A stretch of 64,000 nt of DNA from the NCBI RefSeq assembly GCF_026151205.1, contig NC_087075.1, forward strand, positions 13,963,628 to 14,027,627, given 5' to 3'. The DNA is from Bolinopsis microptera (taxonomy: Eukaryota > Ctenophora > Tentaculata > Lobata > Bolinopsidae). Position 1 is the stretch's first letter. Every line of letters starts with the position of its first letter. Under the pieces are notes generated by a model. That model saw only the letters and a program-made list of their open reading frames with translations, was not told the DNA's origin and made no database searches. Position numbers and translations under genes: made by a program. Positions 1 through 64,000 of the stretch are shown here, piece after piece.

Positions 1-375
1 CATCCCGTCATCCCGCGTGCACAATATAAATTGTAAATCTTTAAAGGATATTACCATTTTAAGCAATGACGATGATGTAATTTTTTTTGTTTACATTCAA
101 CATTTAATTGTCCGTCGATCAATTTGATAAAATTAATTCGATCGCACGCGCGATTTAATTTAACAGCTTATTTAAATTTAAATTTTTAAATGATTTACAA
201 CATTAATGCATGGCAATGATTAACTGTGGCCGTACATGGAAAAGTTTGTAGAATTCTGTAATTTAAACTTGAAACTGTCATACATTATACACTAGAAACC
301 CGCCGCTAGTCGAAAGCTTTGTTCGAGGAAATTTTAAGCATCAGTTATGTTTTAATTTCTCTTCATCATATAGCC

Positions 376-760
376 CCAAAACGATACTTTTTACCGCATC
401 AAAAAATTTCAATTACAACCAAAGTTATAAATATATATAGGTATATAGCGTCATGAGGGTAAATGTTAGCTAGTTGTGAAATTCTGATATTTCAATCGAG
501 AATGACAGTCAATTGAATTATTGCCAGGCAATTAAAATGTTTAACTGCGCAAAGTTATTTGCGTAATTAGAAAACAACAATATTTTTGTTGATTGTGTGT
601 GCGCGGCGTAATGTCAGCATTGTGTGTAGCTCTAGCGAATTTAGTATCGAAAAAAAAAGTATCGATACTTTTTACTGCATCAAAATATTGCAATCAGAAA
701 CAAAGTTATAAAAAGTCATAGCGTGAGCGTAAATGTGAGCTAGTTTTTAAATTATGACGT
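376..760. repeat. Dispersed direct repeat pair
   Basis: Two diverged direct copies of about 110 bases (376-486 and 653-760) share the string ATACTTTTTAC followed by a CATCAAAA block, an AAAGTTATAAA block and a GTGAGCTAG-like end. No coding potential is visible in 1-1131 apart from this. It is probably an old interspersed repeat; the family is unknown. Confidence 0.5.
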
Positions 761-1131
761 AGCATACAGCATAACAACGCGCGTTGTTAATCTGTGGTTG
801 CTCGCGCACGTGCATTTTTATCGTTGCTACGCAACAGCGCAGTAAACCTTTGCTAAAATAACGCCATTATTCTAACGATTATTTAACCTCACTTCCGACG
901 TTAATTATAAAAAATCTAAAGCCTAAATCAAAATTCTAAGAATGCTATAGCCTATTCCTATCCTTTTTTACAACCCTGCTAAAAATGGCGAGGTTTCAAC
1001 TCCATTTGCAAGCTGGGTTTGGCTTCACCAGAGGGTCATTTTGAGGTCGATTTTCGGTGTTTTTTCTTCTATGTCCCCGTTGCCGGGGAAATTTCGTCAA
1101 GTTTAAAATATAATATAGATAACAGTAATTA

Positions 1132-1545
1132 CTGGGCGGCGCTCAGCCTGTCATTCCGCCGAATCTCTATTTGTTTATGAACATAATAGCCTGACTCCTG
1201 AGGTCCCGCCCCAGGCCGGTAAAACAGTACATGCTAAACAGTAAACGTTTTGACGAATGTTACTCATCTAAATTTCTTCAAAGTAGCGCGCGCCGTTTCG
1301 AAGAAAAAAGCACATGGTTAGATAATCGAATAAACTTTTTAGAACAGTCAATCGACTGTTATGCATTTTTTAACAGGTTCTCTAGGTGGCTCTAAATGAT
1401 TATTCTAAACTGATCCCGATTGATCGAGTTGTGCGACTAGGGGAACATTTTTATTTTTTCTATGTCATGTGTGGGATTCGGAATCAGTGTCCGAAAATAT
1501 ATCGATTCTAATTGGTTTCAACACACAACAGTCGGGGACCTTCTA
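1132..1545. mobile_element. Degenerate MITE copy (CTGGGC family)
   Basis: The left end (1132-1210) matches the left terminal inverted repeat of the complete element at 47117-47498: CTGGGCGGCGCTCAGCCTGT, then the same run to CATAATAGCCTGA. The interior at 1437-1520 matches the interior of that element on the other strand. The right inverted repeat is decayed. A preceding TA fits a TA target site. This is an old non-autonomous DNA transposon copy. Confidence 0.6.
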
Positions 1546-1729
1546 ATAAATAAAATTATCAAATATCGAGTGTAGAGTCAAGAGTTATGTAGCATAATTA
1601 ATGTTTAAAATAAATGAATTTATGCAAATTTTAAATGCTCAGCGTTTTATTTATAAAAAAAATTTATTAACGATCTGACTACAGACTGGCGGTCAACGTT
1701 CCCCGTATAGTAGCTCAACGGAGGGGGTA

Positions 1730-2078
1730 ATCAGGGCCAGTGGCGTAACTTGGCCTGTTGGCGCCCCCCCGCTCAGTGACGAAAAGCGCCCCCCTAAAAT
1801 TTTTTGTGTCCCTAAAAAAATAAAATAAAAAAAAAAAAGTCGGGTACTTTTTTCTCGCCCCCCCCCCCCTAAGGCTTCTTGCGCCCCCCTGAAGCAAAAA
1901 AGGGTACCCCAAATATTTTTTTCGCGTCGACCGAACGCATAATCGGACAGGGAAATACACAAACAAGACGTTTTTTCAGTGAAAGGGCCTAAAATTCAGG
2001 AAAATTGCGCCCCCCTTATACGGCGCCCCCCCGCACAGCGGGGTCTGCGGGGCCCTAAGTTACGCCACTGATCAGGGC
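1730..2078. mobile_element. hAT-type MITE with 8-bp target duplication
   Basis: The element runs 1738-2070. It starts CAGTGGCGTAACTTGG and ends with the inverted copy CCTAAGTTACGCCACTG. It is flanked on both sides by the perfect 8-bp direct repeat ATCAGGGC (1730-1737 and 2071-2078). An 8-bp duplication with CAGTGGCG termini is characteristic of hAT elements. The interior is rich in C-runs and A-runs with no transposase, so it is non-autonomous. Small open frames inside it are not genes. Confidence 0.9.
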
Positions 2079-4440
2079 ACGTGTTAATGAAAAATGTACG
2101 TGTCCTTCCACAATCCCTTCTGTTGGGTCACACGTTATTGGGAACTGAGATCGCTATCGTGTAACTAGAAGCAGTATATGCAAAGTAACTTTGGTGATAG
2201 GTGATAGGCAATATGAAATTACACATCTTACTTTAACTTTATCCCGTCACCCATGGACTTATTAATTAACGAATGGTGGTGGTGTCATCGTTTCACGTTT
2301 GTCGTACTCAAAACGTTTCGCGGTTGCGAATGCCGGCCCATCGAGGAAAATCTTTTTACTTTGTATTTTAACCATTATAAAGTATGATTAGTCGGATATA
2401 GTACTAAGTTCAAACAGTCCCCAAAACGAAAAAGCAAACATCTGATTTTTGTTTCGGCGACTGAATCGTTGATTGGCCGGCAAATATTTGTTGTCGAGTA
2501 GTGTTGAATACTCATATTAACATGATTATTGATTTAATTTAGGAATTGTATATAACTATCTTTGACCAAGTTTAATTGTTAATGAGAATGCACCCCAGCA
2601 CTGGGCGCGCGCGGCGGCTTTGATATTAGCGGCTACAAGCTTGAAGCTAGGCAGCTGCAGAAAGGGCGCCGCGCGCGTTCACAGTTCAGCGTACGGCTTT
2701 TTGTTTTTGATTTTACAAATGACAAAGCAACTTTTAATGATTATTAATGGAATTATCGGATATTTATAATTCAATATGTATTGATTCTTCTGTGGAAAAT
2801 AAAAATTGTATTTTACTTAAATTGTATTTTACTTTAAAATTTTCATGTATTGCATAATTCAAAGCATACAGTTTAGTTATATCATTTTCAAAATATCCAC
2901 TGTTCACCTTCTATTCATCAAGTGCAGCTACTAGAAAAGGGAAAAAATAAAATGAACAAATCACGAAAAAAACCTTTTTTAATTAATAGAGTTTGAGACA
3001 TGAAAGTGTGAGGGCGTTAAAATATCAACACAAGGACATCACCAGATCAGAGTTTTGAATTACGTTTCACTAACCGGCTACAAATAAGAACATTCGACTT
3101 TTCTTATAATACTCTGATATTGTGGAAGCATATTTTTACTAAAGCACACTGGGTGTGTTAATATCGTTACCTTATCAATGTATCGTTCAATATACAGTTT
3201 ACGATACAGTTAATAATTTTACAACATTTTCGTTTTGACCAACCCCTACTTTTAAATATCGAATATTCGATAGCTTTTGATAGTTGTGGAACACAACAAG
3301 AAAATTGAAAATAATCTTGTGCGAGGGTAGGGACCCAGATGTCGTTTCTAACCCAAATAAACTTTAAGGAGGCTTCTCATCAATAGCCGCACCTCCTTAC
3401 TCTGTTTCTGAACTGGAATTCTATGGGCTTCCAGACGGCCAGACCGAGTATTACCACCCCATCCTTCTAGAGTTGAGAAAAGACAATTTTTTTTGAGAAA
3501 AGACAATTTTATTATTTATCACCAATTCAATACATAATCAATAAATATATATCCGAATAAATTTGATTAAAAATTAAATGATACAAGTATGCTAGCAGCT
3601 AGCGCGCTTATATTTGATGAATATTCACGCTGTTAAAATGGGTTTTACCACACCGCCACTCACATTAGCACAGTTGGTGAACGGACCCAGGCGCTGTTAA
3701 GCTTTTATGAGCCCTGGTTGACTGCTGAGAGTGGCGAAGGGGCTGATATTAATTTTATCTTAGTTTAACCTAGATTCCAATAAAATTTTAGTTTTGTGTT
3801 ATAATTATATGATTTTTATGCGATATTTAAGGAACAGCTGCTCGCAATACATTATTGCTTAAAAATTGTTAAATATGCTTGCTATACGCTTAATTTTAGA
3901 TACCGTATGTATTCATCACAAGTAGCACCCAACTTTGGATATAATCTTACATTTTTTATTTCAAAATTCAAATAAACTTTACATCAATGTATTACAGTTA
4001 TATTCAATAGGAAAGACCACAATATCTCCTGTGAGGCAAAAACATGGAAAAAGAGAGCTAGAAAAATATTCATGAGACTCAACACTACCAGACTGCAGCT
4101 GGAGTGAGAAACATTATGTAAACATCTAAGTAAAATTTATTTCGGCTGAACCAAAACACGGTGGTAAAACCATAATTACATTGGTGCCGACCCTACATAA
4201 AATCATTAATAAATAATTAAGAGAACAAATTAAAATCTATACGATACCTTCTTGCCACTACTACACAAACTTACACGACATAACAACAAAATAACATAAT
4301 TATATATTATAATATACCAATATATCTAACCACTCAATGGACCTTCACGTACTGCGTGATGCGCTAATTGTTTCATAGAACATTAGAAGAAAAAACGGCG
4401 CGTTCTACTGCAGGTGCGAATAAATTTAAATAAAATATAT
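2079..4440. other. Intergenic, no gene seen
   Basis: AT-rich sequence without a supported gene. The only local structure noted is a short tandem duplication of GAGAAAAGACAATTTT at 3476-3511. Confidence 0.5.
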
Positions 4441-4460
4441 AATATTCCAAGATGGGCCGT

Positions 4461-4835
4461 CTAATCAGGCCAGCATACGTCAGAAGACCAGAGAAATTCA
4501 GTTAGCTTTGTTTTGAAAATAGAAACTTTCTCAATCTGTCTAACATAGGCTGGCAATGCATTCCACAAAAGCATTGTTCTATAAAAGAAGCTGTTTCTGA
4601 AACTATCGCAGTTCGGTACAATAGAGCAGGTATATGTGCTGGTGTTAAGTCCTTCAATTACTGACGCCGTGCTCCTTGTGTACCTCATTGTTCCAGCTTC
4701 AACAACAGTAATATATTCAGGTAGAGATATACTTACCAAATCATTTACTATTTTATAGAAGAGCGTAATTGAATTATGGAACTTAGATCTAATCCGTAGA
4801 ATTTTAAGCTCCTTCTGCTTCTCATAGAATACAAA
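4461..4835 (-). pseudogene. LINE reverse transcriptase C-terminal fragment
   Basis: On the minus strand the translation reads HNSITLFYKIVNDLV, then a variable stretch, then FFYRTMLLWNALPAYV and IFKTKLTEFLW before a stop at 4461. The FYKIVNDL, FF.RT..LWNALP and FK..L blocks are the typical C-terminus of CR1/Jockey-group non-LTR retrotransposon polyproteins. Nothing upstream continues the reverse transcriptase, so this is a 5'-truncated insertion. Confidence 0.7.
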
Positions 4836-4939
4836 TCCCGAAGGAATCCCTGGTTTATGGTCTTTCTCGTTGTCACCAGCACTTTCACTAGATTCACCAG
4901 CCCTTTCACTGGAGTCATCAGCCCAATCACTGAAGTATA

Positions 4940-5521
4940 CAGAAGTATAGTGTTTAAGTATTTAAATCGATTAAAGCAACAATTTCAAAATCTAATCTAA
5001 TCTAAAATACTTCAGTTATTCTGAAAAAAGTGATGTTTATAGATCAGTGTTGGCGAATTTATGCTTTTAATCATGTTTAGGACATGTATGACAATAATAA
5101 TGCATAAATGTCTAAATTAACCCCGTTTATGCGATGAAAGTTACCTAAAAAACGACGAACACGTTTGTCCCATTTTCTCAAAATGTACAGCTTCGGCTGG
5201 TGATATACACTCTCTGGCTCGTTACACTTACCCCCTGCAGCTAGTATACTAGTATAGTGCATTGGCACATGGTGGCTTACGTTACTGAAAAGGAGATGAG
5301 CACCTCAGGCTATCCCAACACTGGGCCAGACCTGCCCTTGTTGTTGTTGTTGTGAGCTACAATATGGTTTATGCGGACTTTCATTTTGTGATGCCTGTCA
5401 TTTGAGCCATATACCCATACATTTATAGCCACTTCCACATCATAGTAGTCAACTAACTTTTAATTTTAATGAACTAACATTTTATTTTACCCTCATTATT
5501 TTAACAAACTTCTTTCTATAG
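4940..5521. other. Spacer upstream of GMP synthase
   Basis: No gene is supported here. The segment ends with a pyrimidine-rich 3' splice site (TTCTTTCTATAG) whose AG is immediately followed by the GMP synthase ATG at 5522. Confidence 0.4.
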
Positions 5522-5587
5522 ATGAAGATGAACAATGTGAGTGATGCTCAAATTCTTATAATAGACGCTGGCGCACAATATGGCAAA
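5522..5587 (+). CDS. GMPS: GMPS exon 1
   Basis: Codes 22 residues ending DAGAQYGK, followed by donor GTAAGT. The ATG directly abuts the acceptor CTATAG, so the 5' UTR must come from an upstream exon or a trans-spliced leader. Confidence 0.88.
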
Positions 5588-8500
5588 GTAAGTTGGGTAG
5601 AAATTTTATACCTGAATTGCTTTATCATTTACAAGACGAACTCTATATATATATATGACTGTTAAGAATATCTTGCGACAAATTGCTGTTTAAAATTAGA
5701 CTTTGATATTAAATTATTGTCCAGTTGCACTTTACCACTACAGAATATAATATAGATCCTAAAGTTAAATTATTTATCCTCCACTCTCCAGTTACCAAAT
5801 AATATTTTGCGTGTGTACTTGTACATTCCTATACAAGTACATTATGGAGGATGATCGTAAGGTGACCCAATCTCTGGACCAAATTCAAGGATTCGAGTAT
5901 GATGAACAGACAAAATTGAAGGACAGTGTTACTAAGTGGTTCAATACGCTGGGAAAAGAACTGAAAATCGACGACAGAGATATTTGTGGAGATATGGACA
6001 GAGAAATATTTATGGCTCCAACTGTCTATAAAAAGCATCTGGCACTTCGGCTTGTGGAAGCAATAGACCTCGTTCAACGGCATGAATGCCAGATGGCTAA
6101 AATGGAGGAGATCATATATTTCTTGAAGACGGAAGCGTTAGAAGACAAGGATAAGTTGATCAGGCTGCAGGGCCAGCTGCTTGTGCAGAAGGACAAAGAA
6201 CTAGAGTTGTTTAAGACGTCGGTTAAGAAGACAGTGCAAACAACGGTGGAGTCAGGGATTAAGAGCTACAGTGCAGCTGTACAACAGAACAGTGCAAGTG
6301 GTACGGTCTGCAACAGTAACATCCTGAAGAAGGTGATGAAGAGTGTGGCTGCAGAGGAGGACAGGAGCAAGAACCTGATTGTGTTTGGGTTGAAAGAAGA
6401 AGAGGGAGAACAGCTTCCAGCGCTAGTAACCGCAGTTCTGGAGGAGATTGGGGAGAAACCTCACTTCGAAGCGACTAGAGTCGGCAGGAAGAGGCCAGGT
6501 AGTACGACTATCCGACCAGTAAAGATCACTGTCCCAAGCTCTACAGCGGTTCAACAGATTCTGACGAAAACAGGAAGACTGAGGCTAGTTGAGACCCACA
6601 AAAATGTATGGATCTGTCCAGATAGATCTAGCGAAGAACGAGCAACGAGGAAACATCTGGTTACCGACCTGAAGAAGAAGAGGGTTGAACAGACTCACCT
6701 CGACCACTATATCCGGTACGGGAAAGTCTGTAGCCGTGATAAGAAACCACCGTGAAGCAATTCATGTCTCTCGGACACTGATCAGTATTTGAATGAGTAT
6801 TGCGTATCTTAATAGTTTTCGGACGTTATCTGTATTTGAGAGACAATTTTACAATTTATATACGAGCTATTTCTTGATTGTTTCACACTTCATATTTCAT
6901 AATTTGTTTCACACTTCATATTTCATAATTTTATTACTAGGTGGAGGTGATGTTATTGAGACTTTGGGCGGCCATAAACCTCGTGTTTTAAAAGTTGTCC
7001 TCTGTACTTGTTTCACTGACCCACGCTTTATAGCATTTATACATTTCGGCCCATTTTATATGTTTGTTCGATTTGCTGTACATTTGTATATTTGCTATTT
7101 TGTAAAAGTTTCAAATCAAATCAAAAAATCAGTACTACTCTTTGTGTTTTAACCGAAATGAATGTGTTTCATGTCATGTGATGAGTTTTATCAAACATTT
7201 CCATCTAATCTGCCATAATCTGTTTGAGTAATTGCATTGTGACCAAGAAATTGTGACCAAGAAATTGTGACCATGACAATGTGACCATGATATTGTGACC
7301 ATGATATTGTGACTATGATATTGTGACCATAATATTGTACCATAGTATTGTGACCATGAAATTGTGACCATAACATTGTGACCACAACATTGTGACCATA
7401 ACATTGTGACCTTAACATTGTGACCATGACATGGTGACCATGATATGGTGACCATGATATGGTGACCATGACAGTGTAACCATGAAATTGCGACCATGAA
7501 AGTGTGACCATGACATTTTAGCCGGCTGCTAAAAGATTGCAATCGTAACAGCCGGCTTATACTGCCGTTTTTTCAGAAAAGGAAATAAGTCCAATTTTTC
7601 GAAATATAGCAATATTGGTATCAAAATTTTCAGTAGAAAATTCTCTACATATGAGCTACATATAATTAATGTAGGAATCGTTTTTACATGCAATTCTCAA
7701 GGAAGTAAGTACCAGTCGAGAAACATTATGTTCGGTGTTGCCCAAATAGTTTCGGAGATAGTAAGTCCGTGGACTTACTTCCTTTTCTGAGATAAATGAT
7801 CTTTGATAGGAAGAAGTTTTAGCTGGACTTACTTCCTATCAAAACATGCTAAAAACGGAATTTTAAAAAGCGATTTCCCAAAAAGAACATAACTTAACTG
7901 CCGATCAATATTTTCGCATGAAATTTTCAGGATCGATGTAAAATTACATTTCAATCTTATGTTAGTGATCAACATTTTCATTTAGGCCTCAACAAAAATT
8001 TATTGGCTGATTTCCAAAAAACACCGGATGTATTTTAGTCACTAAACATAAACATATGAGCAGTTATTGAGCTGTTAATCGAAGAGAATGTTTAGTTTCT
8101 AGGAAGTAAGTCACATTTGTCTCAGAAAAGGAAGTAAGTTTATCCAGTATGAAACATTAGCTCAATTATTTGGCATAAAAATTGTTATTTCCAAGCATAT
8201 GGACGGCTGAAAGCTTTAATTTTTCTGAAAAATTAAAATTTGACTAATTGTTGATATAACTCAATGTGTTTACTTTCGATCTTACGCAAAAAAAGCGGAG
8301 AAAAACCCAAAAACGCAAAAGTCGTAATATCTCGAAATGGCGACGATGTAACTTACTTCCTTTTCTGAGAATCGGCAGTATAGCTGGCTATAAGCTCTGG
8401 TTATTTGACAATTAAAACAGGCTGAGGAGCTATAGTATCCCAACATGAACACTCTGACTGAGAAACACATACTTATTTTCTGTATTTCTGGAAGATATCA

Positions 8501-11500
8501 CACTGATTTTCTTGGAAGTGCTTACTGCTTTAGCCAATTTGGTTACAACTTTCATATATTGTTTCTAGGACGCGTATAAATTAATTATATTTAAACTTAA
8601 ATGCGTTCAAATGGCCGGTATGGCTAACTTGGCTCGACTAGTTTTGTCATTAGGATTCTACTCCATAGTTGCGATCGTGATACAGTTAAACCCCGATTTA
8701 CTGCAGAGTTTAGGGAACGCGACGGAAACATCCACGGTAAATCGGGGTTTGCGGTAAATCGGGGTTTTGTTTGTTTACATTTTACATGTTAACTGTTAAG
8801 CCCTATTTGGGGGAAATGAGATAGCCGCGGTATATCGGGGTTTTGTGGTAAATCGGGGTTTTACTGTAGTTAATACCACAATTTGCCAGTGGCTAATTCA
8901 GTTACGGAAGGACCAGGTAATGATAGCCCTAATTATTCTGATATATGGAGTCTTTTAACGAAACAGTATCATCAATTTTATAGCAGTTCCCGACTTATGA
9001 CGGGTTTGCAGCTAAATAAACTAGTTATAGTTATGATATTCTGTTGGGCGACCAGATAAGATTAACATATTTTTACCATGTTGAGATGATATAATTGTGC
9101 CCATGTGTATGTGACCGGTTATTAAACTCCATATCAGAATCATGAGGGCTATCATTACATGGTTCGTCCAAAACAGAATTGACCACTGCACTGGTAAATT
9201 ACTAGTGAGCAGAATCACAATGACAAAACTAGTGGAGCCAAGCGATTGATTCGCATAATTTAGTTCGACACGCAAATATTTTCTGCTTGTGATCCAACGG
9301 CTATTGCCGGGTCCTCATCATAGGATCACAGGGTTCAATGGCAGATAAAACAATTTTCTGACATCCAGCAACCAGCGGTTACAAATTCCAGAACCTTTCA
9401 GTATAGTTTTAATTCTCCTGTTTGCCACTCGGTTCTGGTAGATAGCTAACAGGAAAATAGATTGACATCCGAATGTTTCCGGTTCAGCAGCCAAATCTCT
9501 AGACCGGTACCCGGTTATTAGTTGTTTGTGATAATATAAAGGTATAAAGTGTGGTACGTACTACGTGGTAGATATTCATATAGCGTACTCTACAATCTAG
9601 ATCTATAAAACGGAGTACGAGTTACCACGATAGTCTTTTATCTCTCTGCTAAGTATACAATTCTGCTAACTAACAATTGAGCCTGAGGTCAATTAAATGT
9701 TCATAGATATGGATTATAGAGATTACATTCACACATAGTTGTACAGCATGAGACAAGTGGAAAACAAACAAACGAATAAATTTCAAGCTCGTAAACTCGT
9801 AAAGGATCGTTGCTTGAGATTTTAAAACTTTAGTTCGACAGTCGAAGTTATCTTGTCGAACTTTAGTACGTGTCGAACTTGAGTCCAGGTAGCGCACTTT
9901 AGTTCGACAGAGTCGAACCTTAGGGTGTGTCGAAGAACAGTACGTGTCGAACTTGAGTACGTGTACCCATATATTTAGACGGCCCCAACGTTAATGTGGC
10001 TCTTGCTATGTGTTGGTTCAGCCGAATTAATTATTATGTAATCAAGTTTATTTTTCTCGTTAGTTGTCATCCGGCCAAGCATTAAGCAACTTATATTGCA
10101 GTACCATTTATCAATTAGTATATCAAAATATGTCATTGTAATTTTGCATGGCTGAAATGTAACGCTTGATTTATATATATAATGATTAATTGAATTTTCA
10201 AATAAAATAAAAAAATTACCTAATACCTACCCTATATTATGTACTCGAGCTTAAACATAAATGCAAGCCTATATCATATTAGTGAATTGATACCAACAGT
10301 CCAACACTATATAGCTGTTTAAACAGTATGTTCTGGAGTTAGTCTGCTCTTTCGAGAAAGGCAACAGATAAATGAAATGAATTAAAGTTCGGTTGATCCT
10401 GATCCTGGTTATGATTAAAATATGTTCTTTATTTTGGAGCATAACTTTGGCACGGTAAATCGAATTTCCAGTTAATCTGAAAATGTTAGGATGTTGAATT
10501 TAGGTGTCAAATATGTAATTTTATGAACAAAATCCATGGCATAAATGTTTATTTTGAACTGCATAACCAATATGATGTATTGGGGCTTTTCAATACAAAT
10601 TAAAATGAGGCCTTTATGTTATGGAGCCAGAGTTTGGACTGGCTTTTACCCGCTTAAAACGTTTCCATCACATTACATAATACTAAATAAATGTACTAGA
10701 TTTGTAGTGTTGTAATTAGTTTTGTGCTATTTTATGTCAGTGGCTCTACCACTTGGATACTTTCCAGTTTCCACTCCATATCATGTTTTGTAGTGTTTGC
10801 TGGATTTTATCTAGGGGTTGTAAAAATAATCCTTCTCAAAACAATCGGACGAATTTATACCATTATAAGCTGTATACTGTACACTGTGTTGTACTTTATT
10901 GTAGTGTAATTGTCTGGCGAACCATGCGAACGTCACGTTTGTAGAATATAATAGTAGTTTCTTATCTGTTTAACATTATCTTAAAGTTTCTTTAAATTAT
11001 TTACTATTCTTATTGTACTGCTCTGTAAATTCTAATTCTAATTCTAATAATATTTCAATAACGGTTGAAAAGTGGAGCCAGCAATTTCTTATAAAAATCT
11101 CGAATAATAACTGTTCTAAAATATAATAATATAATATTTCAGGTAATTAACAGAAAAATAGAAGAACTGGGAGTAAAGACTGTATTTCTGCCTCTCACCT
11201 CAACATTTGAAACATTATCTCAATACTCGGAATCTTTGAAGTGAATTCACAAATATTTTGTGTAACTCTATTTTTATAATGACATAAGTCATCCGAATTT
11301 TATCAAAGAAGTGGTCGATAAGCTTTATAATAATACATCAGTTTCGCCATGCCGAAAATAGCAACAATAACGAAAAGCTGTTTCGATCACTTTCATTTCA
11401 AGCAAAACTCTGAAATCTGTGAATCTATATTATCTATCATGCTCCCTTTATTCATCTTAAAGGCATCATTAGAACTGTTCAAGTATTTAAATCAGTAATG

Positions 11501-14500
11501 AACCCTATTAACATCTCTGGACAGTGCTTAAACGATAACAAACAAATACGTCATATTATTGGCAGAACAAATCTCCTTGTCTCGTTATCCGCTTACTTGG
11601 TAAATGATTGCAAGGCCAGTAATTACAAGGAATACCATGAAAACAACCTCTGTGACGTCATCATGGGTAAAACAGTCCTTGTCGGGTTATATAAACGCTA
11701 TACCAGTTAAAGACAATAAGTACATAGTCAATGTTATTGAAGAGTAGAAGTATCGGTCAGGAAATTTAACGACCGCTCAAGTATCGGTCAGGAACTTTAA
11801 CGACCGCTCAAGTATCGGTCAGGAACTTTAACGACCGCTCAAGTATCGGTCAGGAACTTTAACGACCGCTCAAGTATCGGTCAGGAACTTTAACGACCGC
11901 TCAAGTATCGGTCAGGAACTGTAATGAGTAATGACCGCTCAAGTATCGGTCAGGAACTGTAATGACCTCTTATTTCAGGGGTGTAATAATCAGTGGAGGT
12001 CCAGGAGTAGGGACCGCTGAGACTGCTGACCAGCTCAAGGAAACAGTATTTAAACTCGATTTTCCCATTCTGGGGATTTGCTTTGGGAATCAGGTTCGTT
12101 AGTGGTTTTGTATTGTGAGTTTAATGTTAGCTGCGGTTGAGCAACCTGGAGCAGTAATTAGGAATTTGTATTTCATTGCTTTCTAGCCTTTCTTGGTGAT
12201 GACATTGGGAAGACCATCTAGTATGTGACTGAATGAGTCATAGCTCGGATCCTGTCTTAAACACTGACAACCAAATTAGCATTGACTTTGTCAATTTTCT
12301 TAAACCTTGATGTAATGAAGTTTCGACGTTTATTCAGAATCTAATTGCGGTGGAGCTCCAATTTGTTCCACTTCCGATTGAAAATTAGAATTAATGGTTG
12401 GGCGGTTGCGCTAAAAAAGGTCGTGTTCTGGTACACGCGGCGACGATAATGTATGAAAATCCGTTTAGAAATCATAAAAATTAAGCGCGCATTGTATTAT
12501 ATATATAGTAAACGCGCGCGCAGTTATAGTTTTAATAGTTGGACGCGATGGTTTCTAGTCGACTGAGTAGATGAATCCATAAATTTGAAACCAAATGGGG
12601 ACAAATTCCAAAACATTACTCAGGAGGATTATTTGGACAAAATTGTTACCACCCTCACGTCGGTTCTTGACATGCAGTGATTCCTAAACTGGGCTGGAGT
12701 GGTCCTAGAATCAACACGAACACTTTTCGACCAATTTTGAACCATTCTGAGCATTTTCAGGAGAACATTCATTTTCGATAATTTCCGCTCATTCCATGAA
12801 CCTGAGTCATTATTTTTGGGGTTATTATTAGGGTTACAAACGCATGTCTCACTTTCGTCCCCATTTTGTTCCATGGTTCCCATTTGGATCCAAAAATCCT
12901 GATTCATAATTAACTCTCTAGACTTAGACCATACCGAATACGAATCGGACCGGTTCAATTTTACCTAGACAACATGCATTTACGCACGGTAATTACTAAT
13001 GAGCACACGTACCATTCGATATTCAGAAACGGTCATTATGGTCATACTTTATTTCACTAAATCAACTGAATCAACGATATCTGAAAATTTAAGATGAACG
13101 GAAAGTGGGAACACTCAACGCCAGTGACTGTTATCAGTGGTACACGTACTCAAGTTCCACATGTACTGTAGTTCGACAAACCCTAAGGTTCAACTCTGTC
13201 GAACTAAAGTGCGCTACCTGGACTCTAGTCCGACACGGACCTAAGTTAGACAGGGGTGATATCTGGTGAACCTAAGTTGTCGAACTGTAGTGCGTGTCGA
13301 ACCAGAGTAAGTAGATCGTTATCAGTGATTTAGCATTGCTCCTGTTTCAGAATTTTAACACCCTTTCTCCTCAGATAATAGCTTCCGCGTTTGGTTCCAC
13401 CGTTGAATCTACCCAAGCAAGAGAAGATGGACAGTTTAGAATAAGTGTCGACATATCTTCTCCGTTATTTAGGTATTTTAAGAAATTCGTAATCAACGTA
13501 TTTATTTAAATTTCCTAAATCTCAGCTGTCAATAATATGGATATTAGAATTTCCGTACAATTTCAGCTATCAGCTAGATCTTACTACCCCATCTTATTTT
13601 TGCCTAGCTCAGTTTGATTATTTTCCATCTTTAATATCACCTCCCATCAGTGGTATGAAGGAGGAACAGGAAGTTTTGGTAACGCACGGGTATGGAATCA
13701 CTAAGTTGGGCCCGGACCTCAGAATCATTGCCACCTCTGACGGTCACATTCAAGGTACGTGCTGAATGAAGTCGATTGTTTCATTTCCACGTGCTATTTG
13801 AAAAGGGAAATCAATGAAAAGGATTTATTTGGAATATTTCTAAAGTTTATGGCAGAAATGGCGATTACAATTGACAACCACAAACGCTACAATTATACCT
13901 CACTATGACATTCAGGCGTTCAGCACAACACAAAGGCAATATACGGTGTTCAATTCCATCCTGAAGTTGACCTAACTATTCACGGTCGGGAAATTATGAG
14001 GAACTTCTGTTATAAGATTTGTGGCATTGCTATCAGCGATGTTATGAAGAATCGTCAGGTCAGAATTCGTTCTTTTTTATTGTGTTTGTATTTGAAAAGA
14101 AATATTTTGATCTTGATTGACGAGCGTTTTCATCCTTGGAAAACGCAGTTGAACAAACAAATAATGAAATGAAATGAAATGAAATGAGGTATTTATATCC
14201 CGCTCATATGATTAACCAACAACACAAGGAAGGTGGTTAACCATGTCAGAGCGGCTGACTGTGAGTGATGTGAGCAAATGTGTAAAAATGAACAGTATAA
14301 CGTAATATTAATATAAGACCAAGACAAAATTAAAACATCTTTTATTTTAAACCACACTAAACTAAAAAGAAGCAGAGACCATACAATACATGTAGGTATA
14401 ATAAAGGTTAGTACAGTGACATAGAAAGGTAGAGAACTTAGACATAAAATGGGGTGCGGTAAGAGATAAAAGCCAAGGTGTCTTGCAAAAATGAAGACAA

Positions 14501-17500
14501 ATGGAAAGAAAAAACATCAAAACTGATTATATAAATGGTTCTTTAACATTCGCTTGAAGCAGTTGGTATCAGTAATACATCTCAACATCAGTGGAAGAGA
14601 GTTCCATGCAATCGGTGCATGGCTTGAGAAACGTCTGTCATCAACTTTGGACTTTTTATTCTTTGGTACCTTGAGCATGAGATGGTCACCAGGTCTCTTC
14701 GACCTGGTCATGGTCATGGTGTTTGAGAGTTCTTTATCCGCTACATCCAAAGTCCGTGGTTCTGTCTTCTATGTTATAGATGAAACGAACTGCCCCATTA
14801 AGGGTGGATCTAAGTTTGTTTAGTCTGGTCTTGGGTAGATTCATGTATAGAGAAATCAATAAATAAAGTCTAATTTTATACACTTCTAATTCTACTCTTA
14901 ATCAGTTTTAAGTGTAATCAAACAGTTTTTTGCCAACTATTTGAAGTAAGCCATTATTGCAAGCGAGGTCGCGTGTCATTATCGTTAGTGTCTAATCTCT
15001 ATTCATAATAGACAACCTAAAAATACGAATATTTTGGCTTAAAATGGTTTACAATACCCATTACCCATTGCTATTATTAACCAATGCAATACCAAATCAA
15101 GATTCAAGAAGAGTCGAAATGAACTATTTGATCCAACCTGGAGGGGATTTGTTTTTAAAGCATATAAGAGATACGAAAAGTTTGTTTTAGCAGGAGTTTT
15201 ATATTTGATCCAACTTGATCGATAAGATTTTATTCCAACCAAAAAATTGGTTTCTGTAGAGTTGCTACGATAAATAAAAGTGCACAATGTCAGAGTGTCA
15301 GGGTGTCAGAGCCTGGCCTTGTATTTCATTCAACAGTGCTTTAAAATATCAGTTTTATTTTTATTGCCGGGTAATATTCACTATTAAAATTCAAATTAAG
15401 AAATGTTTCCTGACAACATTACAGCGTTATGTCATTTTAACAGCTTACCAGGTAACAACAATAAAACTACGTTAATCAATTAGTTCTTTTCCTAGTGTAT
15501 TCCACAGTACAGCGTAGAATGTATTGCGACCCGAAATGCTGTCTCAACGGTGTTTATTTTGGAACTGACCAGTTTTTGTGCGTTTGTTCCGTTTTGATAT
15601 TAAAACAAACAGCTTGCTTCAACAAGCTATGGTATGTAAGATATGGCCTCCCTAGATCATGGTATCCTCACTTCCACACTACCACCAGATTCCTCTACCA
15701 CAAACTCATCCACTCAAACATCTTCTCCAAGTCTCACATTCAGTACTGTGACGTGCGCGGAGCTGGTACCCCTACTGACCTCACTACAAGTTGAAAGGGA
15801 GGTCAGTCACCTGAACATCGCCCAGCCTCTTCTAGAGACTAGTCTTCATGCTAAACAGAATGTCGTGCTGTATCAGCTGCTGAAATCTCTGGTTGGTCAG
15901 TCTGTTCAGGATGATATCATTGAGAATACTGACAATGATTGGAAGATGGGTACTTTGGTCAAATCTCTGAATTTCAGTTGTTCTCCAATTGCTTCGCCAG
16001 CTTATAACTCTACACTTGACAAGAATCTAAAGAATGTTCTACTCTCTGACATCAAGATATCGCATTATACCTCCGACAGAAAGTGCGCTGAGATCAAGAA
16101 GATTTGTTCGATGAAACATTCAAAATTATCAAAAGATTACGAAAAGAAGCCTGAAAAATCGGGACAAGAGGAGGGCTTTACAAGACCGCCTAACATGTCG
16201 AGTAGTGATTCGGACAAAATTTACCCGACCAGCTCGAAATCTCCAGAGTTTCCGGCAGCAATCCATGTCATCAAGGATCAAGACTCTTCCGACAGTTCCT
16301 CATCTCTATTATCAGCTGGCAAGGAAAAGTCTAGAAGGGACGAGTTTTTAAAGTTCAAAAATGAGGACTCCAGTTCCTCAGCCGACAAGGAAAATTCAAA
16401 AAGCAGCGAGGACTCTTACTTTAAGAAACCCGAGAACTCTCATTCTAAGGTGTCAAGAACTGCTAAAACTAATCAGCACAGTCTGCTTTCTCGCTCACCA
16501 TTTCAACTGAAAGTGGATTCCTCGCTGAGATTCGAAGTAACCAACTCAGACAGCTCCATTTCTCCACGTGCTGAACATGAACAGTACCACATTTCTCCAC
16601 GTGCTGAACATGAACAGTACCACATTTCTCCACGTGCTGAACATGAACAGTACCACATTTCTCCACGTGCGGAACATGAACAGTACCACATTTCTCCACG
16701 TGCTGAACATGAACAGTACCACATTTCTCCACGTGCGGAACGGCGCGGTGGACTCACCACCACATTGTCTCCGTTTCTCTCAGACCGTAGGGACCCCTCA
16801 AGTGGGAGTGACTATCCGAGTTGTGCGAGCAGCTTTATCAGCGAAGTTAACACCGAGGATTTGTTCAGCAGCTTAAACTCGTCTGAAAACAGCTGGCCTA
16901 CTGACGGTCCTAGCTCGTTCCAGACTGTTCCAAACCATTCCAGCTATAATAACCCTTCTGATGTGAGCTCGGAGAATGACCAAATATCGCCTCACCGACC
17001 AAACGCACCTGACTTGCTTGGCATTTTGCCGGATAATTGTCACGTGATTGTACAAGAACTGTCCTCACTGAGTAGTGGTTGTTCCACCCTAGTTGCTGGA
17101 AGTTTAGTGTCTCACAATAGTGTGGTGTCACAGAACAGTGTGGTGTCACAGAACAGTGTGGTGTCACAGAACAGTGTGGTGTCACAGAACAGTGTGGTGT
17201 CTCAGAATAGTGTGGTGTCACAGAACAGTGTGGTGTCTCAGAATAGTGTGGTGTCACAGAACAGTGTGGTTTCTCAGAACAGTGTGGTTTCTCAGAACAG
17301 TATGGTTTCTCAGAACAGTGTGGTGTCACAGAACAGTGTGGTTTCACAGAACAGTGCGGTGTCACAGAACAGCATTGCATCAATGAGTTTTAATACCTCT
17401 GAGCTACCTTCCTTTACCAACTACACCATGGTTTGTAACTTAGTAAAATAATTTTGATAGAAATAAGCCTAAACAGTAACGATTCGCAGGCTAAGTTGTG

Positions 17501-20500
17501 ATTTCTTGAAGGATGATTCACATCATGTAACGTAAGCCAGATTAGAGGAAGAGGTTTTGAAATAATTACGCAATTGTGTGTAAAGGCCACTTCTGGAGGA
17601 GCGAGGGGAGGGGGTCTGAAAAGTCAAAACCTGGCTTACGTAATATTTGAACGGTCCCTATGTGATCTGAACATAACTACCTCGTTTTAGACTCGAGAGG
17701 AACAAGTGAGGACTTAGGGACATCTTAGGTTCTACAGAAACAAAAACAATGTTCTTAAAGACATGTTGCATTTGGACACAAAGGAAAACAAACAATATGA
17801 GGCTTAAAATCTTCGTAAAAAACTACATCATGAGAGCAAAACATTTGAGATGATCAAGCAAAATTCGTATGATCCTCAAAAGTTATCAAATGTAAAAATT
17901 ATAACAAAAATAAAATGTATTCAACAAAAGTTCGTAAAATATAGGAAATCATGGAGCAGGACAGTATTCAAATAAAATAAGGTACAACTTCACTCGGAAA
18001 TTTACAGCCTAATGAAACAATCACCAATATAAATAGCAAATACCTTTCAATAATGAATAACAAATATATTTATATCATACACACGGCATGTAAACAGGGA
18101 TTGGCTAGTTAGAGGCGGTCCGTGTAGGCCTTACACTGTGCTTTCAGCAATACTCATAGATTTAATTCGGCAATTGAAACTTTAACTATTTGATACTGGT
18201 CAGTCATGCCATCTTCCACGAACAAAACTTTCATTATCAATGAATAAACGATAACGGTTACAACTCACATTCAAAGAAACATAATTTACACCGTGATTAT
18301 CAATTGTAATAAAATAACAATTGTAATAAAATAACAATTGTAATAAAATAACAAAAACTACAGTTAATTCCCTTCTACTCCATTTTCTTTTTCTTTAAAA
18401 AATTTTAACAAAAAAACAGTTACCTTTTTTAAAAGACTTGAACACCTTTTTGAACACTACACTTTTCAATCGTTCTTTCTGTACTCAATCATTTCCCCAC
18501 CTTATCTGCACTGCTAACCTCCTGATGTCTAGACCTGAAGCCTTGATGTCTCACAAGGGTGATGTCTCACAAGGGTGATGTCTCACAAGGGTGATGTCTC
18601 ACAAGGGTGATGGCTCACAAGGGTGATGTCTCACAAGGGTGATGTCTCACAAGGGTGATGTCTCACAAGGGTGATGTCTCACAAGGGTGATGTCTCACAA
18701 GGGTGATGTCTCACAAGGGTGATGTCTCACAAGGGTGATGTCTCACAAGGGTGATGTCTCACAAGGGTGATGTCTCACAAAGGTGATGTCTCACAAGGGT
18801 GATGTCTCACAAGGGTGATGTCTCACAAGGGTGATGTCTCACAAGGGTGATGTCTCACAAGGGTGATGTCTCACAAGGGTGATGTCTCATGACCACCTGT
18901 CTTATTAACACCATTCTGCTCCTCCTTGTTTGCTGATCCACTGCAGGCTAACACTGCGTCACTCCACGTGATGCCCAAATAAGGTAATGTTAACACTGCG
19001 TCACTCCACGCTCTGAACCTTCTCATCCTACAGTAGTACAGAACTGGATTCAGAGCTGCGTTCACCACTACACTCTCCATCTAGGGCCTGTCGTGATATC
19101 ATGGATCGCTTAGGTTCCACCAGGATCTGGTAGTCCTCATAATTCTGCGGCCTCTATGTGTCGTCATCTCGCACAACTCCTAAAAACCGTTGTGAGTTTG
19201 GCATGTGAAAATTTGCAGCCTTCCAGACATCGATTGGGTTAACGAGTTGTCGTACGTCACCTCAAGATCGGGTGACAGGGGGCTGAACAGGCCAGAACCC
19301 AATTGATTGGGTCTGAGGTCACGTGATTATGAGCCTGAGGTCACGTGACTATGACGTCACCAGAGCTCGTTCTCCGTTTCCCGCTCTTTGGACCAGGTGA
19401 GCTTGCATGCATGTGAAAGTGGGTGTAAGTACAGCTGTACTGTAGTTACATCCAATTACCCCTAATAGAACGAAGATTTATTTTCTGACAGAAAGCTAGA
19501 AATTTACCAAAATATCGACTTTGTTCAAAATTTATTTTGATGACCACTCCTGACCTAAAATTGCACGAGAAATCGATTAAACTTGGTTTCAGAACTCAAC
19601 AATGCTTCCTTATGCCTTAAAATCCATGTTTTATCGATACAATAAACATTTTGATCCTGTGGATTAATTAGTAACAGGTAACAAATGCACAGAAAAAACC
19701 ATCGCACTTACATTGCATTCTTAACGGGTCGATTTCGAGTGACCAATAATCGTCGTGATGATATTTATACGTCATGCGTTCCTGATCATCATCAGCAATC
19801 AAGAGACAGGAGCGGCGGTTGCTTCAAATCAATGGTTTACGTTATTTTTGTGAATTCGACCCCTGTTTTAACGGTTATCAGACTTTGTAATTGAATGTAT
19901 TGAGGATATCTTTACAAATAAGAGGACCAGTAAATAAAATTGCCACAAGTGTTTCTCTCACTCACTTTCGATAAGACACAATGAAAATTCTTACTTAACC
20001 ATAAGATTCGGAATTTTTCAACCGTTGAAGAATATCGGAATTTTATAAAATCTAATCACACTTATCAACCTTTGAACGGTTAATCGAAAAATTGTGAATG
20101 ATACCGCTGCAATTGTCTTATCAGTTATATGTATAAAAACCTTGCGTTAGGTGGCAGTTAAATGAGGAATGAGTTGTTAGAATGACGCGACGGTTATTTC
20201 CAATGATATCTTTGTATTGTATTGCAATTTATGCAATTTCAGTTGGGCAGCTTTTTAAAGTGTCTGTTTTTTCAATTTTTGTAAACCTACTACCTAGAAA
20301 TTTTTTAAATTTTAAAATCCGGCAATCCGATCCCCGATTGTTACTAGCACTTTGCAAATCCAGCAGATCTATTTTAGTAAAATATGTTGTTAACGATTTC
20401 TAATAAAATTCACGTTGCGCTGGTGAGGCTAATTGGAAAAAGTGAGTCGGCGATTGGTACAATATAAATGAATTTATTCGAGAAATAATCTGGAAGTATT

Positions 20501-23500
20501 ATCGGCTTCTTTTCACACATATTATATAATATAATATCACTACATGGTCTGACGAGAGCCGCTATCATCTCCTATATAAGAATGCCTCTCAAAACGGTAT
20601 TTGTCAACAACAATCAAGCCGTTGAGAGGCAAGTGGCTCTTATGTCAACCTGTGGTAAGAAAGTGGTAGGGGAGGATAGGAAGTCTGGGCAACAAATTGC
20701 TGTCGCAGAGCACAGACAGGAAACGAAAAAGCAGAAGAACTAACTGCTGATGGAATTTCATACGATTCGTTGATTTTTTGTAAAAATTGAACTTACATTT
20801 TATAAAATTCCGATATTCTTCAACGGTTGAAAAATTCCGAATCTTATGGTTAAGTAAGAATTTTCATTGTGTCTTATCGAAAGTGAGTGAGAGAAACACT
20901 TGTGGCAATTTTATTTACTGGTCCTCTTATTTGTAAAGATATCCTCAATACATTCAATTACAAAGTCTGATAACCGTTAAAACAGGGGTCGAATTCACAA
21001 AAATAACGTAAACCATTGATTTGAAGCAACCGCCGCTCCTGTCTCTTGATTGCTGATGATGATCAGGAACGCATGACGTATAAATATCATCACGACGATT
21101 ATTGGTCACTCGAAATCGACCCGTTAAGAATGCAATGTAAGTGCGATGGTTTTTTCTGTGCATTTGTTACCTGTTACTAATTAATCCACAGGATCAAAAT
21201 GTTTATTGTATCGATAAAACATGGATTTTAAGGCATAAGGAAGCATTGTTGAGTTCTGAAACCAAGTTTAATCGATTTCTCGTGCAATTTTAGGTCAGGA
21301 GTGGTCATCAAAATAAATTTTGAACAAAGTCGATATTTTGGTAAATTTCTAGCTTTCTGTCAGAAAATAAATCTTCGTTCTATTAGGGGTAATTGGATGT
21401 AACTACAGTACAGCTGTACTTACACCCACTTTCACATGCATGCAAGCTCACCTGGTCCAAAGAGCGGGAAAAGGAGAACGAGCTCTGGTGACGTCATAGT
21501 CACGTGACCTCAGGCTCATAATCACGTGACCTCAGACCCAATCAATTGGGTTCTGGCCTGTTCAGCCCCCTGTCACCCGATCTTGAGGTGACGTACGACA
21601 ACTCGTTAACCCAATCGATGTCTGGAAGGCTGCAAATTTTCACATGCCAAACTCACAACGGTTTTTCGGAGTTGTGCGAGATGACGACACATAGAGGCCG
21701 CAGAATTATGAGGACTACCAGATCCTGGTGGAACCTAAGCGATCCATGATATCACGACAGGCCCTACTCTCCATCTTGGCAATGTGCCAGGAGTACCAGA
21801 ACATGAACCGAGTACCGAAGTAGACCCCGGGGTACTCCACCCCAAAGAATGTGCTGGTCATATTGTGCATGAGGTTGATGAAGAGAGGGAGATTACACAC
21901 TAGAAACAGTGTTGTGAACATTGCTATAGTCACGCTAGCTTGTCGTTTCCACGGTTCAGTCACCGAGTACCGGAGCTTGAAGACAGATACTAGGAGCATC
22001 AGGAATGTTAAGATGGGAGGTAGACCAGCTAGGAGCAGGTTGATAACATGCTCCAGCTTCATCTTAAAGTCGTAATAACAGTAAGCACCGTCCCAGGAAT
22101 ACTTGAACTCTCCCCGGAGAGGAGGGATGACGTACTGAAGCACTGGGATCAGGATCAGGAATACCACGTACCCCACCACACTGCACATCACTGTTCTGAC
22201 CCTGATCTTGTAGTAAGGGTTCACTATTATCACCGTCCTGAACGTACTGAGAACCAGCACCAGGAACATGGATAACTTCTGAAGGATAGTATAGATCACA
22301 TCCCACACGGCACAGAACAGATAGTTGTCAAACACCCCGGGTACCCGACCCCTGAACAGAGCTACAGCAACAGGGAGGTGGGTGATGGAGGTGATGGTGT
22401 CCACACTGCAGATGATAGTGTATAGGAAGGACACTGAGTCTTCTGTTGTGGTGGATGAGAAGTAGAGAGCTCCGAGGATGTTGCCAGGAATACCGACCAG
22501 TGCACAGAGGAAGAGGAGGCAGCCGAGGGTATTGTCGAGGGGGATGTAGGGTGTTTTCATGTCAGGATAGTCCGGATAGGACTTAACATGAGAAGGGTAG
22601 TCACTTGTTATGTTGGGTATCATTATTCCTGGAGTGGGGTTCAGTTAAAAGGAGCTGTCATTAAAGCAGCGATGAGTAAACTGAATAATTACTATTGCTC
22701 CCTTGGCGTATACCGTAAAACTCGAAATGTACTGAACCAAAACGCGGCGTCAATGTAATCGCGGTATTTTTTTGCTCCGTCAAGAATAAAATGCAAAACT
22801 CACGAGAACGTTTGAAATTAATTTGCATTGTATAATATGTATTTATAGTTACAACCAGGTTACTCCTGGCTGGAGTTCTTACTGAATCACATTTGATCGT
22901 TATTTGATTTGAAATACTGAAGCACTCTCAACTGGCCTTTAAATGGACGACAATCTTAATTTTAAATTACGTATAACAAGCCTAATTGGCTGTTGTAACT
23001 GTAATTATTCAAATAATAAAGCAATTAAATAATAAAGCAATTAAAAAAATTCCGGAGCTTGTTAAAATTATTCAATTAATTCTGTTATGAGTGCACTGAT
23101 CAGAGCATGCAGTGGATGGAAATCTAGCGTCCGTCCCACAAAAATACGGGCGCAATTCCTGATTATATAAAAAGTGGATACACAGTTCTGGATCCACTTC
23201 TTTATAACAAGAATTAAAATTGAAATACATTTCCCGATTAGTAAGTTTATAATTTGAAACTATCTAAAAACTGCACAACTACAATCTGACAACTATCGAG
23301 TGCCATATCTCCAGAAAATTCTAGTTTCATTAGGAAATGAACCTCTGGTGCTGTGCAAAACAAAAAGTGGCAGCTAGAATTGCAGTTCATTTAAAAAGCT
23401 CTGTTTAGGGGTACTTCACATACATAATCGCGTAATAAATTTGTTTGGCAATTTTTACTTAAAATTGTTAAATTTGAGTAGCTGTGAAGAATTTACAATC

Positions 23501-26500
23501 TTCATGCTATGATGCAAGTGTACGCATCAGTTGATTAAAAAAGATCTGTTTAGTAAGGTTTTATAGGTGTCGTTCATATTATATAAATACCATTACATAA
23601 TCAATTTTCTGGAAATTCTTACTTAAAATTGTTAACTGAGTAGCTGTGGAAGAGAAAAATTCTCAAAATGTACGATATTTTTGCTATGATGCAAGTTCGT
23701 ACTCCACCCGTAGTCAACCGTCATCATTTGGAAACCCCTCCCCCCTCGGCTGATAAAATAATATGTGAACGGCCCCCTTTAAGTTTTTTCTACAACTGAA
23801 AATTATAATTTTATAATAAAAGTTGTCATTGACGTTTATGATTAAAAATATTTGGCTTCACAAAATGCGTCGGGACAACAATTTATAACACTGCACATCG
23901 CCCAGTACAAGCGAGATTTGATTTGAGAAAAAATGTGACTATTATGTGACTTCTATAAGCAAAACTCTTCAAAGAGGAGTGGCCATAATGGTTTATTACT
24001 AATGACTTGTGCAGAAGATTTGTGGTATATATTTTTGATGGCAGTGTATTCAATTACATGAATACAATAACTTTCATGGAATTTTGCAAGGAATTATAAT
24101 GTTGATGGTAAAGCACAAACTACAAAGAAAGCAGAGTATTTAATCTAAACTTAACGGCTATCATTACAAATCCTTTAATTTTGATATTAGCATACATAAA
24201 GATTAAAGGTATGCTAATATCTACATATCTAGATTCTAGAGGTCACTTAGATGAATTTAGAATCATTCTCCAAATGAAACATTCTTCAAATATTTATAAT
24301 ATCTCCGGTTTCGGTCCCTCAGTACCGGACTGTCGTACTAACAGATGTACATAATATAGTGTGAGTTAATAACAGTGAGAACTAGAATAGCTCATATATA
24401 GGCTCAAATAACAACTATATAACATGATATTATATTAGACTTAATTCGGAGGTCAGATCGAAATTCGTAACTGTTTTGCTGCTAATCGGGGGTGATATCT
24501 AGAATTTAGTTTCTATTCCATTCCTGTCACTCTTACCTAACAACAACTATAATCTATATATTTGAAATTAAAATTAAAATTTTCACACATTGTAAATTAT
24601 AAACTCATCGTAAGTGTGTACTCATACTACTTAATTAAATTTAGCTAATTAAGAAAATTTATATATGAATCTGAATTTTCCCGGAATTTTTTCCGAACTG
24701 AAACAATGTGCCGAACTCAACGAACGTTTTACAAAATTTTACCGAACGCGAATTGCTCAACTATGATACTATTGCACTTGAGCAATGTAACAGCAACTCG
24801 TAGTAAATATTTAAGGTGTTATAAGTAATCAATTATCAAGTCTAAAAGCAAAACTTTTATAGCAGAATTTACATTGTTTGAAGAAGAACTGGTTGCAATT
24901 ACTTGCTGAATAACTTCTTTTAAGTAAGGTACAATATAGTAATTATAGTAATCGTATTGCATTTTAAGTAAGGTACACTAAGCTATAGTAATTATAGTTA
25001 TTGTATTGGATTTTAAGTAAGGTACACTATAGTAATTATTGTAATTATAATAATTGTATTGCATTTTAAGTAAGGTACGGCAACATTATAGTATAGAAGC
25101 TGCTTGTGTTCCTGCAGTGCTGTAAAAGAATAACTCTGGCTAACAAAATATGTGTTTATAAGCCCTGACCAGTATTTTAAACCAGGCTCAAATCATTAGG
25201 CGTAACGTGATCAAGTTAAGTGATGACGTCACGTAATATGATGACGTCACGTAATACGATGACATCACCAAATGTAACATTTCCCTACTTTACAGGCGTT
25301 ATGTTTGGAGGATATACGGAGTAGTGTTCAAGACAGAACGGTGCTGGCTCTCCTGAGTGGCGGTGTTGATTCTACTGTCTTAGCTGCACTCCTCACTAAA
25401 GCACTAGGTTCGTGGTGGTTTAATAAATAATTTAGTTTATACTTTAATTTGTTAAATAAATTATACTTTAATTTATTTAATAAATAATTTAATTTATACT
25501 TTAATTTGTTTAATAAATTATACTTTAATTTATTATAACACAATATGTTTTATAATAACTTAATTTATAGTGCAATGTGTTTTATGATAATTTGATTTGA
25601 TGGTTTAATAAATGTTTATTTTGTGGTTTTAATTAACGCAATTTAACCATGTTTAACAACACAACTATAATGGGACATTGGCTTAACTTGTCTACAAAAT
25701 GATTCTGAATGTTGTCGAAGTAACGCACTTTAATACATTTTGTCAAGAGAAATCTTGATATAATAAATTTAAAAGAAATGTTTGAAGGCTACCAACTGTA
25801 AGTGTGATCATGTAAAAAGCTACGGAATTTAAAATATTGTAAATGGTATTTTTAGAATATTCGGCAAAAACTAACAATAGGGTAGGAGGGGGTAAAACGG
25901 ACCACGGGGTAAAACGGACCAGGCCTGGGGTAAAACGGATCATAGCTGGGGTAAAACGGACCATTTCAATTTGACCTATTTAATAGACACTATGTCTACT
26001 GTAGTGGTTGCCAGTGTATTTTACCTGTGTATTAGAGTGCTAAAGCAGAATGGAGAATAATTCTAACTAAATTCTTCTTCGAGTCACGACACGAAAAGGT
26101 AAAGAAGGAACACTTCCCCATATTGCTCAATGAGTTGTTTAAGCACATGGCAGCACACCCAGGAAATGCTGTTAATGGTTTTTCAAAGAGCGGATTATGT
26201 CCACTAGACATGAGTCGAGTTCTTCAATCAAAGATAACTCTGAGTGAGACCATGGAGCCTCCAGAGCCAGAGCAGACTGAGATTGTATCGTCATCAGTAC
26301 CTGATCAGAACCCTGGCCCCTCCTCAGCAACAGCCCAGGTTACACCGTCCTCTTCATCCCTGGACCAGAGCCCCTCTACCCATACTCTAAAAACCCCACT
26401 TACTCCTCGAAGTGCTCTACGAAATGCAATTGTGACGACATTAAAACCAAATCCCAGTAAGAGCACAATGAAGGCTTTAGAGCAAGGAAGAAAGGGACGT

Positions 26501-29500
26501 AAAAGGGTCCAAAAGAAAATAGGAGAATGTCTGACAGAGGAGGAATCATTGAAACGACTGAAACTTGAAGAGGAGGAAAGGGCCAAGAAATCTGCTGCAA
26601 AGAAGATCAAAAACGATGACAGAACACTTGTTGAACCTACACCATGAAAAAAGCCCAAGGCTGCTCTAAAGAAGAAGATATTACTTAGTAGTGACTCTGC
26701 AGAAGATAACTGCCCCGTCGTAGATTCTGATGACCTTAGCACTGGTGATTGTGAGGATGAAGATGTGGTAGTGCCGATTGAAGTGGGGTCTTATTTAACT
26801 TTTTAATTTACCAGTTCAATCATCTCTTAGAAAGTGCTTTTATTGATTTAGACAAGCTATCTTGACCAAACAGATCTACCCTTATCAAAATGGGGTAAAA
26901 CGGACCATTTTTACAATTACTAAAGAATTACTTTATTTAGGCAATTACTATGAAAAAAAGGTCATAGAATGTGAGAACTAGGCATATATTTGCAATTATG
27001 GCTCGTAAAAGCAATCTACACGACAAAAAAATTGTGAATTTTTTTTGGGGTAAAACGGACCAAGGGCGTGGTTTTCTTGGTTAGAAAAGTTGAAGAACAG
27101 AAATTTGTATTGAATATTGTTTAGGACTTAGCCCCAAGTGCCTTAAATGTATTAACAAATCTAGATTAACAAAGAATGTGGAGTTATGTGTTGGTCCGTT
27201 TTACCCCATGCATGGGGTAAATCGGACCAGCTGACCAATTTTTTTGGAATGGGTGGTACACCTACTAAACGTTACACTCAAATTTTACTGTATACCTACC
27301 AATTTAGACAAAGGTCCAACTGGTAAATGGCATGTAACATTCTTCAACCAAGTCCTTCTGTTGAGGCAGGAAGTTTCAAAAACTAAAATATTGGTCCGTT
27401 TTACCCCCTCCTACCCTACCTTTGATACAATGAAAACACGTTCTCTTTTGTAGTTTGTAACATGCCAAGTTGCTGCCAGGCAACGACACATTGTATTATT
27501 CATGGCTCTTAACTAAGTAGCTAATAGCTTAAACTTGAACAATTCACGTTGACGTAGCACTTAGGGAGCGTTCACATTTTACGTCAGCAGCCGAGGGGAG
27601 GGGTGGGGGGGGTTGGAAAATACTGACGGGGGGGGGGGGGGGGGGGGGGGGTCTGAGCCTTGCTGACGTCAGCAAAAAATGCCTGAATTTTGGCAAACAT
27701 GAAACATTTTTTATGATTCAAATTCGGTGTACTCCACACTTACCACTCGGCCTCGTTATATGATCTTGGAGTCGAGGCCTCCCCTTTGAGATGCAATCTT
27801 GGAAACAGGGAACCTGTGCCTGTATCGAGAATGACAAGATGGGATATGGTTGCAATGCTACTGCTAACTACAACTATATGTCTACTCTACAGTCATCCAC
27901 CTTTTTTCAATCACCACAGTCGAGTTAATGTAACCAAACTCCAATTTCACTACAGCCGATATTTTAGCGGTTAACAAAACCCGTTAAAAATATTTCCTTG
28001 TGTTCTTAATAACGTCACACCCTGGACATTTTAATGTGGGGGATATTCGTCAAAAATGTCAATATTTTTTCATGTCCTGATATTTTTATGGTTTATGGAA
28101 CGTGTAATGTCATTATGATTGTGTAAGAAAAGAATGATTGGACAATGGACGGGGGGGGGGCTTATTGCCTCATTTGAATTATAGACTAAATCATAATCCT
28201 CTCTTCCGTTGACTCCAGAGGTTGTTCTTCCTCCAAGTTCCCCTAGAATATGCTGCATCTGCTTTCCTTGCACGGTTAGACATAAAAAGCCATTTTGTCG
28301 GTGAATCTTCTTCCATTTTCAGGGTCAAACTCATGATTTTTACGTCGATTTGATAATTTATAACTAATATAATAAAAACTCAAGTTCCAAAAAAACAGTT
28401 TTTACAAAGCCTTAAAAGTAATAAAATATCTTTTTTCCTGAAAATGGTAAAAATTATAAGCGGGTCATACTAATAAGCGGGTCATACTTATCGTTTTCAA
28501 TTTTCCACATTTACCCACATATTTCTTAGTATTAGTAATTCACGAATTTTATGATATCTTAAATTCTATTTATATATAATGCTAAATCGCTGTTCATGAG
28601 AAATTTTGTGATTCCGCGAGTTTTTGTCATCAGCTTTCCATCCATAATAAATGTTCAAAATTTTATCCATAGCAACAAATACACTAAATACTGCATATAA
28701 TAAATAGAAAAAACTGTATTGATTTTACCTAAGCTAAGCAAAAGAACTAACAGTGCTGGGAACGACAGAGAAGAGTTTCAAGAGAAGAAATCTGCGGAAA
28801 GTCTTTATCGTCATAGTGTAGATATAAAAGTTTGACATGATATTCAGCACCATTAAGAAATAGCTTATTCTTTTGAACTTCTCATGAAACCATTCTGGTG
28901 GATCTTCAGTCATGAAACTTTCAACAATTGTAGTATAAATGCTGTACGGGAAAGTTGAAATGCAGTAGATGACAGCAGTGAGGACTACAGTGAGGGCTCC
29001 TTGCCATGGAACACTTCCTTGGACACGTCTAGCAGATATCCCTGCATCAGCTAGGTACTTCAGTGTAGGAACTGTTGTTCCTACGATAATTATGTTTGGA
29101 AGTAAAGCAGAAAGAAATCCAGTTAAGGGCAATATTTTGTTCCAAATATCAGAGTTATACCCGTATTGACAGTTGTAGATTATGTAATCGAAGTCAACAT
29201 CATCCTTGTCTACAGCGGAGAAAAGTATTGGTAAGATAAGGTTGAAAGCCCAGATGAAGCTGCAAACTTGATGAGCTCTTTTTGTCGACCAACTTGCTGC
29301 TCGGAGAGGATATCTGAGTAGAAAGAACTTGCTTGTAGTGAGAACTGCGATGAGGGACATGCGATGAGGGACATACCAACAAGTAGTTGCCGACATATAC
29401 CCGAGCATAGCAAAGTGTTTTTCCAAGGACCCACGAGTTGGCTAGCAAGGAGACTGCCCCAGAGAAGGGTGTACAGATAGTCGAAATGAGATCAGAAGCT

Positions 29501-32500
29501 GCAATGTGTTGAATAAGAGTCAGTATGAATTTGTTGACTTTGAAGGCGTCCTTCTGGAAGGATGCAAACAGAATCAGAGTATCTCCGATTAGACTTGACA
29601 AAACACCAAATAGATGATAGGCAGCCCAGGAATATCTCTCTGCATTGTTCTCTATCCCGAATCTGATATCCGAATATAGTTACTTGAAATGGTCATGAGA
29701 GGGACAAGTTGTTCATCAGCAGTATTGCCGTAAAACCACAATTGTAAAGATAAGCCAATTATGAAGTACTGAATTGTCAGATACAGCGGTCAATATTTTA
29801 TGCACCACAAGGTACTAACTAGCAGTGATTGTCAGACAGAAAAGAATGAAATGTTCACTAGGTGCAACGTGCTAAAATGTCAAAATGTGCTAAAATGCGG
29901 TAAAAAGTGCTAAATGTGTCTAAGGACGGGCTGAGGACACGTACGAAACGCTGTATCTTCTTTTTCAGCTCAAGGAAGATATTGTCGCGTATTTTACATT
30001 TTTTAGTTCTTTGTTTTAGGAGAATTAGTGGGGGGGGGGGGGGGCTCATGTTTTTTGTCCGTTCGGTACCCTATATTTTCAAAACGGACAAAAAATAGAG
30101 CGGACAAAAACGGACAATAAGGACAAAAACGGACAAGAAATAACAAAAATGGAAAGAACATTTAGATGCTTCCTCCTCTTCCTCCTCCACCTCCTCCTCC
30201 TCTTCCTCCTCCTCCTCCTCTTCTTCCTCCTCCTCAGTCCTCTTCCTGGGTCCTCCTCCTGGGTCCTCCTCCTCCTTCTCCTCTTCAGTCTTTCTCCTCC
30301 TCAGTCTTCCTCCTCCTCCTCCTCCCTCTCAGTCGTCCTCCTCAGTCGTCCTCCTCAGCCATCCTCCTCAGTCCTCCTCAGTCCTCCTCCTCAGTCCTCC
30401 TCCTCCTCCCCCTCCTCAGTCCTCCTCCTTTTCATCCTCCTTCTCTTCCTCCTCATCCTTCCCCTTAGTCCTCTTCCTCCTCAGTCCTTCTCAGTCCTCC
30501 TCCTCAGTCCTCCCCCAGTCCCCCTCCTCCTCCTCCTCAGTTCTCCTCAGTCCTCCTTCTCAGTCCTCCTCAGTCCTCCTCCTCCCCAGTCTTCCTCCTG
30601 GGTCCTCCTCCTCCTCCTCCTCCTGGGTCCTCCTCCTGGGTCATCCTGATCCTCCTCAGTCTTCTTCCTCTTCCCCTCCTCAGTCCTCCTCCTACTCCTA
30701 CTCCCCAGTCCTCCTCCTCCACAGTCCTCCTCCTCCTCCTCCTCATCAGTCCTCCTCCTCCTCATCAATCCTCTTCACCAGTCCTCCTTCTCCTTCTCCT
30801 CCTCCTTCTCCTTAGTCCTCCTCATCCTCCTCATCCACCTCCTTCCCCTCCTCATCATTCCTCATCAGTCGTCCTCCTCCGCCTCCCCTCCTCCTCCTCA
30901 GTCCCCCTCTTCAGTCCTCCTCCTCAGTCCTCATCCTCCTTCTCCTTAGTCCTCCTCAGTTTTACTCCTCCTCCTCCTCCCCCTCCTCCTCAGTTCTCCT
31001 TAGTCCTCCTCTTCCTCCTCCTCCTCCTCCTCATCCTCCTATTCAGTCCGCATCCTCGGTTCTCCTCAGTTCTCCTTTCTCAGTCCTCTTCCTCCTCAGT
31101 CTTCCTCCTCCTCCTCCTCAGCCCTCAGGTCCTCAGTCCTTCTCCTCCTGAGTCGTTCTTCTTCTCCTCCTCCTCCTCCTCCTCCTCCTCCTCCTCCTCC
31201 TCAGTCCCCTCCTCAGTCCCCCTCCTCAGTCCCCCTCCTCCTCTTCCTCACTTTCATCTCTCAATAATTTGTTCAATTTATAATTATTGTTGGTGTTATT
31301 GTTTACACAATTTATTGTTATACTAAAATGTTTTTAAACGTATTTGAGTCTGACTCAAAATGTGCTCAAGAATCTTTTGGCTTAACAGAGTTTCACTCTC
31401 CAGTAATAATAATATGGAAAAGTTGTTACATGATATTTTTCATTAAAAAATTCCCTTTTCATCCCTTTTTATGTTATTCTTTGTACCTAATTGAGGATTA
31501 AAAGTTTGAGAAAGGACCATGGTCATTAACCGGGCTACCCATTTCTGCAAATAGCCTGTTACAAATTGTGGAGAAAATTTAAATCAAAAGTTACAATTTT
31601 CGTCCGTTTTTGTCCGTTCGGTACCCTATTTTCTGAAAACGGACAAAATTGAACGGACAAAAAGTAAAAACGGACAAAAAATAACATGAGCCCTCCTACT
31701 CCTCCTACTTCTCCTCCTCCTACTTCTCCTCCTACTCCTCCTCGTACTTCTCCTCCTACTCCTCCTACTTCTCCTCCTCCTACTCCTCCTCCTACTCCTC
31801 CTCCTACTCCTCCTCCTACTCCTCCTCCTACTCCTCCTCCTACTTCTCCTCCTACTTCTCCTCCTACTCCTCCTCCTACTCCTCCTCCTACTTCTCCTCC
31901 TACTCCTCCTCCTACTTCTCCTACTCCTCCTCCTACTTCTCCTCCTACTTCTCCTCGTACTCCTCCTCGTACTTCTCCTCGTACTCCTCCTCCTACTTCT
32001 CCTCCTACTCCTCCTCCTACTTCTCATCCTACTCCTCCTACTCCTCCTCCTACTTCTCATCCTACTCCTCCTACTCCTCCTCCTACTTCTCCTCCTACTC
32101 CTCCTACTTCTCCTCCTACTCCTCCTCCTACTTCTCATCCTACTCCTCCTATTTCTCCTCCTACTCCTCCTCCTACTCCTCCTCCTCATACTCCTCCTAA
32201 GAACGTTTTAAAAATCGTACACAATCATATTCACAATAGCATGTACCATAACATGGCAATTAAATCTGATGACGAACTATAAATGTATAATTATTGAATC
32301 TACACTTGAAACGCTCGCGACCATCATTAACCCTTGGGCTCACTGCAGGGCACCCACACATCTGTCCTTATCTTCTCGTGCAGTACCTCGTGTTTCTTAG
32401 CCGTGCTATAAGAATGGTAAAACCAACCCACAAAAGGCCCACACTTGTAACCATAAACTTTAAGTTTGGGATTAGGCACAATTTGGACCTTGTACCCCAG

Positions 32501-35500
32501 CAGCTCTCTCAGTCTGTTTACCAGATACCCCGTGTACGCGTCCTCCGGTCTGAAGGGTACCTGGTGAACACAGCTGGGTAAAACAAGTTTGATATTCAGC
32601 ACCATTAAGAATTAGCTTATCCTATTGAACTTCGCATGAAACCATTCTGGTGGATCTTCAGTCATGAAACTTTCAACAATTATAGTATAAATACTGTACG
32701 GAAAAGTCGAAATGCAGTACTAGGTCTGAAAAGTACCTGGTGAACAGAGCTAGGTAACTCCTGAAACTTGCTGGCCACATCACGTGAAAACACGTATCCT
32801 CCTCCGGAGCAGTATTTCCATTTAGGGTAACCATTGAAGTCTCCGTACTTCATGTTACAGTTGCCGGTGTAGTAGCGGTCACGTGGTAGAGCTATCAGGT
32901 CTGTGATCAGGACGGGCAGGTTGACGACGATGTCGTCGTCCGTTTTGACGATGTAGTCAAAGTCGTAGTGGTGGAGCGCCTGCTTGGTGCCCCAGAGTAC
33001 CTTGGTACAAATGATTAATAAATCAAATAATTAATATGCATAAAATTAGTAAGCATAAAATTAGGAAACCCAAACCATACCCGTGACCGTAATTAAGAGA
33101 GGGCATAAAATTAAGAAACTGCGGGAAGGGGTTTCTTAATGTCCTGCTCTCTTGATTTCCTCTACTAATGTACCTTGTATTTGAGAGCGGTCTTGTGTTC
33201 TCTAAGATTGGATATCATGTACATATCGTCGTGTTCTTTAAGCTCGTCGTAAAACTCCTGGTCAAAATCACCGCTATCAGTGTAGGAGCCGAACAAGAAC
33301 ATTACCTTGATTCTCTTGTATTGTTCATCGATCGAGGTTAAGTTATTCCATCTATTAACGTTCATCCATGTTCGACGAATAGCATCCCTCACGTTAAAAC
33401 GTTGCGGGTGTGACGGTATTAAGAACACAATGAAATATTTTTCACGGGTTCTGTTAACCGCTAAAATATCGGCTGTAGTTAAATTAGAGTTCGGTTTCAT
33501 TAACTCGGGTGTGATGATTGAAACAGGTTGATAACTGTAGAGTAGACATATATTTGTAGTTAGCAGTAGTATTCCAACTATGTCCCATCTTGTCAAGTTT
33601 ATTGATACCATGTCGCTGAAATAAGTACCTATGATCCTTTTAATTTAAAGATTTTAGTTTAATTCAAATTCAATTTGAGTCCGATTCAAGTTCAATAATT
33701 TAAGTTCAATTTAAAGAAGATTATAGCATATATCTAGTCAAACAAATGAAACTGCACAACATTAAAAGATGTCTGTTTTCGTGTTTCGCTTATTTGCAGA
33801 GCACCAATATTCAATACTTTACCATACATTGCACACATTAACATTACAGCATGTTATACTATTATAGTACAAACGTGAGGGTTCCACACTATTATTATAA
33901 TAGTAATAACTATAATTATTATACAAATGACACTAACAATTACAGGTGCTGGACGTGTCCTAGCTATACACATTGACAATGGGCTGATGCGTAAGAATGA
34001 GAGCACTCTGGTGGTCAAAGCGCTGAAGGCCCTCGGTCTTGATGTAAAACGTGAGTCTGCTGTTGGTACCCATTTTCCTGCCCCGGAACATTGCTTCCCA
34101 GCAAGGACAAAAGAAAATCGCGATTATTTAGGCCAAAATCTCGAAAATCGAAGCGAAAGATAATGTTTTTGCACGAATAGAATTATGAATTAGGGGTGGA
34201 CTGGTTTGTAGGGTAAATGTAATGACTTGCTAGTTGGTTTGTGTGTACGACTCAGATGCAGGGGTGGTTACTGTTGCCAGCATTATGGCATCCTTTGTAT
34301 AAGTTTTTCACTATTGATTTGATTTGATTTGAAACTTTTACAAAATAGCAAGTATACAAATGTACAGCAATTCGAACAAACATATAAAATGGGCCGAAAT
34401 GTATAAATGCTAAAAAGCGTGGGTCAGTGAAACAAGTACAAAGGACAACTTTCAGAACAGGAGTTTTTTGGCCGCCCAAAGTCTCAATAACATCATCTCC
34501 ACCTAGTAATAAAATTATGAAATGTGAAAAGTGTGAAACAATCAAATAATAATGTATGTATATAAACTATGTTCGTAGAATTATTTCCTTTACCCTCATG
34601 AGTTTTTGTCCATATTGTGTTCGCAAAGGTATGCTATAAAGTTATAATATAGATTAATTGTCAACTGTCTTAACAATTGATCAATGTTCCCATTGTTCCA
34701 AATCTCACTTAACAAATTTGTCGTAGAGAATGGGAAAAATTATTTCCTTTACCCTCTGAGTTAAAGGAAATAACTCATGAGGGTTATTTCCTTTAACTCA
34801 CGCGATTCCGCACGTGCCGCGATTTCCTTTTGACCTTGCTTCCCAGAGCCTCAGTAGAGTTAGAGTGAAGGTTTTGGTATGGGATTAGAGTTATGATTAG
34901 GGTTGGGATCAGAGTTAAGGATAGGGTCCTGGGCTACAAGCTTCTTAGGACTCTTTTATAACTATTTTACGTTCAGGTTCTTAAATCCTCCCTATTTTAG
35001 GTGTTGATTGCGCGTACAGGTTCCTAAATCCCCCCTATTTTAGGTGTTGATTGCGCGTACAGGTTCCTAAATCCCCCCTATTTCAGGTGTTGATTGCGCG
35101 TATAGGTTCCTAAATCCCCCCTATTTCAGGTGTTGATTGCGCGTACAGGTTCCTAAATCCCCCCTATTTCAGGTGTTGATTGCGCGTACAGGTTCCTAAA
35201 TCCCCCCTATTTCAGGTGTTGATTGCGCGTACAGGTTCCTAAATCCCCCCTATTTCAGGTGTTATTGCGCGTACAGGTTCCTAAATCCTTCCTATTTCAG
35301 GTGTTGATTGCGCGTATAGGTTCCTAAACGGTAAGACGTGGGTGCACCTGGAGGGATGTAAGAACGCTCAGCTGAGTGAGTGTTTGAACACTGTGGTGGA
35401 TCCTGAGCAGAAGAGGAGGATCATTGGAGATGTCTTTATGCAGGTATGATCAGTTTGTTACATTAATTATCTTGTATGTTTGATCTTATATTAAATTTAT

Positions 35501-38500
35501 ATTGTAGTTATTTCCCTTATTCGCTTCTTTTAACAATGATGTTTAATTTTATTCTTGAAGTAAATGGCTCACTGTTTTGCAACTGGCAAGTATTCATCGA
35601 CTTCAAAGTTCAATCGGATAAAACAATCACCTTGGATTGCTTTTGATTATTTAACTAATTCATAATTAAAACCCTAGATAATGTCGGAGTTGCTAAACGA
35701 TCTTGACAAAGACAAGTTTGTTCTGGCTCAAGGAACCTTAGCTCCTGATCTTATAGAGTCCGGGTCTAAACTATCCTCTTCCATGGCTGACACCATTAAA
35801 ACTCATCACAATGACAGTCCTCTTGCTAGGGAGTTCAGGAATGCGGTAAGGTATTGTTCGCGACCTAAAGAATTTATAAAAATATTTATTATTACTAATA
35901 TTAGTAACATGTGCTATATTATTATCTCTTGAAATTTCAAGGATTTATCTTCCTATTTGGGGATAATTTATGGAAAACAGCTAAGTTGTTTTGTTTAATT
36001 AAGTATCTTTCAGGGGAAAATAATAGAGCCTCTGAGAACATTTTATAAGGATGAGGTTAGGGAACTAGGGAGAGAATTGAGCCTTCCAGCTGAACTAGTT
36101 AACAGACACCCTTTCCCAGGTAATGTATTAGACAAGTGTTGTAGTGTTGTAGTGTTGTATTAAAGAAGTGTTGTAGTGAATTTTTTCCCTACTCTTGCCG
36201 AAGGCAAAAAGATCGTAGGGAATAAGTATTCGGGTTTGGATATATGAGGTGGCCCGATGGACCTGCGTTGATAACAAAAGTCTGCTCCTTCGCAATATAG
36301 ACCACTCCCCTATCATTATGTGTAATGTGTATAGGAAGCGTCTGTTATGCTGCGCGCGACGCTAGCCATGTGTTAATTAATTACAGTGAAATTCCTCCTT
36401 CGCAAAGTTATCTTCCGCAATCTTCTGGATTCATTTATTGTTGATGCGCGGCGCTACATTCTTACATTGGTCAAATAAATCGTCAATTTTTACCATGCAC
36501 GAATCCCACTCATTTATAAATAACATAGTATGTAAATATGTTGCACTTTTTTCCAGTCACACCTTTCACTCAAAAGAATTAAAGGTATACAAGTACATCG
36601 TAGGGAAAATTGATCGTGCGTGGTTTAACCGCGGCGAAATTCTTGTTATATCGATCTTTTTAGGTACATGTTATAACCAATCTGATGGATCCGATGTGGT
36701 AATTTTTGGAACGAATAACAATCATTCAGTATACCAAACATCTATCAAACCAACTATACTTTCAACAGCCTATTTAATTTGCCAACTTAACAACTATTAA
36801 CGGTTCTTTTGCGATAGTCAAAACGCGACAACTAGCGCTGGCCGCTGGATGGCGACAACTAGCGCTATCCAGCGCTAGTTGTCGCCATCCAGCGCTAGTT
36901 GTCGCCATCCAGCGCTAGTTGTCGCCATCCAGCGCTAGTTGTCGCCATCCAGCGCTAGTTATCGAACTGTTTTCTGCGATGGCCAGTTGCGCTGGCCATC
37001 ACAAACTATCGGGTGCGACAGTGTCGCATAGCCAGCGTTATCCAGCGCTAGTTGTCGACAACTGGATAGCGACAACTAGTGCTGGATGGCGACAACTAGC
37101 GCTGGATTGCGACAATTATCGAAAATTTATATTTTGCGCTGGATAGCGTTAACTATATTAACTATATTAACTATATTAACTATATTAACTATATTAACTA
37201 TATTAACTATATTAACTATATTAACTATATTAACTATATTAACTATATTAACTATATTAACTATATTAACTATATTAACTATATTAACTATATTAACTAT
37301 ATTAACTATATTAACTATATTAACTACAGGGTGGGCCAAAAGTCAGTACCCATACGTTGGCCTTAATAGCTCCGCCGTGTTTTATATTTGAGAGATGTTG
37401 CAGATGGCATACTTTACTTACTGGTTCGAGGATTCCGTCGTCAAAATTTGAAAATTCGAATATTTTAGACCACGCCCATTCAATATTAAAACACCTATAT
37501 TGTTTTCTCTGGACATGCTGAACGCCTAATTTTTTCAGAGACGGTAAATTATCAAATGTTGCATATGATCTGAAAACATGAGGCAAAACAGATTAGAAAT
37601 GACGAAGTTATCAAGCATTTTCTGTATCTCGTTAACAAAATTGACTGGGTGATTATGTGACACCGTGACACGACACCTTAATTGGGCACCCTTAACAATT
37701 CCCATGTTTAACGGGGTAGTTAACGGGGTCACCTTATCACGTGATTAGGTAAACCAATCACCTGATCACACGTAATGAATAAACTCATTATGCTTCATAT
37801 CTCGGTCATCTGAGAAGCTACAGTTCTAATTCTTTCAGGACAAACGTAATTCGAATGGCCAAACACAATTCAATAACATTTAGCTTGATCTGACTATCCA
37901 AACTATCAAATAAATGTGAAAATGAACCTCCATTTGAAAAAAATGAACGCGAATATTTTTCGAGTTGACAAATTCCTCGAACCAGTGGTGGTAGTAAGTC
38001 ATACCAGAAAGAAGTATTTAAATTGGGCAATCAGTGACTGAGCTATAAAGGCCAACGTATGGGTACTGACTTTTGGCCCACCCTGTATATTAACTATATT
38101 AACTATATTAACTATATTAACTATATTAACTATATTAAAAACTTCTCAGGTCCAGGTTTGGGTCCCAGGATAATATGCCAGTTGGACCTTTACCCTTGGT
38201 ATTTGGAGAATTATAACGACTTTAACAACCGACTCAACCTTATCTGCTCCTATCATCGACTTCGAACCACTGTTGGTTTCTGTTTTCTGTTTCTGTTTCT
38301 GTTTTCTGTTTGTTGGTTTCTGTTTTCTGTTTCTGTTTCTGTTTTCTGTTTGTTGGTTTCTGTTTTCTGTTTTCTGTTTTCTGTTTTCTGTTTTTGTTTT
38401 CTGTTTTCTGTTTTCTGTTTCCATGAAGGATAGTCCTTTAATGAACTTCCATTTAAAATAATTATTATAGTTATTTTATGGGGGAAGATTCAAACAAGGC

Positions 38501-41500
38501 ATACTTTTGCTTTTACAAATATATATGACAAATTTTCTCTCTTTTTTATTAACCAATTAATAACAGAAACACCTTTTTCTCTCCTCAGCAATCTCAGATG
38601 TTAAATAGCTTAGAGGCCCAGCTGACGGACGCTAAGAGGGAATTCCTGATCAGTTTAAAGGACCATCCTAGAATATACCCAGTGTTACTGCCCGTCAGAA
38701 CTGTGGGGGTACAGGTAAATCCTAGAATATACCCAGTGTTACTGCCCGTCAGAACTGTGGGGGTACAGGTAAATCATAGAATATACCCAGTGTTACTGCC
38801 CGTCAGAACTGTGGGGGTACAGGTAAATCCTAGAATATACCCAGTGTTACTGCCCGTCAGAACTGTGGGGGTACAGGTAAATCATAGAATATACCCAGTG
38901 TTACTGCCCGTCAGAACTGTGGGGGTCCAGGTAAATCATAGAATATACCCAGTGTTACTGCCCGTCAGAACTGTGGGGGTCCAGGTAAATCATAGAATAT
39001 ACCCAGTGTTACTGCCCGTCAGAACTGTGGGGGTCCAGGTAAATCATAGAATATACCCAGTGTTACTGCCCGTCAGAACTGTAGGGGTCCAGGTAAATCA
39101 TAGAATATACCCAGTGTTACTGCCCGTCAGAACTGTGGGGGTCAAGGTAAATCATAGAATATACCCAGTGTTACTGCCCGTCAGAACTGTGGGGGTCCAG
39201 GTAAATCATAGAATATACCCAGTGTTACTGCCCGTCAGAACTGTGGGGGTACAGGTAAATTCTAACTTATCAGCTGGGGAGAACATACAGTTAATTAGTT
39301 AATTAATTAACTAATTAAATTACTAATTAATTAATCAATTAACCGTCTCCACTGTCCAGGGTGACGGGAGGACGTACAGTTACGCTGCAGCCTTCAGTTG
39401 TGAAACAGGAGCTCAAGTTAAGTGGGATGTCCTCAGTCATCTCACGAAGCTAGTCACAATGCTCTGTCCTAATGTTAACAGGTTATTTTATAGTCTAAAT
39501 AATATTTATTATTTATATATCTAAAGATTATATTATTCAATCATTATATTATTATTATAATTTTGTACATTTTGTGAGGTCGGAAAAATCGGAAAAATCA
39601 GGGGGAGGGGGGGGGGGTAATGTTATAATTGTTGGCCGATCATCTAACCTCCACACTGTCCAGATGCTGTTTCGTGTTCGGTGACAAGATTGAGGGACCA
39701 GTACGTGACATAACACCAACACTCCTTAACCCCGGTGCTATCTCTAGACTCAGGGTAAGTGACGTCATCATAGTCCCTCGTGACGTCATATAATATTAAA
39801 AATGTTTTGTGACGTCACAAATTATATTAATGATGAAATTAAAGTGGAACTAATGTCACGTGATCACTGATCACTCAGGAAGCAGACAGTGCCGCTATGG
39901 ACATGTTGAGACAGCACGACGCTCTGAAACTGGTCAGTCAGATGCCAGTAGTGCTCCTTCCTCTCCACTTTGACCGGTAAATATCTCTCTGACTATAACC
40001 ACGTGACTATAACCAATAACCATTCAACGATAACATTATTAACATAATTTATTTTTAGGTTCAGAACATCTCGCTTACCTATTGTTCGTCTTCTTCTAAT
40101 CTCAGTTGCGACAATTTAAGAGCAAACCGCATAACTAATTGATTAATTCACTTAATTAATCTAATAATTAATAAACTAACTTAATAAACTAATTAATTTT
40201 AAACTAAAATAACTACCTTATTACTAATCAGCTCAAGTAATTAACTAATTACAGATAATTATATACTGTTTACCGTCAGAGCAAGTCGTCATGACCCCTC
40301 GACAAAGCACTCGATAGTTCTTCGGCCCTTCGTTACCTCGGACTTCATGACAGGTATACTACAATTCGATTAATTAATGTACAATTAGCGTTAATTAGTA
40401 AACTTTTAGTAAAGTAATTTTCATTAAGTAGGGCAGTAGGGGAATGTGTCAATATGTATGGAATTTGTGCACACCAAGTTTCCAGTCCTTATCACTTCTT
40501 GATTTCTCGAAAATTGCTGTTCTGTTATGATGCTTCCTCACGAACTTAACAAAGGGTCTCAATATTCGGAACCGACTTTTTAGTTTTTTCTGATAGAGAT
40601 GAGTAAGTTCTATTAGTTACTCTTAGTCCCATCGAAAAATTTTGTTCCTGAACCAAAAGGTCAGCGCTGATGGGTAACTAGTAATTGTATTGTGCTAGCG
40701 ATTTTACATCGCGCGTTCTGAATATCGAGTCTTATCTATACGCGTAGTTAATCGAAAATCTCTCTTCTCCAACAGTTTTTAATCAATCACCCTGAAATTT
40801 CCAGGATAATATGCTTTAAGGAATATTTAAAAGAGATTGTCTAGACAGAATTTTTTTCCCGATCCATGACTCAAAGTGCCGACTCATAATTGATAGAGTA
40901 TTATTTCGATTTTCGAGTTAGTATTACTATTTTGCACAGATCCGTTGTCATATCAGGTTGCATAAACAATAAACATAATATGGTTACATAGAAATATACA
41001 AGATTTTCAAATTCAATATGGAATTAACTGGGCGGTGCTCGGCCTATAATCACTCCGCCATATCTGCATGCTTAAAAACAGATTGTATGAAATAAGACAA
41101 AATACGCCGTCACGGATTGGGAAATTGAGCGGCCATCCACAAAAGAAAAGCGACCGCATTTCTTGTTTTATAGATTTTGAAAATCTTGGACCTTTGCCAT
41201 AAATAATGTCAATAGCAGATGTAATTTCTGAGAAGCGTGACTGACTTTTTTGTGCAGATACTTAACAATATATGTTAAATCATATTTTTAATCATATTTA
41301 AAAATTCGATTATTTACCGACAAAATTCTGTTAAAATAAACGTGAAACAAAATTAAAGTGGAAAAAGTCACATTTTTTATGGAACACCCTGCACATGATG
41401 TAAATTTGTCCTCAAAAGTTTTCTTTGAACTTAACAAATTTGTTTCCGGGGTTTTATTTTTATTTTATTGAAATTCATACGGGTTTTACGATTAACCTAA

Positions 41501-42875
41501 CGAGTTCCGAATTTTAAAACACCAGACCGTACATATAATCACCTCAAAAGATAAGCCGCGTTCATATTCAACTGAGCGCATGCTCTAACGATTCCTCCAC
41601 CTAACCATTCTGAAATTCCCACCGCCACCTAATGTGTCCATTTCTTAACCTTGTGCCACAAGTAATGTTCTGTCTGCTATCCCTCTTCCTCTCGGTTGCT
41701 ACTGCCATTGAACCAGTTCCTGTCACCAACTCCCCAGTTATTGTCGCCACCTCACCGGTATGTCCGGTATGCCGTGACTACTCCGCTCTCATCATCAAAT
41801 ACACCAGCTCTTATCCCCGGATTACCCTCCCCTTTCCTCCCACCATAATCCGGTCATGTGTCCGTACTCTCGGCTCCCCTTACAACACCCCCTGTTCTGA
41901 CGGTAAAGTTTGCAAGATATTTAACGCGTGGCGCTGGACGGAGGTTGATCACGTGACGTATGAAGATGAGGATGTCACGCAGATTGGGTGCTATTATTCC
42001 TCGGAAACTTGTGAGACGGAGTTCGCGGGTTTCCAGTGCTCCGCTTTTCTTTACTCGTCTCTCTTGAAAAATGATGGATAGCTGTCGTTTTGATTGGGTG
42101 TGAATTATCCAAAATGGACTGATTTGTAAATTTTAAAAACAATCTTAGTCTTTTAACTTAAATATACATAGTATATTATACATGTTAAAATAAAGCACGG
42201 ACCAGTTTTTGATTTACGAGTTTTTATGTGCGCGTCGCAAACTTTTCAAATTATTCCTATTCGAGATTCGAGTGTATTATTTATATTGTTTTGCTTCATT
42301 GAGCTTTATTGAGCTTTATTGAGCTTACTTCTGAGTTTCAATCTGTTGTCCATTTACCATTATCTCTGAAATTTTAACAAAATTGCAAATGATGTTCGAA
42401 TCATCTCAAAACTTTACAATATAATCTAAATCTTAATCATATTTGTATCTTTAACTTTTGAACCACAATACACATGGTCCAACATTTCAGGCTCAGCAGC
42501 TATACCTGGCAAACACATACCTGAACCTGTGGTGAACGACATTGTAGCTGCAGTCAGGTTAGTACATTGATTCAAGTGGCAAAGATGGCACCCTCCTCCC
42601 CCTCCCCCGAATTGTTATTCATAACTCTCACTGATTCAACTTAAAACGAATACACGATTATATGTATAAGTAGAGTGCTGAGTCTCTCTTCCTCCTTCTC
42701 CTTTTACCCTCCCCGCCCTCACCTCATCTCCCTCCTCCTTTCCCCCTCCTTTCCTCTCTCCCTACCCTATTTATCTAACTAAACTAAAACTGTCTGTTTC
42801 AGTGGAGTGTTGGGTATCTCTCGAGTAATGTACGATCTGACAGATAAACCCCCTGGTACCACCGAGTGGGAATAG
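5522..42875 (+). CDS. GMPS: GMP synthase (glutamine-hydrolysing), 19 coding exons
   Basis: Last step of de novo guanine nucleotide synthesis in the cytosol: XMP + ATP + glutamine gives GMP. Nineteen exons with GT-AG introns and continuous phase give about 676 residues (shortest exon 13), near the roughly 690 usual in animals. Visible parts in order: N-terminal DAGAQYGK; glutaminase cysteine in GICFGNQ (about residue 90); His and Glu of the amidotransferase triad in FHPEV; the ATP-pyrophosphatase P-loop SGGVDST (about residue 226); [27 protein letters not shown]; the C-terminal dimerisation region PVRTVGVQ; and the diagnostic terminus PPGTTEWE. Coding-exon spans are listed separately. Introns 6 and 7 are 11.2 and 8.5 kb and contain other genes. 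The joined model is inferred from splice signals and homology; no transcript was seen. Confidence 0.93.
5790..7135 (+). mobile_element. ORF1-only LINE derivative with LINE 3' tail
   Basis: A LINE ORF1 (5811-6755) is followed directly by about 350 bases of 3' tail ending in TCAAATCAAATCAAA. The same tail occurs as a separate insertion on the other strand at 34311-34548. No endonuclease or reverse transcriptase frame lies between ORF1 and the tail, so the unit looks like an internally deleted, non-autonomous half-LINE. It sits in GMPS intron 1. I could not identify a target-site duplication, so the 5' boundary is approximate. Confidence 0.7.
5811..6755 (+). CDS. LINE ORF1-type protein, 314 residues
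   Basis: Coding frame without introns. The N-terminal half is charged and helical-looking (lysine/glutamate rich, about residues 90-150, possible coiled coil). The C-terminal part has blocks typical of ORF1 proteins of CR1/L2-type elements in aquatic invertebrates: [14 protein letters not shown], then [34 protein letters not shown] and [10 protein letters not shown]. Such proteins bind the element RNA; function here is inferred from the family. A second, diverged member lies at 45599-46429. The start could also be ATG 5844, inside the same frame, which removes a Cys-rich leader. Confidence 0.75.
   Translation: MCTCTFLYKYIMEDDRKVTQSLDQIQGFEYDEQTKLKDSVTKWFNTLGKELKIDDRDICGDMDREIFMAPTVYKKHLALRLVEAIDLVQRHECQMAKMEEIIYFLKTEALEDKDKLIRLQGQLLVQKDKELELFKTSVKKTVQTTVESGIKSYSAAVQQNSASGTVCNSNILKKVMKSVAAEEDRSKNLIVFGLKEEEGEQLPALVTAVLEEIGEKPHFEATRVGRKRPGSTTIRPVKITVPSSTAVQQILTKTGRLRLVETHKNVWICPDRSSEERATRKHLVTDLKKKRVEQTHLDHYIRYGKVCSRDKKPP
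7236..7512. repeat. Minisatellite, 12-bp unit ATTGTGACCATG
   Basis: About 22 imperfect tandem copies of a 12-bp unit with variants in the last bases (CATGAT, CATAAC, CATGAC). There are no unique spacers. Open frames on the minus strand (SWSQ/HGHN repeats) are by-products of the 12-bp period. Lies in GMPS intron 1. Confidence 0.9.
7558..8382. mobile_element. Non-autonomous TIR element, 817 bp, internal GGAAGTAAGT motifs
   Basis: The element 7562-8378 begins CTGCCG and then TTTTCAGAAAAGGAAATAAG, and ends with the inverted counterpart CTTACTTCCTTTTCTGAG followed by CGGCAG. It is flanked by TATA on both sides (7558-7561, 8379-8382), so the target duplication is TA or TATA. The TIR core AAGGAAGTAAGT recurs at least five more times inside in both orientations, including a palindrome at 7768-7794. 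No transposase is present. Confidence 0.75.
8681..8868. mobile_element. pogo/Tigger-like MITE
   Basis: 184-bp element (8683-8866) with termini CAGTTAAACCCCGATTTAC and GTAAATCGGGGTTTTACTG, flanked by TA on both sides. The motif GGTAAATCGGGGTTT is repeated internally in direct orientation near both ends. TA target sites plus CAGTNAAACCCCG termini are typical of Tc1/mariner-pogo MITEs. Confidence 0.85.
9850..9968. repeat. TGTCGAAC-rich repeat, copy 1
   Basis: Contains repeated GTGTCGAACTTGAGTAC/CC and AGTTCGACAGAGTCGAACC blocks. An inverted, diverged copy of the same sequence lies at 13142-13315. Short internal inverted motifs (GTTCGAC/GTCGAAC) could fold. The rest of 8870-11142 shows no gene. 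Confidence 0.65.
11143..11240 (+). CDS. GMPS: GMPS exon 2
   Basis: After acceptor ATATTTCAG it reads [18 protein letters not shown] and on to ESLK; donor GTGAAT. It continues the glutaminase domain after DAGAQYGK. Confidence 0.9.
11748..11962. repeat. 31-bp minisatellite next to GMPS exon 3 acceptor
   Basis: Seven tandem copies of a 31-bp unit starting AAGTATCGGTCAGGAAC and ending AACGACCGCTC, the last two copies slightly altered. The array stops about 16 bases before the exon 3 acceptor AG, so it supplies much of the region where the branch point and pyrimidine tract should be. Confidence 0.9.
11979..12093 (+). CDS. GMPS: GMPS exon 3 (glutaminase cysteine)
   Basis: Reads GVIISGGPG near its start and [11 protein letters not shown] at its end; the cysteine is the class I amidotransferase nucleophile. 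Acceptor TTATTTCAG, donor GTTCGT. A 31-bp minisatellite ends just upstream of the acceptor. Confidence 0.92.
12094..13374. other. GMPS intron 3 with repeat copy 2
   Basis: No gene is supported. An inverted copy of the 9850-9968 repeat lies at 13142-13315 (shared GTAGCGCACTTTAGTTCGAC when read on the minus strand). A 109-residue minus-strand frame at 12629-12958 has no recognisable motif and was not called. Confidence 0.5.
13375..13472 (+). CDS. GMPS: GMPS exon 4
   Basis: Reads [12 protein letters not shown], then [11 protein letters not shown], ending SPLF. Acceptor TCCTCAG, donor GTATTT. Phase joins exon 5 through an AG|T serine codon. Confidence 0.88.
13651..13754 (+). CDS. GMPS: GMPS exon 5
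   Basis: Reads [19 protein letters not shown] and on to SDGHIQ. Acceptor CCCATCAG was chosen because it aligns with the family spacing between SLF and KEE; the frame is open further upstream, so an earlier acceptor is possible but less likely. Confidence 0.85.
13916..14058 (+). CDS. GMPS: GMPS exon 6 (His-Glu of glutaminase)
   Basis: Reads [12 protein letters not shown] and ends VMKNRQ; His and Glu of FHPEV complete the catalytic triad. Acceptor CATTCAG, donor GTCAGA. Confidence 0.92.
14514..14760 (-). pseudogene. LINE reverse transcriptase C-terminal fragment
   Basis: Minus-strand translation reads [20 protein letters not shown], then [19 protein letters not shown] and [11 protein letters not shown] before a stop at 14517. 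The blocks R.....L.VP, RxFS..API.WNSLP..LR and FK..LK.HL are the usual end of CR1/L2-type polyproteins. The fragment is 5'-truncated and sits in GMPS intron 6. Confidence 0.75.
14900..15640. other. Intronic spacer, no gene seen
   Basis: Part of GMPS intron 6. Several short open frames lack family resemblance. No repeat structure beyond a GTGTCAG doublet at 15291-15308. Confidence 0.4.
15643..17451 (+). CDS. Ser-rich protein with two in-frame minisatellites, 602 residues
   Basis: Long uninterrupted frame nested in GMPS intron 6 on the same strand. I do not recognise a family. Residues 1-60 are Ser/Thr-rich, 60-150 look moderately ordered ([21 protein letters not shown]), 170-300 are Ser/Asp/Lys-rich and probably disordered. 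Residues about 307-366 are six copies of an 11-residue repeat ([11 protein letters not shown]), and about 489-577 are some 15 copies of a 6-residue repeat (VSQNSV). There is no signal peptide and no transmembrane segment. The length of the frame, despite stops being frequent in this AT-rich DNA, supports real coding. The ATG has a purine-poor but acceptable context; an upstream exon is possible. Repeat number is likely polymorphic. Confidence 0.65.
   Translation: MASLDHGILTSTLPPDSSTTNSSTQTSSPSLTFSTVTCAELVPLLTSLQVEREVSHLNIAQPLLETSLHAKQNVVLYQLLKSLVGQSVQDDIIENTDNDWKMGTLVKSLNFSCSPIASPAYNSTLDKNLKNVLLSDIKISHYTSDRKCAEIKKICSMKHSKLSKDYEKKPEKSGQEEGFTRPPNMSSSDSDKIYPTSSKSPEFPAAIHVIKDQDSSDSSSSLLSAGKEKSRRDEFLKFKNEDSSSSADKENSKSSEDSYFKKPENSHSKVSRTAKTNQHSLLSRSPFQLKVDSSLRFEVTNSDSSISPRAEHEQYHISPRAEHEQYHISPRAEHEQYHISPRAEHEQYHISPRAEHEQYHISPRAERRGGLTTTLSPFLSDRRDPSSGSDYPSCASSFISEVNTEDLFSSLNSSENSWPTDGPSSFQTVPNHSSYNNPSDVSSENDQISPHRPNAPDLLGILPDNCHVIVQELSSLSSGCSTLVAGSLVSHNSVVSQNSVVSQNSVVSQNSVVSQNSVVSQNSVVSQNSVVSQNSVVSQNSVVSQNSVVSQNSMVSQNSVVSQNSVVSQNSAVSQNSIASMSFNTSELPSFTNYTMVCNLVK
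16558..16740. repeat. 33-bp in-frame minisatellite
   Basis: About 5.5 copies of a 33-bp unit (CCACGTGCTGAACATGAACA core) inside the 602-residue frame. The unit length keeps the frame, and copies differ at a single site (GCTGAA/GCGGAA), indicating recent expansion. A CACGTG palindrome occurs in each unit. Confidence 0.92.
17107..17372. repeat. 18-bp in-frame minisatellite
   Basis: About 15 copies of an 18-bp unit GTGTCACAGAACAGTGTG with synonymous-like variants (TCTCAGAAT, TTTCTCAG). It encodes VSQNSV repeats. Unit length is a multiple of three. Confidence 0.93.
17492..17666. mobile_element. Diverged MITE of the GNCCGTTCANATATTACGTAA family
   Basis: Inverted ends around ACGTAAGCCAG (17529-17540) and CTGGCTTACGTAATATTTGA (17629-17650), then ACGGTCCCTA. 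The right end resembles the termini of elements at 45074-45233 and 51731-51872. A G-rich stretch lies inside, as in the other copies. Confidence 0.5.
17667..18530. other. Intronic spacer, no gene seen
   Basis: AT-rich part of GMPS intron 6. A short triplication of CAATTGTAATAAAATAA lies at 18301-18352. Confidence 0.4.
18536..18893. repeat. 16-bp minisatellite at the GPCR 3' end
   Basis: About 22 nearly identical copies of GATGTCTCACAAGGGT. The last copy carries the end of the GPCR reading frame on the minus strand (HETSPL, stop at 18871-18873); the rest of the array would be 3' UTR. Because 16 is not a multiple of three, copy-number changes would not simply lengthen the protein. Confidence 0.95.
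19073..21775. mobile_element. 2.7-kb element with 970-bp inverted arms, 9-bp TSD
   Basis: The element spans 19082-21766. It begins TAGGGCCTGTCGTGATATCA and ends with the exact inverse. The two arms (19082-20051 and 20797-21766) are both 970 bases and nearly identical; I noticed only isolated differences, for example near 19374 versus 21472. The flanks are a perfect 9-bp direct repeat CTCTCCATC (19073-19081 and 21767-21775). Long arms with a 9-bp duplication resemble Mutator-like elements, but no recognisable transposase domain is present. The arms each carry the same 69-residue frame, an unlikely gene. The near-identity of the arms implies a recent insertion. Confidence 0.93.
20052..20796. 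other. Unique core of the long-arm element
   Basis: The 745-bp core between the inverted arms. Two small plus-strand frames are present: 73 residues at 20182-20403, hydrophobic at its start, and 53 residues at 20582-20743 starting [16 protein letters not shown] and ending with a Lys-rich tail. The second is the more protein-like and may be a remnant of a transposase C-terminus. I do not recognise either. Confidence 0.4.
22640..25290. other. Intronic spacer, largely featureless
   Basis: Rest of GMPS intron 6. No gene is supported. It contains a decayed terminus resembling AATATGTGAACGGCCCCC at about 23760 and an approximately 60-bp unit repeated three times at 24905-25080 (TTTTAAGTAAGGTACACTA core). 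Confidence 0.45.
24905..25080. repeat. Three tandem copies of a roughly 60-bp unit
   Basis: Each copy includes TTTTAAGTAAGGTACA, a TATAGTAATTATAGTAAT block and GTATTGCATTTTAAG. Copies differ by small indels. Upstream of GMPS exon 7. Confidence 0.7.
25296..25407 (+). CDS. GMPS: GMPS exon 7 (P-loop)
   Basis: Reads [26 protein letters not shown] is the ATP-pyrophosphatase P-loop. Acceptor CTTTACAG, donor GTTCGT. It is separated from exon 6 by 11.2 kb containing nested genes. An AT-rich array begins about 10 bases after the donor. Confidence 0.93.
25417..25545. repeat. AT-rich array after GMPS exon 7 donor
   Basis: Repeated TTTAATAAATAATTTA and TTATACTTTAATTTGTT blocks, about five copies of a 25-30-bp unit. 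It begins about 10 bases inside the intron. Confidence 0.8.
25878..27418 (+). mobile_element. pogo-like DNA transposon with decayed transposase
   Basis: The element 25880-27416 has 25-bp terminal inverted repeats starting GGGTAGGAGGGGGTAAAACG (left) and the inverse at the right end, flanked by TA on both sides. The subterminal motif GGGGTAAAACGGACCA occurs four times in direct orientation at the left end, again at about 26890 and 27050, and in inverted or variant form at about 27190, 27215 and 27392. These could be transposase binding sites. Inside is the C-terminal part of a pogo/Jerky-type DDE transposase. Located in GMPS intron 7. Confidence 0.92.
26052..26805 (+). pseudogene. pogo-type transposase C-terminus, interrupted
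   Basis: The frame reads [20 protein letters not shown], then [12 protein letters not shown] and [15 protein letters not shown], the block that follows the DDE domain in pogo/Tigger transposases (family form NAVxGFRxxGLxPL). The Lys/Glu-rich tail meets an in-frame TGA at 26645-26647. The same frame continues for about 50 residues ([20 protein letters not shown] onward) to a TAA near 26805. The CENPB-like DNA-binding domain and DDE core are missing, so the protein cannot be an active transposase. Confidence 0.8.
27561..27700. repeat. Decayed MITE end with a long G homopolymer
   Basis: AGGGAGCGTTCACATTTTAC resembles the termini of the 51731-51872 family. It is followed by two G-runs, the longer about 23 Gs ending at 27650, and by an inverted GCTGACGTCAGC palindrome. 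Confidence 0.45.
27818..28062 (+). pseudogene. GT31 glycosyltransferase exon 1 pseudogene
   Basis: The plus strand is clearly homologous to exon 1 of the minus-strand glycosyltransferase at 33174-33611. Shared blocks include TGACAAGATGGGA, ATATGTCTACTCTACAGT and ACAGCCGATATTTTAGCGGT. It carries a stop after GATATTTTAGCGGTTAACA-AAACCCG (TAA where the intact gene has a Glu codon) and later indels. The copy is inverted relative to its source and 5.1 kb away. Confidence 0.8.
28734..29690 (-). pseudogene. Class A GPCR, frameshifted by a 14-bp duplication
   Basis: Seven-transmembrane receptor in GMPS intron 7, minus strand. The N-terminal frame (to about 29375) reads [20 protein letters not shown]2 [14 protein letters not shown], and TM3 start [20 protein letters not shown] direct duplication of GCGATGAGGGACAT (29347-29360 and 29361-29374, plus-strand reading) shifts the frame at MSLIA. 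The downstream frame continues [12 protein letters not shown] (the DRY position), TM4 to TM6, and TM7 [13 protein letters not shown] before a stop at 28734. No initiator Met is seen in frame before the stop upstream of 29680, so an upstream exon may be missing. With one copy of the 14-mer the receptor frame is continuous. Ligand unknown. Confidence 0.8.
29690..30035. other. Intronic spacer, no gene seen
   Basis: Contains a short GTGCTAAAATG repeat at 29866-29920 and ends in a G homopolymer of about 17 at 30030-30046. Confidence 0.4.
30040..31700. mobile_element. Possible foldback unit with ACGGAC-rich ends
   Basis: The left end (30044-30145) reads GGGCTCATGTTTTTTGTCCG, then TTCGGTACCCTAT and repeated AAAACGGAC. 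The right end (31600-31696) reads GTCCGTTCGGTACCCTAT, repeated AACGGAC, then AAAATAACATGAGCCC. The outermost parts are inverted to each other (GGGCTCATGTT versus AACATGAGCCC), while the GTCCGTTCGGTACCC block is in direct orientation. Each end can itself fold through GTCCGTT and AACGGAC. The boundary assignment is inference. Confidence 0.35.
30160..31252. repeat. 1.1-kb polypyrimidine tract (TCC/TCAG repeats)
   Basis: Plus strand is almost purely pyrimidine, built from CCTCCT with interspersed CAGT. Long frames on either strand (Leu/Pro/Ser or Arg/Glu runs) are artefacts of composition. Mirror-symmetric polypurine-polypyrimidine DNA of this length can form triplexes. Confidence 0.9.
31687..32192. 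repeat. 0.5-kb CTCCTA-type polypyrimidine array
   Basis: Tandem CCTCCTACT/CCTCCTACTTCT units, 9-12 bp, about 50 copies. Translations (PPTPPTSPP or RRRSRR) are not accepted as genes. It lies directly 3' of the glycosyltransferase gene. Confidence 0.92.
32327..33611 (-). CDS. GT31-family beta-1,3-glycosyltransferase, 3 exons
   Basis: Type II Golgi enzyme of the beta-1,3-galactosyl/N-acetylglucosaminyltransferase family. Exon 1 33611-33174, exon 2 33000-32737, exon 3 32560-32327 with stop; all introns in phase 0, total 311 residues, the usual size. Residues 8-27 form a signal anchor ([20 protein letters not shown]). Family motifs: [20 protein letters not shown] (about 64-83), the metal-binding DDD in [10 protein letters not shown] (about 166), [11 protein letters not shown], and [12 protein letters not shown] near the catalytic Glu/Asp. 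Cys residues near the C-terminus are conserved-looking. Many animal GT31 genes are intronless, so both introns may be gains. Donor sugar and acceptor cannot be told from sequence. Confidence 0.88.
32561..32736 (-). other. GT31 intron 2 made of a copied GPCR fragment
   Basis: 176-bp intron, GT at 32736-32735 and AG at 32562-32561. Exon sequence around CACCAG|GTACYYTTCAGACC is present at both ends (32551-32584 and 32722-32757, about 85% alike), giving CACCAG as exon end and GTAC as intron start at one copy and the reverse at the other. Between the two copies, 32584-32719 matches 28829-28967 of the neighbouring GPCR gene in the same orientation. Splicing here restores the family motif [11 protein letters not shown]. 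Confidence 0.8.
33946..34050 (+). CDS. GMPS: GMPS exon 8
   Basis: Reads [18 protein letters not shown] and ends LGLDVK. Acceptor CAATTACAG, donor GTGAGT; it follows the 8.5-kb intron 7. Confidence 0.92.
34311..34548 (-). mobile_element. 5'-truncated LINE 3' tail
   Basis: Minus strand matches the tail of the ORF1-only element at 5790-7135 over about 230 bases, from GTTTCACACTT through ACTTTGGGCGGCCA to the terminal TCAAATCAAATCAA. Lies in GMPS intron 8. The conserved end with a short TCAAA microsatellite is typical of non-LTR retrotransposons without poly(A). Confidence 0.85.
34550..34980. other. Intron 8 spacer
   Basis: No gene. Contains an imperfect palindrome around TAACTCATGAGGGTTATTTC at 34760-34800. 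Confidence 0.35.
34985..35330. repeat. 43-bp array duplicating GMPS exon 9 acceptor
   Basis: Eight copies of a 43-bp unit: AGGTTCCTAAATCCCCCCTA, TTTCAG, then GTGTTGATTGCGCGTAC. Each unit contains the pyrimidine tract and AG of the intron 8 acceptor plus the first 19-27 bases of exon 9. The final copy is the true exon start (35301). One unit is 41 bp. Confidence 0.95.
35301..35443 (+). CDS. GMPS: GMPS exon 9
   Basis: Reads [18 protein letters not shown] and ends RRIIGDVFM. The acceptor CCTATTTCAG used here is the last of eight tandem copies. Using an earlier copy would run into TGA after about 16 codons, so only the last acceptor yields a functional protein. Donor GTATGA. Confidence 0.88.
35678..35845 (+). 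CDS. GMPS: GMPS exon 10
   Basis: Reads [18 protein letters not shown] and [13 protein letters not shown], both hallmark blocks. Acceptor ACCCTAG, donor GTAAGG, phase 0 at both ends. Confidence 0.93.
36014..36119 (+). CDS. GMPS: GMPS exon 11
   Basis: Reads [18 protein letters not shown] and ends VNRHPFPG; this is the conserved GKVIEPLKDFHKDEVR-type block. Acceptor CTTTCAG, donor GTAATG. Confidence 0.93.
36130..36820. other. Intron 11, no gene seen
   Basis: AT-rich with some open frames (for example 36438-36800) that show no family resemblance. Confidence 0.4.
36822..37135. repeat. Inverted and direct GCGCTAGTTGTCGCCATCCA repeats
   Basis: Five direct copies of a 21-22-bp unit containing AGCGCTAGTTGTCGCCATCC (36857-36960), preceded and followed by inverse-oriented copies (36826-36856, 37047-37120). 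The AGCGCT centre makes each unit partly palindromic, so the block can fold. Immediately left of the TTAACTATA satellite. Confidence 0.85.
37146..37326. repeat. TTAACTATA satellite, left part
   Basis: About 19 perfect copies of a 9-10-bp unit (TATTAACTA). It continues at 38086-38139 after the inserted MITE and then ends at the GMPS exon 12 acceptor. Confidence 0.95.
37325..38087. mobile_element. mariner-like MITE inserted in the satellite
   Basis: Element 37327-38085 (759 bp) with perfect inverted ends starting CAGGGTGGGCCAAAAGTCAG, about 38 bp long, flanked by TA. CAGGGTG-type ends with a TA duplication are typical of mariner elements. No transposase frame of useful size; a 70-residue minus-strand frame (37818-38030) is unrecognised. 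Confidence 0.93.
38086..38139. repeat. TTAACTATA satellite, right part
   Basis: About five further units identical to the left part, ending 10 bases before the exon 12 AG. Confidence 0.95.
38150..38271 (+). CDS. GMPS: GMPS exon 12
   Basis: Reads [17 protein letters not shown] and on to YHRLRTT. Acceptor CTTCTCAG. The donor is taken as ACT|GTTGGT because it keeps phase 0 and the family spacing. It is a weak donor and opens directly into a TTTCTG-type array. A TTAACTATA satellite abuts the acceptor side. Confidence 0.78.
38271..38422. repeat. TTTCTG array at GMPS exon 12 donor
   Basis: Units of TTTCTG/TTTTCTG/TTGTTGG, about 22 copies with higher-order duplication of a 60-bp block. It starts at the exon-intron boundary itself (ACT|GTTGGTTTC) and includes a second TGTTGGTTTCTG copy that could serve as another donor. 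Confidence 0.88.
38589..38714 (+). CDS. GMPS: GMPS exon 13 (first of 11 donors)
   Basis: Shortest form of the exon: [18 protein letters not shown] to [12 protein letters not shown], donor GTAAAT at 38715. The last 48 bases plus the donor are tandemly repeated to 39260, each copy 54 bp and open in frame, so ten longer forms of the exon are possible. Confidence 0.85.
38667..39260. repeat. 54-bp array duplicating exon 13 end and donor
   Basis: Exactly 11 copies of a 54-bp unit (594 bp). Each contains 48 bases of coding sequence ending GGGGGTACAG and the donor GTAAAT. Donors fall at 38715 plus multiples of 54, the last at 39255. All copies are open in the coding frame. Copies 1-4 and 11 have GTACAG before the donor, most others GTCCAG, one GTCAAG. 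Confidence 0.97.
39360..39481 (+). CDS. GMPS: GMPS exon 14
   Basis: Reads [13 protein letters not shown] and ends MLCPNVNR, matching the GDxRSYSY and NVNR blocks of the C-terminal domain. Acceptor TGTCCAG, donor GTTATT. Confidence 0.9.
39664..39754 (+). CDS. GMPS: GMPS exon 15
   Basis: Reads [19 protein letters not shown] and ends ISRLR. Acceptor TGTCCAG, donor GTAAGT. Confidence 0.9.
39879..39976 (+). CDS. GMPS: GMPS exon 16
   Basis: Reads [15 protein letters not shown] and ends [10 protein letters not shown]. Acceptor TCACTCAG, donor GTAAAT. Confidence 0.9.
40280..40353 (+). CDS. GMPS: GMPS exon 17
   Basis: Reads [15 protein letters not shown]. Acceptor ACCGTCAG, donor GTATAC. Intron 17 after it holds a small secreted-protein gene. 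Confidence 0.9.
41026..41085. mobile_element. Half copy of the CTGGGC MITE family
   Basis: AACTGGGCGGTGCTCGGCCT and CACTCCGCCATATCT resemble the left terminus of the 47117-47498 element. No matching right end. Within GMPS intron 17. Confidence 0.5.
41632..42081 (+). CDS. Small secreted Cys-rich protein
   Basis: 149-residue frame nested in GMPS intron 17. Two candidate starts: Met1 or Met12. From Met12 the sequence [17 protein letters not shown] is a good signal peptide. The mature part has eight cysteines: CPVC, then single Cys in IIRSCV, NTPCSD, KVCKIF, IGCYY, ETCE and FQCS. This suggests an extracellular disulfide-bonded fold. I do not recognise the family. No transmembrane segment or GPI signal is evident. 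Same strand as GMPS, so expression would need its own promoter or processing from the intron. Confidence 0.6.
   Translation: MCPFLNLVPQVMFCLLSLFLSVATAIEPVPVTNSPVIVATSPVCPVCRDYSALIIKYTSSYPRITLPFPPTIIRSCVRTLGSPYNTPCSDGKVCKIFNAWRWTEVDHVTYEDEDVTQIGCYYSSETCETEFAGFQCSAFLYSSLLKNDG
42491..42557 (+). CDS. GMPS: GMPS exon 18
   Basis: Reads [19 protein letters not shown]. Acceptor CATTTCAG, donor GTTAGT. Confidence 0.9.
42803..42875 (+). CDS. GMPS: GMPS exon 19 (terminal)
   Basis: Reads [18 protein letters not shown], then TTEWE and stop TAG at 42873-42875. The PPGTTEWE terminus is near-universal in GMP synthases. Confidence 0.94.
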
Positions 42876-45070
42876 TCTCCCCACTCCTGCGACCACCTGC
42901 ACTCGCAAATATACGCAATCGTGAAACTATGCACTCGCGAAAACATGCACTTGCGAAAACGTGCACTCCTTGCAAATCTGTGGACTCGCTTGAGTGTTTC
43001 AGTATTATTACTGTTTAAAGCAACTAATTTGTTCTTGGAATCGTTGGATTATATTATGCCTACCGGAAATGTATGTTTACTTTTGGGGGTTAACTTATAG
43101 GTATCTTGTTGTATAAAATGGGTAAACTTTGCTTTTTCTACGAGAAAAGGATTATTTGCAATATGAATTAGTGAAAGTTCACGCTCGTCGGGTAGATGTG
43201 TCATCCCTCATGTTGACAATTCATCGAAAACTATTTTGAATGTCATAATTTGGGGCGAAAGTTCTAGATACATATAGGACTTATTTCTCATTGATTCCCA
43301 TTTGAAATTCTTTTCTTTTCTTCTGCTACCTCCTGAACTTTGGGTGGTATTGACCTGACACATTGGGATACTTGGGATAATTGGGATAATTGGAATAATT
43401 GGGATAATGGGATACTTATAGGGTTAATGCTTAGACCGAGTGTGAAGATATGGTGCAGGACAGCGTGAATTTATCACTGATCCAGTCTAGAGTTGTGAAA
43501 TAGCTTTGTTTTGAAAAGTGGCATGTTAATGGTTTCCTATGAAACTTAACAAAATCCAAGCATTTGCGATTATGTTATTCACAAGATTGAACCCCGAATG
43601 GATAATGAATTGCTAAGTTTTCTGATTTGTAGCTTATTGTTTTTGTAAAAAGTGTGTTACCGCTTGGATTTTGTTGTTGATATCGCAAAGAATTACAGGA
43701 TTGTCGAAACATACTAATCTACGATTATTTCCTTCTTTGCACAATTTGTATTTTCTGGAAAAACTAGATTCCAGAAGATGTATCGAGTTTGTACCGAAGA
43801 AAAAAAAGAGGTAGAATTAACCATATTTTAAGCGCCCATGTGCTCCGTGTTTTAAGTTTCACGGCGTTCGATTCTAGGTATTTTAAGTCGTTTTGACACG
43901 AGCAGTTGCCTTATAATATTAATACGCATTTGTTATTACGACGTTTAAATCTCGTTTCATTTTACTCTTTATATCAGAATGCCACGCAAAGTTATTTTAC
44001 GTGATATTCTGAATTAAATTATTATTGATGCGCGGCGCGCTGAACTCATCGAGTAATCTTTAATTTCGCCATGTACATTGACGGACTGCAAGAAACAGCG
44101 GGTAATATTGCTAAATACTGTGGGCTTGAAGATGAAAAGAAAACAGAGATCATGGTTTTTGGGAAACAGGAAAGATACGTCTCAGCACCCACTCGGAATG
44201 GTAATACTGTACTGTCATGACGTGTCATCTTCATTAACGGGTGTTACTCGTCGCGTAAGACTAAGTTATTTGTTCCAAATATTACCGTCGACGGGTCCAA
44301 CTCGGCGCGCGTCCTGGTCACTGGTAGGATATAAACCTACAACATTTTCACAACACCCTGCGTCAATTAAAATTGCGAACGATCATATAAATATTATGTT
44401 ATAAATATATTATAATGTAAATGTTTATGTTGACGCTAAACCACTGCAGAAGGGTCGTTAGTTGTAGAACACTGCCGGAATCAACCTTTTTCGTCACCAT
44501 TTGGCATTCACGTCTGTATCCAGGATTGAGAGGCGGTTCTTTTGCATATATTATTGGAATATTTAGTTGTACGTGTAGCTTTTCCAGAAAACTCATAACT
44601 CAGCGTCCCAAGCTAATTCTCATTTAACCCCAAAATTGGAACTGCAGAGTATTGACTACAAGTACAAGCTCACAAGTGTTAGACATTAGAATTGGTCCGA
44701 AATGGTTTATCGATTAAATTTAAGTATAACTATACAGAGGAACTGTATAACATTAATAACAAGTGTTTGAATTGGTCCGAAATGGTTTATGTCGATCAAG
44801 TCCACATGTATAAACACACTGTATACGGTAAGATTTTAAATATTCCCAGACATGAAATTGGATGTGGAGACTTTTTATACATGTTCACATGTTTTGATGT
44901 TTTCTCTCCAATGTGCCTATGGTGAACATTTCATTTCTGTCCAATAATTCAGCTAGTTCACAACACTGGAATAATTTCCTGGATCACCGCTGTTTAAAAT
45001 GATCACGTGAGAGCGAAAACATAATCACGTGAACTGGCAGCGTGAGAAAATCGCCACATTTGATATTAAA
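42876..45070. other. Region downstream of GMPS
   Basis: GMPS 3' UTR followed by spacer. A GGGATAATT-type 9-10-bp repeat lies at 43366-43425 and short ACTCGCGAAA/ACTTGCGAAA repeats at 42898-42965. A diverged duplication of GAATTGGTCCGAAATGGTTT lies at 44690-44800. Confidence 0.45.
44070..44222 (+). pseudogene. Possible LINE reverse transcriptase scrap
   Basis: Plus-strand frame reads MYIDGLQETAGNIAKYCGLE, then DEKKTEIMVFGKQERY before a stop. The pattern L..A...I..YC...KTE.MVFGK is seen downstream of the catalytic core in non-LTR reverse transcriptases. About 50 residues only. Confidence 0.45.
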
Positions 45071-45073
45071 TAA

Positions 45074-45233
45074 TATGGGGTCGTTCGCAGATAGCTATTG
45101 TGTCAAAATTGTGTAATTTTGACAGAATAGCTATCTGCTTATATGTGTAAATTTAAAACGGATTACGGAGGGGGGGGGGGGGGGGGGTAAAAATGTTCCA
45201 AACAATTATTACGTAATATGTGAACGACCCCTA
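45074..45233. mobile_element. MITE with GGGGTCGTTC ends and a G homopolymer
   Basis: Ends GGGGTCGTTCGCAGATAGCT and TAATATGTGAACGACCCC are inverted; inside are the sub-repeat ATAGCTAT and about 19 consecutive Gs (45170-45187). Same family as 51731-51872. Confidence 0.65.
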
Positions 45234-45598
45234 CAAATTATTCAGTTATATTACTTCCTTGAGATAACTTTGCGATTTTCTACAAAATATCAAATATATC
45301 TATATTAAAATGTATTAAATAATGATTGATGTCAGATCATCAGCGGTGCTAAAATCAAAATCCAAAGTCCAATTAATTAGAAGAAATCCGTTACCACTAC
45401 CAGTAAATTCATTAAAACCAAAAAATATCAATACGTTAGCCGTTAATTGTTAATGACACTAGGGGGTTTTAAAATGACAAAGTTTTTAACGTACGCAGTA
45501 AACCACTTCAGTTCGCAGTAAACCACTTAGCATTTGTATCGTTTTTAGCTTGTTATCAGCAGTCGTTATCTGCAAGTGTTACACACCACGCTAACCTG

Positions 45599-46429
45599 AT
45601 GAATTTCTCTGTGGACTTACTACACACAGTGGAAAAGGATATGCAATCGGAGATCGGAAAGCTCATGAAAGCCGTGAATGTCTCGTCATTCTCTGATATC
45701 AACCAGGGTGTTCTACAAAAACTGCTTAAGGGTCCGCTTGTAAATTTCCTCAGCAGCATAGTAAATTTAATGGACATCAATATGAAGCTATGCAAGTCTG
45801 CAGCCAGCAAGATAGATCAGATGAAAACAGAACAGATAGACATGCAAAAGCAGCTGATAAACAGACAGCAGAATCAGATCGAATCGGTGCAGAAAACTGT
45901 AAAGAATGAATTGAAAAGTTGGGCAGATGTCGTCAAGAAGAATAGCGCCCAAAACAATCAGCTGACAACAAAAACTGTGAAAGAAGCCGTGCGATCAGTG
46001 AATAAAGAAGAAGAAAGATCGAGAAACTTGATTATTTACGGTTTGAAGGAGACGGAAGAAGGGGAGTGGGAGGACGTATTAGAGATGGACCCTCTCCCGG
46101 ACTTTTTCAAGTCAGTTTTTGCTGAGGCCAACTGTCATTTTCCTGACACGGATGAGATATGCAGGATTGGGAAGAAAGTTCCTGAGAAAACGCGACCGAT
46201 CAAAGTTCAGTTACAAAGCTCTAGCGATGTGGACATTATACTAAGAAACGCACACAAACTTAAAACAAGTGATGATTTTAAGTCAGTTTATCTTGCACCG
46301 GATAGGACAAGGGAGCAGAGAATACTACACAGTGGACTTGTCAAACAGATGAAAGAACTAATAAAGCAGGACAATAGCAAGCGTTATTTTATCAGAGACA
46401 ATAAAGTTAATTGTGTTAGTGAGAACTAG
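45599..46429 (+). CDS. LINE ORF1-type protein, 276 residues
   Basis: Intronless frame related to 5811-6755. The N-terminal 110 residues look helical, with a Gln/Lys-rich stretch (KQLINRQQNQIESVQKTV) that could be a coiled coil. Then the family blocks follow: SVNKEEERSRNLIIYGLKE, PDTDEICRIGKKVPEKTRP, KVQLQSSSDVDIILRNA, VYLAPDRTREQRI and a terminal RYFIRDNKVNCVSEN. It probably binds LINE RNA. No reverse transcriptase follows in the next kilobase, so this is another ORF1-only copy or a domesticated relative. Codons are intact, which suggests recent activity or selection. Confidence 0.72.
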   Translation: MNFSVDLLHTVEKDMQSEIGKLMKAVNVSSFSDINQGVLQKLLKGPLVNFLSSIVNLMDINMKLCKSAASKIDQMKTEQIDMQKQLINRQQNQIESVQKTVKNELKSWADVVKKNSAQNNQLTTKTVKEAVRSVNKEEERSRNLIIYGLKETEEGEWEDVLEMDPLPDFFKSVFAEANCHFPDTDEICRIGKKVPEKTRPIKVQLQSSSDVDIILRNAHKLKTSDDFKSVYLAPDRTREQRILHSGLVKQMKELIKQDNSKRYFIRDNKVNCVSEN

Positions 46430-47110
46430 AGCCTTATCTACAAGTATTCTGACTTGTTATCAGAATTTATGAACTTTAATATGTTATGTTCACTTTCGTT
46501 ATCTACGTGGTGATACAGTGTAGTTTTTACATAGTTAGTATTTTAATCTGGTGTAAGTGGTGGCCGTTGTAGTCTAATTAACCGTTTTTAACGAGTTTTT
46601 TTACGATGCAGTATTTTGTGAGGAGATTTAGGCAGCATGAACTGTGGCTCATATTTTATTATTTAAGCTGCTCTACGAGCACACACGCTAGCTAGATGGT
46701 TTTTAGATAGTTAGGAGTATTAGTTAGTTAGTGTAAATTAGTATCAGTTAGGATCTGTTAGCACACAGAACTGTTAGTTTTCGCGAAGCAGGTCTGACTT
46801 TCATATAATTATATATTCTTATAGTGATAGACTTCATCATATAAATTTATTTTGAACTTAGTAACAATTTCAGGGAATAAATAGAAATTTAAGATTTCAT
46901 TTCTATTCTAATATTCACGTATATTAAATACAATTATATTGTTATGTATCATATGATTTTGTAAACATTGGCCGGTGTACAAAAACCGGTCCCCAAACAA
47001 ACACGCAGTACGAGCGTGCTAAATAACTCTACAATCCACAATCGATCCTCGAAAATGTTCTAAAAGGACCCCATCAGGCATCAATCATCATGCCAATGCC
47101 ATCAGTTAAA
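46430..47110. other. Non-coding tail after the second ORF1
   Basis: AT-rich, no frame. Contains short TTAGTTAGTGT repeats around 46705-46760. Could be the element 3' region; the boundary was not found. Confidence 0.35.
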
Positions 47111-47114
47111 ACCT

Positions 47115-47500
47115 TACTGGGCCGCGCTCAGCCTGTCATTCCGCCGAATCTCTATGTTTATGAACATAATAGCCTGAGGTCCCCATGTAATTAAAACCAA
47201 CTTAATTTGATGTATTTTCGGACGCTGATTCCGAATCACACCCCATGACATAGGGTTAAAATGCTCCCCTGGTGCGTCCTGGCGAAAAATTGTCTCGTCC
47301 TCGATCACGTGATATGACCATAATCGTATAAAGAAGTTAGTGTTAGGGTTAGGGTTTTAAATAGTCGTTCAGGGCCAGCTAGAGAACGGGTTGAACTTGA
47401 AACGACCTTGCGCAAAACTCCTGCTTACCTGGGGACCTCAGGCTATTATGTTCATAAACATAGAGATTAGGCGGCATGACAGGCTGAGCGCGGCCCAGTA
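47115..47500. mobile_element. Complete CTGGGC-family MITE
   Basis: 382-bp element (47117-47498) with inverted ends of about 75 bp starting CTGGGCCGCGCTCAGCCTGT, flanked by TA. Diverged relatives lie at 1132-1545 and 41026-41085. No transposase. Confidence 0.88.
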
Positions 47501-49365
47501 AAACTCCTGCAGGAACTTCCCGACATTGTACAAACTGAGACCTCGACTAAAGTTAACCATTTTCTAGTTCTACTGTTTATATAAGAGGAGCACACATTTA
47601 AAACTCTTTCTATACTCCTTCATGACTAAATTGAAGATTTAGAGAATTTTACCTGTTAAAAATTGGTGAAAAATATGGGCGCAGCCCAAGTCAAAATTAT
47701 CCGAAACATTAAAGTCAAAAAAATGTTTATGTTGTTCCTGACCCTATAATAGAGCGACTAATAAGATATGATCTCTAATTATTTGAATAACTTATGGTAA
47801 AATGAACCATTAAGGCCTAGCTAGCTGAGCAATTTGGCACTAGAGATCATTTTCAAACACAGTTTCAAGATCCATTCAAATTTCAAATAATAAAGTTTTA
47901 AATCCAGCAAGATTTTGGCTTTCATGCTGTGCCAATTTTGGGGTCAAAGGATAAAGTCCTGCAAATTTTGAAAATATGCTTACTACAGTAATAGTTCTCG
48001 AAAAGGGAGCAAATAAAAGATGAAAGAGGAAAAATCTGGAAAATGTTTTGGAGAATTTGCTTTAAGTTTTCCTTACAAGCTCCTCAATGCATTTTTCATA
48101 AAACTCATGCAGCTGCATAAGCTACGAATTGAAAAAAGTATATTTAGTGTTGGAACAATGACATAAGACATTCTATTATGGGGTTTCAGTTTCCTTAGGA
48201 AGTATCTTGACTGAATTAAATTGACACACTAAGCAGTTATTTCCCGCTGCAATTATAAAATGTCCAAGTTGTCTTCAATTAAGTGATTTAATCCTACATA
48301 AGCAAAGAATGTTCTCAAGATTTAACAATCTAACTTAAAACTTATGCCTAAAGAATAATGCGTGTTCCTAGACTGTTTCCTCAACTTTTTAACACGAGAC
48401 TTTAGATCATGTAGATGAACTTCTTACCATGATTGGCTTCATCTCAACATGAGAGGAGTAGGTTTCCTGTCCACTTGGCTTAAGTTTGTTGTAAACGAAC
48501 ACAGTTTTGACAGGTTGTAAATAATTTCTGGAATTTAAATCTTGATCTTCTTCTTTCATTTAATATTTTTGATAAACGTTGCGCCCTAAAATTAAAAACC
48601 AAACAAATCTCTGATTTATCTTTTCTCAATTTTATGCTCCTATTTCATACATTTCGTCACTGCCCATTTTTTCCATATGTTAGACAATGAATCTTAAAGA
48701 CTTAGAATAGTCTTTTTGCATGCAAACGGCCTCGACACAGTCAAAAATGCACATATACATATCAACACTTTATACCTAACAAAATTTACACATTTAATTC
48801 TCCATGCAACCCCACAACATCAACTACAATTATCATAATCATAAGTTTCTCTTTATTCTTCTCATCATAGACTTACCTTCTCCGCAATTCTATCTCTCCA
48901 CGACTAGGTCCATGTAACACCGTATTCCCCCTAGATTCTAATATTCATTCCTCTCACTCCTTACAGCCCACTAATCTTAAACATTTCGTGCTTGCTCCCA
49001 CATCACACTTTTCTTTGTATTATCTCCTCATGGTTAAAAGAAATGTTCTTCTCCTGGTAAATGAATAAGTCAAGATTCCAGCCGCCTCAGCGTCCTATAT
49101 CTTTATTCATTCTTGTTTCTCTCTAACTTTCTTTGATAACGTCTTGTTAATCCTTCTATCTAATCCAGTCCAACTCCCTACTTAACTCTACCAAATTCCA
49201 GTCTTATTCCATTCGTAACCTAAGCCTCCTCCCATCCCCTTCTTGATGGTAATAAATTTCCGAACTTCATCCTTTGCTAACATAGAGCAGCTGACATAAT
49301 GCCCTACAGAGACTTGGCTCAAAAATCTATTTCTACAACGAAATCTTTCCTCTTCTCAATATGAA
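47501..49365. other. Spacer, no gene seen
   Basis: No supported gene. Part of 48300-49365 may be the decayed 5' region of the LINE that follows, but no motif supports it. Confidence 0.35.
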
Positions 49366-49369
49366 ATTC

Positions 49370-50660
49370 TCCGCAATGACCGCACGAGAAAGACTCATCC
49401 TCAAGATCCTAGATACCCTAAAAAGTTTAGGGAAAATGGAGGTGTGTTTCTTTGGCTGTTCGTCGACTCGATGCCACTACACCCGTACTACCATAGCCAA
49501 GGTGCAGAATCTTTGCCGTTAAAATTGCTTTTTCCTAACAAAAGAGTATTGTAATCTGTACTTGTTATAGAGTAGGAAACTCTTGGGTACCTATCAAGAT
49601 GTCATAGTTAGTTATATCGCAAGCTAGTTTCCAAAAGAATCCCCCTAAACTATGATATTGGTGATTTTAAATCTCCCCCATACAGACTGGCTATCTTATC
49701 CATACCGTACCTATTGAGCAATCCTTCATAATTCTTTCAGTGATCATTCACCTCCCCAGTTGATCCACATCACCCACCCATAAAAGTGGTAATACATTAG
49801 ACATTCTTCTCATAATATGATAACACAATCGATAACTTAATGTCTGTGATTCCTCATTCCGTTTGCAAATCTGATTCATTTTCCTGTCACTTTTTCAATA
49901 AAAGCTCCATTTCCCGCAAGCAAACTCCTAAACGAAAATTATAATTATAAGAAAGCAAACTGGGACATGATTAATCGTGAATTATGCTCGATTAATTGGC
50001 AAGTCCTAGAATAGCCTGATCCATGATCTCTTGGAAGTTAGTAAAAAGACTGCATTATGATTTAGTTGATCTACCTATTCCTAAAGTAACTATAAATCAG
50101 AGTTACAACCCCGTTCGATATGGAACTTTTTTTCTTCATGCCGTAAAAAGGAAGACACAGATCTAAATTTAAAATTTCTGGTTCATTTCTGATGATTAAG
50201 TTTGTTACTAGCCGTAAAGGATTTTAAAGCTTTCTCACCAAATATAAGAGACAATCTTTCAATATTGATGATCCAGCGCAAATAACTAAGAAGTTTTGGT
50301 CCACATGTTAATATAAATCAAACACCTGCCGTATCCTAATTGTGTATAGTTATTCTACACTTCGGTTAAACCCAAAGCCAAGCGGAACTTTTCATTCTTC
50401 TTTTATACCAGTTTTCGGATCCTTCACTAGACACTGATATCTCCTATGTCCAATGATTGTTGAATTTTGATATTGATCGATCATCGGGGATTTCGTAAGC
50501 TTCTTTCAAATATTAATTCAAATAAGCCCAGGGACCAGATGGCATACACGTAAAATTCTCAAAAATTGTTCCGTAGTTAGCCTTACCCTCTACATGCATT
50601 TATTCGTGTCTTACACAGCGCTACATTCCAATTGGGCAGCATACCCTTAAAGGTAAAGTA
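49370..50660 (+). pseudogene. Decayed CR1/L2-type LINE
   Basis: Many stops and frameshifts, but reading fragments are recognisable: KFRENGGVFLWLFVDS (endonuclease-like, about 49425), KANWDMINRELCSINW (49955-50003, the linker before the reverse transcriptase) and AQGPDGIHVKF (about 50530-50560, the RT block AxGPDGI). It ends before the catalytic core. Confidence 0.6.
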
Positions 50661-50850
50661 ACACGAAGAAGGAGATAGTGACTGTTTTTACTTATAATAT
50701 CATTCCACAAAAGTTACAGTTCTATTTATAAAGGATAGTTAAAATCAGCGCCCAAGTCTAATCTTTGACAAATAACTAAATGTCCAAACTGAAGTTTCTT
50801 TATGACACACAGATTTTTATTTTCACAGATCACATTTGTGCTGTACCCAC

Positions 50851-52095
50851 CTCGACAACATCAACAGGATCGTTATCACCTCCAACCCCAGTGTTTGGGT
50901 CAACATACTCCGGATCTTCCCATGTCTGTGGAATAGCTCCATAGTTCCACATGTAACCATGATAAGGGAACAAATTGCTGACATATCTCAGTGTGTTTAC
51001 TCCATCTGTAGTTTGGAGTAGTGTTCAGTGATACAGTTGATAACTATCATAAATTGAACTTATGTTATCTTAATATATATCTTAGATTTTAAACTTATAC
51101 TAGTATAAGTTTAAAATCTAAGATATATAGTAAGATAACATAAGTTCAATTTATGAGGTTTCGAACCGGTAGTAGCCCTTTTTAGTGACAACTGACAGCA
51201 TTATGTAGTGACAAACCAACTGCAATACAAATTCATGACATTTTCAACAAAAGTTTGACTTCTAACTTATTACTCATGCAATGAATCAGAAGCTTTACCA
51301 TATATTTTGGTATCTTGAATGATTGGGTTTAATGTTTCCTCCTTGGTAATTTCGTTCTTTGCATTACTCCATCTTGGCATCTCTACCACCATGTTGTATA
51401 CTGAAATGTTAAGAAAACTCATCAGTCAATAATTAAAATATATATCAGTACACACTACGAATGTGGTAAATTACAGGAGCAGTACTGTTCATCAAGATCA
51501 CAACAATTTATAATTTAAATCATTAGAATTAGTAGTCGTAGAATCAAACCATAGTATAGAAGTACTAATAGTAAAAGTCAAATCTCAATTTCTTACCTCC
51601 ATCCTCAACTTTAAAGGGAATGTCATGAAAGGGAGAGATAGGCACACCATCTGAATTCTTCAAGTATACCTTATGGCTAAAAGTGCCAGGAATTCCTTTG
51701 TGGACTGGTTTGTAATCTTCACTCTGAATTAACGGGTCGTTCACATATTATGTAATCACCCGAGGGGGAAGGGGGGTTTTCGAATGATTTGTAATTTTGA
51801 CACAATAGCTATGTGTAAAACTGATATTAATTTTTCCAAAAAGTAATTACGCAATATGTGAACGACCCCTAAGTTCATTTCAATGACAATGCAATGGGTA
51901 TACAAAATTGGTTACTGGTTAAAATATTTAAGTAACACAGTAGTGGTGAAATATCAGCCATTGGTCCTAGCGACTAATCCTGTAATAATGCTATGTTGTA
52001 ATTGATCACAATTTATCTGCAGCGGATTATTAAAATATAAGGACACTTACTTTTAGGAGAGGTACCAACAAGATGAAACAAATAAAAATGAGCAT
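50851..52095 (-). CDS. Inorganic pyrophosphatase, 5' four exons, signal-like N-terminus
   Basis: Soluble family I pyrophosphatase (PPi to 2 Pi). Exons on the minus strand: 52095-52051, 51723-51597, 51400-51299, 51005-50851, with GT-AG introns and continuous phase. Blocks: [69 protein letters not shown] and the metal-binding signature [10 protein letters not shown]. Exon 1 encodes [15 protein letters not shown], which looks like a signal peptide, unusual for this cytosolic or mitochondrial family. The donor after exon 4 is GAG|GTGGGT or four bases later. The downstream part with the DEGETDWK-type block is not found in the next 8 kb, which is filled by a decayed LINE and MITEs, so the gene is probably truncated. 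Confidence 0.82.
51049..51154. repeat. 106-bp near-perfect palindrome
   Basis: Two 53-base arms meet at TACTAGTA (51098-51105), with only a couple of mismatches (near 51075 and 51130). Outer ends ATAAATTGAAC and GTTCAATTTAT. It lies in pyrophosphatase intron 3 and would form a strong hairpin in RNA. Confidence 0.93.
51731..51872. mobile_element. MITE with GGGTCGTTCACATATT ends
   Basis: Inverted ends GGGTCGTTCACATATTATGT and ATTACGCAATATGTGAACGACCC, 142 bp, with a G-rich interior and the shared ATTTTGACACAATAGCTA block also found at 45074-45233. It lies in pyrophosphatase intron 1, a few bases from the exon 2 acceptor. Confidence 0.8.
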
Positions 52096-52716
52096 AATGT
52101 ATCTGCAAGCATCAACTACTCATCTCTGTGCTTATAAATGCTACGGAGACAATGAGATTACGAAGTCATTCATCTATGAAAAGTGGTAAGTGCCTATGTT
52201 AAAATATTTCGCAAAAGTGATAAATCAATGACTAGAACCAGCTACATTTGTAAACCAATGAGTTTACATCTGATAACATTATCAAAAAAAAGACAATAGT
52301 AAAATTCCCTTAACAGCCAGATGTTAGAATATGTGATTCAAAGGGATATATCGCAGACAATTGCATTAAGATTTCATGGTCCTTGTTATTTCTGATCACA
52401 CATTTATCTCTCTTTTGTGACGGAATACTTCTAACCGTGTTTACCCTTTCTAGCAATGACAAGGAAACAGGGATAACCGATTGGACTGGGGAGTTGCAGA
52501 CCAGAGGCAGCACACTACCGTCCAATCGGTAAGTATTTATAATGTTTAGTTTTTAGGTATTTATTTGGAATTGGTTTAATTTGGTTGTAAAGTTATTATA
52601 TTATGTAATAAAGTATTTTGTTTTACAGGTTTTGTACATACGACAAATACGGGTTTTATTGGTCAACTAAAGGTCATCTAACAGTCCTGACCATTTCGAA
52701 GTACATACACAATTAG
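52073..52716 (+). CDS. Small Cys-containing protein, 3 exons
   Basis: Exons 52073-52185, 52454-52528 and 52629-52716 join in phase through donors GTAAGT and GTAAGT and acceptors TTTCTAG and TTTTACAG, giving 91 residues. Cysteines occur in THLCAYKCYGDN, YEKCNDKE and SNRFCTYDKYG. The N-terminus ([14 protein letters not shown]) is a weak signal peptide candidate. I do not recognise the family; it could be a small extracellular protein. Exon 1 overlaps pyrophosphatase exon 1 in antisense over 52073-52095. An acceptor CTTTTAG lies at 52056, so the exon may start there. The call rests on splice-site quality and phase only. Confidence 0.45.
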
Positions 52717-52724
52717 GATACAAA

Positions 52725-54470
52725 TGTGATTATTACTTCATTGCAGTGGTGTGACGAAGGGCCCCGTTGTCCTTAAGTACTAGCAAAAAGTCTTATTTTG
52801 GACCGAATAAAAGTTCTTAACTTTCGAAAACTAAAATAAATCCTGTCTTTAATAATATGTAATGACAGGTAAAGTACTGGAAAGAGTTTATACTAAAACA
52901 CAAATGTTAATTTTGCAGTTTAGTAATACAAATCGGTAATGTTTAGTAAAAACGACCTCTAATGAAACGATTTGTACGTCTTGTTGTAACACAACAGTAA
53001 GGAGCCCTCTCATGTGATAAGTCCGCATGAAATATTTAAAATCGCATCAGATTTATCAGTTCATTCAGTAATTTATAGTTAGAATTTCCTTGGAACAAGA
53101 AGAGAATTCTACCCGCTGTGGCCCTAAGTTGATTAACTTAATCTCATTTTAGCAGTACATGGTAAATATATTCTTATCATTATTTATTAGACACCTCTAA
53201 TCACGTAACTAAACCTTCGTCCCTAACGCAATTAGCAATATATTATCAAAGCATAATTAGTTTATAATGCATGATAACGTATTTGTTTAAATATACTGGC
53301 AGGAACCCGTTTAACCCTCTAGTGGTGTCAAGACTCAAGAGACTAAAATAATTATTATTTAATTCACGTTTTTGACACCACTTGGGGGTCCACATTTTGG
53401 GCACTAAAATTCTTATTCTTTGGCCAATTCTTTATTTTTTCATGCCGATTTGAAGGCCATTAAAGCATTTGAACCAGTCAAAAAAGTTTAAGTTGTATAT
53501 CATTTACGGTTTTTGCGGGAATTCGTGTTAAAGTTGATGCCGTGGTGTCAGTAAAATGGTTTGGATATATATACATATCGTCTCGCTTTAAATATAGTAA
53601 GATACGCTATTTCTTTTCGAACTTATACATAATAATATACTGAAACATTATTCTTCCAAACAAACAAATTGCCGACAGTCAGTACCAAATTAAGAATCTC
53701 CGGAACCAATTGATGAACATGGTTACTCTTCATCAATAATAAAGTTTCAAGTTCATGGAAGACAAAAGAAACAAATAATCGTATAACTCCCCATATTCCA
53801 TCAGTTTCTACAGCACAACCAAAACCTATCTTCTGAGGAGTATCTCCCAAAGATTTCTTGGTGTTGAACAGCCTATTAATCATATTGTAGCATTTAGTTA
53901 TGAATGTAAGAAAAAAGGGTGATACTCAGTATCCTAGTGGTAAATTTTCCGAGGGGAAACGTATCAATGCAAGGGGATTTGGCCAATATGTGAAAGAAAT
54001 TGCAAGTGAAGTAAAGCAAAGTAAAAATTGTGACATCACAACATTACACATGTTGATATTCAGTTACTTATTTATATCATTATGGAACATACTCATGGGA
54101 ATATGGAAAATTGGGAGTTAGATCACTATATTCGCACTTGTTTCTTTTTTGATAAAGATGTAACGAAGTTAAATGTTAATGATTTTTATTTTTATTTTCA
54201 GAACATTCTTGCATTGCACATTATTTTTTAATTTCTTTATTCTTTCTTTTCTTTAACACCTCACAGCAAGTAGACCAAAGTGGCTTTTGCAATTTGAAAG
54301 GTGTATCAACTACCCGCCAAAGCAGTGTGTTGGGAGTCCCCTTAGTATAGGATAATTTCGTCCGCGTCCGTAAAATTTGTATTTCTTAATTATTGATGTA
54401 TAATCAAGACGTGAGAATTAAGGATTTTATTGACGAATTTAAATTTATTCCTGTTTACTCCTGTTTTACA
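52725..54470. other. Spacer, no gene seen
   Basis: AT-rich. Frames at 53623-53883 (minus) and 53900-54121 (plus) lack recognisable motifs and are left uncalled. Confidence 0.4.
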
Positions 54471-54477
54471 ACAATAA

Positions 54478-54672
54478 TAAGCTTGTCATCCCTAGTTGCC
54501 AAGTCTCTAAACAAAATGGTTCTAAACCGGTTAAAGCCAGAAATCGAGACAATTCAGATGATATAGCACTTATATTATATCTGAGGACATGGACAAGGCT
54601 AACGGGTTCCTGCTCAGAGTAGAATCAGCGGCAGCAAGCGTGGGACTACACATAGCGTGGGACTCCAGGTTT
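54478..54672 (+). pseudogene. LINE RT remnant with its core deleted
   Basis: Reads SLVAKSLNKMVLNRLKPEIE, closely like the SIVSKTLNKMLLNRMKP block of the LINE at 57405-58614. About 15 codons later comes SEDMDKANGFLLRVESAAAS and VGLHI, a block normally found after the catalytic FADD-like motif. The intervening catalytic region is missing, so this is an internally deleted fragment. Confidence 0.7.
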
Positions 54673-54916
54673 TTTCGACGCGCCGCGCGAACTAGCACGG
54701 CATTCTTGCCATCGTCGATCATTACTTTGCTTCGCAGAGCAACGATCTCGATGGGTTGACATCGTCAATCAACAGTAGATTTACACCTAACCATGTGCTT
54801 TCGCGCCACTGCAAGCGCAAGGGCTTTCGATAGAGCAACAGTGAAACAAATTTTGTTTGTTAGTGAAACAAATTTAAAATTTCATTTTTTATTTTACAAT
54901 CATAATATTATAACAC

Positions 54917-55008
54917 AATAATGCTCTCGCGCTCTGAGGGCCGCGCATGATAACACCCTAACGTAGTGAGCTGGGTTTGCGCGGCCCTCAGAGCGCGAGA
55001 GCATTATT
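54917..55008. repeat. GC-rich hairpin element
   Basis: 92-bp inverted repeat with arms of about 30 bases starting AATAATGCTCTCGCGCTCTG and a 30-base loop. Terminal ATTATT on both sides suggests a target AATAAT or a small foldback MITE. Confidence 0.85.
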
Positions 55009-55009
55009 A

Positions 55010-57400
55010 ATTATATTGCCCGACTGTCCGATTGGAAGGGGTGTTATGTGATACGTGCGCATGATACAATATCAAATATAGTGTTTAATATATAGAACGC
55101 CAGTGTTATTTGTTTTAAAATAAAAAACTAATTAACTGTAGCTGTAGAGCCGGAAACGTATCACGAGAAATGAAAGTTGTCTCTCGCTGTTCATATGCTT
55201 GTTTTGATAATGCTCCCTGAGAAAAATTTAGCGTTATCACTTTTCTTCCTCATGACACATTATCACATATAACGTCCCTGAGGGCATTATAATTTTTATA
55301 AACCTCTGTTTTGAAAGTTCTAAATTTTAATATATTCACATTTCTATTTGCTATTTAAAATTCAATTTTATGTATATATATATATATAAGTCAATAACTG
55401 CAGGCCGCCAAAGCCGCGCATTCTTGAAAACAGGATCAACTTGTTTATAGTTATACAACAACGTAAATTTAAAACTATCCGTGGTTTTTAAAAAATAAAT
55501 AAATTATAATTTTACCTAATTCCAAAGCCAGCTTTGTAAAATTTACTAATAGATCATAATATATCGTTAACTTATGATTTGTAAATATTTACAGTGCAAA
55601 TGCAACATTTCATTAATTTATAAACAAGCGAACTCCAGCCCCTACACGCATCAATTGTTATGCGGCGTTGTATGACCCGCCGCGCACGAGTGCGCGGCTC
55701 CCCCTGTATCGTACAAACTTTACATTTATAGTGAAACGGCCATGGAGGTCACGACGTGATACAAGGTTTAAATCTCAATGTGAATGAAATTTTAGTTACC
55801 TAGTTGTAGATTTCAATAATAAAATGGTTTATAGTTTTAAACAAGTCAGCCATCAACATTTTAAAATTAAACAGCATGGTTATGAACAGAATTGCTGAGT
55901 TTTTGCTTGCAACATTTACTTGGAGTTTCTCCGAATGAATTTTCAAAATTGAGCTTTTATGAGTTTCAGGATTATCCGAAAGCCAGGCTTAAATATTTTG
56001 AGTTCCTACCAGCTATAACTCCACCTGGTTGCAGAACTAGGTCACTGCATCAAATACATACTTATTAAATAACATCAGAGGAGTCCAATTTAGCATTTTC
56101 GATTTGAAATCCTTAGAACAACAGTGATTTCTCTCCGAAGAGAAAGAACTTTGTAAATATAGAGAGTCTCGATTTGAACTTGGAGCCACAAGGCCAAGGG
56201 TGGATTTGAAATGTTTCTGCCGATATTTTAGTTGGGGAATATATTGCATTTTTAAAGGTTTCATTTTAAATAAAGTAATGAATTAATTTGTCAAATTTAG
56301 CAGTCGCAAGACGCCATTGAATATAATTTAAATGCAATGAGACGCCAAGTTTTATTGTCTTACAGGGCAGAGGTACTCAGATGCTGTGGGATACATTAGG
56401 AAGCGCCTTCGTTTCGAAATCTTAAGAACGACGGTAATTTCTCTCCGGGGAGAATAATAATAATAATAATAATAATAATATTTGTTTGAATTTCTTTTTG
56501 CTATGTTTTTTAATATTTATTTGTATAATTTGTGAGTGTTTCTCCCGCTTTTCTTCCCTTGCGCAGCAAGCCCTGTCTCTTGTAAAAACAACCTTGAAAG
56601 TTTTGTAGATACATATAGTTTCTACACCTTTATCCTCTGGTCCCTAGGGTCAGCTGATCCCGGGCCAGAAAACCAGAGGAAAACTACCGACTGCCAAGGT
56701 CTGACGCCTAGGCAGTCGAGACCTCTTATTGAGACCCTTTATAATAATAATAATTCTATACTGTTACATAATTTAAAAATTATGGCCCCTTATTGTGGGC
56801 AGAGTATGTGTCTTTATTTAAGTGTCCTGATTTAAAAATCATCTGAGTGACTGCATTGAAATAATTTAAGGAGAGTACCATAAAAACGTTAAAACAAAAG
56901 GAGTAACAACTAGAACATACTTATATTAATATCAACATTAGAACAAAATACAGTCACCTAATTCTCTTCTCCTACGGTTGAGTATAGAGGAACCATCTTT
57001 GGCGGGTATTAGGGACTTAGACCATTACAAATACCCTGCTGTAAGTTTGCAAGGTATGTGGACTAAGTGGACTAAGGGAGACAGAGGGGCGAGAAAGAAC
57101 TTTGTCAATATAGATAGGTTAGATTTGAACTTGGAGCCGCAAGGCCAAGGGTGATTTTCAAAATATTGAGTTTTAGAAGGGTTATTTTTATATAGGGTCA
57201 TTGTTTTTAACTTTAAATGGATCACTATGCAATGAAACACACCAGTTGTTACAAGTAATTATCAAACCCCACAGACAACATGTTTGTGGCACATTCTGAA
57301 ATAGTAAACAATTAGTATGTCATGTCTAATTTTCAATTAAACTAAGCTCAGTTAATGTAAGAGCCGCTTTAGAAAGCACTGGAGTTTATCTCCAGGATTA
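55010..57400. other. Spacer with dispersed repeats
   Basis: No gene. A unit containing GATTTGAACTTGGAGCC and CAAGGCCAAGGGTG occurs at 56150-56205 and again at 57110-57155 in the same orientation. A TTTCTCTCC-G-GAGA block occurs at 56128 and 56430. (AAT)n microsatellite at 56453-56480; (TA)n at 55372-55388. Confidence 0.5.
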
Positions 57401-57404
57401 AATT

Positions 57405-58614
57405 ATATCGAGTTATATGATTTAGCTATAAGGCGGTTTTGTCTTCCGAAAAAAGTTAACTATGATTATAGTGCCCTGAAGTCGGATGGTGAGCTTCAAA
57501 AAAAATATGCAATTGAAGTTCGGAATAGATTCTCTGGCCTGGTAGAGGAGGATGATGGGGCCACTGAAAGCTACGGGAAGCTTATGGTTGCTATTGAGGC
57601 GGCAAACAAGAGCCTTCTGCCAAAGAAGACTCGACAAAAGCAGATTGACCCCTCAAGTGACCCAAGAGTGGACAGTGCAAGGAGGGGACTGTTCTTGGCC
57701 AAGGACCAATACCATCAGGAGCCTTGTGAGGAGAAGAGAGAGGAAGTCGCCACTAAAAAGGATTTGTTAAAGGCCTGCTACAAAGAGGTAGAGGAGGAGA
57801 TCCTGAAAGGAAAGATCAGGAAAGTTGAGGATACTGCTGATCGTTGTAAGAACAAGGAATCCTGGAAGCTTGTCAACGATATTTCAGGGAGGACAAATCC
57901 CAGCTGTGGACTCGTGGAAGGGGGCAGCTCAACAGAACGTCTTGAGAACTGGAGGAAGCACTTCTCTGGGTTACTTGGACAGCCACCCACAGTCCCTGAC
58001 AATAGTATTCCGATCAGGAATATACACCCTCCACTGAATATAGAGGATGGCCCGTTCACCATTGAGGAACTACGTCTTGCCAAAAAGCAGATAGTAGAAG
58101 GCAAAGCTTATGGTGATGATGGTATCTCACCTGAAGTGATGAAGAGGGTGGACATCGATGACGTCATCCTGAAGTTCTGCAACGATGCATTATGTGATGG
58201 TCTCATGCCCGATCAATGGAAGCTCAGTAATATTGTTCCTGTGCCAAAGAAAGGGGACCTCACTAAGACCGACAACTACAGAGGAATATCTCTGACATCG
58301 ATAGTCAGTAAAACTCTGAACAAAATGTTGCTGAACAGGATGAAGCCAAGTCTTGAGGAAGTTTTAAGGGACAACCAGAATGGCTTTAGACCTGGGCGCT
58401 CTACAACATCGCACATCCTTGCTCTACGAAGAATTATGGAGGGTGCTAGAGCCAAAAATCTTAAGGCCACCATGGTTTTCATTGATTTCAAAAAGGCGTT
58501 CGATAGTGTGCATAGAGGTTTGCTCATGAAGATATTAAAAGCATATGGCATACCAGAAGCCATAGTGCGGCTCATTGAGGGTATCTATACGAGCACAAAG
58601 GCTAAAGTAGTTAC
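57405..58614 (+). pseudogene. LINE reverse transcriptase, cut by an LTR element
   Basis: The open frame runs from about 57405 (LAIRRFCLPKKVNYDYSALK) through LMVAIEAANKSLLPKKTRQK and on into the reverse transcriptase: FTIEELRLAKKQIVEGKAYG-DDGISPEVMK, WKLSNIVPVPKKGDLTKTDN-YRGISL, NGFRPGRSTTSHILALRR, MVFIDFKKAFDSVHR (the first catalytic Asp block) and on to GIYTSTKAKVVT. At 58615 it passes into the LTR and a stop at 58637. The catalytic FADD block would lie beyond the insertion. The linker and RT resemble RTE/CR1-group elements. The endonuclease domain is absent, so it is 5'-truncated. Confidence 0.85.
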
Positions 58615-59446
58615 TGTTGGAACCCTGTTCTTGGGTTAATTAAATAACAAATAATACTCAATTATTATAAATACAAATTAGATGAATAAAGAGGTTATAC
58701 AAATAAATGGTGTTTCAAATGTAACCTTGTTACTCTATGTACTCACCCTCAAATAGTGAATGAGTGATTAAAAGGTGATTGGTGTGACTCAGTTACTCAC
58801 ACTGCTCTAACTAATACACAATTCAATACTAAACTAAATAATGTCTTTTTACTATTAGATTAAACTACTATTAAATTAAAACTACTACCCAGGATGATGA
58901 TGTTCTTCTTACTATATGAGGGACTTCTGAATGATGAGGACTTCAACTAAACTGGAACTGATAACTATAATACCAAACCCTGGGGGAAAACTACCGTGAG
59001 TAAAGTGAAAGGTAATCCACGTGAAACTATAAATGAAAGTGAAAGAGGAAGCGGGAACTCCTAGACTAAACTACTAAACTATAACTATAAACTACTTACC
59101 ACTCTTTCCACGTCACAGAACACAGATAGTATCTGTCGACTGGAATCTGTGGGATCACTAAAACAACGTCACTCCTCTCCCTTCTGCTACGCTAGAGTCT
59201 GGAGTCGACAACGTCACTCCTCTCCCTTCTGCTACGCTAGAGTCTGGAGTCAACTAAACACTGGACACTCCTCTCTCTTCTGTTACTTCAACTAGAGTCT
59301 GGAGTCGAGCCTTGTCTGCCTTCTGGAGTCCCTTTACCCCAACACTGTATATACAATCACTGGAACTAAACCTTTGCTAAAGTGAGATACAGGGTTAGTA
59401 ATATGAAGTACAAAAACAAGCTACAAATAGAATTAAGATTCTAACA
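58615..59446 (-). repeat. LTR (3' LTR of the minus-strand element)
   Basis: 832 bp, starting TGTTGGAACC and ending AACA, so it has the TG...CA structure with short inverted ends. It matches 63459-64000 almost base for base. Inside, an imperfect 60-bp unit (CACTCCTCTCCCTTCTGCTA and CTAGAGTCTGGAGTC) is repeated about three times at 59165-59310. Confidence 0.95.
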
Positions 59447-59460
59447 TTCCCCCTACTTTA
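59447..59460 (-). promoter_or_regulatory. Polypurine tract
   Basis: On the minus strand AAAGTAGGGGGAA lies immediately before the LTR start TGTT, the position where plus-strand DNA synthesis is primed. Confidence 0.85.
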
Positions 59461-61300
59461 AAAAAGAAAAAGTACTTACTAATAATTTAACTCATGACTT
59501 TTACAATCTTAAAGTCATAACTCCCTATACTTTCTTTGTTAAAAAATAGATATCCGACTATCCGAGTTAAATTAGGAAATAAACTCCAGCAAAAACCGTA
59601 GAGTTAAGAATATTCTAATCCACACACGCAACACAAAAACGTGTCGTGCGCGCTAAAAATACTTTCTATGAGTTTCAGCTATATAAAAAAATGCGCGGCT
59701 CAATCTGAGTTAATTCTAAATACGTGTCGATACACTGTCATGAAAGCAGATAACTAAAAAAGCAGTTAATGATTATTCCATATTCGGCGAGTCACGTGGT
59801 ACAAGTGGATTAAATCTCTGTTAACGCGGGAAAAACATCCGCTGTAAAACAGGCTAGTGGCTAAAATGACTGCCTTCCACGCTGAGCGTGAGATCTGAGA
59901 GATATAATACTTGTACAAAACGTCCGATAGAATTAATACAGTCTAACTATTAGCTAATTAACTATCAAAGTTCTTAATACGAAAATCTCTTTTCTATGAA
60001 CGGAATTGAAACATCGTTCTAAGACTGACAGGTGCACAAAAAATACCCGTCCAACACAGTAATCACGTGTGATCTTGAGAGATTTCTGTATCGAGTTATC
60101 GTAATGACAGAAAAACTGCGTACTACAACTAAATATTAGGAGCTATTCAAGCTTTAAACACAACCTCTTGAGAGTCAATAATGAGTCACTAACCAATCAT
60201 TGACACACACCACTGTACTAAACAGTTCTAAAACGTAAAATACATGAATTCTGTCGTTTAAAAACAGGTTCAAACTGAGTCCCTAAAGGCTCGGGATCAG
60301 TGAAGAACATGTAATAGCATGTTGATCGAAACGACAGCATTCTTATAAAACCAAAAAACTCACGCTGAGCAAGCTGCTCCTAGCTCATCCCAACAGAAAA
60401 TACCAAACATCCCCTTTTAACACTTCCTACAGAAGATGCAAGTTAATAAAGTAATATCAGGTAAACACTTTCATGTCTTTGAGAAGAAAAGGATCGTCTT
60501 TCTGAAAAGTAAGTTTGAAACTGAAATGTTAGACTTTTAGAAGTAGGAATCTGAAATATTCTGTTAGCGGTAATTTTATTACACATGTCACGTACAAAAT
60601 GTACTTTAAATTGTATCTATTAATCCTTATTATCTCTACACCATGTAATAGAAAATTTAGCAAATCAACTGACAAATGTGACCGTGCGCTACAACACAAA
60701 GAAAAGGAGCGCTAAAGCTGGTACACACGTCTAAATTCGCTAACTAATCTATCTTTCTCCCAAAATTGTTGATAATTTAGCAAATACAACCAAAGTTCAG
60801 TTACCAGACTAAGAGAAAAGAAAAGAAAGGATAGACTGGTTCCTAAAAATGGGATTCACTAACTTTTCATCAAACATTCCCAACTTACTACATTCTCAGT
60901 AAAAAATATGAACTAACGACAAAAAAATGTCAAAATATCCTTCCCAAAACTTCTGTTCGAGAAACTTCTCTAGAACATAAAAACACAAAATTAATATACG
61001 TGTAAAGAGTTACAAATGTTTAAAAGATTGTTAAATACAAACACCTCGTGCATGTTAAAAGTCTCTGAAAGGTTAAAAATGTAAAAATGACTCGTTACAA
61101 AGTTGGTAATTCTAACAATACTAATATATACACACACATTTAAAGTTAAAAGTTTATTACAAATGACGTTAAAAAGTTATTGTTTAACCAAATTGACATT
61201 TCAAACAACAAATAATTCGAGCAAAAATATTCAATCTCTTTCTACAACATAAAGTCCAAAACAGTTATACTCTCTCTGACATATTCACAGTATCCTTGAT
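59461..61300. other. Non-coding internal region of the LTR element
   Basis: Located where pol would be expected. No frame of note on either strand and no reverse transcriptase or RNase H motif visible. AT-rich. Confidence 0.7.
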
Positions 61301-63355
61301 CTATGACTTAAGCGAGCTTGCTGAAAACTGCACCTCTCTTCGTGAGACATCCTGAACAATCTTTAACCTCTGCACTTGTACAGAGTTATCCAACTCAACT
61401 GATACGGGTTCACCGTTTGACTCGTCCAGTCGTACATTGTAAAGATTTTTGTTCTTCCCTGTAGGTTTCCCGGCTCTACCTATCACCAAGGCATTATTCC
61501 AATCATCACTCTCCGAGGATCTGAACCTGATAATGTCATTCTTCTTTACACCCACGCCTGTTCTGGTTTGACACACACTTTCCCAATCCGACTGATTCAC
61601 TGACAGATCTGACAGATTCACACTCCCTGAAACTGAACTTACAGTTCCATGGTCATCTGGCTCAATTTCTGTCTCAATTTCTGGCTCACTTTCTGGCTCA
61701 CTGTCTTGATCCACATTACCTGAAACTGAGCTCACAACTCCATGGTCCTCTAGCTCACTATCTGGCTCAATTTCTGGCTCATTGTCTTGCACACTCTCAT
61801 TGTCAGCTCCACTGAATGTTTCTAACTCCTCCTCTTGATCACTTTCATCGTCACTTAGTGACCATGGCGATGTAATCTTCTCCTCTAAAACAGGACGGAC
61901 CTTAATTTCTGTTGCATGATTAGTTCTTCCAGAATCTGTTTGGCTGATAGAACTTTCACATCGTCCTATGGGTATCATCATGTGTCCTGACTTAGTGATC
62001 ACTAGATTCTCTTCTCCTCCGAAAGCATAAACTTTGTCAGTTTCAGTATCGATCTTCATCTTCATCTTTTTCATGGACTCTCTAGACAGTAACAGAGGAA
62101 TATCATTTTCCACAATAAACACGTTTAAAGTTACTTTCTGACCACATATTGTTACTGGGAGTGCTTTTTGTATCCTGGCTGTAACTGCATCTCCATCCCC
62201 GAAACAAAAATTCTTCTCACAAGGAGTCACTTTGACCTCTTCATGTTCAGCTGATGTGAGAGATTCCTCGAAGACTGTCAGCCATTTCTTTCCACACACT
62301 GTGGAGCTAGCACCTGTATCTAAAAGTGCTTTATTTGTCGCTTCTCCCATAAGGTACGTGATACACTTGTTTTCATCTTTTAGTTTAAAGTCAGACTCAA
62401 AGAATGTAAGCTTCTTCTCTCCAAATGTGTTGTACTTACAGTCTCTCATCATATGGTCTGTTTCCTTACAAATATGACAACGTAAGGGTCCTGATTGTTG
62501 GGCTTGTGCTCCTCGTCTGGATCTAAATGGAGCTTGTTGATACACGTTTCCTGAACTCTGTCCTTGAAACGCAGGTCTTTGTCCGAAGGGTCTTTGTCCG
62601 AAAGGTCTCTTAGATGAATAAAAATCCCTGTGTTGGTGGTGTCTTTGTTGATAAAAAACTTTCTGAGGGTCTTCCTCCTGGTTGCTCTGGTCCTCACCAA
62701 AATGTTCTGAATTGTTGATGTCGTACTGTTGAAAATAAGTATTTACAGGCTCTTCTTTAATCTTTGGTTTTCCGATGGAATATGTTTCATCGCTTGCGCC
62801 GCTTGCGCTTGATGAAGAAGAAAATGTATTAGTATAATCTTCTCCGTATGCTCTCTTAAGCTGGGATTCCATATTCTCGTAGCTTAACTTAGAGACCGTT
62901 GCCCTGATTAACGTCTTTTGATGGTCCGAGAGATTAGCATGATGTAATAAGAAGTACGCTAGTACTCCATCTTCAAATACCACAGTAGCACCACGCTTCT
63001 GCACAAGGCTCTTGTAACGATGGCTAAATTCTCTCACATACTCTTCCATGGGCACTTCCTTGGGTCTTCTGTAGTTCATGAAGCTGTCAATGGACGTAAA
63101 GACTGACTGAGTCTGGTCTTTTTCATATAACTTGTCCAGTTCAGAAATGAGAACATCTATTCCTCCTGCTTTGGACAATTCTTCCACGTCCAGCTGTATA
63201 GCAACAGCTTCTGGTTTTCCAGACATATTCATGATTAATGCAGCTGCTCCTGCCTCAGGCTTGACGGTGGTCACCTTCTTCCACCACTGAACTCTCCGTT
63301 TCCAATCTGTATAGTTGGCCTTCTCATCAAGAACAGGTACTTTATCACCTCCCAT
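61301..63355 (-). CDS. Gag-protease polyprotein, 684 residues
   Basis: Domains in order: N-terminal gag of the copia/UBN2 style (YTDWKRRVQWWKKVT at about 16, then MSGKPEAVAIQLD, LDKLYEKDQTQSVF, and EEYVREFSHRYKSLV); a Gln/Arg-rich linker; a zinc knuckle CHICKETDHMMRDC (CX2CX4HX4C, about 293-306); a retropepsin-like block ALLDTGASSTVCGK (about 344), an aspartic protease active site; an acidic repeat region rich in SEPE/EIE; and a C-terminal block NDIIRFRSSESDDWNN with GRAGKPTGKNKNLYNV (about 620-640). The last block resembles the small domain that in many metazoan retroelements follows the integrase. This would mean the integrase core and reverse transcriptase were lost while flanking parts stayed in one frame. 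Gag would package the element RNA; the enzymes must come from a relative. Confidence 0.88.
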   Translation of the reverse strand: MGGDKVPVLDEKANYTDWKRRVQWWKKVTTVKPEAGAAALIMNMSGKPEAVAIQLDVEELSKAGGIDVLISELDKLYEKDQTQSVFTSIDSFMNYRRPKEVPMEEYVREFSHRYKSLVQKRGATVVFEDGVLAYFLLHHANLSDHQKTLIRATVSKLSYENMESQLKRAYGEDYTNTFSSSSSASGASDETYSIGKPKIKEEPVNTYFQQYDINNSEHFGEDQSNQEEDPQKVFYQQRHHQHRDFYSSKRPFGQRPFGQRPAFQGQSSGNVYQQAPFRSRRGAQAQQSGPLRCHICKETDHMMRDCKYNTFGEKKLTFFESDFKLKDENKCITYLMGEATNKALLDTGASSTVCGKKWLTVFEESLTSAEHEEVKVTPCEKNFCFGDGDAVTARIQKALPVTICGQKVTLNVFIVENDIPLLLSRESMKKMKMKIDTETDKVYAFGGEENLVITKSGHMMIPIGRCESSISQTDSGRTNHATEIKVRPVLEEKITSPWSLSDDESDQEEELETFSGADNESVQDNEPEIEPDSELEDHGVVSSVSGNVDQDSEPESEPEIETEIEPDDHGTVSSVSGSVNLSDLSVNQSDWESVCQTRTGVGVKKNDIIRFRSSESDDWNNALVIGRAGKPTGKNKNLYNVRLDESNGEPVSVELDNSVQVQRLKIVQDVSRREVQFSASSLKS

Positions 63356-63437
63356 GATGAAAACTGAAATCTAGTGTTAGGTGTTAAGTGTTAGGTGTTA
63401 GTTTAAATATACAAAAAATAAATACGGTCCGGTGTAA

Positions 63438-63458
63438 CGTAGTTCTGCCTGCTACCAC
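63438..63458 (-). promoter_or_regulatory. Primer-binding site, initiator tRNA-Met type
   Basis: Directly after the 5' LTR (minus strand) the sequence reads G-TGGTAGCAGGCAGAAC. Its first nine bases TGGTAGCAG equal the complement of the 3' end (CTGCTACCA) of animal initiator tRNA-Met. Only about nine bases match, so the assignment is tentative. Confidence 0.55.
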
Positions 63459-64000
63459 TGTTGGAACCCTGTTCTTGGGTTAATTAAATAACAAATAATA
63501 CTCAATTATTATAAATACAAATTAGATGAATAAAGAGGTTATACAAATAAATGGTGTTTCAAATGTAACCTTGTTACTCTATGTACTCACCCTCAAATAG
63601 TGAATGAGTGATTAAAAGGTGATTGGTGTGACTCAGTTACTCACACTGCTCTAACTAATACACAATTCAATACTAAACTAAATAATGTCTTTTTACTATT
63701 AGATTAAACTACTATTAAATTAAAACTACTACCCCTGATGATGATGTTCTTCTTACTATATGAGGGACTTCTGAATGATGAGGACTTCAACTAAACTGGA
63801 ACTGATAACTATAATACCAAACCCTGGGGGAAAACTACCGTGAGTAAAGTGAAAGGTAATCCACGTGAAACTATAAATGAAAGTGAAAGAGGAAGCGGGA
63901 ACTCCTAGACTAAACTACTAAACTATAACTATAAACTACTTACCACTCTTTCCACGTCACAGAACACAGATAGTATCTGTCGACTGGAATCTGTGGGATC
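63459..64000 (-). repeat. LTR (5' LTR, truncated by the window end)
   Basis: Starts TGTTGGAACC and follows the other LTR collinearly for 542 bases to the end of the window; about 290 more bases are expected outside. Confidence 0.95.

Follow-up and report, generated by a model that had tools for sequence, protein, structure and literature searches.

A predicted intron of a Bolinopsis microptera GT31 gene bounded by two copies of one exon segment and filled with sequence from a nearby receptor gene

Seven mechanisms of intron gain have been proposed, among them tandem duplication of AGGT-containing sequence and break repair (part of PMC3443670). A passage of PMC4974935 describes the AGGT model together with a case from potato, and gains assigned to this model of Rogers, according to passages of PMC4974935 and PMC3443670, include those in ATP2A1 of vertebrates and in genes of Schizosaccharomyces. 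The new introns of Daphnia, as treated in sections of PMC4202315, have end repeats of 4–12 bp shared with the exon, and their sources were rarely found (rRNA, mitochondrial sequence and weak hits). Filler DNA was discussed for Drosophila, for which candidate sources were reported, some of the matches being weak (extract of PMC3296678). Sections of PMC4683709 and PMC9169325 report a source in other genes for two of 40 new introns of Dictyostelium discoideum, which had no end repeats, and a source for none of 168 new introns of Caenorhabditis, respectively. Most new introns are thus without a traceable source; the GT31 gene described below still shows where the intron sequence came from, where it was joined and which piece of exon was duplicated. 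Titles and abstract beginnings of the literature on ctenophore intron gain and introners, on filler-DNA intron gain and on introns of Bolinopsis microptera contained no report of this GT31 case, and the main text of a paper on introners (PMC9860276) contains none of the terms "ctenophor", "Bolinopsis" and "Mnemiopsis".

The window, that is, the whole stretch of 64,000 nucleotides analyzed (G000:C4:13963628-14027627, in a genome of 264.65 Mb), carries on its minus strand a GT31 glycosyltransferase gene (33611-32327) with three predicted exons and a predicted product of 311 amino acids, which contains the Galactosyl_T domain (PF01762; E 4.9e-20, 72.6 bits against a cut-off of 23). Exon 1 (33174..33611; 146 codons by translation), predicted intron 1 (33001..33173), exon 2 (32737..33000; 88 codons), predicted intron 2 (32561..32736; 176 nt, phase 0) and exon 3 (32327..32560; 77 codons and a stop codon, including PEDAYTG) are all on the minus strand. 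Joining the predicted exons yields an open GT31 frame, and the junction of exons 2 and 3 agrees with the family. The removal of intron 2 by splicing, which would restore the old mRNA, is predicted because the intron has a GT-AG pair, because its loss gives back the family sequence, because it is AT-rich (GC 0.36, against 0.52 and 0.49 in the exons) and because its length breaks the frame (176 mod 3 = 2). If the intron were retained, 18 codons would be read past the donor, followed by a stop. A competing CCCAG is located 13 nt before the acceptor. A T-to-A change fixed in intron 2 creates CTAAT 52 nt before the acceptor; as other branch-like motifs occur in the intron, and also in its source, we do not claim CTAAT as the branch point.

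The locus has an inverted second copy (B; the window contains copy A) 160 kb away, with the same intron 2 at C4:13836011-13836183 (173 nt). The B arm (C4:13817145-13861339) aligns with window positions 5187-48066 in pieces mostly 82–99% identical, with many indels. The two arms of this large inverted duplication lie 107 kb apart and diverge in a patchy manner, some stretches showing no change. The copies differ at 3/438 positions of exon 1 and 1/264 of exon 2 (4/702 together), at 10/234 positions of exon 3 (six altering, three silent and one in the stop codon, B being one residue longer), at 4/172 positions of intron 1, at 6/173 of intron 2 plus 3 nt, and at 6/127 of the 3' flank; there are no differences at all in 33600-33999 and 34400-34999. 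Over the whole gene dN is 0.011 and dS is 0.026, but divergence as patchy as this makes the excess of changes in exon 3 a poor guide to selection. The donor of predicted intron 2 reads GTACTT in A and GTACCT in B, both departing from the usual GTAAGT. The sequence is gap-free at both ends of the B arm, which favors a real inverted duplication over two haplotypes; the patchy divergence also suits two haplotypes, and the finding on intron 2 is independent of this choice.

The repeat-filler structure described below is also present on C12, in an error-rich, raw-read-like form. This copy was rejected as an independent paralog: it corresponds to window positions 28449-47003 with raw-read-like errors (over the gene, small insertions totaling 359 bases in 149 short runs, against 7 bases deleted and 113 mismatched) and adjoins an 11.5-kb run of N, and the segment C12:8530826-8553395 (L025, L026, L028) looks like an unpolished long read left in the assembly. 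As the B and C12 copies have the same structure, it is not the product of a single assembly join. Elsewhere in the window, at 34970-35320, about eight tandem units of approximately 43 bp (by eye), most of them with TTTCAGGTG and CAGGTTCC, form a minisatellite of acceptor-like sites that ends at an apparent exon of the neighboring gene.

Intron 2 is bounded by direct repeats of 35 bp. The upstream copy (32723..32757, minus strand; TTACCTAGCTCTGTTCACCAGGTACTTTTCAGACC on the sense strand) consists of the last 21 nt of exon 2 and the first 14 nt of intron 2 and contains the donor CACCAG/GTACTT (the slash marks the predicted splice site), while the downstream copy (32547..32581, minus strand; TTACCCAGCTGTGTTCACCAGGTACCCTTCAGACC) consists of the last 21 nt of intron 2 and the first 14 nt of exon 3 and contains the acceptor CACCAG/GTACCC. 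The copies are identical at 31 of 35 positions, and CACCAG/GTAC and CACCAGGTAC occur in both. In 2,000 local Markov shuffles the best match was 22/35, and no pair of at least 31/35 at a spacing of 60–400 was found in 20 Markov-shuffled windows. The real window, when unfiltered, gave 11,656 position-spacing hits at this level, mostly of low complexity; with the complexity threshold set to 22 distinct 3-mers, the GT31 repeat was one of seven clusters left, and of the remaining six, five show more than one spacing, like arrays, and one (24943) is a minisatellite. Hence an AGGT-containing exon segment has been duplicated and provides both the predicted donor and the predicted acceptor. The earlier note had described the last GT31 intron as bounded by two diverged copies of such a segment, splicing between which restores the family motif; the repeat was confirmed against the shuffled controls, and the predicted splice agrees with the claim in that it gives the open frame of 311 codons and, at the junction, the same product as in uninterrupted relatives.

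Both copies of the repeat run unbroken through the exon-exon junction, and therefore exons 2 and 3 were contiguous, intronless DNA when the duplication arose. A junction-spanning repeat of this kind reveals the intronless starting state without the need of a relative. The exonic halves of the copies retain SSVHQ and VPFRP, and the halves predicted to be intronic have substitutions at which the family residues would be lost: S would become C in the downstream copy, and P would become L in the upstream one of copy A (all by eye).

The sequence between the repeats (32590..32719, minus strand) is derived from a rhodopsin-type seven-transmembrane (7TM) receptor gene (28734..29601, minus strand), of which it matches positions 28838..28967 (minus strand). 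The alignment of 32719-32590 with 28967-28838 covers 130 bp at 93.8% identity (E about 1e-55), in the same orientation and at a distance of 3.6 kb. Beyond these 130 bp there is a 5-nt deletion between two TCA, followed by eight more matching bases (by eye). In copy B the receptor sequence abuts the repeat directly, and copy A has an extra GTA there. The junctions share one or two bases only, with an extra T or so at the right one (by eye). A filler copied from the nearby GPCR gene in the same orientation had been proposed, and this part stands, with its size corrected from 136 to 130 bp and the distance from 3.7 to 3.6 kb. The 7TM identity comes from the B copy of the receptor and from the paralog L012, both of which have the 7tm_1 domain; a Pfam search with the A-copy ORF gave no family. 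The frame of the A copy is broken at 29340-29400, where it has a 14-base tandem duplication and lacks a stretch present in B, whose own frame is open. Immediately beyond the downstream end of the receptor gene, at 27832-28058 on the plus strand, the beginning of the GT31 gene occurs a second time in decayed form (86.5% over 230 aligned columns); this copy and the GT31 gene itself are inverted relative to each other, with the receptor between them.

A heuristic genome search with a 501-bp query around the intron matched the filler only to the A and B copies of the receptor and to the intron copies in A, B and C12, and it detected no multi-copy element with defined ends. A wider receptor query matched many paralogs, at lower identity, and the receptor family is large, with at least 44 DNA matches and at least 121 matches to the related protein P0086, a named Bolinopsis microptera protein to which this genome corresponds at 100% over residues 1-313 and by which the genome is assigned to this ctenophore. 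Intron 2 therefore contains inserted DNA from elsewhere, as do break-repair introns of the Daphnia type.

The direction of copying can be read from two sites. In the receptor frame intron 2 has the stop codon TAA where the receptor (TAT) and its relative P0031 have tyrosine, and at another site intron 2 has N, as does P0031, where the own receptor now has K. The copying thus went from the receptor to the GT31 gene, and each of the two sequences has since acquired changes of its own. The claim that the donor locus of the captured filler is still identifiable is borne out by this direction and by the 93.8% identity. Five differences between intron and receptor, in 131 columns (by eye), are common to A and B, so the gain had already happened when these copies of the locus separated. 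At two residues intron 2 and the own receptor agree with each other against P0031, which weakly suggests that the gain is perhaps younger than the split from the species of P0031. When polarized by P0031, one further site (A/E/V) is ambiguous and two are silent; the receptor paralogs of the same genome align poorly at the filler and are of little value for polarizing its changes. The gain, called recent in the earlier note, can therefore be dated only in relative terms, between these two splits if the two residues are a guide.

Next we consider relatives at the intron sites. After subtraction of six A/B exon rows and two decayed-copy rows, 17 of 25 rows represent GT31 paralogs from the same genome, 16 of which (all except L051) were examined. 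In fifteen of these 16 a single open frame runs through the two intron sites, the sole exception being a 176-aa ORF on C13. P0001, P0002 and P0003, which were compared as proteins and are 53–61% identical and hence not close, are uninterrupted at both sites as well, and the GT31 gene groups with them in a tree of 42 rows, in which five of the 16 own paralogs were left out (support 99/96). P0003 is on a 520-kb contig and thus probably genomic; P0001 and P0002, on short contigs, could be transcripts. The closest relatives, P0161 and P0162, are 89–91% identical and comprise the exon-1 ORF only; the intronless site is seen, at the protein level, in the paralogs and in P0001-P0003. The distant clade of P0023, P0030 and P0028 (branch 1.21 for the P0023 clade) has an apparent intron two codons (6 nt) upstream of the intron 2 site: P0030 has a frame-keeping insert of about 33 residues that is absent from P0023, and the homology of the ORF P0028 (199-kb contig) stops at the same place. 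An intron at this site in distant relatives, considered beforehand as evidence against a gain, was encountered in this near form.

Intron 1 also is a gained intron, to judge by its structure, which resembles that of a miniature inverted-repeat transposable element (MITE). It is a small inverted-repeat element inserted at TA, with TA on both sides, and the inferred empty site, AAATACAAGG-TA-CTCTGG (AAATACAAGGTACTCTGG), encodes KYKVLW of the family. The donor GT is contributed by the exon (AAG/GTA) and the acceptor AG by the end of the element (CCAAG/GTA). The intron is missing from the open paralogs and from P0001-P0003. Similar elements are found at C2:11496929-11497032, C1:24172334-24172461 and C2:21423654-21423759; their ends pair at 11/12 positions at C1 (L058) and 9/12 at L056 (C2:11496929), compared with 10/12 in the B copy and 9/12 in the A copy of intron 1 (by eye). 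Terminal inverted repeats, a target-site duplication and dispersed copies, as in introner-type gains, are thus present. The exon-1 ORFs of P0161 and P0162 end in ...KYKVP, as copy B does when read into intron 1, which makes it very likely that intron 1 is present in these relatives and was gained before the split from them. In copy B only (L021, C4:13834001-13844000), intron 1 contains a second, different inverted-repeat element of 525 bp with the ends TACCTTARTTCCCAAAAATTTG (by eye).

We consider it probable that intron 2 arose in a single event of DNA repair or replication; it is most likely a hybrid of AGGT duplication and of filler DNA at repaired breaks. In such an event, synthesis through the intronless GT31 exon would have halted immediately after ...CAGACC and resumed on the same strand of the receptor gene, 3.6 kb off, for about 140 nt, before going back to a point in the GT31 exon that lies 35 nt upstream of the exit, so that 35 nt would have been copied again. 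These nucleotides bear CACCAG/GTAC, and the upstream copy would now serve as the donor and the downstream copy as the acceptor. Alternatively, a 35-nt staggered break may have been filled with a templated insert. Template switching of such a kind is called FoSTeS or MMBIR, and the order repeat-filler-repeat, the same-strand donor at 3.6 kb and the one or two shared bases are as it would leave them. Plain tandem duplication is insufficient, since the copies are separated by about 140 nt of another gene's sequence. The proposed birth by AGGT tandem duplication is thus right as to the duplication of an AGGT exon segment in an intronless ancestor and has to be amended as to the arrangement, the copies being not tandem but separated by a templated insertion. 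A broader reading, to which we give an even chance, is that template switching is an intron route of its own. On this reading the GT31 gene, in a family whose other members mostly have one exon, acquired intron 1 from a TA transposon and intron 2 by a template switch, two unrelated processes whose footprints can both still be read. If so, a replication or repair fork that copies a nearby gene and re-copies some exon on its return would produce, whenever the re-copied stretch contains AG/GT, an insertion that is spliceable at once and neutral for the protein.

It is also conceivable, if unlikely, that the insertion is unspliced or poorly spliced and that the gene, in its last part if not as a whole, is decaying into a pseudogene; the repeat would then have produced the splice pair incidentally. 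The donor is unusual, residue 140 is K in copy A where copy B and all ten relatives compared have R, and the protein searches gave no close full-length match, even though the database does hold a Bolinopsis microptera protein. In addition, exon 3 has diverged between A and B nearly as much as the 3' flank (4.3% and 4.7%), in copies whose divergence is patchy, several upstream stretches of 200 nt having none. Against this decay, the three exons are open in both copies, with no indel over 936 nt, and exon 3 retains the family motifs. Of the five scorable altering changes in exon 3, none affects a completely conserved column and one affects a column at 0.8, which is a weak argument as only 29% of exon 3 columns reach 0.8. 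The extra 525-bp element in intron 1 of copy B suggests that introns of the GT31 gene are removed. A succession of two steps, in which a 35-bp tandem duplication came first and the receptor fragment then entered precisely where the copies meet, would produce the same final sequence. Repeat and filler have diverged about equally (3/35 and 5/131 shared differences; Fisher p 0.37, counts by eye), which agrees with one event but does not separate it from two steps. This course appears quite improbable to us, because it requires a second event precisely at the junction of the copies, and because the duplication of 35 nt alone, which is below the usual size of an animal intron, would have been too short to act as one.

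The near intron of the P0023 clade bears on the view that an old intron existed at this site and that a piece of the receptor entered it later, the intron of that clade being its relative after sliding. The insert of P0030 two codons upstream and the loss of homology of P0028 at the same place are in its favor; an old intron cannot, however, produce two copies of an exon-exon junction that has no break. The relatives with which the GT31 gene groups (P0001, P0002 and P0003) are uninterrupted, and the P0023 clade is distant with its site 6 nt off, all of which makes this history very improbable. Insertion of a mobile element with a 35-bp target duplication has in its favor the direct repeats flanking the insert and the origin of intron 1 of the same gene from an element. 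We regard it as scarcely credible: the filler, matched only by the receptor and the intron copies in the heuristic search, is the middle of a coding sequence, and a target duplication of 35 bp is unusual. A single repair or replication event thus remains our preferred explanation, with the template-switch route and the splicing of intron 2 as what we infer along with it.

Compared with the described systems, GT31 intron 2 combines features of two known models. Like the AGGT tandem-duplication gains, as these appear in the passages cited above, intron 2 has a duplicated exon segment whose AG/GT would give both splice sites and leave the protein unchanged; unlike in those gains, the copies are not tandem, and the body of the intron is filler from another gene and not duplicated exon. 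The direct repeats at both ends, for which a staggered break may be the cause, resemble the break-repair introns of Daphnia, from which intron 2 differs, going by the sections of PMC4202315, in its repeat of 35 bp instead of 4–12 bp and in having a single-gene donor 3.6 kb away. In intron 4 of DDB_G0273471 of Dictyostelium discoideum the body was likewise copied from another gene, there from a coding end and its flank; according to the relevant section of PMC4683709 that intron has no direct repeats and no fitting model, whereas the repeat at GT31 intron 2 points to a mechanism. Intron 1 resembles the DNA-transposon introners treated in part of PMC9860276 in its inverted ends, its target duplication and the joint contribution of element and target to the splice sites, and it differs from them in the target duplication of 2 bp (TA) instead of 3–9 bp and in the few copies found. 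The locus also provides a recipe for searches, namely introns with one exon-junction repeat at both ends and a body matching a neighboring gene.
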